DNA of 41,043 nt, taken from NCBI GenBank assembly GCA_938049385.1, contig CALIBQ010000021.1, positions 1-41,043 on the forward strand, given 5' to 3'. This DNA is from an uncultured Anaerolineae bacterium (GTDB lineage: Bacteria > Chloroflexota > Anaerolineae > JACIWP01). Each line of letters opens with the position of its first letter. Within the stretch, counting starts at the first letter, position 1. Below the pieces are notes generated by a model, which worked only from the letters and a program-made list of their open reading frames with translations, was not told where the DNA came from and did not search any database. The position numbers were made by a program, and so were the translations under genes. This document shows positions 1 to 41,043 of the stretch, one piece after another.

Positions 1-472
1 CGAGCTGGTCGAAGGTATAGACCGGCGGCTTGACCAGTGGGTTCCAGTTCGCATCCCAGCCGGTCCAGGAGAAGCCGACCACTTCCCGGTTTGCCGGCGT
101 GTAGCCGGCGATGCCGGTGGGCGCCATCTCCCAATCCGTGCCGCTGGCATTCAAAAGCCAGAATGCCCACGACTCCGCCTGGCAGAAGCAGTCATCCGCC
201 GGACAGCCGAAAGCGTTGATGCGGCACAGCGCGACGAAGCCGCCGCCGTAATCCTTGGTCTCCACATCCAGCGCCGAGGCGTTCAAGACGTCCAGCACGG
301 TGGCGCTGGCCGGCACCGTCACCACCTCGAGGTGCTGGGTGCCGTCGCCGAAGCGCACCACGAGCCCCACACGCTTGGTGCTCCCCTGGGCGGCGGCGGT
401 GCCGATCAGCAGGCCGCCTAACAGTACCGCCAGCAGGAGAACCGCCGTCATTCGGAATGCCTGTCTTTTCAT
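1..472 (-). CDS. Secreted DUF4430 (transcobalamin C-terminal-like) protein, 3' end outside window
   Basis: This is an open frame of at least 157 residues running off the left edge. It starts at the ATG at 470-472, behind a GAAGGGCACA ribosome-binding stretch. Residues 1-29 form a typical Sec signal peptide (MKRQAFRM, a Leu/Ala core, then TAAAQG). From about residue 35 the pattern fits DUF4430, the small beta domain that closes the cobalamin pocket in animal transcobalamin and intrinsic factor: a beta strand VGLVVRFGDG, then TVLDVLNAS, then SWAFWLLNASG followed by a conserved Gly/Tyr region. Four Cys lie at about 83, 90, 95 and 97, so a disulfide or bound metal is possible. The gene sits 100 bases downstream of the alpha-barrel repeat gene on the same strand and probably shares its B12-riboswitch promoter. 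The domain call is good; cobalamin binding is inferred from domain plus riboswitch. Confidence 0.8.
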   Translation of the reverse strand, partial: MKRQAFRMTAVLLLAVLLGGLLIGTAAAQGSTKRVGLVVRFGDGTQHLEVVTVPASATVLDVLNASALDVETKDYGGGFVALCRINAFGCPADDCFCQAESWAFWLLNASGTDWEMAPTGIAGYTPANREVVGFSWTGWDANWNPLVKPPVYTFDQL

Positions 473-571
473 TGTGCCCTTCTCCCTCGCTTCAGAATGA
501 TATGACTGCCTTCGCGCCAACAGTCTGCCGGCCGGCGTCCTGGCGCAGAGCATCCACTCCTGACATCACAG

Positions 572-2728
572 CTACCACAGGCGCAGAATGAGCGGTAACT
601 GCACAGCATTATGCCGCAGGGTCTGTGCGGCCGGCCCGTTAAGGCCGTCCGGGTCCGCGGCGGTGATTTCCACTTCCATTTCCTGGCCGGCGGGAAGCTG
701 GGCCACGAAGTTGACCGCGGTGCGGGTCACCGGCAGGGGATCGGACCAACCGCCGGCGCCGTACCGCACGCGCACGATGACCTCGCTGTTCCCGTTGCCG
801 TCGCCGCAATAGGGGATGATGGCCAGCAAAGCGCCGGCGGCCTGGCGGAGCTGTGCTTGCCCGAGCTGGAGTTGGGCTGGCGGCGCGGCGAAGAGCAGCG
901 CCGGCACCGCGTCGAACACGGCCAGCATGCGGCTCTCGGGCAGGGTGGGCATGTACACAAAGGCGCCGCTGTCCTCTTGGAAGGCCAGCAGGGCGTCGAG
1001 CGGGGTGATGATGGCACCCGTGGCGCTCAGCCGGGCGTACGGCGTCTGCCAGGGGGACACGCCGGCGGCCAGCAGGCCCTGCAGTGCCAGGGCAGTGGAG
1101 TTGGAGTTGCCGGCGGTATTGGTCGCAATGGCCGGGAAGGACCCATCAGAAAACTGGATATCGCGCAGATAGGTCGCGGCGCGCGTCAGGGCCGAGCTTC
1201 CGGCCGGCTCTCCCACGGCAACCAGCGTGTACATGGTGAAGCCGGTGGAATCCACATCCGGGTTGCCCGATCCGAAGGCCCAGCCCCATCCGCCGCTGGA
1301 GTGCTGGTCCTGGAGCAGTGTTTGGCGGGCGCCCCCCGGCACGGGGTCGCCGGCGGATACCAACCCCAACACGGCCAGGTTGTGGCGGTACAGCCAGGTC
1401 TGATAGTAACGGCCGCTGAGTGGGTTGTAATAGCCCTGGATGATGTGCACTAAATCGAACCCGCCGAAAGAGCGGGCGGAGCGGCCGGCGGCGACAGCGG
1501 CCATGGCGGCCTTGCCGGCTTCTGCGACGCGGTTGTCGGCTCCCTGGACATACGAGGGCAGGGCCAGCTCCAATGCGCGCAGGGCACTCGTTCCACTGCG
1601 GGTCCAGGCGGGGCCGTCCGGGTCTTGGCCGGCGCGTGCGATGATATAGACGGCGCTGGCGGTGGAATTAGCGGCGCCGAAACCGCCATCGGCGGCCTGC
1701 TGGGTATGTAGCCATTCCACCGCCCGTTGGGCGGAAAGCCGCGCGTGGCGCGGGACAGCCGGCTTGCCCAGCAAACCGCGCACGCCGGCGGCCGTGGCGG
1801 GGGTGTCCGGCGCGGCGCTGGGGTTCAGGAAGGCGCCGCTCTCCGCCTGCATGGCCAGCAGGGCGCTGAAGGGCGACTGGCCGGCCGCGCTCCAAGGGGA
1901 GGAATAGAGCGGCTGGCCGGCGGCCGCCAGGCCCAGGATGGCCGCGGCGGTGGCGCGCGGGTCAGAGAGGCCCGGGTACATCATGCCGAAGCCCTTATCG
2001 GCGTTTTGATGGGTGCGCAGGTAGTTGACCCCCTGCTGGATGACAGAGGATGAGGCCGGCTCGCCGGCCAGCATCAGCGCGTGCAGTGCCAGGCCGGTAT
2101 AGTAGGGACTGCTCGCATCCGACGGCGTGCTTCCCCAGCCGCCGTCGGGCCGGACGGCGCTCTTCAGCCAGGCGACTGCGGCGGCCGGCACCGATTGATA
2201 GGCGGCGCGCAGGGCGACAATGGCGGTATACTGCACCTCGACCGCCGGCGCCAGCGTGCTGGGGAACTGGCCGCTGGTCAGCATGGCGGAGGTCAAGCGC
2301 GCGACCCAGTTCTGGCCGGCGAAGGCGCGCGGGTCTTCCCCAAGGGCAACGCTGGCCAGGATGTACTGGGCATAAGCGTAGGCATCGGCCGGCAGGGCGG
2401 CGGCCTGCGCGGCCAGGTAATCCGCCGGCGAGCGGCCGGCCGGGGTGCGCAAAAGGCTGGGGTCGCGGCCGCGCGCCAGGAAGGCCTGCACGGCGATAGC
2501 GGTGGAGAGCCAATCGGATGTGCCGGCGGGGCCGAAGCCGGCGTCGGGGTTCTGCTGGCCGGCCAGCCAGTTCAGGGCGCGGTCCACCGCATCCAATCGT
2601 GTCTGGACCAGGGTCTGTTCGGCGTCGGATGGGCCGGCGGCGAGGGCCGTGCCGGCGGCCGGCGCCAAAAGGCCGGTGATAATGAGCAGGACAAGTATCG
2701 GGTATGCGGTTCGATATCGCAGGTTCAT
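572..2728 (-). CDS. Secreted prenyltransferase/squalene-oxidase repeat protein (transcobalamin alpha-barrel-like)
   Basis: This 718-residue exported protein has a signal peptide at about 1-31 (hydrophobic core ILVLLIITGLL, then AAGTALAAG). The rest is a long run of alpha/alpha-barrel repeats of the terpenoid-cyclase/protein-prenyltransferase superfamily. It shows QQNPDAGFGP near 58, VRPDGGWGS near 190, then HQNADKGFGM, QQAADGGFGA, DQHSSGGWGW, IQFSDGSFPA and QEDSGAF motifs. The same fold forms the N-terminal domain of intrinsic factor and transcobalamin. No DxDD cyclase motif or zinc-site set was noticed, which argues against an enzyme. The C-terminus (about 630-718) looks like a beta domain and ends in LPLILRLW, resembling a tail I associate with exported Chloroflexota proteins. 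A cobalamin riboswitch lies directly upstream and a DUF4430 gene downstream, so a cell-surface cobalamin or corrinoid binder is the best guess. The start ATG at 2728 follows CAGGGTGAAGAT. Confidence 0.85.
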   Translation of the reverse strand: MNLRYRTAYPILVLLIITGLLAPAAGTALAAGPSDAEQTLVQTRLDAVDRALNWLAGQQNPDAGFGPAGTSDWLSTAIAVQAFLARGRDPSLLRTPAGRSPADYLAAQAAALPADAYAYAQYILASVALGEDPRAFAGQNWVARLTSAMLTSGQFPSTLAPAVEVQYTAIVALRAAYQSVPAAAVAWLKSAVRPDGGWGSTPSDASSPYYTGLALHALMLAGEPASSSVIQQGVNYLRTHQNADKGFGMMYPGLSDPRATAAAILGLAAAGQPLYSSPWSAAGQSPFSALLAMQAESGAFLNPSAAPDTPATAAGVRGLLGKPAVPRHARLSAQRAVEWLHTQQAADGGFGAANSTASAVYIIARAGQDPDGPAWTRSGTSALRALELALPSYVQGADNRVAEAGKAAMAAVAAGRSARSFGGFDLVHIIQGYYNPLSGRYYQTWLYRHNLAVLGLVSAGDPVPGGARQTLLQDQHSSGGWGWAFGSGNPDVDSTGFTMYTLVAVGEPAGSSALTRAATYLRDIQFSDGSFPAIATNTAGNSNSTALALQGLLAAGVSPWQTPYARLSATGAIITPLDALLAFQEDSGAFVYMPTLPESRMLAVFDAVPALLFAAPPAQLQLGQAQLRQAAGALLAIIPYCGDGNGNSEVIVRVRYGAGGWSDPLPVTRTAVNFVAQLPAGQEMEVEITAADPDGLNGPAAQTLRHNAVQLPLILRLW

Positions 2729-2750
2729 ATCTTCACCCTGACCAGCAATA

Positions 2751-2790
2751 GAAAAAACAAGGCCCCCCGCCTTCGAAGACGTGGGGCCTC
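2751..2790 (-). terminator. Intrinsic terminator of the B12 riboswitch expression platform
   Basis: On the minus strand AGGCCCC pairs with GGGGCCT (plus positions 2783-2789 and 2760-2766) around a GC-rich loop. The stem is followed by TTGTTTTTTC at 2751-2760. The hairpin lies between the riboswitch core and the ATG at 2728, as expected for transcriptional attenuation. Confidence 0.75.
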
Positions 2791-2818
2791 TCGTGCTCGC
2801 CGAGGCGCCGAATAATTC

Positions 2819-2847
2819 GGCCCCTTGTCCGAGCAGAACAAGGGGCC
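2819..2847 (-). promoter_or_regulatory. Stem-loop between riboswitch aptamer and terminator (possible antiterminator partner)
   Basis: A perfect 10-bp inverted repeat (GGCCCCTTGT / ACAAGGGGCC) has a 9-base loop. It is not followed by a T-run. Its 3' arm on the minus strand ends in GGGGCC, which could instead pair with the GGCCCC 5' arm of the downstream terminator. The two structures therefore look mutually exclusive. The switching role is inference. Confidence 0.5.
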
Positions 2848-2869
2848 GCTGAGCACCAACTGGTATGAA

Positions 2870-3054
2870 CCGTTGCTGCTCCTACCCCCTTTCCTCGAAG
2901 GTGTTCGGAGCGAGGACAGAGCCGGGTAATCTGGCTCTCCAGCTCAGGATGGCTGGAATACAGTTGCGGGACAGCGCCGGCCTCTCACCGGACTTCCCCC
3001 GACGGCCCCGGGCCGTTCCGGGAGCCTGTCTCTGCCCAGGAATATGCAGTTGTC
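2870..3054 (-). ncRNA. Cobalamin (B12) riboswitch aptamer
   Basis: Reading the minus strand, the leader holds the hallmarks of the cobalamin aptamer in order. These are GGGGGAAGTCCGGTG, then a GGCCGG strand, then the B12 box CGCTGTCCCGCAACTGTA (about 2959-2976), then GCCAGATTACCCGGC (2921-2935), and finally GAGGAAAGGGGGTAGGAGC near 2873-2891, as in the 3' part of the family. The expected transcription start from the promoter at 3061-3089 falls near 3054. It precedes a terminator and the secreted repeat-protein gene. It would be expected to repress the pair when cobalamin is plentiful. Motif match is strong; boundaries are approximate. Confidence 0.92.
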
Positions 3055-3060
3055 GCAAAC

Positions 3061-3089
3061 CTTATAGCACAGTTTGGGGAGGTTGTCAA
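3061..3089 (-). promoter_or_regulatory. Sigma-70-type promoter for riboswitch transcript
   Basis: The minus strand carries TTGACA (3084-3089), a 17-base spacer and TATAAG (3061-3066). This is a near-consensus vegetative promoter placed about 7 bases before the riboswitch begins. Confidence 0.75.
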
Positions 3090-3106
3090 ACGGGCGATGA
3101 AGCGTG

Positions 3107-3135
3107 TTGCATGTCCGACCGGACGGTACTATAAT
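3107..3135 (+). promoter_or_regulatory. Promoter for the ADP-ribosylglycohydrolase gene
   Basis: TTGCAT (3107-3112), a 17-base spacer and a perfect TATAAT (3130-3135) lie 33 bases before the ATG at 3169. The promoter diverges from the riboswitch promoter about 20 bases away. Confidence 0.6.
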
Positions 3136-3168
3136 AGCGTTTGCAGTTTCGAATAAATAGGGTGCAGT

Positions 3169-3939
3169 ATGCTGGGGGCGATCGCCGGCGATATCATCGG
3201 CTCACCATACGAGGGGAATCCCATCAAGACCGAGGACTTTCCCCTGTTTCAGCCGCGCAGTTCCTTCACCGACGACACCGTGATGACGGTTGCTATCGCG
3301 CACGCCATCCTTGGGGATGGGGACTACGCGGCATCCATGAAGCGGTTCGGCCGGTGCTATCCCAACGCCGGCTATGGCGCCAACTTTTTTCACTGGATCT
3401 TCGAACCGGATGTGCGGCCTTATAACAGTTGGGGCAACGGCTCAGCCATGCGCGTCAGCCCGGTCGGTTTCGCCTTTGACGACGAGGAAACCGTCCTGCG
3501 GGAGGCCCGCCGCAGCGCGGAGGTATCCCACAACCACCCGGAGGGCATTAAGGGGGCGCAGGCCGCGGCGCTGGCGGTGTTCCTGGCCCGGCGCGGGGAG
3601 AGCAAAGAGGCGATACGTCAGGAGATCAGTCGGCGCTTCGGCTACAACCTGAACCGCACGCTGGAGCAAATTCGCCCCACCTATCATTTCGATCCATCCT
3701 GCCAGGGCACCGTGCCGGAGGCCATCATCGCGTTCCTGGAATCGCGGGATTACGAGGACGCGGTGCGCAAAGCTGTTTCCCTGGGCGGGGACAGCGACAC
3801 GCTGGCCTGCATCACGGGCGGCATTGCCCACGCGTATTACAAGGAACTGCCGGCGGAAATCGTCCAGCGCGTGCGGGCCATGCTTCCTCCGGACCTGCTG
3901 GAGGTCGTGGATCGCTTCTATGAGCGGTTCGGATGGTAA
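3169..3939 (+). CDS. ADP-ribosylglycohydrolase family protein (DraG/ARH type)
   Basis: This 256-residue protein carries both metal-binding signatures of the ADP-ribosyl(glyco)hydrolase fold. GAIAGDIIGSPYE lies at 3-15, FTDDTVMT at 33-40 and GGDSDTLA at 206-213. The Asp residues of TDDT and of GGDSDT are those that bind the two Mg2+ ions in family structures. Such enzymes remove ADP-ribose from protein side chains or from small or nucleic-acid substrates; the substrate here cannot be told from sequence. The size is typical of the short bacterial subgroup. The start ATG follows AGGGTGCAGT and has its own promoter. The alpha/beta hydrolase begins 12 bases after the stop, so the two are probably cotranscribed. 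Confidence 0.93.
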   Translation: MLGAIAGDIIGSPYEGNPIKTEDFPLFQPRSSFTDDTVMTVAIAHAILGDGDYAASMKRFGRCYPNAGYGANFFHWIFEPDVRPYNSWGNGSAMRVSPVGFAFDDEETVLREARRSAEVSHNHPEGIKGAQAAALAVFLARRGESKEAIRQEISRRFGYNLNRTLEQIRPTYHFDPSCQGTVPEAIIAFLESRDYEDAVRKAVSLGGDSDTLACITGGIAHAYYKELPAEIVQRVRAMLPPDLLEVVDRFYERFGW

Positions 3940-3951
3940 AGGGAGCTTGAT

Positions 3952-4815
3952 ATGCCTATCTCTCACCATTTCATCGAGGCCGCCGGCATCCGCACCCATT
4001 ATCTGCGCGCTGGGGAGGCCGGCCCTCCCATCCTCCTGCTGCACGGCGGGGGGACCGATTCGGCACTGCTCTCATGGAAGCTGACCATCGAACCGCTGGC
4101 CGAGCATTTCCGCGTCTTTGCCCCGGACTGGCCGGGCTATGGGGAGAGCGAGCGGCCGGCCATCCGCTACACCATGGATTTCTACATTCGCTTCCTGGGA
4201 GAACTGATGACGGCGCTGGGCATCCCGACGGCCAGCCTGGCCGGCGTCTCCATGGGCGGCGGCATTGCCCTGGGTTTCGCACTGGAATCCCCGGCGCGCG
4301 TGCACAAGCTGGTGCTGGTGGACAGCTACGGCCTCCAGCCGGCGGCCCCGTTCCACCGGCTATCTTATTTCTTCGTCCGTCTACCCTGGGTGAACGAGCT
4401 GACCTGGGCGGTGATCAAACGGAGCCGTGCCCTGGCGCGGCTTTCTCTACGGAACATATTCTACCACCCTGACGCTGTCTCGGAAGAGCTGGTCGATGAG
4501 GTCATGGCGGAACTGCGGAAGCCGCGAACTGGCCAGGCCTTCATCTCTTTCCAGAAGGATGAGGTGCGGTGGCGCGGCCTGCGCACCATGTATATGGACC
4601 GACTCCATGAGCTGGCCGTGCCCACGCTCATTATTCATGGTGAGAAGGATGGGCTGGTGCCGGTGGAGTATGCACGCCAAGCACACCAGCGCATGCGCGG
4701 CTCGCGGCTGTACATCATCCCCGAATGCGGCCACTGGCCCCAGCGGGAAAAGCCGGCGGAATTCAACCCCGTTCTGCTCGATTTTCTGGAGGATGGGCAG
4801 AAAAGCGGTGTGTAG
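3952..4815 (+). CDS. Alpha/beta-fold hydrolase
   Basis: This is a 287-residue cytoplasmic hydrolase with no signal peptide. The oxyanion-hole motif HGGGTD is at 31-36 and the nucleophile elbow GVSMGGG at 98-104, with Ser100. The acid is Asp233 in GEKDGLVP and the base is His261 in ECGHWPQ. All triad residues are present, and the layout resembles the esterase/C-C-bond-hydrolase/haloperoxidase group. The substrate is unknown; the neighbouring ADP-ribosylglycohydrolase gives no clear hint. The start ATG follows GGGAGCTTGAT. A hairpin at 4881-4902 lies downstream. Confidence 0.9.
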   Translation: MPISHHFIEAAGIRTHYLRAGEAGPPILLLHGGGTDSALLSWKLTIEPLAEHFRVFAPDWPGYGESERPAIRYTMDFYIRFLGELMTALGIPTASLAGVSMGGGIALGFALESPARVHKLVLVDSYGLQPAAPFHRLSYFFVRLPWVNELTWAVIKRSRALARLSLRNIFYHPDAVSEELVDEVMAELRKPRTGQAFISFQKDEVRWRGLRTMYMDRLHELAVPTLIIHGEKDGLVPVEYARQAHQRMRGSRLYIIPECGHWPQREKPAEFNPVLLDFLEDGQKSGV

Positions 4816-4880
4816 AAGAGGGGTTGAAATTGAAAAAAGTTGCTGGAATCCTGGGACAAGATGCCCCATCCCCTACATCT

Positions 4881-4902
4881 CCTTCCCCGTACACGGGGAG
4901 GG
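4881..4902 (+). repeat. Stem-loop after the alpha/beta hydrolase gene
   Basis: TCCCCGT (4884-4890) and ACGGGGA (4893-4899) form a GC-rich stem that extends with flanking pairs around a two-base loop. There is only a short T stretch (ATTTC) after it, so it is a weak terminator or part of the repeat-rich gap. Confidence 0.45.
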
Positions 4903-4925
4903 GATTTCAGCTTCTCATCCTACTG

Positions 4926-5150
4926 TTAATTAGGAGGATGTTGGAAAAGCGGGTATTGGCTCATCGCCTGGCAGTTGAAACTGCGGCTGTGTGCCTGCGA
5001 AGTCGGCCTACGCCGACTTCGCGAAGCCTGCGCAGGCAGGCTTCGCAGTTGTTGCCGTGGCTTCAGCCGCTAGGCCGCTTCCCCAGACTGTATGTCTGGA
5101 CTTTTTCAATACCCTCATATGGGGCCACCGTGCGCCGTACCTCCTAATTA
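4926..5150. repeat. MITE-like intergenic element with nested palindromes (dispersed repeat copy A)
   Basis: This 225-base stretch in the 460-base gap before the solute-binding protein is bounded by an 11-bp inverted repeat, TAATTAGGAGG (4927-4937) and its complement (5140-5150). Inside, 4965-5075 is rich in palindromes: GCAGTT..AACTGC, GAAGTCGGC..GCCGACTTC and GCGAAGCCTGC..GCAGGCTTCGC. About 85-110 bases of this core recur in opposite orientation at 32554-32638. No protein is credible here. The rest of the gap holds only the hairpin at 4881-4902 and a TATAAT at 5215-5220. Confidence 0.65.
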
Positions 5151-5275
5151 GTTATTCCAACCAGCTTTTCAGCTTCCTCCTACCCGCCGGTTTCGGTGAT
5201 TGCACAAGCTGTGTTATAATCTTTTTCGTATGGCCCATGAGAACAGGGATGTTTTCCTGACATATGAGGGATTGG

Positions 5276-6631
5276 ATGCCTCGAAGCGGGTTGGTACATA
5301 TACGTCTGGCTTGGGCAGGCGCGGCCTGTCTGTTGCTGGTACTGGTCTTGCTGGTACTGGGGGCATGTTCTCCTTCTTGGCCGTGGGGAGGGGCAGGGGC
5401 GCCGACAGCGACCTCGACGCCGGCTCCGGCCGACGCAACACCGACTCCCTCCGTGCCGCCGGCATCCCCGACGCCGGCCGGCTCCACCGTTATTACTCTC
5501 ACCATCTGGACCACACCCTATTTCGCACCGGGCGAGGCGACAGAAGGCGCGCGACTCCTGGCGGCCCAGTCCAAGGCGTTCCAAGAGAACTACCCCGATG
5601 TCCGCCTCGATTGGGTCATCAAGCCGGCGGTGGGGCTCGGTAACCTGCGCGACTTCCTCCTGTCGGCGCGCGAGGTGGCGCCGACAGTCCTGCCAGACCT
5701 GGCAGTCGTCGACGCACGCGACCTGGGTGTCCTCCAAAATGCCAACCTGCTTCAGCCCATGCAGGGCCTCCTGCCAGAGAATGTGCTGAGCGATCTCTTC
5801 CCCTTTGCCCGCGGCCTGGCCGTGCAGTTCGGACAGCCGTACGCCCTGCCTATTGCCGCGGATATTGAACACGCGGTGTATGATAAGCGCCGGCTGGACG
5901 CGCCGCCGCTCACTTGGACCGACGTGTTGAGCGACTCGGTTTCCTATGCGTTCCCCGCCGGCGGCGAGGACGGCCTGGTCAACGATACCTTCCTGCTACA
6001 GTATTTTGCGCTGGGCGGCCGACTGCGGGATGAGCAGGGCAATCCGACCTTGGACGAGGCGGTGCTGGCCCAGGTGTTCAGTTTTTATGCCTCCGGCGCC
6101 ATCGCCGGCCTGTTCCCTCCCTCTATGCTGGAAGCCCATACGGCAGATGACGCGGTCCTGCTCTGTCTGAACGGCACTGCCGAGCTGTGCAACGTGCGCT
6201 CCCAGACCTATCTGAAGAACCGCGGGGAATGGAAGGACCTGGCGTTCGCGACCATCCCGACTTGGAACGGTACTATCGCGACCGCGGCGCGCGCCCAGAC
6301 ATTTGTGCTGGTGGCTTCGGACCCAGCGCGGCATGAGGCGGTGCGGCGCTTCCTGGACTGGTTCTCGGCGCCGGAACGCAATGCTCCTTGGACCCGCGCC
6401 GCCGGCCATCTTCCGACGCGCGTCAGTTCCCTGGACCTGTGGGGCGCGCAAGACGCCTACGCTGCCTTTGTGCGCTGGCAGTTATCTTCGGCGTTCAGCG
6501 TGCCGGCGGACCCTGATTCCCTGCGCCTGTACCAGGCCATTCAGCAGGCCCTGCGCGAGGTGTGGGAGCAGGCGCTCAGCCCGCAGGATGCCGCCCGCCG
6601 CGTGATGAGTGCCCTGACCTCTCAGCAGTAG
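5276..6631 (+). CDS. ABC transporter family 1 solute-binding lipoprotein
   Basis: The 451-residue exported lipoprotein has a long hydrophobic segment and the lipobox LGAC near residues 26-29, then a Pro/Thr/Ala-rich linker (TPAPADATPTPS). The mature domain matches carbohydrate-type extracellular solute-binding proteins: LTIWTTPYFAPGE, FQENYPDVRLDWVIKP, PDLAVVDARDLGVLQNANLL, QPYALPIAADIEH and a late VRRFLDWFSAPERN. I chose the ATG at 5276 because GAGGG sits well ahead of it. An in-frame ATG at 5264 has no good ribosome-binding site. A TATAAT at 5215-5220 probably belongs to its promoter, but no convincing -35 was found. No permease or ATPase gene lies beside it, so the ligand is unknown and it may serve a transporter encoded elsewhere. 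Confidence 0.88.
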   Translation: MPRSGLVHIRLAWAGAACLLLVLVLLVLGACSPSWPWGGAGAPTATSTPAPADATPTPSVPPASPTPAGSTVITLTIWTTPYFAPGEATEGARLLAAQSKAFQENYPDVRLDWVIKPAVGLGNLRDFLLSAREVAPTVLPDLAVVDARDLGVLQNANLLQPMQGLLPENVLSDLFPFARGLAVQFGQPYALPIAADIEHAVYDKRRLDAPPLTWTDVLSDSVSYAFPAGGEDGLVNDTFLLQYFALGGRLRDEQGNPTLDEAVLAQVFSFYASGAIAGLFPPSMLEAHTADDAVLLCLNGTAELCNVRSQTYLKNRGEWKDLAFATIPTWNGTIATAARAQTFVLVASDPARHEAVRRFLDWFSAPERNAPWTRAAGHLPTRVSSLDLWGAQDAYAAFVRWQLSSAFSVPADPDSLRLYQAIQQALREVWEQALSPQDAARRVMSALTSQQ

Positions 6632-6652
6632 AAGAGACCGGCGGAGAGGCAA

Positions 6653-8032
6653 GTGAGCGCACACCCGATAAACTGGGGCCAGAGCCTGACGGATGAACAG
6701 CGGCAGTTCCTCGCCGGCATGATCCGAGCGGCCCTGCAGACCGCCGACCCGTATCAGGCCGTCCTGCGGTATCTCCAGCGCGAGGGTGAACTGCTGCGCG
6801 CCGGCGGGCAGACATATGACCTGCGGCGGTACCGGCGGGTGCTGGTGGTGGGGGCCGGCAAAGCCGGCGCCCCCATGGCGGCCGCCGCCCATCATCTCCT
6901 GGGGGACCGTATCGAGTGGGGATGGGTGAACGTCAAGCGCGGGCACCTGCTCCCCGGCCAGGAGGCTGACAACCGTGTCGGCGCCATCATCCTGCATGAG
7001 GCCGGCCATCCGATCCCCGATGCCGACGGCATGCGCGGTGCCGAGACCATCCTGGAGCGCCTGCAGGGGCTGGATGAAAATACGCTGGTCATCTGCTTGA
7101 TTTCCGGCGGCGGTTCGGCCCTGCTTCCCCTGCCGGCGGAGGGCATCACCCTGGAGGAGAAACAGCGCATGACCGATGCCCTACTGGCCAGCGGTGCGAC
7201 CATCCATGAATTCAACGCCGTGCGCAAGCATATCTCGCGCATCAAGGGAGGTCAGCTTGCCAGCGCGGCGCATCCGGCGCAGGTGATCGCGCTCATCCTC
7301 TCCGACGTGGTGGGCAATCCCCTCGATGTCATCGCCTCCGGCCCCACCTCGCCGGATTCCTCCACCTGGGAGGATGTGCGGCGGGTGCTGGAAAAGTACG
7401 GCCTGCTGGAAACCATCCCGGCCGGGGTGCGCCGGCGGTTGGAACGGGGCTTGGCCGGCGAACTGCCCGATACCCCCAAACCGGGCGACGCCGTGTTCGA
7501 ACGGGTGCAGAACATCATCGTGGGGGATAACCGGCAGTCGGCGCTGGCGGCGCTGGAATATGCTCGGCAGGCCGGCGTGAACGCCCTACTGCTCACCACC
7601 TTCGCCGAAGGAGAGGCGCGCGAGGTAGGGAAGCTGGCCGCCGGCATTGCCAAAGGGCTGGCGCGGCACGGCGATCCCCTGCCGCGGCCGGCCTGCGTCA
7701 TCCTGGGCGGTGAGACGACGGTGACCCTGCGCGGAGCCGGCAAGGGGGGCCGCAACCAGGAGCTGGCCCTTTCCGCCGCCATCGCGCTGGATGGATGGCA
7801 CGACACGGCCGTGCTCTCCCTGGCGACGGATGGCACGGATGGGCCGACCGACGCCGCCGGCGCGCTGGCCGTCGGCGACACCCTGGAAAGGGCGCGCCGG
7901 CTGGGTCTGGATGCGCAGGCCTACCTGGCTGACAATGACGCCTATCATTTCTTCCAAGCCCTGGGCGATCTCCTTATCCTTGGCCCGACCAATACCAATG
8001 TGAACGATTTGATCTTCGTCTGCGCGTGGTAG
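6653..8032 (+). CDS. Glycerate 2-kinase (DUF4147/MOFRL family)
   Basis: This 459-residue protein is of the glycerate 2-kinase type, which phosphorylates D-glycerate to 2-phosphoglycerate with ATP. The N-terminal domain has RVLVVGAGKAGAPMAAAA near 62-79, CLISGGGSALLPLP near 153-166 and AVRKHISRIKGGQLA near 190-204, all family signatures. The C-terminal MOFRL part has ILGGETTVTLRGAGKGGRNQ near 350 and ATDGTDGPTDAAGA near 393. The start is the GTG at 6653 behind GGAGAGGCAA; the Leu-Thr-Asp start region fits family length. It lies 21 bases after the solute-binding protein and is probably cotranscribed, and may link an imported substrate to lower glycolysis. Confidence 0.93.
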   Translation: MSAHPINWGQSLTDEQRQFLAGMIRAALQTADPYQAVLRYLQREGELLRAGGQTYDLRRYRRVLVVGAGKAGAPMAAAAHHLLGDRIEWGWVNVKRGHLLPGQEADNRVGAIILHEAGHPIPDADGMRGAETILERLQGLDENTLVICLISGGGSALLPLPAEGITLEEKQRMTDALLASGATIHEFNAVRKHISRIKGGQLASAAHPAQVIALILSDVVGNPLDVIASGPTSPDSSTWEDVRRVLEKYGLLETIPAGVRRRLERGLAGELPDTPKPGDAVFERVQNIIVGDNRQSALAALEYARQAGVNALLLTTFAEGEAREVGKLAAGIAKGLARHGDPLPRPACVILGGETTVTLRGAGKGGRNQELALSAAIALDGWHDTAVLSLATDGTDGPTDAAGALAVGDTLERARRLGLDAQAYLADNDAYHFFQALGDLLILGPTNTNVNDLIFVCAW

Positions 8033-8081
8033 CCGCCTGGTGCTGGCGTCCATCACCATGCTCTCATATCACGGAGGGAAT

Positions 8082-9518
8082 ATGGCCATCAAGTTCGGTA
8101 CCGACGGCTGGCGCGCCGTCATCAGCGATGAATTCACCTTTGCCAATGTGCGCCTGGTGGCGCAGGCCATTGCGGAGTACGCCCGTTCGAATGTGCCGGC
8201 CGGCCAACAGCCCCGCTGGGTGGTGGGTTTCGACACCCGGTTCCTGTCCGACCGCTATGCGCGCACGGTGGCCGGCGTGCTGGCGGCCAACGACATCCGG
8301 GTCTATCTGGCACGGGCGGACGCTCCGACGCCGGCGGTTTCCTTCGCTGTCCGCCGCCTGGGGGCCGACGGCGGTGTCATGATCACCGCCAGTCACAACC
8401 CGCCCCGCTATAACGGCATTAAGGTCAAGGCCAGCTACGGCGGTTCGGCGGACAGCGGGACCATCCGAGCTATCGAATCCTATCTGGAGAACGTCCTACA
8501 GCGGGGAGCACCGCCGGTGGAAATACCGATGGAAGAAGCGGAATCGCGCGGGATGGTGGAGCGCTTCGACCCCATGCCGGCTTACCTGGAGCATATCCGC
8601 ACCCTTATTGACGACGAAGCCATCGCCAGGTGCCACCCGCGCGTGGTGGTGGATGCCATGCACGGCGCCGGCCGCGGCTACGTGCGCGATTTCCTGCGCG
8701 AGCTGGGCTGTCCGGTGCGGGAGATACGCGGTGAGATGAACCCCGGTTTCGGTGGGGTGCACCCGGAGCCTATCGCCCGCAACCTACAGGCCCTGCGGGA
8801 TGCGCTGGCGGATGGGGAGTGGGACATCGGCCTGGCCATGGATGGAGACGCCGACCGCATCGGTGCCATGACGCCGCAGGGCAGGTTCGTGGACCCGCAC
8901 GTCATCATGTCGCTCTCCTTGCGGTACCTGGTGGAGGCACGCCGGCAGAAGGGCTGTGTGGTGAAGACTATCTCCACCACGCAGATGCTGAACCGGCTGG
9001 CGGCGCAGTACGGACTGCCGCTGTACGAGACGCCGGTGGGCTTCGACCATATCTGCAAGTACATCCTGGAGGACGATGTGCTCATCGGCGGGGAGGAGTC
9101 CGGCGGCATCACCATTCGCGGACATATCCCTGAGGGCGACGGCATCTTGATGGGCTTACTGTTGGTGGAACTCATGTGCGCGGCCGGCATATCTTTGGAA
9201 GAGTTGATCGCAGACCTGATGCGCCAGGTCGGGCCTTTCTACTACGGCCGGCACGATTATGAGGTGCAGGCCTTTTCCAAGAAGGAGCTGGTGCGGAGGC
9301 TGGTGAGCAATCCGCCGCAGGCCATCGCCGGCCTGCGCGTCGCCGGCATCAGCGACCTGGACGGGGTGAAGTATCTGCTGGAGGATGAGGGTTGGTTGTT
9401 GATCCGGCCCTCGGGCACGGAGCCGGTCCTGCGCATCTACGCCGAGGCGCGCCGGCCGGAGCATGTGGAGGCACTGTTGGAGGAGGGGCGCCGGCTGGGC
9501 CTGTCCCAGATGGGGTGA
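8082..9518 (+). CDS. Phosphoglucomutase/phosphomannomutase family protein
   Basis: The 478-residue alpha-D-phosphohexomutase has all four active-site loops. The phosphoserine loop TASHNPP has Ser104, and the metal loop DGDADR is at 254-259. The sugar loop GGEESGG is at 336-342, and the phosphate loop RPSGTEPVLRIYAEA lies near 445. It interconverts hexose 1- and 6-phosphates (glucose, mannose or glucosamine); specificity is not clear. I chose ATG 8082 because GGAGGGAAT lies just upstream and MAIKFGTDGWRAVI is the usual N-terminus; an in-frame ATG at 8040 would only add an odd leader. It follows glycerate 2-kinase on the same strand. Confidence 0.94.
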   Translation: MAIKFGTDGWRAVISDEFTFANVRLVAQAIAEYARSNVPAGQQPRWVVGFDTRFLSDRYARTVAGVLAANDIRVYLARADAPTPAVSFAVRRLGADGGVMITASHNPPRYNGIKVKASYGGSADSGTIRAIESYLENVLQRGAPPVEIPMEEAESRGMVERFDPMPAYLEHIRTLIDDEAIARCHPRVVVDAMHGAGRGYVRDFLRELGCPVREIRGEMNPGFGGVHPEPIARNLQALRDALADGEWDIGLAMDGDADRIGAMTPQGRFVDPHVIMSLSLRYLVEARRQKGCVVKTISTTQMLNRLAAQYGLPLYETPVGFDHICKYILEDDVLIGGEESGGITIRGHIPEGDGILMGLLLVELMCAAGISLEELIADLMRQVGPFYYGRHDYEVQAFSKKELVRRLVSNPPQAIAGLRVAGISDLDGVKYLLEDEGWLLIRPSGTEPVLRIYAEARRPEHVEALLEEGRRLGLSQMG

Positions 9519-9571
9519 CGCCGGCGTCAGCACAATGGTTTCGTACGTCTGCGCAGAGAGGAGATTATCCC

Positions 9572-10585
9572 ATGGTCTTTGCATCACTGCTTGGGGTCCT
9601 GGCAACTGTCGTCTGGGTTGCCGTCATCGGTTACGTGATGTTCGTCTTTGCCCAGCGGGCGCGCGGCCGGCCCAGCAAGGTATCTATCAGCATCACGGTG
9701 ATATTGATACTCCTGGCGCTCGTGTTCAGCACGCTGTCGGCCGGCGTGGTGGTGATTGATGCTCGTGAGGTAGGTGTGGTCTTCAACGATATCTACGGCC
9801 TGCGTCCCTACAGCTTGGGGCCAGGCCTGCATATCATCACGCCCTTCATCGACCATGTCTACCTCTATCCCACGATCCGCCAGTCGTACACCATGAGCAT
9901 CGCCCCCCAGGAAGGGGCACAGTACGGAGATGATTCTCTCTGGTCGCGCACCATTGACGGCCAGCAGGTCAGTATTGACGCTACCGTTTTCTTTGAGGTA
10001 AACCCGGAGAAGGCACCGCTCCTGCACTCCAAGTGGCAGAATCGCTACCTCTCCGATTTCGTGCGGCCGACGGTGCGCGGCGTGACCCGGGCATGGATCT
10101 CGCAGTACAGGGTGGAAGAAGTGTACAGTTTGCGGCGCGAAGAACTGCGCTCGAACATCGAGGAGGATTTGCGGAAGCGCTTCGATGAGGAGGGACTGAT
10201 CCTGCGTGGCTTCATCATCCGCAATGTCAACTTCACGGATGAGTACGCTTATTCCATCGAGCAGAAGCAGATTGCCGAGCAGGAAGCCCAGCGGATGAAG
10301 TACATCGTGGAAAAGGAGCGGCTGGAGGCGGAGCGCAAGGCAGTGGAGGCAGAGGGCATCAAGCAGGCGGCAGTCATCAAGGCCCAGGGTGAGGCGGAAG
10401 CACTGCGTCTCATCAATGAAGCCCTACGGCAGAACCGCGATCTACTGCTGTACCGCTATATCGAGAAGATTGCCCCCAATATCCAGGTGCTGATGCTGCC
10501 CAGCTCCTCGCCGTTCATCCTGGACCCGGGGGCGCTCCTGCAGAGCACCTCAGTGCTTTCGGGCACAACGGCGGTGACCCCGTAA
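9572..10585 (+). CDS. SPFH/prohibitin-family membrane protein
   Basis: The 337-residue protein has two N-terminal hydrophobic segments, about 5-28 (LLGVLATVVWVAVIGYVMFV) and 42-60 (ITVILILLALVFSTLSAGVV). A prohibitin/band-7 domain follows: VVVIDAREVGVVFNDIYG, then LGPGLHIITPFID, then SIDATVFFEVNPEKA and the charged helix EQKQIAEQEAQRMKYIVEKE. A long coiled coil runs from about 230 to 300, and the tail RYIEKIAPNIQVLMLPSSS is typical of prohibitins. Such proteins form ring-shaped membrane scaffolds, often tied to membrane proteases. The ATG at 9572 follows AGAGAGGAGATTATCCC. It precedes a small membrane protein gene by 16 bases. Confidence 0.92.
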   Translation: MVFASLLGVLATVVWVAVIGYVMFVFAQRARGRPSKVSISITVILILLALVFSTLSAGVVVIDAREVGVVFNDIYGLRPYSLGPGLHIITPFIDHVYLYPTIRQSYTMSIAPQEGAQYGDDSLWSRTIDGQQVSIDATVFFEVNPEKAPLLHSKWQNRYLSDFVRPTVRGVTRAWISQYRVEEVYSLRREELRSNIEEDLRKRFDEEGLILRGFIIRNVNFTDEYAYSIEQKQIAEQEAQRMKYIVEKERLEAERKAVEAEGIKQAAVIKAQGEAEALRLINEALRQNRDLLLYRYIEKIAPNIQVLMLPSSSPFILDPGALLQSTSVLSGTTAVTP

Positions 10586-10601
10586 TGAAGGGTGGATAGG
10601 A

Positions 10602-11012
10602 ATGGATGGGAAGACTTGGTGGGCCGGCCTGCCGGCGCCGGCGCAATGGTTCCTGCGCTGGCTGGCACTGACCCTGGCCAACCTCCTGCTGGTGGGTGCG
10701 GTCTGTCTGGTGCTGGGCTGGAACGATGCGGTGAGCATCTCCAACGCGCTCTTCTTTGACGCCGCGGCACTGTTGCTGTTGGGGCTGTTGATTCAATGGG
10801 CGGCGCCAGCACCCTCAGCGCCCAGCACGACGCCTGCCCGGCCATCTGCGGGAGACCGGGAGGCCCAGCGGGTGGAGCAGATGCTGGAAGAGCGTTGGCG
10901 CCGGCGCCAGCGTCCCATCCACGGCTGGGCGGTGCTGTGCTTCCTTGCCGCCGCTGTGATGTTCGGATTATCCCTCCTGGTGCCGGCGGTATGGGTGCGG
11001 GGCGGTCTTTAG
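10602..11012 (+). CDS. Small membrane protein of unknown function
   Basis: The 136-residue protein has three probable membrane helices, about 17-40 (LRWLALTLANLLLVGAVCLV), 47-66 (ISNALFFDAAALLLLGLLIQ) and 109-131 (AVLCFLAAAVMFGLSLLVPA). A cytoplasmic-looking charged stretch with EAQRVEQMLEERWRRRQRP separates helices 2 and 3. I do not recognise a family. It starts 16 bases after the prohibitin-like gene, behind AAGGGTGGATAGGA, and may assist it. Its stop overlaps the stop of the convergent HspR-like gene by four bases. Confidence 0.7.
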   Translation: MDGKTWWAGLPAPAQWFLRWLALTLANLLLVGAVCLVLGWNDAVSISNALFFDAAALLLLGLLIQWAAPAPSAPSTTPARPSAGDREAQRVEQMLEERWRRRQRPIHGWAVLCFLAAAVMFGLSLLVPAVWVRGGL

Positions 11013-11275
11013 CGGCCGCTCCGTTTTTCCTCCATTTCAAGGATGAGCTTGACGCCGGCCAGGTTCACCCCGCGCTGGGTCAGCGCGTTGATGCGGCGCA
11101 GGCGCTGGATATCCCGGTCGGAATACAGCCGGATATTGCCGTCGGTGCGGGCCGGCGAGATAAGGCCGGCGCGCTCATACGCCCGCAGTTTGTGCGGCGT
11201 CGTCCCCACCAGGCGCGCCGCCACACTGATGACATAGCGGGGCACATCCTCCCCTTTGTTGAACAGCCCCATCAT
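11009..11275 (-). CDS. MerR-family regulator, HspR-like
   Basis: This is an 88-residue winged-helix regulator. VPRYVISVAARLVGTTPHKL at 11-30 and RAYERAGLISPART at 31-44 form the MerR helix-turn-helix, and GNIRLYSDRDIQRLRRI is the wing and third helix. VNLAGVKLILEME closes the domain. There is no long effector domain, as in HspR, which represses dnaK/dnaJ-type heat-shock genes. It diverges from a DnaJ-family gene, which supports that role. Tandem ATGs at 11275 and 11272 follow AGGAGG; the second has the better spacing. The promoter at 11303-11331 is close to ideal. A second, larger HspR-like gene occurs at 13873. Confidence 0.88.
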   Translation of the reverse strand: MMGLFNKGEDVPRYVISVAARLVGTTPHKLRAYERAGLISPARTDGNIRLYSDRDIQRLRRINALTQRGVNLAGVKLILEMEEKRSGR

Positions 11276-11302
11276 GCACCTCCTGCGCGGTCTACTGCTC
11301 TC

Positions 11303-11331
11303 ATTATAACCTTGATACCAAAGCATGTCAA
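11303..11331 (-). promoter_or_regulatory. Consensus promoter for the HspR-like gene
   Basis: The minus strand has TTGACA (11326-11331), a 17-base spacer and TATAAT (11303-11308). It lies 28 bases before the start codon. Confidence 0.75.
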
Positions 11332-11336
11332 TGTTT

Positions 11337-11355
11337 CTATACAGCATCTGTATAG
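11337..11355. promoter_or_regulatory. Perfect dyad between divergent stress promoters (candidate HspR/MerR operator)
   Basis: CTATACAG and CTGTATAG form an 8-bp inverted repeat with a 3-base centre, 19 bases in all. It lies 5 bases upstream of the -35 of the HspR-like gene and 27 bases upstream of the -35 of the DnaJ operon. It is not the actinobacterial HAIR sequence. Operator function is inferred from symmetry and place. Confidence 0.5.
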
Positions 11356-11382
11356 CTGATTTCACAAAATTTCTCAAGATGC

Positions 11383-11411
11383 TTGACACAACCCTACGAA
11401 TCTGGTATAAT
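11383..11411 (+). promoter_or_regulatory. Consensus promoter for the DnaJ-HtrA series
   Basis: TTGACA (11383-11388), a 17-base spacer and TATAAT (11406-11411) are a perfect sigma-70 match. GGTATA and TATACC form a smaller dyad at 11404-11420 overlapping the -10. The CTCAAG at 11373-11378 recalls half of a HAIR site. The start codon of the chaperone gene is about 225 bases downstream, so the leader is long. Confidence 0.75.
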
Positions 11412-11479
11412 GAGTATACCAAACCAGAATTGGCCCGGAGCTATGATGCGTACCCGATGGCAAGGGAGCATGAGGGTCA

Positions 11480-11680
11480 ATGGGACACGAGACCGGGCAA
11501 GGGCACAGTCCGAAGAAGCCCCCCTCTGTTTGCCCTGTTGTCTCCAAACATGACAAACATATGTGCGAACGAGATCACAGCCTCGAGCGCGAGCGGCGAG
11601 GCTGTTACTGCCACCATACCATACCAATCGGTGAGCGGCAACTATGGAATACAAGGATTACTATCAGATACTGGGGGTAG
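11480..11680 (+). CDS. Possible 66-residue Cys/His-rich small protein in the DnaJ leader
   Basis: The frame starts at an ATG 5-6 bases behind GAGGG and fills the otherwise empty leader between the promoter and the chaperone gene. The product is rich in Cys and His: [18 protein letters not shown] followed by RRGCYCHH. This could be a small metal-binding protein. It ends inside the chaperone gene in another frame, overlapping by 37 bases. No family is recognised, and chance cannot be excluded. Confidence 0.28.
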
Positions 11681-12576
11681 ATCGCAACGCCTCGCAAGAG
11701 GAGATCAAGAAGGCCTACCGCCGGCTGGCCCGCAAATATCACCCCGATGTCAATCCTGGCGATAAAAGCGCGGAACAGCGCTTCAAAGAGATCAACGAGG
11801 CCTATGAGGTGCTCTCCGACCCGGAGAAGCGCGCCAAGTACGACCAGTTGGGCGCGCATTGGCAACAGTGGCAGCAGGCCGGCCGCCCCGCGTCGGACTT
11901 CGACTGGAGCCAGTGGTTCGCCGGCGCGCCGGGCGGTGTGCGGGTGGAGTTCCGCGACCTGAGCGACCTCTTCGGCCAGGGGTTCGGCTCCAGCGGCTTC
12001 TCCGACTTTTTTGAAGCCATTTTCGGCGGGATGGGGCGCACCCGTACCGCCGGCCGCACGGCTGTCCGCGGGCAAGATATCGAACATGAGGTCGAGGTCA
12101 CCCTGGAGGAGGCGTTCCGCGGCACGACGCGGGTGCTCCAGTTGGACGGCCGGCGCCTGGAGGTGAAGATACCGGCCGGCGTGAAAACCGGCTCACGCGT
12201 GCGCATCGCCGGCGAGGGCGCCCCGGGCATCGGCGGAGGGCCGCGCGGTGACCTCTTCCTGAAGGTCAAGGTCCTGCCCCATCCCATCTTCGAGCGCAAG
12301 GGGGATGACCTTTACTGCGAGGTAGATGTGGACCTGTACACCGCCCTGCTGGGTGGCGAGGTGCGGGTGCCCACACTAGAGGGGCATGTCGCACTGCGTA
12401 TCCCACCGGAGACCCAGGCCGGCCGTACTTTCCGCCTGAAGGGCCTGGGCATGCCCTCACTGCGAAACCCTGCGCAAAGGGGCGACCTATATGTGAAGGT
12501 GCGGGTGAAACTGCCCGAGAAGCTCTCGGATCGCGAGAAGTCGCTGTTCCGTGAGCTGGCCAATTTGCGGCGGTAA
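11644..12576 (+). CDS. DnaJ-class co-chaperone, CbpA type (no zinc finger)
   Basis: The 310-residue protein starts with a J domain (5-68) holding the HPD motif at 33-35, which stimulates DnaK ATPase. A Gly/Phe-rich linker follows (about 75-130; [20 protein letters not shown]). The C-terminal substrate-binding domains come next ([40 protein letters not shown] and [20 protein letters not shown]). The four CxxCxGxG zinc repeats of true DnaJ are absent, so it is of the CbpA/DnaJ-II class. The ribosome-binding site (GGTGAGCGG) is modest. It heads a plus-strand series with HtrA, a second HspR-like regulator and an eRF1-like protein. Confidence 0.94.
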
Positions 12577-12591
12577 TCCCACGCGGTGGGA
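12577..12591 (+). repeat. Short stem-loop after the DnaJ-type gene
   Basis: TCCCAC and GTGGGA pair around a GCG loop, directly after the stop codon. No T-run follows at once. It may protect the upstream message or partly attenuate; HtrA begins 33 bases later. Confidence 0.4.
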
Positions 12592-12623
12592 CCTGTTTAG
12601 GCATAGGTTGAGGAGTACTGCGC

Positions 12624-13841
12624 ATGGAGTCCAAACACATGCGCCCAGCCGAATGGGCGCTCATTGCTCTCCTGGTGATTTTCCTCATCGTGTTCGTGGG
12701 CGTGCTGAGCTTGGGGATGATTGCTGTCGTGCGGGAAAGGGTGATGATCACCGCCGGCGCGCCGGCCCGGCCGGCACTTGCGACACCGTCGGCAGTGGCA
12801 CTGCCTGAGCAACCCGGCGCAGACCCTTTCGAGCAAACCCTGATCCAGCTCTATCAGCGGGTGCGCCCTTCCGTGGTCAACATCAGTGTCACCAAGATGG
12901 TGAGCATGGATAATGGAGACCTGCCCTCTGATGAAGGGGAGAGCTACGTTGACATCACGGAGGGGTCCGGGTTCATCTATGACAGCGCCGGCTACATCGT
13001 CACCAACCATCACGTGATCGAGGGCGCGCTGGACATCCAGGTGACCCTGTTCAGCGGGGAGGAACTGCCGGCAGAGGTGGTGGGCAGTGACCTGTACAGT
13101 GACCTGGCGGTGCTGAAGGTGGAGGCGCCGGCCGAGCTTCTGCCGCCGGTGGAGCTGGGCGATTCCGACCTGGTGCAGGTCGGCCAGCGCGCTATCGCCA
13201 TCGGCAATCCATTCGGCTTCCAGCATACGGTGACCGCCGGCTTTGTCAGCTCGGTGGGACGAGTTATCCAGCAGGAGACCGGCTATTCCATCCCCTACAA
13301 GATCCAGACCGATGCGGCCATCAACCCTGGCAACAGCGGGGGGCCTCTGCTGGACTCCCGCGGCCGGGTCATCGGTGTCAACACGCTTCTGTATTCCCAG
13401 ACCGGCACTTCCGCCGGCGTCGGGTTTGCGATCCCGGTCAACCTGGTCAAGCGAGTGGTGCCGGCGCTCATCTCTCGGGGCTATTATGAGCATGCCTGGC
13501 TGGGCGTATCCGGCATCTCACTGAACCGGCGGGTGGCTGAAGCGGCCAACCTGCCCTACACCCGCGGGGCTTTGGTGGAGACAGTGAGGCCTGACAGCCC
13601 GGCCGAGAAGGCCGGCATCCGCGGCGGCACCCATGCTGTGGAGGTGCCGGGCTATCTCGAGCCAGTGCTCATCGGTGGGGATGTCATCACAGCCTTCGAT
13701 GGCTATCCCATCAACAGCTTTGACGACCTGATCAGCCGGCTGGAAAACTCCAGCCCGGGACAGACCGTCACGTTCACGGTGATGCGCGACGACAAATCCC
13801 TGCGCATCAAGGTAACCCTGGGCCGGCGGCCCGGTCCCTGA
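12624..13841 (+). CDS. HtrA/DegP-type membrane-anchored serine protease with PDZ domain
   Basis: This is a 405-residue protease. A membrane anchor at about 11-36 (WALIALLVIFLIVFVGVLSL) places the catalytic domain outside the membrane. The trypsin-like domain (about 75-280) has the full triad: His130 in IVTNHHVIEG, Asp160 in DLYSDLAVL and Ser238 in NPGNSGGPLL. A PDZ domain occupies about 300-395 (GALVETVRPDSPAEKAGI and GGDVITAFDGYPINSFDDL). It degrades misfolded envelope proteins, in keeping with the chaperone gene just upstream. The start follows GAGGAGTACTGCGC; a second in-frame ATG five codons on is possible. The next regulator gene begins 31 bases after the stop. Confidence 0.95.
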   Translation: MESKHMRPAEWALIALLVIFLIVFVGVLSLGMIAVVRERVMITAGAPARPALATPSAVALPEQPGADPFEQTLIQLYQRVRPSVVNISVTKMVSMDNGDLPSDEGESYVDITEGSGFIYDSAGYIVTNHHVIEGALDIQVTLFSGEELPAEVVGSDLYSDLAVLKVEAPAELLPPVELGDSDLVQVGQRAIAIGNPFGFQHTVTAGFVSSVGRVIQQETGYSIPYKIQTDAAINPGNSGGPLLDSRGRVIGVNTLLYSQTGTSAGVGFAIPVNLVKRVVPALISRGYYEHAWLGVSGISLNRRVAEAANLPYTRGALVETVRPDSPAEKAGIRGGTHAVEVPGYLEPVLIGGDVITAFDGYPINSFDDLISRLENSSPGQTVTFTVMRDDKSLRIKVTLGRRPGP

Positions 13842-13872
13842 CTCCATCCTGACGTAGCGGAGAGGTGAGGCC

Positions 13873-14265
13873 ATGATGCGGCGGCCCTCTGAAAGCATTT
13901 TGCCATTTTGGGAGCGCATTGAGCAGGAGGAAATGGAAATCATCCCGGATGACGACGAGCCTTGCTACCTTATCAGCGTGGCGGCGCAGATGGTGGCGGT
14001 GCACCCGCAGACACTGCGGCGCTATGAGGAATGGGGGCTGGTCAAACCGGCGCGCGTGTCCGGCAAGCGGCTGTACTCGCCGCGCGATATCCGCCGCCTG
14101 CGGAAAATCGTGCGATTGATGGACGATCTGGGGGTCAACCTGGCCGGCGTGGAGATCATCCTGCGTCTGACCGACCGGCTGGAACAGCTCCAGGCGGAGA
14201 TGGAGCAGATGCAGGCGGAGTTTGAGCTGGAGCTGGCGCGTCTGCGCCGGCTGGCTGGCAGTTAG
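13873..14265 (+). CDS. MerR-family regulator, second HspR-like protein
   Basis: The 130-residue protein has an acidic N-terminal arm (about 1-35; [13 protein letters not shown]). A MerR helix-turn-helix follows ([47 protein letters not shown]), then [12 protein letters not shown] and a coiled coil (about 95-130; [20 protein letters not shown]). The coiled coil suits dimerisation and no ligand domain is present, as in HspR. It lies inside the DnaJ-HtrA series and may feed back on it. It differs clearly from the 88-residue relative at 11009-11275. The start follows GAGGTGAGGCC. Confidence 0.9.
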
Positions 14266-14337
14266 CGCTGGTGCCGGGGCCGGCCATCCCAGGCCCCGAA
14301 CGGTTTCGCCCCAATTTCTACAAAGGGAGGAAGGCGT

Positions 14338-15429
14338 ATGCGAATCGATGAGAAGCGAATCCAGCGGCTGGTGGAATTCCAAAGCGATGCCCCGAGAGTG
14401 CTCAGCCTGTACCTCGACGTGGACTCGACACGCCGGACCAAAGAGGAGTACCGCCTGACCCTGCGGCAGATGCTGAAAGAAGTAGAGCAGGTAGCCGATA
14501 AGGCAGACATCCAAGCGGTGGAGCGCTATTTCGATTACGAATATGACAGCTCAGCCCGCGGCGTGGCGCTCTTTTCCTGCCAGGACAAAGGGCTGTGGGA
14601 GGTGTTCACCCTGCCGGTGCCGGTGCGCGACCGCATCACCGTAGCGCGCCGGGCTTATATTACGCCCCTGCAGGACCTGATTGAGGACTACGGCTGTTAC
14701 GGCATTGTGCTGGTGGACCAGGAGCGGGCGCGCTTTTTCCTGTACGAGCTGGGGGATGTGGAAGAGGTATCGCGCCTGATCGGTGAGGAAATCAAGCGGC
14801 ATAAGCAGGGCGGATGGGCGGCGGAGCGCTACCAGCGCCATGTGGAGGCCATTGCCCATCACAACTTCAAGGAGGCCATTGAGGCGACCCAGGCCTTCCT
14901 GGAGAAACACCAATGCCGGAAGCTTCTGCTGGCCGGCACCTCTGAGAACGTGGCGGTATTCCGCGACATGCTGTCCAATCCGACGCGTAGTCTTGTCATT
15001 GGCGAGATCACCCTGGCCATGGACGCCGGCGAGGCTGAGGTGCGCGATAAAGCATACGAGGCCATTGAGGCTCATGTGCGCGCTCAGGAGCAGGCGCTGG
15101 TCCAGCGGTTGATTGACACCGCGGCCCAGCGCGGGCCGGCGGTGGTGGGACTGGCCGATACGCTGACTATGCTTCAGGAACAGCGCGCCTATATCCTCCT
15201 GGTCAGCGAGGGCTATGAGGCCGAGGGCGCCGGGTGCACCAACTGCGGCTATCTGGCCGCCCAGTGGATTGACCGCTGTCCGTTCTGCAGTGCCCCAATG
15301 AAGGTGCAGGAGCATGTGGTCAACGCCGCCATCCATCTGGCGGTGGACCAGGGCATCCAAGTGGAAATCATCAACAACAGCGAACTGCTGGACAGCAACG
15401 GCCGCATTGGTGCGCTCCTGCGGTATTGA
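14338..15429 (+). CDS. Bacterial eRF1/Vms1-like release-factor-family protein (baeRF)
   Basis: The 363-residue protein looks like an archaeo-eukaryotic release factor homologue. The central domain (about 115-255) contains KQGGWAAERYQRHVEAIAHH at 156-175, which lines up with the GGQ loop of eRF1 (a GGQ loop followed by an R-rich helix). Here the Gln is Trp (GGW, 158-160). The C-terminal domain (about 255-363) resembles eRF1 domain 3 and holds a zinc-ribbon pair, Cys300/Cys303 and Cys314/Cys317. Proteins of this class are thought to act on stalled ribosomes or ribosomal subunits. The stress-gene neighbours (DnaJ, HtrA, HspR) suggest expression in proteotoxic stress. The start follows AAGGGAGGAAGGCGT and a terminator lies downstream. 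Confidence 0.8.
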   Translation: MRIDEKRIQRLVEFQSDAPRVLSLYLDVDSTRRTKEEYRLTLRQMLKEVEQVADKADIQAVERYFDYEYDSSARGVALFSCQDKGLWEVFTLPVPVRDRITVARRAYITPLQDLIEDYGCYGIVLVDQERARFFLYELGDVEEVSRLIGEEIKRHKQGGWAAERYQRHVEAIAHHNFKEAIEATQAFLEKHQCRKLLLAGTSENVAVFRDMLSNPTRSLVIGEITLAMDAGEAEVRDKAYEAIEAHVRAQEQALVQRLIDTAAQRGPAVVGLADTLTMLQEQRAYILLVSEGYEAEGAGCTNCGYLAAQWIDRCPFCSAPMKVQEHVVNAAIHLAVDQGIQVEIINNSELLDSNGRIGALLRY

Positions 15430-15453
15430 GCGCCTTTCGTGCAGGTCGTTCCT

Positions 15454-15484
15454 GGGCCTCCCCCTGTGGGAGGCCCATTTTTTC
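15454..15484 (+). terminator. Intrinsic terminator of the stress gene series
   Basis: GGGCCTCCC (15454-15462) pairs with GGGAGGCCC (15468-15476) around a five-base loop and is followed by ATTTTTT. It lies 25 bases after the eRF1-like gene. Confidence 0.9.
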
Positions 15485-15515
15485 GCCCGTTCCGCAGACC
15501 CGTCATGGGCGCACC

Positions 15516-15538
15516 CCTGTCAACTTTTAGTTGACAGG
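15516..15538. promoter_or_regulatory. Perfect 10-bp inverted repeat upstream of SDR gene (candidate operator)
   Basis: CCTGTCAACT and AGTTGACAGG flank a TTT centre. It lies about 100 bases before the promoter at 15636-15664 and is not followed by a T-run, so an operator is more likely than a terminator. The remainder of the 350-base gap shows only the terminator and promoter listed. Confidence 0.4.
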
Positions 15539-15635
15539 CCCTCTGCATCCCGCCCCGATGGAGTAGAAATGTTTCCATATTGTTTACCATTTAGCAACAA
15601 TGCAATATGTAAGGACAAGGTCTGTAAAGTATCAT

Positions 15636-15664
15636 TTGACAAGCGGTCGAGATTGTGTTATAGT
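15636..15664 (+). promoter_or_regulatory. Promoter for the first SDR gene
   Basis: TTGACA (15636-15641), a 17-base spacer and TATAGT (15659-15664) precede the gene at 15784 by about 115 bases. Confidence 0.65.
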
Positions 15665-15783
15665 TGAACTTGGCAAATGAAGGCGGCAGGCGAGCGTTTC
15701 TCCCTCAAAGTTGCCGGCCATGCCGTTCCAGGATTATCCCTGTCCATCCGTTTCATTAACTAAGGAATGAGGAAAGGCATACC

Positions 15784-16536
15784 ATGGACCCACGCGGCAA
15801 GACTGCTCTGGTCACCGGTGGTGCGCATCGGGTTGGCGGTGCGATCGCGGAAGCGCTGGCGCAGGCCGGCGCCAATGTGGTCATCAACTACCGCTCCTCG
15901 GCACAGGAAGCCCAGCAGATGGTGGAGAAGCTCCAGGGGCTGGGTGTGCAGGCCATCGCCATTCAGGCCGATATCGCCTATCACGAGCAGGCGGAAGCTA
16001 TGGTGGCGAAGGCGCTGGAGCACTTCGGCAGTATTGACATCCTGGTCAACAGCGCCTCCCTCTTCAAAGAAACCCCGATCCCGACCCGCGATGTCAGCGA
16101 TTGGCTGTACGTCACCAATATCCTCATCAATGGACCGTTCTTCTGCGCCAACGCCGTCGCGCCGGGCATGCTGGCCAAGGGCGAAGGGGTAATCATCAAC
16201 ATCGTAGACCTGTCCGCGTGGGAGCCGTGGCCGAACTTCTCGGCGCATTCGGTGGGCAAGGCGGCATTATGGGCGCTGACCCGGCAGTTGGCGCTGGAAC
16301 TGGCGCCGGCGGTGCGCGCCAATGCCATCTGTCCCGGGCCGGTCCTTCCGCCGCTCAACTACACTCCCGAGCGCATCGAACGCACCGCCAAAAAGACCCT
16401 GCTCAACCGCTGGGGCAGTCCCAAAGATATCACCGATGCCGTGCTGTTCCTGGTGCGCTCGGATTATATTACCGGAGAGGTGATCGTGGTGGACGGCGGC
16501 GAACGCTGGGGGCACCGCAAGCAGGAACCCGGATGA
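15784..16536 (+). CDS. SDR-family oxidoreductase with altered catalytic Tyr
   Basis: The 250-residue protein has the classical SDR layout. The cofactor loop TGGAHRVG is at 11-18, close to pteridine-reductase and FabG types. NSAS is at 89-92 in place of NNAG, and the C-terminal GEVIVVDGGERWG is typical. At the active site, however, the usual YxxxK reads HSVGK: His155 replaces Tyr, while Lys159 is kept (codon CAT at 16246-16248). The preceding INIVDLSAW offers Ser144. It may have lost or changed catalysis. The start follows AGGAAAGGCATACC. It has its own promoter and precedes the aldolase by 313 bases, so its link to the sugar genes is uncertain. Confidence 0.9.
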   Translation: MDPRGKTALVTGGAHRVGGAIAEALAQAGANVVINYRSSAQEAQQMVEKLQGLGVQAIAIQADIAYHEQAEAMVAKALEHFGSIDILVNSASLFKETPIPTRDVSDWLYVTNILINGPFFCANAVAPGMLAKGEGVIINIVDLSAWEPWPNFSAHSVGKAALWALTRQLALELAPAVRANAICPGPVLPPLNYTPERIERTAKKTLLNRWGSPKDITDAVLFLVRSDYITGEVIVVDGGERWGHRKQEPG

Positions 16537-16643
16537 TATAGATTCACAAGCCGTCGTCCCATCGTCCACCGTCTGACTGCCATCTTTCCTTCATCGCACA
16601 GGCAGGTTTCTCCCACACCGTCAAGGTCAAGAGGGAGGAACGC

Positions 16644-16871
16644 ATGCATCACTCACTGCCAGGACAGCTCCTGGCGCCGCAATCTAGGTTGTGTGGAAAC
16701 AGCTGTCTGATTCTGCGCCGGCCCGCTGGATGCCGCATCCCGGCTGCCGGCCCGGCGCGTTTCCCCGCCGTACTCCCGCTGCGCGGCGGAGATTCCCCCA
16801 TCGCGCGTTTTGAGCACATCGTAACCTCACCATTTCAGGAGAGACTGCCATGTTTCCTATCCGCCGGCTGA
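16644..16871 (+). CDS. Possible 75-residue leader ORF before the aldolase gene
   Basis: In the 313-base gap the ATG at 16644 stands behind an excellent GAGGGAGGAACGC site. The frame runs across the gap and overlaps the aldolase start by 22 bases. The product ([20 protein letters not shown] and onward, Pro/Arg-rich) resembles no family known to me and its composition is unconvincing as a protein. It contains a small stem-loop, GCCAGGA/TCCTGGC at 16658-16675. It could be a regulatory leader peptide or merely a strong ribosome-binding site near a chance frame. I saw no clear promoter in this gap. Confidence 0.22.
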
Positions 16872-17638
16872 ACCGCATTTTCCGCCCGGACGGCCGGGCG
16901 CTTATCGTTGCTATGGATCATGCATTAATAGACGGCCCGCGCAAGGGGCTTGAAAGGCCAGCGGAGACCATTGCCAAGGTGGTGGCCGGCGGGGCCGACG
17001 CCGTGCTGACCTCGTACGGGATTGCCCGCCAGTTCGCCGCGGCGTTAGCGCGGGTGGGATTGATTCTCCGGGCGGATGCCGGCGCTACTAGCCTTGGAAA
17101 GCCGGGGCCGGCGGCCGTTTTCTGGGAGGTCGAGGAGGCCCTGCGGCTGGGCGCGGATGCCCTGGCGGTCTCCGCCTATCCGGGCGCGCCCAACGAAGCA
17201 CAAACCCTGGAGAATCTCTCCCGGCTGGCGGCGGAGGCGCATGCCTGGGGCCTGGCGGTGCTCGGAGAGATGGTGCCGGGGGGCTTTGACAGCGGCCCGG
17301 AGTACCGCACGCCGGCGGCCATTGCGCTCTCTGCCAGAGTAGGCGCGGAGATGGGCGCGGATATCATCAAAACCCCCTATGTGGATGGCTTTGACCAGGT
17401 CGTGCAGGGATGCTATGCGCCGGTTGTGATCTTGGGCGGGGCCAAGCGCGCCAGCGTGCGCGAGATGTTGGAGGAAATCCGCGCCGCGGTGGATGCCGGC
17501 GCGGCCGGCGTCGCCATCGGGCGCAACATCTTTGCCGCCGATGACCCGACCGCCATGACGGCGGCGGTGGCGGCCATCCTGCACGGCGGTGCATCGGTGG
17601 AGGAAGCGATGAGGCTGTTGGGAACGGGCACCCTGTGA
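16850..17638 (+). CDS. Class I aldolase of the DhnA/LsrF/DeoC-like family
   Basis: This 262-residue TIM-barrel protein has the DhnA-family signatures. [14 protein letters not shown] is at 17-30, [11 protein letters not shown] at 47-57 and [16 protein letters not shown] near 101-116. The Schiff-base lysine is probably Lys174 in [23 protein letters not shown] and [13 protein letters not shown] form the phosphate-binding end of the barrel. Relatives include archaeal-type fructose-bisphosphate aldolase, ADH synthase and LsrF. Linked transport, dehydrogenase and kinase genes suggest that it cleaves a ketose phosphate. The start follows CAGGAGAGACTGCC. Its TGA overlaps the ATG of a 38-codon frame by one base. 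Confidence 0.9.
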
Positions 17639-17754
17639 TGGATGGACATGCAGTCGAGTCTGCAAGGATGTCAGGAAAGGAGGTGATGGGAGAAAGCGAG
17701 CGGCTGTACAGGGATACACAGATTCTGCCGGTGTATAACATCTTCATGAGCTAG
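17638..17754 (+). CDS. Possible 38-residue small ORF between aldolase and BMP lipoprotein
   Basis: The ATG shares a base with the aldolase stop (TGATG), as in translational coupling, and the frame is open to the TAG just before the ribosome-binding site of the lipoprotein. The product ends [18 protein letters not shown]. Inside it, AAAGGAGGTGAT at 17676-17687 is an exceptionally long complement to the 3' end of 16S rRNA, but the nearest in-frame ATG (17686) is too close to it. This may be a translated micro-gene or a ribosome standby site. Confidence 0.28.
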
Positions 17755-17770
17755 AAGGAGGATCAAGCGT

Positions 17771-18916
17771 ATGAAATCCCGCAAGTTGTTCGCTTTGCTG
17801 GCCGGCCTGGTGCTGGTGGCACTGGTCCTGGCGGCCTGCGCGCCGGCCACCCCACAGGTCGTGGAGAAGGTCGTCAAAGAAACTGTCGTCGTTGAGAAAG
17901 AAGTTCCTGTTGAGAAGAAGGTCGTCGAGACCGTCGTGGTGGAGAAGGTGGTCGAGAAGACCGTGGTGGCTACCGTGGCTTCTCCGCTGGCGGGCAAGAA
18001 GTTCAAGATCGCCGGCGTCTTCCCTGGCCCGGTGAACGATGCCGGCTGGACCACCGCGGCGTATCTCTCGCTGGTGCAGTTGCGCGACAAGTACGGCTTC
18101 GAGATCGCCTACACCGAGAACGTCAAACCGGAGCAGGCCGAAGCGGTCATGCGCGAATATGTGGACGCCGGCTTTGATATCGTCTATGCCCACGGCTTTG
18201 AGTACGCCGACCCCATTTACAAGGTGGCCAAAGAGTACCCCAAGACCTACTTCATCCAGACCAACGGTTCGGCGGCGGACCTGCCCAACCTGTACACCAT
18301 CACTTTCTCTGCCGGCGAGGGCGGCTATTTCATGGGCCGGCTGGCCTGCCAGATCACCAAGAGCGGCAAGGTAGCCTATGTGGCCGGCACCGAGTTCCCC
18401 ATCCTCTCGCACCATATCAAGATGTCCCGCCAGGCCTGCAAGGACCTCGGCCGCGAGGATGTCCAGATCATCGAATCCTATGTCGGCGCATGGGATGACC
18501 CTGCCAAGGCCAAGGAGCTTGCCAAGGCTGCTATCGAGCAGGGTGTGGACGTCCTGATTCTGGAGGCAGACATCGGTGATGTGGGCACGGTGGAGGCGGC
18601 GAAGGAAGCCGCGGCGGCCGGCAAGTATGTGCGCGTCATCTCCTGGGTCAGGGATAAGAACTACTTGGCGCCGAATATCGTCATCGGCGGCTGGGAAGAG
18701 CGGGTGCCGCGCCTGATCGAGTACTGCGTGGAGCGCATCGCCGCCGGCGAGCCAGGTGGGCACTTTGCCCTGGGCCTCAAGGAAGGAGCGGTGGGTCTCA
18801 ACCCCTTCTACGGCTTGGTGCCGCTGGAGGTGGAGAATGACATCCTAGACCTGCTCCAGAAGTATCTGGCAGATCCGAAATCCATCCCCACCCTGGAAGT
18901 GCGCACCGACCTGTAA
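17771..18916 (+). CDS. BMP-family ABC transporter substrate-binding lipoprotein
   Basis: The 381-residue lipoprotein has a signal peptide with lipobox LAAC (Cys23). A low-complexity linker at about 28-68 follows, rich in Val, Glu and Lys (VVEKVVKETVVVEKEVPVEK), probably a stalk at the membrane. The mature domain is of the basic membrane protein/Med class: KIAGVFPGPVNDAGWTTAAY, then YVDAGFDIVYAHGFEYADPI, then SAGEGGYFMGRLA. Relatives bind purine nucleosides, but others serve sugars; the companion enzymes here point to a sugar or polyol. The start follows AAGGAGGATCAAGCGT. A stem-loop lies after the gene, as is common between a binding-protein gene and the rest of the transporter. Confidence 0.93.
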   Translation: MKSRKLFALLAGLVLVALVLAACAPATPQVVEKVVKETVVVEKEVPVEKKVVETVVVEKVVEKTVVATVASPLAGKKFKIAGVFPGPVNDAGWTTAAYLSLVQLRDKYGFEIAYTENVKPEQAEAVMREYVDAGFDIVYAHGFEYADPIYKVAKEYPKTYFIQTNGSAADLPNLYTITFSAGEGGYFMGRLACQITKSGKVAYVAGTEFPILSHHIKMSRQACKDLGREDVQIIESYVGAWDDPAKAKELAKAAIEQGVDVLILEADIGDVGTVEAAKEAAAAGKYVRVISWVRDKNYLAPNIVIGGWEERVPRLIEYCVERIAAGEPGGHFALGLKEGAVGLNPFYGLVPLEVENDILDLLQKYLADPKSIPTLEVRTDL

Positions 18917-18937
18917 TGCATGTAACCTACGGCAGTC

Positions 18938-18971
18938 GGGGGCAGGATTGGCCTTGGGGCTGCCTGCCCCC
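18938..18971 (+). repeat. Stem-loop between binding protein and ATPase genes
   Basis: GGGGGCAGG (18938-18946) and CCTGCCCCC (18963-18971) form a perfect 9-bp stem with a 16-base loop. No T-run follows. It may stabilise the 3' end of the binding-protein message and lower downstream expression. Confidence 0.6.
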
Positions 18972-18997
18972 TGTATTCCTGCATGAAAGGGAGCGGT

Positions 18998-20536
18998 ATG
19001 GAGAGCCTTCTGCGGCTGGAGAAAATCTGCAAGACCTTCCCTGGGGTAGTCGCGAATGACCATGTGGACCTGGAGATACTGCCGGGGGAGATTCATGCGC
19101 TGTTAGGGGAGAACGGCGCCGGCAAGACCACCCTCATGAACTGCGTCTACGGCGTCTATCGGCCGGACAGCGGCACCATTTACTGGAAGGGCCGGCCGGT
19201 CGAGATTCATCAGGCGCGCGATGCCATCGCCTTGGGCATCGGCATGGTGCATCAGCACTTCATGCTCGTGCCGCCTCTGACGGTGGCCGAGAACATCATC
19301 CTGGGCCTTCCTTCACCGCGCGAACCACTGCTGGACCTGAAGAGCGCCTCGCGCCAGATTCGCGAGCTGGCGCAGAGCTATGGGCTACCCATCGAACCTG
19401 ATGTGCCCGTCTGGCAGTTGCCGGTGGGGGTACAGCAACGTGTGGAAATCCTGAAAGCCTTGTACCGTCAGGCCGAACTGCTGATTCTCGATGAGCCGAC
19501 GGCTGTGCTCACCCCTGGCGAGGTGGAGGAACTGTTCAAAGTCCTCCGAGCCTTCAAAGAAAAGGGGCTGTCCATCATCTTTATCTCACACAAATTAGAA
19601 GAGGTGATGACCATCTCTGACCGCATCACGGTCATGCGGGCCGGCAAGGTGGTGGACACCCTGCCGGCTTCCCGCACCAACCCGCGCGAGCTGGCGCGCA
19701 TGATGGTGGGGCGGGAGGTGTTCCTGCATATCGAGAAGCCCCCCTGCACCCCTGGAGAAGTGGTGCTGGAACTGGAGAACGTGCGCGCCCAAAGCGATAG
19801 GGACTTGCCGGCGTTGAAGGGCATTTCGCTCCAGGTGCGTGCCGGCGAGATTGTGGGAATCGCCGGCGTGGATGGCAACGGCCAGACGGAGCTGGCAGAA
19901 GTTATCGCCGGCCTGCGGAGGGTCACCGAAGGGCGCATACGCGTTCTGGGAAAGGACATCACCAACTGTATGCCCAAGGACATCATCGACCTGGGCGTGG
20001 CCTTTGTCCCACCAGACCGTCAGCATATGGGGTTGTTGTTGGACTTTACCGTCAGCGAGAATCTCATCGGAAAGTCTTTCGACCGGCCGCCGTTTTCCCG
20101 GTATGGCTTTCTACAGAGGCGGTTTATCGAGAACTTCTGCGACGGCGCAATCCGAAGCTGTGATATCCGGACGCCCCATGCCCAAGTGCCGGTGAAGCTT
20201 CTCTCGGGCGGCAACCAGCAGAAGGTCGTGCTGGCCAGGGAGTTGAGTCTTCAACCCAAACTGCTGGTCGCTTCCCAGCCTACTCGCGGGCTGGATGTCG
20301 GTGCGACGGAATATATCCGCCGGCAGATGGTGGAGGCGCGCAGTGCCGGCACCGCCATCCTGCTCATTTCCACCGAACTGGATGAGGTGCTGTCCCTGTC
20401 CGACCGCATTGCGGTGATTTACGAGGGGGAAATCATGGGTATCATGTCGGCGGCAGAGGCAGACCTGCAGGAAATCGGTCTGCTGATGGCCGGCTCGCGT
20501 GCCCATGTTGCCACCGGCACCCCACAAACGGCGTGA
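18998..20536 (+). CDS. Double ABC ATPase of a BMP/simple-sugar-type transporter
   Basis: The 512-residue protein carries two nucleotide-binding domains. The first has Walker A GENGAGKTT near 37-45, signature LPVGVQQRVEI near 142 and Walker B LLILDEPTAV near 163. The second has a weaker Walker A (GVDGNGQTEL near 290), signature LLSGGNQQKVVLAREL near 400 and a degenerate Walker B (LLVASQPTRGLD). That asymmetry is normal for RbsA/NupO-like ATPases. It powers the permeases encoded just downstream. I chose ATG 18998, which follows AAAGGGAGCGGT; an in-frame ATG at 18983 has no site. The next gene starts 10 bases after the stop. Confidence 0.95.
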   Translation: MESLLRLEKICKTFPGVVANDHVDLEILPGEIHALLGENGAGKTTLMNCVYGVYRPDSGTIYWKGRPVEIHQARDAIALGIGMVHQHFMLVPPLTVAENIILGLPSPREPLLDLKSASRQIRELAQSYGLPIEPDVPVWQLPVGVQQRVEILKALYRQAELLILDEPTAVLTPGEVEELFKVLRAFKEKGLSIIFISHKLEEVMTISDRITVMRAGKVVDTLPASRTNPRELARMMVGREVFLHIEKPPCTPGEVVLELENVRAQSDRDLPALKGISLQVRAGEIVGIAGVDGNGQTELAEVIAGLRRVTEGRIRVLGKDITNCMPKDIIDLGVAFVPPDRQHMGLLLDFTVSENLIGKSFDRPPFSRYGFLQRRFIENFCDGAIRSCDIRTPHAQVPVKLLSGGNQQKVVLARELSLQPKLLVASQPTRGLDVGATEYIRRQMVEARSAGTAILLISTELDEVLSLSDRIAVIYEGEIMGIMSAAEADLQEIGLLMAGSRAHVATGTPQTA

Positions 20537-20546
20537 GGAATGTGAC

Positions 20547-21806
20547 ATGTTGAGATTGCAAGAATCCACAAACCGCTGGGAGATTCTCTATCGGCGCTTT
20601 CTGGAGCGCTCGTTCAATATCCTCATTCCACTGGGTGCTATCTTGGCCGCCTTTGTGATCAGCAGTGCGCTCATCGTAGCAAGGGGTGCTAACCCTCTCT
20701 CAGCTTACGCGGCGCTGTTCGCCGGCGCCTTCGGTAGCAGTAACGCCCTGGCCAATACCGTAACGCGCATGGTGCCGATCATTATGACGGGCTTGGCGGT
20801 GACCTACGGCTATCGGAGCGGCTTTTTCAACATCGGCGCCGAGGGGCAGTTGTTCATGGGTGCCATGGCTACCACGTGGATGGGGATTACCCTGACGGGC
20901 TGGCCGGCGTGGTTGTTGATCCCGGCCAGTTTGCTCGCCGGCGCTTTGGCCGGCTCCCTCTGGGCGCTCATCCCAGGCTACCTGAAGGCCAAAAGGGGCT
21001 TCAACGAGGTGCTGACCACCCTCTTGCTGAACTACATTACCATCCAGCTTTTCGAGTTCCTTATCCGTGTGGACCACGCGGTGGGGCTCGGTCATCCCTT
21101 TCTGGCATGGATCGGGCTGAAAGACCCCACCCAGCCGTTCCCTAAGTCGGCCTATATCACAGAGGCAGCGCGCATGCCCTCGCTGACCAGCCTCCTCACC
21201 TGGCTGGGAGGCACAGCCGAAGACCCAGCCTTCCAGCGCTTCACCCTGGCGGCGGTCGTCGCTGTGCTGGCCGCGGTCGTCATCTACATACTGTTGTTCA
21301 AGACTACCACGGGATATCGGGCGCGGGCAGTGGGCGTCAACCCGCGGGCGGCACAGTACATGGGCATCAACGTCGTGCGCACCACCATCACCACAGCGCT
21401 GATCAGCGGTGCGCTGGCCGGCATGGCCGGCTCTCTGGAAATCATGGGCTTCCAGCACCGCGTCATCCAGAACTTCCTCGTGGGCGCCGGCTATGACGGT
21501 ATCCCGGTGGCGCTCATCGGCCAGTTGAACCCGCTGGGGGTGCTGTTGAGCGCGCTGTTCTTCGGTGCCCTGCGCGCCGGCGCCAACCGCATGCAAATTG
21601 TCTCCGGCGCGCCGGTGTCCATCATTTACGTCATCCAGTCGCTGGCCATCCTCTTCGCCATCGCCGGCACGGTGATTGACCTGCGGCCGCGCCGGCTGAA
21701 GCAGGCCGAGATCGAGGAAGCCAAGCGGTTGGAAGCAGAGCTTGCCCTGCAGTCCTCCCCCGCGACAGGGACGGACATCCTTGGCGAGGAGGCCCGCCAT
21801 GTTTAG
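20547..21806 (+). CDS. ABC transporter permease (BPD_transp_2 family), first subunit
   Basis: This 419-residue integral membrane protein of the LivHM/RbsC/NupP permease family has about eight to ten hydrophobic helices. Motifs include FFNIGAEGQLFMGAMATTWM, KAKRGFNEVLTTLLLNYITI and RAVGVNPRAAQYMGI, and the coupling region ISGALAGMAGSLEIMGF. Its N-terminus is cytoplasmic and the C-terminal tail is charged (KQAEIEEAKRLEAELA). I chose ATG 20547, after GTGAGGAATGTGAC. It overlaps the second permease gene by eight bases, a sign of translational coupling. Confidence 0.93.
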   Translation: MLRLQESTNRWEILYRRFLERSFNILIPLGAILAAFVISSALIVARGANPLSAYAALFAGAFGSSNALANTVTRMVPIIMTGLAVTYGYRSGFFNIGAEGQLFMGAMATTWMGITLTGWPAWLLIPASLLAGALAGSLWALIPGYLKAKRGFNEVLTTLLLNYITIQLFEFLIRVDHAVGLGHPFLAWIGLKDPTQPFPKSAYITEAARMPSLTSLLTWLGGTAEDPAFQRFTLAAVVAVLAAVVIYILLFKTTTGYRARAVGVNPRAAQYMGINVVRTTITTALISGALAGMAGSLEIMGFQHRVIQNFLVGAGYDGIPVALIGQLNPLGVLLSALFFGALRAGANRMQIVSGAPVSIIYVIQSLAILFAIAGTVIDLRPRRLKQAEIEEAKRLEAELALQSSPATGTDILGEEARHV

Positions 21807-22758
21807 TCAGCTCCTTGAGATCTTTACCTCGGTAGCGTTTTACGCCGCGGTCATCCGCCTGACCGCGCCCTTACTGCTGTCGGCTATGGGTGGACTGGTG
21901 GCGGAGCGCTCCGGCATCATCACCTTTGGCATGGAAGGTATGATGCTGATGGGGGCGATTGGTGCCGCGGTGGGGAGCTATTACACCCAAAGCGTGCTGG
22001 GGGGATTGGTCTTTGCCATGCTGGCCGGCATGTTCCTGGCGTTCCTGTACGGCATCATGTGCGTCACCGTCGGCGCCAACCAGGTGGTCTCCGCCGTGGC
22101 GCTGAACCTGGGAGCGCTGGGCCTTTCCAGCACTATTTTCGCGCTGGTCTTCTCCAACAAGGCGTTGGGGGTGGTGACGGAAGTCGTCAGTGTCCCCAGC
22201 ATGCGGCCGGTGAAAATACCCCTCCTGGGCGATATTCCCATTCTGGGGGATATCCTGTTCAACCAACTGCCGCTGGTGTATATAGCGTTTCTGGCGGTGC
22301 CGGCGGTGTGGTTCGTGCTCTACCGCACCACTATCGGGCTGAAGATCCGTTCGGTGGGCGAGCATCCGCACGCCGCGGATACGGTGGGCATCAGCGTGGT
22401 GCGGGTGCGCTATCTGAGCGTGCTGTTCACAGGTTTAATGGCCGGCCTGGCCGGTGCCCTTCTGTCCATCGGGATGCTGAACACTTTCCAGGAGAACATG
22501 TCTGCCGGCCGCGGGTTCATCGCCTATACGGCTATCGTCTTCGGCAAATGGGAGCCGTTCGGCATCCTGCTGGGCACCCTGCTCTTTGGGCTGGCGGATG
22601 CCATCCAACTGCGCATTCAGGCCCTGAATCTGCCCATCCCGTATCAGTTCTGGGTGGCGTTCCCATATATCGTGACACTGCTGGCGCTGGTGCTGTTCGT
22701 TGGCAAAGCGACCTGGCCGGCGGCCTCTGGTCAACCGTTCAAGCGGGAGAGCAAATAG
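21799..22758 (+). CDS. ABC transporter permease (BPD_transp_2 family), second subunit
   Basis: The 319-residue membrane protein partners the preceding permease. Typical motifs are TAPLLLSAMGGLVAERSGII, FGMEGMMLMGAIGAAVGSYY, GANQVVSAVALNLGALGLS and RSVGEHPHAADTVGI. LMAGLAGALLSIGML and AIVFGKWEPFGIL follow. The start ATG at 21799 lies within the end of the first permease gene, behind GGCGAGGAGGCCCGCC. The heterodimer, with the double ATPase and the BMP lipoprotein, makes a complete importer. Confidence 0.93.
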   Translation: MFSQLLEIFTSVAFYAAVIRLTAPLLLSAMGGLVAERSGIITFGMEGMMLMGAIGAAVGSYYTQSVLGGLVFAMLAGMFLAFLYGIMCVTVGANQVVSAVALNLGALGLSSTIFALVFSNKALGVVTEVVSVPSMRPVKIPLLGDIPILGDILFNQLPLVYIAFLAVPAVWFVLYRTTIGLKIRSVGEHPHAADTVGISVVRVRYLSVLFTGLMAGLAGALLSIGMLNTFQENMSAGRGFIAYTAIVFGKWEPFGILLGTLLFGLADAIQLRIQALNLPIPYQFWVAFPYIVTLLALVLFVGKATWPAASGQPFKRESK

Positions 22759-22791
22759 TCGTTTCCTCGAAACACTGTTAAGGAGCAGAAT

Positions 22792-23571
22792 ATGAAGCGA
22801 TTCGTGGGACAGGTGGCGGTGATCACTGGTGCTGGGAGCGGCATCGGCAAGGCGTGTGCACTGCGGTTCGCCCAAGAGGGTGCTAACGTCCTGTGTCTGG
22901 ATGTCAACGATTCCGCCAACGAGGCGGCGGCCCAAGAATGCCGGCAGCACGGCGTCGAAGCCCTGGCCATGCACTGCGATGTGACGCGGGAAGAAGACAT
23001 CGAGCGCGCTGTGCAAACGGCCATGGACCGGTGGGGCCGCATTGACATCCTCGTGGCGGCCGCCGGCATCTACCGGGGCGCGCCGCTGGCGGAGGTCCCT
23101 TTGAAGCAGTGGCAGTTGGTCATTGACATCAACCTGACCGGCGTGTTCCTCAGCAACCGGGCGGTCGCGCCCATCATGATGAAACAGCGTTCCGGCAGTA
23201 TCATCAACATTTCCTCCATGGCCGGCAAAACGAGCTGGCCGGCCAGTGCCGAGTATTCCGCTTCCAAGAGCGGCGTCATCGGCCTGACTCGCTCAGTGGC
23301 TATGGAGCTGGCTCCTTACGGTGCTACGGCCAACGCAGTCTGCCCGGGCAACACCCGCACGGAGATGGTGGAACATGTGGCCGCTACCATCGCCGCGCGG
23401 GAGGGCATTACCCCAGAGGAATGGCTGAGCCAGCGCGCCAAGGACTGCCCGATGGGCAGGTTCGCGGAGCCGTGGGAGATCGCCGGCGTCGTGGCGTTCC
23501 TGGCTTCAGAGGACTCGCGCTATCTCACCGGCCAGGCTATCGAGGTGGACGGCGGCATGGTGATGAGCTGA
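22792..23571 (+). CDS. SDR-family dehydrogenase (polyol/sugar dehydrogenase candidate)
   Basis: This is a 259-residue classical SDR with an intact active site. The cofactor loop TGAGSGIG is at 12-19, and Asp38 (LDVND), at the end of beta-2, favours NAD(H). AAAG is at 89-92. Ser141 or Ser142 lies in INISSMAG, and Tyr155 and Lys159 are in YSASK. The C-terminal GQAIEVDGGMVMS is typical. Set between the transporter and an FGGY kinase, it probably oxidises the imported polyol or sugar to a ketose; this is inference from context. It follows the second permease by 33 bases, with AAGGAGCAGAAT as ribosome-binding site. Confidence 0.93.
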   Translation: MKRFVGQVAVITGAGSGIGKACALRFAQEGANVLCLDVNDSANEAAAQECRQHGVEALAMHCDVTREEDIERAVQTAMDRWGRIDILVAAAGIYRGAPLAEVPLKQWQLVIDINLTGVFLSNRAVAPIMMKQRSGSIINISSMAGKTSWPASAEYSASKSGVIGLTRSVAMELAPYGATANAVCPGNTRTEMVEHVAATIAAREGITPEEWLSQRAKDCPMGRFAEPWEIAGVVAFLASEDSRYLTGQAIEVDGGMVMS

Positions 23572-23605
23572 TGCAAGTTCCCAATCATCGAGCGAGGCGG
23601 TGAGC

Positions 23606-25105
23606 ATGCCGGCACTGCTGTTGGGGGTGGATCTCGGGACACAGGGGGTCAAAGGCGTACTGGTGGATGCGAAGGGCAGTGTGCTGGCGTCCGCCGGCCT
23701 GGCGCGCGGCCCCCGCCATCCTCGCCCTGGCTGGGTCGAGATGGATGCCGAACAAGACTGGTGGGTGCCGGCCGCCGAAATCATGCGCCGGCTCACCGCG
23801 CAGCTCCCCGAGCACACCGGTTTCATCGCCGCAGTGGGAGTATGCGGGCTGGTGCCCTGCCTGTGTCCGATGGGCGCGGATGGCTGGCCCCTGCGGCCGG
23901 CCATCCTGTATTCGGACAACCGCGCCCTGGAAGAGCTGGCCTGGGCCAACGCGCGCGCCGGCCTGTCCCTGACCGCCGAAGCCGTGGTGCCCAAACTGCT
24001 CTGGCTCCAGCGGCACGAGCCGGATGTCTTTGCCCGCACCACCGCGGTCCTGTCGGCGCATAATTACGTGGTACTGCGGCTCACTGGCCGGCGCAGTATG
24101 GATTATGACACCGCCAGCATTATAGGCGGCATCTTTGACCCGCATGGCAAACGTTGGGATGCGCAGGTCTGCCAGCAGTTGGGCATCCCGCCAGAAATCT
24201 GGCCGCCGCTGTATCCGGCCACTGCGCTGGTGGGCGAGGTTACCGCGGAAGCGGCGCGACAGACCGGTCTGCCCGCCGGCGTGCCGGTCATCGCCGGCTC
24301 CGGGGATACCTTCCCTACCATCGTCGGATGCGGCGCCGTGGACCCCGGCGATGCCATGCTCTCTTTCGGCACTACCGGTCTGCTGACCATCACCCGCCGG
24401 CCGCTGGTCGAGTCCGCCGGCGGCCCGCATTTCTCCAGCGCGGACGGCACGGCGGCCGTGGATTGGGGCGCAAACATCCTCTCGGCCAGCCGGCTGGTGG
24501 ATTGGTTCCTGCGCGAGTTCGGGGGGGCGGAACGCACTACAGCGGAACGGTTGGGTGAAAGCCCGTTCGTCCTGCTGGAACAGGAGGCGGCTCGTATCCC
24601 TGCTGGCTCAGAAGGATTGATCGTCCTGCCGCACTGGCTGGGCCGGCGCACCCCGACGCCTGACGCCACGATGCGCGGTGCCCTGCTGGGGCTAAGTCCG
24701 TCGCATACGGCGGCGCACATATACCGCGCCCTGTTGGAATCGTTCGCCTATAACGTGCGGCAGAGCCTGCCGGCGCACCGCCCGAACATCACCCGCCTGG
24801 TGGCGACCGCCGGCGGGGCGCGCAGCCGGCTCTGGCGGCAGATCTGCGCGGATGTGCTGGACATGCCGCTGGAGTATTACCCGCAGGCCAGCGGCGCGCT
24901 GGGGATTGCCTTCCTGGCCGGCTGCGCGGTGGGGCAGGTGCGGGACTTCTCCGCCATCAAGCACCAGTGGCTGAAAGAGCCGGAGCTGGTGTACCCGGAG
25001 GCCGGCGCCAAGGCGGTGTATGACCGGCTGTTCCCTATCTATGAGGAATTTGATGCGGCAGTGGCCGGCCCCTTCGCTCACCTGGCTGAAATACGAGATA
25101 GGTGA
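23606..25105 (+). CDS. FGGY-family carbohydrate kinase (xylulokinase-like)
   Basis: The 499-residue kinase has the two actin-like domains of the FGGY family. ATP-phosphate loop GVDLGTQGVKGVLVD is at 7-21, DNRALEELAW is near 104, and the catalytic Asp is probably Asp234 in GSGDTFPTIVG. The C-terminal signature is YRALLESFAYNVRQ with VATAGGARSRLWRQICADVL near 400. It phosphorylates a ketose, pentose or related polyol; xylulose kinase and LsrK are both relatives. ATG 23606 has GAGG at proper distance, better than the GTG at 23600. The stop codon lies inside a 31-base perfect hairpin. Confidence 0.92.
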   Translation: MPALLLGVDLGTQGVKGVLVDAKGSVLASAGLARGPRHPRPGWVEMDAEQDWWVPAAEIMRRLTAQLPEHTGFIAAVGVCGLVPCLCPMGADGWPLRPAILYSDNRALEELAWANARAGLSLTAEAVVPKLLWLQRHEPDVFARTTAVLSAHNYVVLRLTGRRSMDYDTASIIGGIFDPHGKRWDAQVCQQLGIPPEIWPPLYPATALVGEVTAEAARQTGLPAGVPVIAGSGDTFPTIVGCGAVDPGDAMLSFGTTGLLTITRRPLVESAGGPHFSSADGTAAVDWGANILSASRLVDWFLREFGGAERTTAERLGESPFVLLEQEAARIPAGSEGLIVLPHWLGRRTPTPDATMRGALLGLSPSHTAAHIYRALLESFAYNVRQSLPAHRPNITRLVATAGGARSRLWRQICADVLDMPLEYYPQASGALGIAFLAGCAVGQVRDFSAIKHQWLKEPELVYPEAGAKAVYDRLFPIYEEFDAAVAGPFAHLAEIRDR

Positions 25106-25131
25106 CAGTCACTTCACAAGTGACTGTCACC
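25101..25131. terminator. Perfect 14-bp stem-loop between convergent genes
   Basis: GGTGACAGTCACTT (25101-25114) and its complement (25118-25131) enclose a 3-base loop. The kinase stop TGA lies in the left arm. There is no T-run, yet the position between convergent genes suggests a bidirectional terminator. Each arm itself contains the palindrome GTGAC-N-GTCAC seen elsewhere in the window. Confidence 0.55.
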
Positions 25132-25171
25132 CGAATACGCAGCATATGCGGAAGGTTGAACATCCGATCGA

Positions 25172-25600
25172 TCAATCGGGATCTTCTGGTAGGGGATATA
25201 TCCGTGGTAGCTCGGAATTTCGGGGTTCCGGGCGATATGTCTTCACCCGGATAAGGTGAATCGTCACGCCGACTGCTACTCCCAGCAATAGGACCTTAAT
25301 CCACCATGCTGAAGCTACAAACCATGCCGAGTAGCCAATCGTCGCCCATAACAGTATAATCGTGATGACCTTTTGCTTGAGAGGTATCCCTCTACCCTCC
25401 CGATAATTCCGAATATATTCCCCGCACCACCGATTGGTCAGCAACCAGCGCAGAAAGCGCTCGGAACTGCGTGCATAGCAGATGCTTGCCAGAAGTAAAA
25501 AGGGGGTAGTGGGCAATATAGGCACGAACATGCCGAGAATCCCCAGTGCCACGCACAGTGTGCCGCAGGCAATCAGGAGGGTTTTGACTACGCGATTCAT
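25172..25600 (-). CDS. DUF454 (YbaN-family) membrane protein
   Basis: The 142-residue inner-membrane protein matches DUF454/YbaN: MNRVVKTLLIACGTLCVALG, ILGMFVPILPTTPFLLLASI, YARSSERFLRWLLTNRWCGE and YIRNYREGRGIPLKQK. Two helices of its second half follow (about 80-115). The function of the family is not established. The gene is A+T-richer than its neighbours, and the stretch 25106-25742 holds none of the GCCGGC hexamers that pepper the rest, which suggests recent acquisition. It has its own promoter and starts behind TAGGAGCCGCTA. Confidence 0.9.
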   Translation of the reverse strand: MNRVVKTLLIACGTLCVALGILGMFVPILPTTPFLLLASICYARSSERFLRWLLTNRWCGEYIRNYREGRGIPLKQKVITIILLWATIGYSAWFVASAWWIKVLLLGVAVGVTIHLIRVKTYRPEPRNSELPRIYPLPEDPD

Positions 25601-25661
25601 TAGCGGCTCCTATCTCGTACCGTCGTACCAGACGGGATAAAATAGATGACATTTTTGAACA

Positions 25662-25689
25662 ATTATACATATAATGGTAGATTCGACAA
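25662..25689 (-). promoter_or_regulatory. Probable promoter for the DUF454 gene
   Basis: The minus strand has TTGTCG (25684-25689), a 16-base spacer and a perfect TATAAT (25662-25667), about 60 bases before the start codon. Confidence 0.5.
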
Positions 25690-25742
25690 AGTCGCCACTG
25701 TGAGAATTGCGCGACAGGCGCTAGTCGCCTGCCAGGTGACTG

Positions 25743-26555
25743 CTACAAGACCAAGCGGGTGCCGGCGCATTCCGCCGGCGCGAGCAGACAAGCCTCTAAT
25801 GCCCCTGGCCGTTCGGCGGAGAAGACATGTACCTCAAGGCCCGGCTGATGACGCACCAGCTCCGCCATGATGCGCACCTTGCTCCACATGCCCCCTGTCA
25901 CATCCACTCCATGCGAGGAACCCAATTCCGCCTCCAGGGCCTCGAGCTGGGAGGCGCGGATCTCCGCCAGCGGCACAGCATCTGGGTGCGAAAGGGGGTC
26001 CGCGGTACAGACGCCGTCCACCGTGCCGGCCAGCAGGATGCGCGCCGGCCGGAGAATGGGGGCCAGATAGGCGAACAGCTCCTCGGTGGATACGATGGTG
26101 CATCCCCACTCCTCATCGAAGGCCACGTCGCCGTAAATTACGGGCAGGAGGCCGGCTTCCAGGGCGCGGGTCAGCGGCTCCCAGGCCAGTTCCTGGAGCT
26201 GGCCGGCGCGACAGCGGGCGGTAGCGGAGGGCGCGAAGCTGAATGCCGGCAGGCCGGCTTCTACCAGCGCGTCCGTGACCAGCCGGTTCAGGCGGGCGGC
26301 GGCGGCGCCGGTGGCGGCGAAACCATACCAGCCGCGCGCTTCTTCACCCGGGCGAATGCCATGTCTGGTATTGTACTCGCGGCCGGCGAAGTGGCCGAAG
26401 GAACCGCTTCCATGCCCTACCAGCAGGCGCATATTGGGCTGGACTTGTTTGGCCGCGGCAATCTCTTGTGCCAGCCGGCGGATGACATCCATCCTCGGCG
26501 TTTCCCGCCGGCGCTTATCCGTGATGAGGGAGCCGCCCAGCTTGAGGAATATCAT
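25743..26555 (-). CDS. Isopentenyl phosphate kinase
   Basis: The 270-residue amino-acid-kinase-fold protein converts isopentenyl phosphate to isopentenyl diphosphate with ATP. LKLGGSLIT is at 4-12, and GHGSGSFGHF at 47-56 contains the His (His55) that distinguishes isopentenyl phosphate kinases. VIYGDVAFDEEWGCTIVSTE near 135, LLAGTVDGVCTADP near 172 and DVTGGMWSKV near 217 complete the signature. Its start overlaps the aconitase X small-subunit stop by four bases (ATGA). It is the last gene of the mevalonate cluster and its product is the last enzyme of the pathway. Confidence 0.94.
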   Translation of the reverse strand: MIFLKLGGSLITDKRRRETPRMDVIRRLAQEIAAAKQVQPNMRLLVGHGSGSFGHFAGREYNTRHGIRPGEEARGWYGFAATGAAAARLNRLVTDALVEAGLPAFSFAPSATARCRAGQLQELAWEPLTRALEAGLLPVIYGDVAFDEEWGCTIVSTEELFAYLAPILRPARILLAGTVDGVCTADPLSHPDAVPLAEIRASQLEALEAELGSSHGVDVTGGMWSKVRIMAELVRHQPGLEVHVFSAERPGALEACLLAPAECAGTRLVL

Positions 26556-26974
26556 CCCTTCTCAGGCTCCGCGCTGGATTTGCGCACGTACACCGTGCCG
26601 TCCTGAATGCGCACCCAGTCGCCGGTGGCAATTTGCTCGATGGGGATGCGGTCCACCATGGGGATGCCGGCGATGATGGCGCCCACGGCGACGATGGTCT
26701 CGCTCTGGGCGCAGATGATGCCGGCCGGCGCGGTGCCGTTCTTGGCCATGCGGTAGATAGTGTAGGAACCGACGGTACTGCCCTTGCCGGTGGGGAAAAC
26801 GAGAATGCGGCCGGCGGCGCTAGTGCCCTCCAGCGGATGGCCCGGCTCAATGATGACGCCGCTGTCCGGGTCCACACCTCCCAGGAAGCTGATGGGCGTC
26901 GGCGAGACCAGCGCCTTGCCCTCGGCGGAGCCGGCCTTGATGATACGGCCGTGGAAGACCAGTTCCTGCGCCAT
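26552..26974 (-). CDS. Aconitase X small (swivel) subunit, phosphomevalonate dehydratase
   Basis: The 140-residue protein is of the DUF126/AcnX swivel family. Motifs include LVSPTPISFLGGVDPDSGVI, HPLEGTSAAGRILVFPTGKG and SYTIYRMAKNGTAPAGIICA. SETIVAVGAIIAGIPMVDRI carries the conserved Ser. With the large subunit it should dehydrate mevalonate 5-phosphate to trans-anhydromevalonate 5-phosphate, as shown for archaeal homologues. I chose ATG 26974, with GAGG ahead. An ATG at 26983 forms an ATGA overlap with the large-subunit stop and is an alternative (143 residues). The downstream kinase gene also overlaps by four bases. Confidence 0.92.
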   Translation of the reverse strand: MAQELVFHGRIIKAGSAEGKALVSPTPISFLGGVDPDSGVIIEPGHPLEGTSAAGRILVFPTGKGSTVGSYTIYRMAKNGTAPAGIICAQSETIVAVGAIIAGIPMVDRIPIEQIATGDWVRIQDGTVYVRKSSAEPEKG

Positions 26975-26979
26975 TATCC

Positions 26980-28212
26980 TCATCTCCAGCGGCCGGTCAG
27001 CGCGGCTTCCAGACACTGCTCCGTCGTGCCAAAGCGCGTTTCCAGGCCGGAATGACTGCGGGCATACAAGGCGGCCTTGGCGGAGTTGGTGGCCAGGGAG
27101 CGCACGCTGAGCAGTTCCATTGGCGCGACAATGACGCAGGTATCGGCCACCACCTGCCCGCCGGCGGCTTCAATCTGGGCGACGATGCCGGCGCGCTCCG
27201 CCTCCTCCCGCACCTGGCGCGCGGTCGTGATCCAGAGGCGCGTGCGGACCTGTTTGCCGGCCAGGAAGCGGGCAATCTCGTCCAATTCCTCCAACGAGGC
27301 GTGCGGGCATCCCAGGCTGACCAGGTCAACCTCCTCCAGCGGGCCGTTGAGCTTTTGGTAGCCGGCCGACAGGTCGTGAATGGTGAAGCGGGGGATGCCG
27401 GCCGGCAGGATGTCCGACAGGCCGGCTTCCGGGGTGATGCCCTCCACATGATACAGCCCCACCGCGCCGCTGGCGGCCATCGCCGCCCCCAAGGCTTTCA
27501 GCGCCTCTTCCGGCCGGCGGGTCCAGCGCAGGTCCAGGCCGCGGAAATAGGGCACGCCGTCGCGCACCAGCTCGCCGGCCAGTGCGCCCAGCGCGCCGAT
27601 ATCAGCGGTGGAGCGCACGGATGCCCGCACCTCGATGATGTGGGTGGCGCGGCGGTTCTCGTCCAAGTGCAGGCCGTAGGCGCCGGTGCGGCCGGCGATG
27701 GCCGCCGCCAGCGCGCTGGGTCCGCCCTCGCGATTGGTACGCGCGCCCAGCACCGAGTTGGCGAAGCTGACCGCCGAGGACTCGCTCCATGCCACATGGG
27801 AGCCAAGGGCCGGCCGCAGGCCGACGTAATAGGGCGTGCAGGTCAGCGAGGGCGCGATACCCATGCGGGTGAAGGCCGCGATGACCGCCATCTGGAACCG
27901 TGCGAACTCTTCGGGAATGCCCAGCTCCCGCCAGCGCTGAAGGTCCATGCCGGCGGGGTTGAGAAAGGCCGGCACGCGAACGCGGGCACCCTCGTCGGCC
28001 CATTCCTGCAGGAACTGGAGGCCGGCGTCGCCCAGGTTTTTGTAGCTCACGCCGGCGACCTGCGCGCTTTCCACAGGCACCAGGTGCCGCGCGCCGTAAA
28101 TCTTGGCGAGCGCGGTAACGATTTCCATGGCCTTGCGTACCGCCGGCCCCGCCTCGCCGGCGAGCATGGCTTGCTCTTCATCGGTCAGGTGCAAATCGTT
28201 ATCCCGGGGCAT
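26980..28212 (-). CDS. Aconitase X large (catalytic) subunit, phosphomevalonate dehydratase
   Basis: This is a 410-residue protein of the aconitase X catalytic family. The N-terminus LHLTDEEQAMLAGEAGPAVR is typical. Three conserved Cys, Cys125 (SLTCTPYY), Cys302 (LGCPHASLEE) and Cys359 (ADTCVIV), fit the iron-sulfur cluster ligands. ESSAVSFANSVLGARTNREG near 144-163 is a hallmark. Homologues also include proline-racemase-linked hydroxyproline dehydratases, but the flanking mevalonate kinase, UbiD and isopentenyl phosphate kinase settle the role as phosphomevalonate dehydratase. The start at 28212, seven bases after the UbiD stop, gives the usual N-terminus; the frame is open upstream but reads through the UbiD gene. 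Confidence 0.94.
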   Translation of the reverse strand: MPRDNDLHLTDEEQAMLAGEAGPAVRKAMEIVTALAKIYGARHLVPVESAQVAGVSYKNLGDAGLQFLQEWADEGARVRVPAFLNPAGMDLQRWRELGIPEEFARFQMAVIAAFTRMGIAPSLTCTPYYVGLRPALGSHVAWSESSAVSFANSVLGARTNREGGPSALAAAIAGRTGAYGLHLDENRRATHIIEVRASVRSTADIGALGALAGELVRDGVPYFRGLDLRWTRRPEEALKALGAAMAASGAVGLYHVEGITPEAGLSDILPAGIPRFTIHDLSAGYQKLNGPLEEVDLVSLGCPHASLEELDEIARFLAGKQVRTRLWITTARQVREEAERAGIVAQIEAAGGQVVADTCVIVAPMELLSVRSLATNSAKAALYARSHSGLETRFGTTEQCLEAALTGRWR

Positions 28213-28219
28213 AGGATGG

Positions 28220-29518
28220 TCACTCGTAGCGGAAGCGCTGGAAGGCCTCAGGGTGCCGCGGTCCCTTCTCATCATCCCAGGGGATGGTGGCATCCACCGC
28301 CATTTTGGCCGTGCGGGCCTTTTGGCCCGGGATGTGTTTGGCCGAAGGGTCCAGGGAACTGGAGGGCTGGTCCTCCCAGATAATGATATCGCGATCTGCC
28401 TGCACGCGCGTGGCGATGGCCCATTCGACCTCTTGCATGTCGAAGGGGTTGATATCCTCGTCCACCACGACCGCATGTTTCAGCGAGCCGTGGCCGCGAA
28501 AGGCGGCTTCGCCGGCCCGCCGGCCGTCGTCGGGACGGCGCTTGCGTATCTGCACCACAGCATGGAGCCAGGAGGCGCCGCCGGGGGTGATCCAAACGTT
28601 GAGGCACTCGCAGACCTCATTGACGGCGGCGAAAATGGTCGGCTCGCGCGGCATGCCCATCAACGTGCGGTGCTCCGGCCCGCCGGGGAGGAGCGCTTGA
28701 TAGATGGGATCGCGCCGACGGGTGATGCGGTCAATCTCAACGACCGGCTGTTTGCGGACGATGTCGAAGGTGCCGGTCAGGTCAATAAACGGTCCCTCGT
28801 CCACCAGCTCATGGGTGATGCGGCCTTCGAGCACGATCTCCGATTCCGCCGGCACCAGGAGGTCCGAGCCCAGACAGCGCACCAAGGGGGTTGGTGCCAG
28901 AGCATGGGCAATATGGAACTCCGGGATGCCGCCGGCGGGGGACATGGCGGCGGCAAGCTGAGCGCTGAGGGGCGCCCCGATGCAGATGGCTACCGGGACA
29001 TCCTCCGTGGAACTGGCCCAAACGCTGTGGGTATGCCGGCCCTCGACCAGACGCACGGCGAAACGCCGGCGGTCCAGCCGCATTAGGCGGTGAAAGGCGG
29101 CGTTGAGGACCCCGCGCGCCAGGTCATGGACCACGGCGATGCCGGCGGTGATGTATGGTCCGCCGTCATGGGGCGTATGCCGCACGATGGGCAGGGCCTC
29201 CAGGTCCACATCCTCCTCGACCACTTCCTGGCAAGGCGCGGCGGTAACGATAGGCGGGACGGCCGGCGATTCCAGCGCTTTCACCAGATATGCACACAGC
29301 TCTCGCTCGTCAATGCCGAAGGCCAGGGCGAAATAGCGGCGCGAGGCGCAAACACCGGAGATGACCCGGTAGCCGTTCCAGCGGGAGCGGAAGAAGAGGA
29401 TTTTATCGCCGGCGCGGTACATGAGCCGCACCATGCCCTCGTCTGGCGCGACCGGCGTGTCCACATGCTCGACCCACTGACGTTCTTCCGCCTGCTGGAT
29501 GAAATCACGCAACTGCAT
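28220..29518 (-). CDS. UbiD-family decarboxylase, probable anhydromevalonate phosphate decarboxylase
   Basis: This 432-residue UbiD-fold protein needs prenylated FMN in its known relatives. The catalytic region reads EIVLEGRITHELVDEGPFID (227-246), giving Glu241 and Asp246 of the Glu/Glu(Asp) pair. The conserved Arg is probably in FHRLMRLDRRR (142-152). Other family features are TAGIAVVHD, HIAHALAPTPLVRC and KHAVVVDEDINPFD. In context it should decarboxylate trans-anhydromevalonate 5-phosphate to isopentenyl phosphate. No flavin prenyltransferase (UbiX) gene lies in the window. Its start overlaps the mevalonate kinase stop by 14 bases. Confidence 0.92.
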   Translation of the reverse strand: MQLRDFIQQAEERQWVEHVDTPVAPDEGMVRLMYRAGDKILFFRSRWNGYRVISGVCASRRYFALAFGIDERELCAYLVKALESPAVPPIVTAAPCQEVVEEDVDLEALPIVRHTPHDGGPYITAGIAVVHDLARGVLNAAFHRLMRLDRRRFAVRLVEGRHTHSVWASSTEDVPVAICIGAPLSAQLAAAMSPAGGIPEFHIAHALAPTPLVRCLGSDLLVPAESEIVLEGRITHELVDEGPFIDLTGTFDIVRKQPVVEIDRITRRRDPIYQALLPGGPEHRTLMGMPREPTIFAAVNEVCECLNVWITPGGASWLHAVVQIRKRRPDDGRRAGEAAFRGHGSLKHAVVVDEDINPFDMQEVEWAIATRVQADRDIIIWEDQPSSSLDPSAKHIPGQKARTAKMAVDATIPWDDEKGPRHPEAFQRFRYE

Positions 29519-30467
29519 AGCGGCTCTGCTCCGCAGAAGGGGATGAGACCTGCGTGAAGATGACTCGGACGGCGCCGGCGGTGCGCAGGGCTTGCTCCAC
29601 CACGGCAGCGCGTTCTGGTGTGACCAGCGCGATCATATTGCCGCCTCTGCCGGCGCCGCTCAGCTTGGCACCCAGGGCGCCGGCCCCTTTCGCCGCATGC
29701 ACCAATGCGTCGAGTTCGGGGCAGGAGACGCCGATCTCCTGCAGGAGGCGGTGATTTTCATCCATCAGCCGGCCAAGGGCGGGGAGGTCGTCGGCGTGCA
29801 GTTTCTGCCGCGCGGTGTTCACCAGCTCGCCGATGGCGTCAAAGAGTCCCTCGTAGCGCTCTGGCGCTCTGGCATGCGCCTCCCGCACTGCACCCACGAC
29901 CTCGCGCGTACTGCTGAAAATGCCGGTGTCGGCGATGAGCAGGGGCAGGGGGGCGCCGATGGACAGGAGGGCCGGCGGCTGGCCCTTGATGAAATATACC
30001 GGGGCCTCAAAGGCAATGACCGTGTTATCAATCCCGCTGGGGGTACCGTGGTACAGCTTTTCGGCCTCGAACACCAGGGCGGAGACCTTTTCCGCCGGCC
30101 AGCCGGCGCCGAAATGCCGGCTCAGCGCCCGCACGATAGCGGTGGAGACCGCCGCGCCGCTCCCCATGCCTCTGCCAATAGGCAGTCCGGAGCGCACGGT
30201 AATGCGCAGGCCGTGTGCCGATATGCCCAGTTCCTTCAGCGTCAGACGCACCAAGTGGGCAATGGCGTCGTCCGCGCCGGCCTCCGAGAGCCAGCAGTTT
30301 CGGCCGAGGTCCGGTGCTTCCAGCAGGATGTCGCCGGCGTCCGGCAGGGGTTCCACCACGGCTTCGGCGCGCACCTGGCTGACTGGCACAGCGATGGCCG
30401 GCCGGCCGTACACCACCGCGTGTTCCCCGAACAGGATCACCTTGCCGCAGGCACTGGCGCTCGTCAT
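29505..30467 (-). CDS. mvk: Mevalonate kinase
   Basis: The 320-residue GHMP-family kinase starts with CGKVILFGEHAVVYGRPAIA (7-26). The ATP loop is GLPIGRGMGSGAAV at 95-108, followed by ALVFEAEKLYHGTPSGIDNT near 130 and the C-terminal AKLSGAGRGGNMIAL near 267. This pattern is specific for mevalonate kinase, which makes mevalonate 5-phosphate. It is the first gene of the five-gene cluster and has its own promoter. The ATG at 30467 lies behind AAGGAATGTGATGG. No HMG-CoA synthase or reductase gene is present in the window. Confidence 0.94.
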   Translation of the reverse strand: MTSASACGKVILFGEHAVVYGRPAIAVPVSQVRAEAVVEPLPDAGDILLEAPDLGRNCWLSEAGADDAIAHLVRLTLKELGISAHGLRITVRSGLPIGRGMGSGAAVSTAIVRALSRHFGAGWPAEKVSALVFEAEKLYHGTPSGIDNTVIAFEAPVYFIKGQPPALLSIGAPLPLLIADTGIFSSTREVVGAVREAHARAPERYEGLFDAIGELVNTARQKLHADDLPALGRLMDENHRLLQEIGVSCPELDALVHAAKGAGALGAKLSGAGRGGNMIALVTPERAAVVEQALRTAGAVRVIFTQVSSPSAEQSRYAVA

Positions 30468-30498
30468 CCATCACATTCCTTACGCATTACTGGGGGAA

Positions 30499-30527
30499 AG
30501 TATAACACAGGGGGATTGGGGCGGCAA
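30499..30527 (-). promoter_or_regulatory. Promoter for the mevalonate gene cluster
   Basis: The minus strand has TTGCCG (30522-30527), a 17-base spacer and TATACT (30499-30504), about 32 bases before the mevalonate kinase start. Confidence 0.55.
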
Positions 30528-30542
30528 ACCTGCGGCGGTTCA

Positions 30543-30555
30543 GGTGACTGTCACC
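30543..30555. repeat. GTGAC-N-GTCAC palindrome
   Basis: GGTGACTGTCACC is a perfect 13-base palindrome upstream of the mevalonate promoter. Related sequences occur at 25101-25131 and 32650-32666, and a half copy at about 25735. Confidence 0.6.
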
Positions 30556-30575
30556 GCTGGCCAGGCCGGAGACGC

Positions 30576-30603
30576 GAAAAAGGCGCCGGGTTCGGCGCCT
30601 TTC
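30576..30603 (-). terminator. Intrinsic terminator of the thioredoxin gene
   Basis: On the minus strand AAAGGCGCC pairs with GGCGCCTTT and continues into TTTTTCGCG. The hairpin lies 27 bases after the thioredoxin stop. Confidence 0.88.
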
Positions 30604-30629
30604 GCGAGATGGTTCGGGTTATGATGGTT

Positions 30630-30959
30630 TCAGCCGGCGAGGTGGGGGGAGAGCTTCTCCACCAGCTTCGCCTTGGGCATGTAGCCGATGAGCCGCTCTA
30701 CAGGTTGGCCGTCCTTGAACAGCATCAGGGTGGGGATGCTCATGATGCCGAACTGGGCGGCGGTTTGGTTGTTCTCGTCCACGTTCAGCTTGCAGACCTT
30801 GAGCTTGCCGGCGTAATCCCTGGCCAGCTCCTCCACCACTGGGGCGATCATCTTGCACGGCCCGCACCAGGCCGCCCAGAAATCTACCAGCACGGGCAGG
30901 TCAGCTTTCAGCACTTCGGCCTCAAAGGTCGCATCGGTTACTTCCATTGGTTTGCTCAT
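30630..30959 (-). CDS. trxA: Thioredoxin
   Basis: The 109-residue protein is a canonical thioredoxin. The buried Asp is in VLVDFWAAW, active site WCGPC is at 31-35 (Cys32/Cys35), and the cis-Pro is in [12 protein letters not shown]. The C-terminal helix is [12 protein letters not shown]. It reduces disulfides in the cytoplasm; no signal peptide is present. It follows a CsoR-family regulator gene by 47 bases on the same strand, so it may respond to copper or another thiol-reactive stress. Confidence 0.97.
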
Positions 30960-31006
30960 GATGGTGCTCCTATCAGACGTGATATGTGGATCAACGCGAT
31001 GGGTGA

Positions 31007-31315
31007 TTACTGCTCGGTCTCGGGTACGGATTCGGCCGGCCCTTCCTCAGCGGCCGCCGCTGGGCTGAGCTTGAGGAAAAGCTGCATGGTGCGCAGGATT
31101 TTGGCGCGGCCGTCCGGCTGAAGCAGGAAGGTATCCATACAACGGTCCAGGTGCTCCGAGGCTACGGACAGCGCGATCTGGTCCAGCGCAGCGCGCGCCG
31201 CCATAATTTGGGTCAGGATGGCGTCGCAGTCCTTGCCCTGCGCGATCATGCGCTGAAGGCCGCGCACCTGCCCCTCTACCTTGCGCAGACGGGTGAGAAT
31301 CTGTTCCTGGGACAT
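31007..31315 (-). CDS. CsoR/RcnR/FrmR-family metal- or thiol-sensing repressor
   Basis: The 102-residue all-helical regulator reads [19 protein letters not shown] at 6-24 and carries Cys30 (GKDCDAIL), His55 and Cys59 (SEHLDRC). The Cys-His-Cys set matches the Cu(I) site of CsoR; FrmR lacks the last Cys. An acidic, Pro/Glu-rich tail ends the protein. The ATG at 31315 follows AAGGGATAAC. It heads a two-gene unit with thioredoxin rather than a copper pump, so either copper or sulfur-species sensing is possible. A near-consensus promoter lies upstream. Confidence 0.9.
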
Positions 31316-31366
31316 GTTATCCCTTCCCTTGGCTGACAGCATCGAGTCGCTGTGGATTACACTACT

Positions 31367-31395
31367 AATGTAACGTGAAAGGGACAATTTGTCAA
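31367..31395 (-). promoter_or_regulatory. Promoter and imperfect dyad of the csoR-like/trx unit
   Basis: The minus strand has TTGACA (31390-31395), a 17-base spacer and TACATT (31367-31372). TTACA and TGTAA arms around the -10 region (about 31357-31373) form a dyad that could be the autoregulatory operator. Confidence 0.6.
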
Positions 31396-31540
31396 ATATC
31401 TCCTCATACGGGTACCAGGTAGGGGGTATTTCACCGAACAGATCAGCCTTTCGGTCCGGAGGCTGCGCGGTTGGGCAAAACCGGAGCAACACTGCGCTAC
31501 AGGGAGGCCGCTGTCTCTCATAGGGCACAAATATTATTTT

Positions 31541-32386
31541 TTATAATTTTCTCCAAACGCCCGTGGTGACGTGTTGGACAAATCCCAGCTTTTGTAAGAT
31601 TTGCAATTGCTGGCGTATCTTGGCCCTAATGTTCATATTCTGCGGATAATGTTGGCGGAAATAATCCTCATATGCATAGATGTCCTGATTAGAAAATTCA
31701 CCTTCTGGCAGGACATCATATACCAATTCGAGCCAACCAAACAGGTCGGCCCTTGATGGTTTCGGGCGTTGAAGAGTGCCGGCCTTCGTTGAGAAGGCCT
31801 TTCTCAAGGTGCGAATTTCGGACAGCCGCGCCTGTTGTCTTTCGGAGCGTTTTTCGACCGCACATAGTTCTGCAAACAAATGGATGAATTCATCGTCTGG
31901 GACAACTCTCAGTGGATGGAATTTCAACCGGTAATAGGTGTTGAAGATCTCGGATACAAGCTCTGAATGGATATCATCCTGAATCACCACATTGGCCTCG
32001 ATGTTCGAGGTCAATCCACTCCGCGTCAGGTTAGACGAACCAATAATTGCGGTGATGATCGGATCGTTCCGCATCAGATATATCTTCGGGTGGTATAGGA
32101 TGGAAATACTGCGTGGGACAAAGCACAAGAGTGTTGCATGTGGATTCTGTTGGGCAAGCAAATACAGTTCGCGGATGGCCGCAGGGTCGGTAGCGCGAGG
32201 GTCCATGCCCACGAGGAACTCTACATTTGCGCCGGCCGTCAGCCGTTGCTCCACCGCGGGCATAATCTGTGAGATTCCATCGCTGGATACGAAAGCTACC
32301 GCAATGCGGATATCCGTTGCGCTTTCAATGGCGGGAACCAATATCGAAACTGTTTTATGTTGGACGTTGTCAACGATTTGAATCAC
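31541..32386 (-). CDS. PLD-superfamily nuclease-like protein with DpnI-like winged helix
   Basis: The 281-residue protein has one phospholipase-D-type active-site half. It shows YHPKIYLM (His99, Lys101) followed by IIGSSNLTRSG (about 115-125, Asn119), an HxK...GSxN pattern. One half per chain implies a dimer, as in BfiI and Nuc. The C-terminal region (about 210-281; SNQDIYAYEDYFRQHYP, RAKIRQQLQILQKLGFVQHV, TTGVWRKL) closely recalls the winged helix at the end of DpnI and Dam-replacing proteins. It is probably a DNA-acting nuclease of a restriction or defence type. The start is GTG at 32386 behind GGGAGGACGACC. It is A+T-richer than its surroundings, suggesting transfer. No methylase lies nearby. 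Confidence 0.8.
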   Translation of the reverse strand: MIQIVDNVQHKTVSILVPAIESATDIRIAVAFVSSDGISQIMPAVEQRLTAGANVEFLVGMDPRATDPAAIRELYLLAQQNPHATLLCFVPRSISILYHPKIYLMRNDPIITAIIGSSNLTRSGLTSNIEANVVIQDDIHSELVSEIFNTYYRLKFHPLRVVPDDEFIHLFAELCAVEKRSERQQARLSEIRTLRKAFSTKAGTLQRPKPSRADLFGWLELVYDVLPEGEFSNQDIYAYEDYFRQHYPQNMNIRAKIRQQLQILQKLGFVQHVTTGVWRKL

Positions 32387-32553
32387 GGTCGTCCTCCCAT
32401 ACCTTTAAACACCAGCATTGCCGTGAATGTTGCCGCCCACGAAGAGGAAAGTGAGGTCATATAATTCAATTATGCAGTAGAGCATCCAAAAGCGCAACGT
32501 TATCTTGGGCGGGTGTTGAATAAGTGTACATAACACTGCGGTAGAGGAAAAAC

Positions 32554-32638
32554 CGCCTGCAACTGAAGCCACCGCAACAACTGCGAAGCCTGCGCAGGTC
32601 GACTTCGCAGGCACAGCCGCAGTTTGAACTGCCAGGCG
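32554..32638 (-). repeat. Dispersed repeat copy B
   Basis: Read on the minus strand, this stretch repeats the core of 4965-5075. Shared runs are CGCCTGGCAGTT, AAACTGCGGCTGTG, CCTGCGAAGTCG, CTTCGCAGTTGTTGC and GTGGCTTCAG. Copy B lacks an internal palindromic insert that copy A carries and lacks the TAATTAGGAGG ends. It fills most of the 340-base gap between the PLD-like gene and the PHP gene, together with the palindrome and promoter listed next. Confidence 0.7.
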
Positions 32639-32649
32639 CCTTTGCCCTG

Positions 32650-32666
32650 CAGGTGACCGTCACCTG
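32650..32666. repeat. GTGAC-N-GTCAC palindrome
   Basis: CAGGTGACCGTCACCTG is a perfect 17-base palindrome directly beside repeat copy B and ahead of the PHP promoter. Confidence 0.6.
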
Positions 32667-32671
32667 AAGAC

Positions 32672-32699
32672 TTGTCCCAACCTAGGGCGCGGGTATAAT
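32672..32699 (+). promoter_or_regulatory. Promoter for the PHP gene series
   Basis: TTGTCC (32672-32677), a 16-base spacer and a perfect TATAAT (32694-32699) lie 27 bases before the start codon at 32727. Confidence 0.65.
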
Positions 32700-32726
32700 G
32701 ACACTGATAACGGCAGGGGGAAGACG

Positions 32727-33659
32727 ATGAGCGAATCAAAACCGACTGTCCCGCCGGCTCGCTACCCGGTGGACCTACACGTGCATACCAGCGCCTCCGA
32801 CGGCACCGACGCGCCGGCGGAGCTGGTGGCGAAGGCGAGGGCGGCCGGCCTCGCCGTCGTCGGCATCACCGATCACGACAGCGTGGGCGGCGTCCGGGAA
32901 GCGCTGGAGGCCGGCCAGCGCCTGGGCGTCGAGGTCGTGCCGGGCGTGGAGCTGAGCTTGGCCAACGAGCCGGCGCACGGCGCGGTGGAAATGCACCTGC
33001 TGGGCTATTTCATTGACCCGGAACACCCCGTGCTGAGGGCCACCATTCGACGCATGATCGAGGCGCGCATCGAGCAGAAGCTGGCTATCGTGCGCAATCT
33101 GCATAAGCTGGGGTTCGATGTGCCCGAGGAGGAGGTGCTGGCGTTGGCCGGCGGAGGCGTACCGGGCCGCATGCATATCGCCCAGGTGGCCGTACGACAC
33201 AACCCTGACCGGTTAGCCGGGCCGGAGGCGCTCTTCCGCGAATACATTTCCGAGGGGGGCAAGGCTTACGTGCCGCGCACGTTCCAGCTCTCCCTGGAAG
33301 AGGGCATCCGGGTCATCCGCCAGGCCGGCGGCCTGCCGGTGCTGGCCCATCCGGGGGCCTACACCCGCGTGCGGGATATGGAGGGGTTCATCCGAGCGGC
33401 GGTAGGAATGGGACTGGCCGGCCTGGAGGGGCCGTACCCCTATGACAAAAACCGCCCCTTCTTTCGCTCCGACAACGGGGAGCTGGAACAGGCGGTCTCG
33501 CGCTTCACCGCCCTGGCGGGGTCGCTGGGGTTGGTGGTTACCGGCGGGTCGGACTATCACGGTTCTCGCAAGGATATCGCGCTGGGGGAGCAGGGCCTGA
33601 CCCTGGAAGCGTTCGAACGATTGGTGTCGGAGCGCAATAGGCTGGTGTCCCGAGCGTAA
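32727..33659 (+). CDS. PHP-domain phosphoesterase (TrpH/YciV-like)
   Basis: This 310-residue member of the polymerase and histidinol phosphatase superfamily has the metal-binding motifs in order: DLHVHTSASDGT (His18, His20), VGITDHDSVGG near 51-61, and VVPGVELSLANE near 77. VLAHPGAYTR near 210 and GGSDYHGSRKD near 272 follow. The family includes RNase AM and 3',5'-nucleotide bisphosphate phosphatases, so a 5'-exonuclease or pAp phosphatase role is likely. The ATG follows AGGGGGAAGACG. It heads a plus-strand run with DUF3795, CutA and MurF-Alr genes. Confidence 0.93.
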   Translation: MSESKPTVPPARYPVDLHVHTSASDGTDAPAELVAKARAAGLAVVGITDHDSVGGVREALEAGQRLGVEVVPGVELSLANEPAHGAVEMHLLGYFIDPEHPVLRATIRRMIEARIEQKLAIVRNLHKLGFDVPEEEVLALAGGGVPGRMHIAQVAVRHNPDRLAGPEALFREYISEGGKAYVPRTFQLSLEEGIRVIRQAGGLPVLAHPGAYTRVRDMEGFIRAAVGMGLAGLEGPYPYDKNRPFFRSDNGELEQAVSRFTALAGSLGLVVTGGSDYHGSRKDIALGEQGLTLEAFERLVSERNRLVSRA

Positions 33660-33669
33660 GGAAGAGTCT

Positions 33670-34008
33670 ATGGGACAGCCTGATGTGTTCCGCCGGCGGT
33701 TCGCGGCAGTGTGCGGAGAATACTGCCGGCGCTGTGAGCCGGTTTCCTCGGCCGCCTGCCAGGGCTGTGCCTATCAACTGGGCATCACGCCGGCCGGCGA
33801 GGAGTGCGGCATCTATTTCTGCGCTGTCGCCCAACGCGGCCTGGAGCACTGCGGGCTGTGCCCCGATTTCCCCTGTGCCCTATTTCTCTCCAGCGCGGAG
33901 CCGGCGGTTGTGGAGCGGAGGGTGCGTGCACTGCGCCGGCGCGCGGAGATCGGCACTGAGCGCTGGCTGGATGAGCAAGAGATGGAGGGTGAAAGCCATG
34001 GCGGATGA
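33670..34008 (+). CDS. DUF3795 cysteine-rich protein
   Basis: The 112-residue protein contains about nine Cys in the DUF3795 pattern: CGEYCRRCEP, then AACQGCAYQ, then ECGIYFCAVAQRGLEHCGLC and FPCALFL. It probably binds zinc or an iron-sulfur cluster; the family has no established function. It follows the PHP gene by 10 bases and overlaps the start of the CutA gene by 11 bases, so all three are cotranslated or closely coupled. The ATG follows AAGGAAGAGTCT. Confidence 0.88.
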   Translation: MGQPDVFRRRFAAVCGEYCRRCEPVSSAACQGCAYQLGITPAGEECGIYFCAVAQRGLEHCGLCPDFPCALFLSSAEPAVVERRVRALRRRAEIGTERWLDEQEMEGESHGG

Positions 34009-34339
34009 GTACGTGGTGGTGCTGTCGAACGCCGGCTCACCGGAGGAAGCAGAGCGCATCGCCGGCGCCCTGGTGCAGGAGTTCCTGGCCGCCTGTGTGA
34101 ACATTGTGCCCCGGGTGCGTTCGGTGTACCGCTGGCAGGGGCAGGTCGAGTGGGCCGAGGAATGGATGATGCTCATCAAAACGCGCCGCAGTGCGGCGGA
34201 TGCGCTTATCCGCCGGCTGCGCGCCCTGCACAGCTATGAACTGCCGGAGGCTGTCATCCTTCCTATCCAGGGCGGACTGCCGGAATATCTGGACTGGGTC
34301 GGTGCCAATGTCGAGAGCGAGTGGCATGATCTACCCTGA
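33998..34339 (+). CDS. cutA: CutA-family trimeric protein
   Basis: The 113-residue protein has the CutA1 signatures AERIAGALVQEFLAACVNIV (19-38) and VRSVYRWQGQVEWAEEWMML (40-59). IKTRRSAADALIRRLRALHS, YELPEAVILPIQGGLPEYLDW and a final WV.NVE-type strand follow. CutA forms very stable trimers related to PII and was first linked to copper tolerance; its cellular task remains uncertain. The ATG at 33998 is inside the end of the DUF3795 gene, with GGAGGGTGAAAGCC ahead. Confidence 0.94.
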   Translation: MADEYVVVLSNAGSPEEAERIAGALVQEFLAACVNIVPRVRSVYRWQGQVEWAEEWMMLIKTRRSAADALIRRLRALHSYELPEAVILPIQGGLPEYLDWVGANVESEWHDLP

Positions 34340-34359
34340 GGCAGGGGGATGAGGGGGCG

Positions 34360-36900
34360 ATGATACTGCTGGATCATCTGCTCGCGGCCGCCGGCGGCCG
34401 GCTGGTGGGGCCGGCGGTGGCGCGCTCCTTCGCCGATTTCTGCTTCGATTCCCGCCTGTTGAACCCGGGGGAGCTGTTTCTGGCGGTCAAGACCGCCACC
34501 GGCGACGGGCATGATTACATCCTCGAGGTGGTGCAGGCCGGCGCCGGCGGCGTCCTATGCGAGCGGCCGCCGGCGGAACTGCCGCGCCCGGTGACAGTAA
34601 TCCAGGTTTCCGATACCCAGCAGGCGCTCCTGGATTGGGCCGGCTACATCCTCCAACGGTACGGCACCGAGGTGGTGGGCATCACCGGCTCCACCGGCAA
34701 GACCAGCACCAAAGAGGCCATTGCCGTGGTGCTGGGCCGGCGCTACCCGGTCTTCCGCAACTACGCCAATTACAACGGCCGCTACGGTCTGCCCATCGCC
34801 CTGGGCCGGCTGGAGCCGGCGCACCGCATCGCCGTGCTGGAGATGGCGTGCGATGCCTTCGATGAGATCCGCCTGCTGGCGGAGATCACCCGTCCTAAGG
34901 TCGGCGTGGTCACCGCCGTTAATCCCGCCCATCTGTCCACCTTCGGGACGCTGGAAAACATCGCTCAGGAGAAAGGGCAACTGGTGCGGGCACTGCCGGC
35001 GGACGGCTGGGCCGTGCTCAATGCCGATGACCCGCGTGTGCGCGCCATGGCCGGCTGGACCAAGGCACGCGTATTGACCTATGGCACGGATCCCCAGGCG
35101 GACGTGCGCATCGGCGGTATGGAGAGCGAGTGGTCCGGCAGTCGCATTGTGCTGTGCGTGCGGGGGCGTGAGTACCACGGCCGGCTGAAGCTGTTGGGCC
35201 GGCACAGCGCCTATATCGCCGCGGCCGCAGTGGCGGTCGGGCTGGTCTATGACATTCCCCCGGATGAGGCGCTGGAGACGCTGGCCGCGATGGAGCCGGT
35301 GGAGGGCCGGCTGAGGCCGCTGGAGGGCATCTCCGGCGTACGCCTGCTGGACGATACCTACAACGCCTCGCCGGCCTCGACGCTGGCGGCATTGGACACG
35401 CTGGCCAGTCTGCCGGCCGAACGCCGGCTGGCGGTGCTCGGCTATATGAATGACCTGGGGGATTTCGAGGAGGAGGCACATCGGCAGGTGGGCCGGCGGG
35501 CCGCCGAGGTCCTGGACTATCTGGTCATCAAGGACGAACGGGCCCGCCCCATTGCGGTTGCGGCTGAGGAACACGGGCTGGCCGGCAGTGCCATCTTCGT
35601 GGGCAACACCGATGCGGAGATCACTGCTCACCTGAAGAGCTTTCTGCGCGCCGGCGATGCAGTGTTGGTGAAAGGGGGCGTTGAGGCGCGGCTGGAAAAT
35701 GTGGTCAAGGAGCTGTTGGCGCGGCCGGAGGAGGCGCCGGCGAAGCTGGTGCGGCAGAACCGCGCCTGGCAGTCCATTCGCCTGGTGCGCCCGGGCCGGC
35801 CGACCTGGGTAGAGATTGACCTGAACGCCGTCGCCAACAACGTCCAACGCATCGCCGAGATCGTGGGGCCGAAGGTGCGCATCATGGCGGTGCTCAAGGC
35901 CGATGCCTACGGGCACGGCGCGGTGCGGATCGCGCGCACGGCGCTGAACCACGGCGTCAGCTATCTGGGGGTGGCCTGCCTGGGGGAGGCGGAGGTCCTG
36001 CGGGAGGCCGGCATCCAAGCCCCCATCCTCATATTGGGGTACACGCCGGCCTGGCAGGCGCGCGAGGCCATCCTGGCGAACACCGCCGTCACCCTCTTCT
36101 CCGAGGATGTGGCGCGGGCCTTCAGCCGGGCGGCGCAGGAGCTGAACCGGCCGGTCACGGTGCACGTCAAGGTGGATACCGGCATGGGCCGGCTGGGCCT
36201 TCTGCCGCATGAGGTCGTGCCCTTCGTCGAGTTTCTGAGCGGACTGCCAGGCTTGGTGCTGGAGGGCATTTTCACCCATTTTTCCACCGCCGATGCGGCC
36301 GACAAGCGCTATACCTATCACCAGCTCGCGGTGTTCCGGCAGGTGCTGGCGGAGCTGGAGGAGCGGGGCTACCGCTTCCCGCTGGTGCATGCGGCCAACT
36401 CGCCGGCGACCCTCAGCGTGCCCGAAAGCCATTTCAATATGGTGCGGGTGGGCATCGCCATATATGGGCTGGCGCCCTCCCCGGAGACGCCGCTTCCGCC
36501 CGGCTTTCGGCCGGCGCTCTCCTTCAAGACCCAGGTGGCGCAGGTCAAGGAACTGCCGCCAGGGAGCTATATCAGCTACGGCAACACGTACCGCACGCAG
36601 GGATATGAGCGCATCGCCGTGATCCCGGTGGGCTATGCGGATGGCTTCCGGCGGGGGCCGGCGCACTGGGGCGAGGTGCTGGTGAAGGGCCGGCGGGCAC
36701 CCATCGTGGGGCGCGTGTGCATGGACCAGACCATGATCAACGTGACGCATATCCCCGATGTGCGCCAGGGGGATGAGGTGGTGCTCATCGGCCGGCAGGG
36801 CTCCGAGGAGATCACGGTGGATGAGGTGGCGCGCCGGCTGGGCACCATCAATTACGAGGTGGTCTCGGAAATCCTGGCGCGCGTCCCGCGAGTTACATAA
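34360..36900 (+). CDS. Bifunctional MurF - alanine racemase fusion
   Basis: One 846-residue chain joins two cell-wall enzymes. Residues 1-470 are UDP-MurNAc-tripeptide:D-Ala-D-Ala ligase: ATP loop GSTGKTS at 110-116, then RNYANYNGRYGLPIAL, the His-containing VNPAHLSTFGT near 187, and LLDDTYNASPAS near 330. Residues 480-846 are a PLP alanine racemase: WVEIDLNAVANN near 483, Lys513 in VLKADAYGHG as the PLP lysine, Tyr740 in ISYGNTYRT as the other catalytic base, and GRVCMDQTMINV. No stop or frameshift interrupts the join. Such fusions are known from Bacteroidota. The product makes D-Ala and uses D-Ala-D-Ala, so the organism should build peptidoglycan. The start follows GAGGGGGCG. Confidence 0.95.
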   Translation: MILLDHLLAAAGGRLVGPAVARSFADFCFDSRLLNPGELFLAVKTATGDGHDYILEVVQAGAGGVLCERPPAELPRPVTVIQVSDTQQALLDWAGYILQRYGTEVVGITGSTGKTSTKEAIAVVLGRRYPVFRNYANYNGRYGLPIALGRLEPAHRIAVLEMACDAFDEIRLLAEITRPKVGVVTAVNPAHLSTFGTLENIAQEKGQLVRALPADGWAVLNADDPRVRAMAGWTKARVLTYGTDPQADVRIGGMESEWSGSRIVLCVRGREYHGRLKLLGRHSAYIAAAAVAVGLVYDIPPDEALETLAAMEPVEGRLRPLEGISGVRLLDDTYNASPASTLAALDTLASLPAERRLAVLGYMNDLGDFEEEAHRQVGRRAAEVLDYLVIKDERARPIAVAAEEHGLAGSAIFVGNTDAEITAHLKSFLRAGDAVLVKGGVEARLENVVKELLARPEEAPAKLVRQNRAWQSIRLVRPGRPTWVEIDLNAVANNVQRIAEIVGPKVRIMAVLKADAYGHGAVRIARTALNHGVSYLGVACLGEAEVLREAGIQAPILILGYTPAWQAREAILANTAVTLFSEDVARAFSRAAQELNRPVTVHVKVDTGMGRLGLLPHEVVPFVEFLSGLPGLVLEGIFTHFSTADAADKRYTYHQLAVFRQVLAELEERGYRFPLVHAANSPATLSVPESHFNMVRVGIAIYGLAPSPETPLPPGFRPALSFKTQVAQVKELPPGSYISYGNTYRTQGYERIAVIPVGYADGFRRGPAHWGEVLVKGRRAPIVGRVCMDQTMINVTHIPDVRQGDEVVLIGRQGSEEITVDEVARRLGTINYEVVSEILARVPRVT

Positions 36901-36930
36901 GGGGATAATACATCGCGGCGGTTTTGCGGT

Positions 36931-36974
36931 CAGGCGGGGGTCATCTCGAAGGTGACCGCCGCCTGATTCATTTT
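36931..36974 (+). terminator. Probable terminator after MurF-Alr
   Basis: CAGGCGGGGGTCA (36931-36943) pairs, with one mismatch, with TGACCGCCGCCTG (36953-36965). The hairpin is followed by ATTCATTTT. Confidence 0.65.
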
Positions 36975-36996
36975 GCCCGCCGGCGGACGGTTCCCG

Positions 36997-37026
36997 TTTC
37001 TGGAATTGGCCGAACTCTGGTATAAT
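36997..37026 (+). promoter_or_regulatory. Probable promoter for ruvB
   Basis: A perfect TATAAT at 37021-37026 is preceded by a poor -35 (TTTCTG, 36997-37002, 18-base spacer). It lies about 58 bases before the ruvB start. Confidence 0.45.
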
Positions 37027-37083
37027 TATGTTACAGCAGTGCAGGAATGCGGCCGGCACGCTGGCCGGCCAGAAGGGACGGAC

Positions 37084-38115
37084 ATGCCGGAAGAAGAGCG
37101 CATCGTCTCGCCGAAGCGGCGGGAGGAAGATAAACAAATCGCCAGCTTTCCCCTGCGGCCGCGTTCCCTGGACGAATACATCGGCCAGGAGCGGGTCAAG
37201 GAGAGCCTGCGCATCTGCATCCAGGCGGCGCAGGCGCGGCGCGAGCCGCTGGATCACATTCTGCTGTACGGCCCGCCGGGGCTGGGCAAGACCACGCTGG
37301 CGTACATCATCGCCAATGAGATGGGGGTGGCCATCAAGACGACCTCCGGGCCGGCCATTGAGCGCGCCGGCGACCTGGCGGCCATCATCACCAACCTCCA
37401 GCAGGGGGACGTGCTCTTCATTGACGAGATTCACCGCCTCAGCCGGGCCGTGGAGGAAGTGCTCTATCCCGCCATGGAGGACTTCGCGCTCGATATCGTC
37501 ATCGGTAAAGGCCCCAGCGCACGCAGTATCCGACTGAAGCTCCCGCGCTTCACGGTGATCGGTGCCACCACGCGGTTGGCGCTGGTTACCTCACCCCTGC
37601 GGGCACGCTTTGGCCAGGTCTATCGGCTGGACTTCTACGACGTGCCGGCGCTGGAGGCCATCGTGCGGCGCTCCGCCAATCTCCTGCAGATTGCCCTGGA
37701 CGACGCCGGCGCCCATGAGATCGCCCGGCGCTCGCGCGGCACCCCGCGCGTCGCCAATCGGCTCCTGCGCCGCATCCGCGATTATGCCACTGTGCGCGGC
37801 GACGGCACTATTACGCTGGAGGTCGCCCGCGAGGCCCTTGCCCTGCTGGATGTGGATGAGCTGGGATTGGATGAGATTGACCGCCGGCTCCTGCGCGTCA
37901 TCATCGAGAAGTTCGCCGGCGGACCGGTGGGGCTGGAAACCCTGGCCGCCGCCATCTCCGAGGAGCCGGATACCATCATGGATGTCTACGAGCCGTACCT
38001 GCTCCAGCTCGGGTTCCTCATGCGCACGCCGCGCGGCCGTGTGGCCACCCGCCGGGCATACGAACATCTGGGCATCGCCTATCCTGGAGGGCCGGAACAG
38101 CCGGTTTTATTCTGA
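37084..38115 (+). CDS. ruvB: Holliday junction branch migration ATPase RuvB
   Basis: This 343-residue AAA+ motor drives branch migration with Ruv[20 protein letters not shown] precedes Walker [10 protein letters not shown] at 63-71, [16 protein letters not shown], and Walker [11 protein letters not shown] near 113-122. Sensor 1 is [20 protein letters not shown], and the C-terminal winged helix (about 260-343) ends with [18 protein letters not shown]. Length is normal. I chose ATG 37084; an upstream in-frame ATG at 36973 precedes the promoter. No ruvA or ruvC is adjacent. QueH follows by eight bases. Confidence 0.97.
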
Positions 38116-38123
38116 GGCAGGCC

Positions 38124-38939
38124 ATGACACAAGAGCGGGTACAGGTCTTTGACCAGCGCGGGCAGGAGCTCTCCCCCTGTTCCTTGGAAAAAGCGCAACG
38201 TCTGGTGGCAGAAGGGAAAGCACGCTGGCGCGAAGCACTGCCGCCGGCCGTTGAGCTGACGCGCGCCGTAGACCTGCCCGTTCGCAAGCCTCAAAAAGAA
38301 CCGGACTATGCCGGCCAGCGAGTGCTCCTTCACATCTGTTGTGGCCCCTGCGCTACGTACACCGTCGGCCGGCTGCGCACGCTGGGTTTCGCGGTGACTG
38401 GCTTCTGGTACAACCCCAACATCCACCCCTGGCAGGAGCATGAGCGCCGGCGCGAAAGCTTAGTGCGCTTTGCCGAGCAGGTGGCACTGCCCCTGCTGAT
38501 ACAGCCCGGGTATGACATGCCAGCCTTTTTCCGGCTGGTGGCCGGCCGCGAGCGCTTCCGCCGGCGGTGCGCCATCTGCTACGCCCTGCGCCTGCGCGCT
38601 GCCGCGCAAAAGGCGCGCGCGGAAGGCTTCGACGCTTTCACCACGACCCTGCTCATCAGCCCCTACCAGGAGCAGGAACTCATCCGACGCCTCGGGGAAC
38701 ACCTGGCCGACAGGGAGGGCGTGCGCTTTTACTTCGAGGACTTTCGCAAGGGGTGGGCGGAGCGCGGCCGGCTGACCCGCCAGTACGGCCTGTACCGCCA
38801 GCAGTACTGCGGCTGTGTGTACAGCGAGTGGGAGCGTTATCAGGGGGAGGCATGCGAGACCTATGCGCCCGCCCGTTTGGAGCCGGCCGACCTGCACGCT
38901 TATTTCGAAGAAGCCCTGGAGATTCTCGAACGCCTGTGA
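38124..38939 (+). CDS. queH: Epoxyqueuosine reductase QueH with N-terminal RRXRR-like extension
   Basis: The 271-residue protein has a QueH (DUF208) core from about residue 65. HICCGPCATYTV (Cys72, 73, 76), WYNPNIHPWQEHERR near 95-109, RRCAICYALRL (Cys149, 152) and YCGCVYSEWE (Cys229, 231) are the conserved motifs. It reduces epoxyqueuosine to queuosine in tRNA. The first 55 residues are extra: VQVFDQRGQELSPCSLEKAQ with RLVAEGKARWREA resembles the RRXRR/PLMP segment found at the N-terminus of IscB-type proteins. QueA follows with a TGATG overlap, making a two-step queuosine unit. The start follows GAGGCAGGCC. Confidence 0.93.
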   Translation: MTQERVQVFDQRGQELSPCSLEKAQRLVAEGKARWREALPPAVELTRAVDLPVRKPQKEPDYAGQRVLLHICCGPCATYTVGRLRTLGFAVTGFWYNPNIHPWQEHERRRESLVRFAEQVALPLLIQPGYDMPAFFRLVAGRERFRRRCAICYALRLRAAAQKARAEGFDAFTTTLLISPYQEQELIRRLGEHLADREGVRFYFEDFRKGWAERGRLTRQYGLYRQQYCGCVYSEWERYQGEACETYAPARLEPADLHAYFEEALEILERL

Positions 38940-39985
38940 TGAAGACGTCGGATTTTGACTACGAACTGCCCCCCGAACTGATTGCCCAGACACCAATCAC
39001 CCCGCGCCATGCCTCCCGGCTGATGGTGGTGGAGCGGGCGACAGGGTCCATCGCGCACCGACATTTTTACGAGATTGTGGAATATCTGCGGCCGGGTGAC
39101 CTGCTGGTAGCCAACGACAGCCGGGTCATCCCTGCCCGCATGTACGGCCATAAGGTTCCCACGGGCGGGAAGGTGGAGGTGCTCCTGCTGGCAAAGCGCG
39201 GGGAGCGCCTGTGGGAGGCGCTGACGCGCGGCAAGCGGCTAGTGCCGGGGACCGTCATCGCGCTCGATGCCGCAGGGGGCACGCCGGCGCTGACCTGCCG
39301 CGTGGTCGAGGTCACTGAGGCCGGCGGCCGCCTGTTGGAATTCGACGCACCGGTCGAGCCAGTGCTGGACAAGGTCGGGATCGTGCCCCTGCCGCCGTAC
39401 ATCCATGTACCTCTGCAGGACAGAGAGCGGTATCAGACCGTGTACGCCAAGGTGAACGGCTCGGTGGCGGCACCCACCGCCGGCCTGCATTTCACCCCGG
39501 AGCTGATGGAACAGGTGCGCAAGGTAGGGGCAGAATTTGCCTTTGTTACCCTGCACATCGGCTTAGATACGTTCCGGCCGGTGCAGGAGGAAGAGGTGGA
39601 ACAGCACCACATTCACTCGGAGTGGTGCACCCTGCCGGCGGAGACGGCGGAGCGCATCAATGCGGCGCGGCGGGAAGGCCGGCGCATCATCGCCGTGGGC
39701 ACCACCTCCGTGCGGGTGCTGGAGACGGGCGGGAAGCTGGCCGCGGAGCAGGGGAGCGGCACAGCGGTGGTCCCCTTCACTGGCCCGACCGATCTCTTTA
39801 TCTACCCTGGCTTCCACTTCCGCGTCGTGGATGCCATGATCACCAACTTTCACCTGCCGCGCTCGACCCTGTTAATGCTGGTGAGCGCCTTCGCCGGCCG
39901 CGAGCTGATCCTGCGCGCCTATCAGGAAGCAGTGCGCGAGCGCTACCGGTTTTACAGCTTCGGGGATGCCATGCTCATCCTATAG
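38939..39985 (+). CDS. queA: tRNA preQ1(34) S-adenosylmethionine ribosyltransferase-isomerase QueA
   Basis: The 348-residue enzyme transfers and isomerises ribose from S-adenosylmethionine to preQ1 in tRNA, giving epoxyqueuosine. The family signatures are FDYELPPELIAQTPITPRHA (6-25), LVANDSRVIPARMYGHK, VNGSVAAPTAGLHFTPELM near 175-193 and ITNFHLPRSTLLMLVSAFAG. YRFYSFGDAMLIL ends it. The start ATG shares its A with the queH stop, so translation is coupled and QueH then acts on its product. Its end overlaps the end of convergent dprA by six bases. Confidence 0.97.
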   Translation: MKTSDFDYELPPELIAQTPITPRHASRLMVVERATGSIAHRHFYEIVEYLRPGDLLVANDSRVIPARMYGHKVPTGGKVEVLLLAKRGERLWEALTRGKRLVPGTVIALDAAGGTPALTCRVVEVTEAGGRLLEFDAPVEPVLDKVGIVPLPPYIHVPLQDRERYQTVYAKVNGSVAAPTAGLHFTPELMEQVRKVGAEFAFVTLHIGLDTFRPVQEEEVEQHHIHSEWCTLPAETAERINAARREGRRIIAVGTTSVRVLETGGKLAAEQGSGTAVVPFTGPTDLFIYPGFHFRVVDAMITNFHLPRSTLLMLVSAFAGRELILRAYQEAVRERYRFYSFGDAMLIL

Positions 39986-40957
39986 CTTCGGGGTGGGGGT
40001 GCGGTAGTCCGGCGCCGGCCCCTCGAGCAGTCTCTCCTGCCGCACTGCTTCCAGCGGCATGACCGGCGGTTCCAGCCCCCGGATTTCCTCGGCCAAAGCA
40101 TCCCAATCCGCCTCGCGCGGGTCCAGCGGGTGTGCCCCTTCTGCCAGGAGCAGGTCACAGCCGGCACTTCCCGGCACCGCCCAGAGGGCGCGGCCCTGCC
40201 GGCGGGCAAAGCGCGCCGCGTACATGCTCCCCCCTTCCACCCCCGTCTCCACTACAATGACCGCCCGACTCATGCCGCTGATGAGACGGTTGCGCGCCAC
40301 CAGGTTCTGCCGCAGGACGCCAGCATCCGGAGGAAGCTCGGAAATGAGCGCGCCGGCGGCCAGGATGTCGGGGAGTAGGCCGGCAGTGGGTAGTTCGCCG
40401 GCGCGCAGGAGGCCGAGACCCAATACCGCGGTGGTGCGGCCGCCGGCGCGCACCGCCGCCTGATGCGCCAGGCTGTCCACCCCGCGCGCCATCCCGCTGA
40501 CGATGGTGATGCCGCGGCGGGCAAGCTCCCCTGCGATGACGCCGGCGGCGCGCTTTCCGACAGCAGTCGGCCGGCGGGTGCCGACGACGGCCGCGGCCGC
40601 TGTATCAGTGGGGAGCAAACTGCCCTGCACGAAGAGGAGGGGCGGGCTGTCGGGGAGCCGGCGCAAATTGTTGGGATACGCGATGTTGTCTAAGGGTATC
40701 GGCGTAATGCCATGCGATCGCCAATGTGCGAGCAACTGTGCGGTGCGTTCTGGGGAGGCGCTGGAAACGGCGCCGGCAATCTTGCGGCCCACGCCGGGCA
40801 CATGCATAAGCGCCGCCGGCGAGGCACGCAGGACATCTTCCGGCGTTCCGAAATGGGTTAACAGCCGGCGCAGGAGCACGCCGCCTACGCCTGGCACCAG
40901 GCATAGAGTGATGTAGGCCAGATTGTCGTCCGGCAGGGGGCCGGCGGTGCCCATCAT
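39980..40957 (-). CDS. dprA: DNA processing protein DprA
   Basis: The 325-residue Rossmann-fold protein loads RecA on incoming single-stranded DNA in natural transformation. An N-terminal helix-hairpin-helix/SAM-like region (about 15-65; LVPGVGGVLLRRLLTHFG and VPGVGRKIAG) precedes the core. The core shows YPNNLRRLPDSPPLLFVQGS, AVVGTRRPTAVGKRAA, IVSGMARGVDSLAHQAAV, NRLISGMSRAVIVVETG and GRALWAVPGS. The C-terminal winged helix seen in some DprA proteins is short or lacking. The start ATG at 40957 follows GGGAGCTGAC, with a second ATG immediately after. Confidence 0.95.
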   Translation of the reverse strand: MMGTAGPLPDDNLAYITLCLVPGVGGVLLRRLLTHFGTPEDVLRASPAALMHVPGVGRKIAGAVSSASPERTAQLLAHWRSHGITPIPLDNIAYPNNLRRLPDSPPLLFVQGSLLPTDTAAAAVVGTRRPTAVGKRAAGVIAGELARRGITIVSGMARGVDSLAHQAAVRAGGRTTAVLGLGLLRAGELPTAGLLPDILAAGALISELPPDAGVLRQNLVARNRLISGMSRAVIVVETGVEGGSMYAARFARRQGRALWAVPGSAGCDLLLAEGAHPLDPREADWDALAEEIRGLEPPVMPLEAVRQERLLEGPAPDYRTPTPKL

Positions 40958-40985
40958 GTCAGCTCCCGGACATTCGGCGGCCTCC

Positions 40986-41043
40986 CTATTGAGCGTTGGT
41001 GTCGTCCTGGTTTCTCCGCCAGGCGCTGAACCGTCTGGCGGAG
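40986..41043 (-). CDS. Possible C-terminal end of a gene upstream of dprA
   Basis: A minus-strand frame open to the right edge ends SARRFSAWRRNQDDTNAQ and stops at a TAG (40986-40988), 28 bases before dprA. Other frames are open here too, including the dprA frame, so only adjacent sequence can decide. A 9-bp inverted repeat (CTCCGCCAG 41014-41022, CTGGCGGAG 41035-41043) lies in the same stretch. Confidence 0.25.
   Translation of the reverse strand, partial: SARRFSAWRRNQDDTNAQ

What the first reader, a model, noticed from the sequence alone, without database searches (positions are those of the whole stretch)
25743..30467. Complete archaeal-type (anhydromevalonate phosphate) lower mevalonate pathway in one bacterial operon
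Seen: five minus-strand genes with overlaps or gaps under 10 bases, in the order mevalonate kinase, UbiD decarboxylase, aconitase X large, aconitase X small, isopentenyl phosphate kinase. Established: in archaea such as Aeropyrum pernix, AcnX dehydrates mevalonate 5-phosphate, a UbiD homologue decarboxylates the product to isopentenyl phosphate, and IPK makes IPP. Inference: this bacterium makes IPP by that route. Chloroflexota were known to me for the phosphomevalonate-decarboxylase plus IPK variant, so a full AcnX/UbiD set, perfectly clustered, is unexpected and suggests transfer from archaea or an ancient shared pathway.
Basis: partly seen in the sequence, partly recalled or inferred. Interest (0 to 1): 0.9.

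Follow-up and report, generated by a model that had tools for sequence, protein, structure and literature searches.

The report
Archaeal-type mevalonate operon in Chloroflexota bacterium
A Chloroflexota bacterium carries, in one tight operon, all five genes of the lower mevalonate route typical of archaea for making isoprenoid building blocks; such a route was already reported in this phylum in 2024, but here the operon is a mosaic of archaeal and native genes and the usual cofactor-making gene, ubiX, could not be found.

Summary
In detail: five minus-strand genes (MVK, UbiD, AcnX-L, AcnX-S, IPK; 25743-30467) with overlaps of 14, 4 and 4 bases and one 7-base gap, on a bacterial contig. AcnX-L is type IIb (phosphomevalonate dehydratase): it groups with archaeal enzymes and keeps the cluster cysteines and mevalonate-5-phosphate contacts of TkPMDh. 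The genome has HMG-CoA reductase and an adjacent HMG-CoA synthase-like gene; no IspG (MEP) and no mevalonate decarboxylase were found. Of 25 Chloroflexota genomes with this AcnX clade, 21 lack the decarboxylase, against 1 of 11 others. So IPP is most likely made via trans-anhydromevalonate phosphate. This is not new in kind: Kanno et al. 2024 (cited in PMC13001223) report the archaeal pathway in the Chloroflexota bacterium Ca. Promineifilum breve. What is added: the operon is a mosaic. UbiD is nested in archaea (AU p=0.0005), whereas MVK and IPK are native Chloroflexota genes, adjacent to each other in several relatives without the cassette. One loose end is real: UbiX, which makes UbiD's prenyl-FMN cofactor, was not found in this genome or in five of six relatives with at least the UbiD-AcnX-IPK cluster.

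The parts
29505..30467 (-). mevalonate kinase (MVK); first gene; native Chloroflexota lineage
   Evidence: TIGR00549 258.9 bits; solved MVKs are its best PDB matches, 6mde first; groups with MVK of PMDh-free Chloroflexota, 95/85* and 98/98*
28220..29518 (-). UbiD-family decarboxylase, predicted trans-anhydromevalonate phosphate decarboxylase (AHMPD)
   Evidence: TIGR00148 348 bits; nested in archaeal operon UbiDs (AU p=0.0005); N139, R144, E227, E241 and subfamily-wide D246 kept
26980..28212 (-). aconitase X large subunit, predicted phosphomevalonate dehydratase (type IIb)
   Evidence: PF04412 503 bits; TkPMDh 7cnr 355 bits vs type I C3LHyp dehydratase 272 bits; three cluster Cys (125, 302, 359) and substrate contacts G54 V55 S56 N59 N85 P86 S145 K379
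26552..26983 (-). aconitase X small (swivel) subunit; ATG start in a 4-base overlap with the large subunit (longest ORF starts GTG 27016)
   Evidence: PF01989, NF003046 over cut-off; TkPMDh small chain 128 bits, GKGST motif conserved
25743..26555 (-). isopentenyl phosphate kinase (IPK); last gene; native Chloroflexota lineage
   Evidence: NF040647 169.6 bits > 120; best PDB 3ll9 IPK, HGxGSFGH motif kept; groups with IPK of Chloroflexota without PMDh, apart from nearly all archaeal IPKs

Best explanation
This is the lower half of an archaeal-type (anhydromevalonate phosphate) mevalonate pathway in a Chloroflexota bacterium. MVK phosphorylates mevalonate; the AcnX pair with a [4Fe-4S] cluster dehydrates mevalonate 5-phosphate to trans-anhydromevalonate phosphate; the UbiD homologue decarboxylates it to isopentenyl phosphate; IPK makes IPP. 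It takes the place of the mevalonate-phosphate decarboxylase that other members of the phylum use. The operon is a mosaic: an archaeal UbiD-AcnX-L-AcnX-S cassette (in archaea and in one Chloroflexota relative preceded by ubiX) placed between the native mvk and ipk genes. Gene content, residues and trees are shown here; enzyme activities are inferred; the source of prenyl-FMN is unknown.
For: Families over cut-offs. AcnX-L and AcnX-S closest to TkPMDh 7cnr. The residues reported for TkPMDh and ApPMDh (PMC10040528) are kept: three Cys, G-V-S-N phosphate loop, N-P, S, K; the G-V-S signature and the site-1 Cys separate type IIb from the other Chloroflexota AcnX. AcnX tree: the outgroup of other AcnX types splits off at 97/92; the window lies in a Chloroflexota clade of 32 (98/81) among archaeal PMDh. 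UbiD nested in archaea, alternative rejected at AU p=0.0005. Upper pathway present: HMGR followed by an HMGS-like and a thiolase-like reading frame on C15. IspG not found in G000 or in 15 other genomes of the phylum, while 9 control genomes ring. Decarboxylase (TIGR01240) not found in G000 and in 21 of 25 genomes of this clade, but over cut-off in 10 of 11 genomes of the class without this clade (Fisher p=4e-5). MVK and IPK native; IPK present in 30 of 30 genomes tested; mvk directly upstream of ipk in 7 genomes without this cassette.
Against: UbiX was not found in G000 in three searches, yet UbiD enzymes are expected to need prenyl-FMN. No activity was measured. For AcnX alone, a position outside archaea is not rejected (AU p=0.49). 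PMK and IPP isomerase were not searched. The genomes are mostly MAGs (own genome 98% complete).
Confidence: 0.9

Rival explanations
1. The whole five-gene operon was transferred from an archaeon (Bathyarchaeota-like gene order MVK-UbiD-AcnXL-AcnXS-IPK), and is not a mosaic.
For: Bathyarchaeota loci L158, L171, L176 and L178, and Diapherotrites L175, show the same gene order.
Against: MVK and IPK group with Chloroflexota that lack PMDh, not with Bathyarchaeota; the window UbiD is sister to L133/L136 and not to the Bathyarchaeota. IPK is universal in the genomes tested, and mvk-ipk is a native adjacent pair in several. It would need later replacement of both end genes by native copies.
Confidence: 0.12
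2. The AcnX/UbiD genes serve another reaction (hydroxyproline-type dehydration or another 3-hydroxy acid), and IPP is made by an undetected decarboxylase or MEP pathway.
For: AcnX has other functions in bacteria (type I and IIa hydroxyproline dehydratases, PMC10040528); UbiX was not found.
Against: Co-operonic with MVK and IPK; PMDh residues conserved; no IspG and no decarboxylase found; hydroxyproline dehydratase model NF051439 far below cut-off (336 vs 700); type I site-C Cys absent (C359-V-I).
Confidence: 0.04
3. The contig is an archaeal contaminant or chimera in a bacterial bin.
For: AcnX and UbiD are of archaeal type.
Against: Flanking genes are bacterial (MurF-Alr, RuvB, QueA, DprA); the operon plus its downstream flank is syntenic in the separately assembled RSWS7; MVK and IPK in the same overlapping run are of Chloroflexota type; L101 (MetRS, ribosomal L25) has bacterial neighbours too.
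Confidence: 0.01

Closest known systems
Archaeal mevalonate pathway in Candidatus Promineifilum breve (Chloroflexota), Kanno et al. 2024 AEM 90:e0110624
   Same: Same phylum, same pathway (AcnX-type PMDh plus UbiD-type AHMPD feeding IPK). By my recollection of the abstract, PMDh was confirmed in vitro and AHMPD by carotenoid production in E. coli; only the title and citation were verified here (via PMC13001223).
   Different: The paper is not held, so gene arrangement and identity to P. breve could not be compared. In the window all five genes form one overlapping operon. In a sister AcnX clade (L111, L114, L115, L117, L119, L121, L123-L125, L127, L129, G361, G184) AcnX-L stands apart from ubiD and ipk in the stretches seen; whether P. 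breve belongs there was not tested.
Archaeal modified mevalonate pathway (Aeropyrum pernix; Thermococcus kodakarensis PMDh structure 7CNR/7CNS)
   Same: Same enzyme set and conserved PMDh residues; same gene order as in Bathyarchaeota operons.
   Different: MVK and IPK are of Chloroflexota descent; the host is a bacterium; UbiX not found, whereas many archaeal loci carry ubiX next to ubiD.
Chloroflexi/haloarchaea-type mevalonate pathway (mevalonate-phosphate decarboxylase plus IPK, Roseiflexus castenholzii, eLife 2013, PMC3857490)
   Same: Shares the mevalonate 5-phosphate branch point, MVK and IPK.
   Different: The decarboxylase was not found in this genome; AcnX plus UbiD stand in for it.

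Membership tests
Archaeal (anhydromevalonate phosphate) mevalonate pathway | Type IIb AcnX large and small subunits with three cluster cysteines and mevalonate-5-phosphate-binding residues | tested here: met
Archaeal (anhydromevalonate phosphate) mevalonate pathway | UbiD homologue of the archaeal operon clade (AHMPD) | tested here: met
Archaeal (anhydromevalonate phosphate) mevalonate pathway | MVK and IPK present, HMGR and HMGS upstream | tested here: met
   HMGS identified by its reading frame after HMGR and its pairing with HMGR in relatives; no family model was run on it
Archaeal (anhydromevalonate phosphate) mevalonate pathway | No MEP pathway and no mevalonate-(di)phosphate decarboxylase | tested here: met
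   IspG and TIGR01240 not found; other MEP genes and PMK not searched
Archaeal (anhydromevalonate phosphate) mevalonate pathway | UbiX flavin prenyltransferase to supply prenyl-FMN to AHMPD (an accessory need rather than a step of the pathway) | tested here: not met
   TIGR00421, PF02441 and a Chloroflexota UbiX profile find only a CoaBC-sized protein in G000
Archaeal (anhydromevalonate phosphate) mevalonate pathway | PMDh and AHMPD enzyme activities | not testable with these tools
   needs protein
Chloroflexi/haloarchaea-type pathway (decarboxylase + IPK) | Mevalonate-phosphate decarboxylase of the TIGR01240 family | tested here: not met
[quoted passage not shown]
   Two genes; C359-V-I lacks site C; 336 bits vs 700
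[quoted passage not shown]
   no IIa reference sequence at hand; the outgroup rows are Chloroflexota AcnX without the G-V-S loop, and their subtype was not assigned

The most novel reading that the evidence does not exclude
A bacterial lineage runs an essential UbiD-type decarboxylation without UbiX: either an unrelated enzyme makes prenyl-FMN, or this AHMPD works with another cofactor or with prenyl-FMN taken up from other organisms. The operon's relatives and archaeal counterparts suggest that a ubiX gene once preceded ubiD and was lost.
Probability: 0.2. Interest if true: 0.75.

Novelty: new member of a known kind. Interest (0 to 1): 0.42.

Why it matters
The archaeal mevalonate route saves ATP but uses an oxygen-sensitive iron-sulphur enzyme; its spread in Chloroflexota shows how an essential pathway step can be exchanged by placing a foreign cassette into a native gene pair. 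The lineage offers a natural experiment: 21 of 25 genomes with the cassette have no detectable old decarboxylase, four have both, and a second, separately acquired cassette coexists with the decarboxylase in other genomes. The missing UbiX makes a question about prenyl-FMN supply directly testable.

Tried and rejected
The Kanno et al. 2024 paper is not held, so P. breve could not be placed in the trees. The AU test on AcnX-L alone does not decide between a position inside or outside archaea, so the direction of transfer rests on UbiD. A hidden UbiX substitute in operons of relatives was looked for and not found: the genes next to the cassettes are unrelated (metallo-beta-lactamase fold, M50 peptidase, protein kinase-FGE fusion, L25, MetRS). 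Archaeal contamination was considered and rejected. The UbiD column equivalent to the third metal ligand (His) aligned unreliably and was not used. No structure prediction was run, because a solved homologue (7CNR) aligns over nearly the whole large subunit.
Full report
OBSERVATION. The window is a whole contig (G000:C21) of a 3.37 Mb genome in 85 contigs, 98% complete. The five minus-strand genes are real: MVK 29505-30467, UbiD 28220-29518, AcnX-L 26980-28212, AcnX-S 26552-26983, IPK 25743-26555. MVK and UbiD overlap by 14 bases, UbiD and AcnX-L are 7 bases apart, AcnX-L/AcnX-S and AcnX-S/IPK overlap by 4. All five families are recognised at or over curated cut-offs where a cut-off of the right family exists. 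The contig also holds MurF-alanine racemase, RuvB, QueA and DprA, and the separately assembled Anaerolineae MAG RSWS7 (L099) is collinear over window 18356-30198 at about 85% DNA identity, so it is neither archaeal nor chimeric.

AcnX IS A PHOSPHOMEVALONATE DEHYDRATASE BY SEQUENCE. The best solved relative of AcnX-L is the T. kodakarensis PMDh (7CNR, 355 bits) ahead of the type I hydroxyproline dehydratases (272 bits); the small subunit likewise. PMC10040528 names the three cluster cysteines of A. pernix PMDh (122, 297, 356) and the mevalonate-5-phosphate contacts of TkPMDh. The equivalents in the window are C125, C302, C359 and G54, V55, S56, N59, N85, P86, S145, K379. G-V-S and the site-1 cysteine are constant or nearly so in the archaeal and archaeal-type sequences and are not kept in the other Chloroflexota AcnX proteins used as outgroup. 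In the tree (80 rows) that outgroup separates at 97/92 and the window sits in a clade of 32 Chloroflexota sequences (98/81) among archaeal PMDhs.

UbiD. The protein is over the TIGR00148 cut-off. Its tree nests the Chloroflexota clade (97/91) within archaea, sister to L133 (archaeon NM3) and L136 (labelled Methanomicrobia) at 99/92; holding all archaeal and second-clade rows apart from it is rejected (AU p=0.0005). The AcnX tree shows L128/L133/L136 as the nearest archaeal rows too, but with weak support (83/48), and AU does not exclude a position outside archaea (p=0.49). N139, R144, E227 and E241, matched by me from memory to the Fdc1 metal and catalytic residues, are invariant; D246 replaces the glutamate seen in HmfF in every operon UbiD examined.

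PATHWAY CONTEXT. The genome has HMG-CoA reductase, followed by a reading frame that I recognise as HMG-CoA synthase of archaeal type and the start of a thiolase-like frame; the same HMGR-HMGS pairing occurs in relatives. IspG was not found here or in the other 15 genomes of the phylum searched. TIGR01240 decarboxylase was not found here. Over 25 genomes carrying this AcnX clade it was found in four; over 11 genomes of the same class without this clade it passes the cut-off in ten (Fisher p=4e-5, or 1.4e-3 if the four genomes with the second cassette are left out). Shared ancestry makes these p-values optimistic. IPK was found in all 30 genomes tested.

A MOSAIC OPERON. The same order MVK-UbiD-AcnXL-AcnXS-IPK occurs in Bathyarchaeota and a Diapherotrites locus, which suggests wholesale transfer at first sight. 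The trees say otherwise: window MVK groups with MVKs of Chloroflexota without PMDh (95/85; 98/98 with L204 and L100) and window IPK with Chloroflexota IPKs, apart from 18 of 19 archaeal ones (100/96). In seven genomes without this cassette mvk lies directly upstream of ipk. The simplest reading is that an archaeal cassette was placed between, or beside, native mvk and ipk. AcnX-S next to IPK is kept even in G361, where AcnX-L has moved away. In many archaea and in Chloroflexota L101, ubiX directly precedes ubiD, so the cassette probably once included ubiX.

THE MISSING UbiX. TIGR00421, PF02441 and a profile of three Chloroflexota UbiX proteins found in G000 only a 411-aa protein of CoaBC size. 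The profile also found nothing in G136 or in the genomes of L099, L100, L102 and L113, which share at least the UbiD-AcnX-IPK cluster; it did find UbiX in the genome of L101 and in ten other genomes of the 26 searched. The profile recovered divergent UbiX at E=1e-47, so sensitivity is adequate, but PF02441 showed no CoaBC in G200 and G361, so the first look is not perfect, and these are mostly MAGs. I rate true absence as likely and its explanation as open.

WHAT IS KNOWN. PMC13001223 states that some Chloroflexota encode an archaeal-type mevalonate pathway and cites Kanno et al. 2024 on Ca. Promineifilum breve. That paper is not held; my memory of its abstract is that PMDh and AHMPD activity were both demonstrated and horizontal transfer was inferred. 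The window is therefore a new member of a known kind. New here, as far as I could check, are the tight five-gene operon, the mosaic origin, the near-exclusive relation with the decarboxylase, a second independent cassette, and the missing UbiX.

A SECOND CASSETTE. G072, G397, G200 and G232 hold ubiD, AcnX-L and AcnX-S with ubiX, plus a decarboxylase. Their UbiD and AcnX nest near DPANN/Bathyarchaeota sequences, apart from the window's clade: an independent acquisition. In G072 the decarboxylase lies next to the cassette, head to head with ubiD.

Noticed in passing
L036 (G072) 6638-11295; also L041 (G397), L035 (G200), L037 (G232): A second, independently acquired UbiD-AcnX-L-AcnX-S cassette with UbiX in genomes of the same class that also keep the mevalonate-phosphate decarboxylase (in G072 directly beside it): two apparent routes to isopentenyl phosphate in one genome, or a cassette with a different job.
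   Followed up: partly
L132 8001-10388: A MAG labelled candidate division KSB1 carries AcnX-L, AcnX-S and IPK in a row on a contig with bacterial-type histidine kinases, rmlC and a TolB-like protein; possible archaeal-type pathway in another bacterial phylum, or a binning error. No UbiD within the stretch held.
   Followed up: partly
L034 (G011) 8446-9609: A third Chloroflexota AcnX-L groups with a Micrarchaeota sequence (99/98); that genome is listed as 8% contaminated, so it may not be bacterial.
   Followed up: no
L100 5847-7934: In the relative A05DMB24 the operon is interrupted between ubiD and AcnX-L by a 695-aa protein kinase/FGE-sulfatase-domain gene.
   Followed up: no
window 2904-3048 (-): Cobalamin riboswitch (RF00174, 38 bits) upstream of a 718-aa ORF (572-2728, minus strand) with squalene-hopene-cyclase/prenyltransferase-like repeats.
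   Followed up: no
window 34360-36900 (+): One 846-aa ORF with Mur ligase and alanine racemase domains (MurF-Alr-like fusion).
   Followed up: no
window 31541-32386 (-): 281-aa protein with a PLD-like/NgoFVII restriction domain and a C-terminal DpnI-type HTH domain, near the operon; possible orphan restriction enzyme.
   Followed up: no
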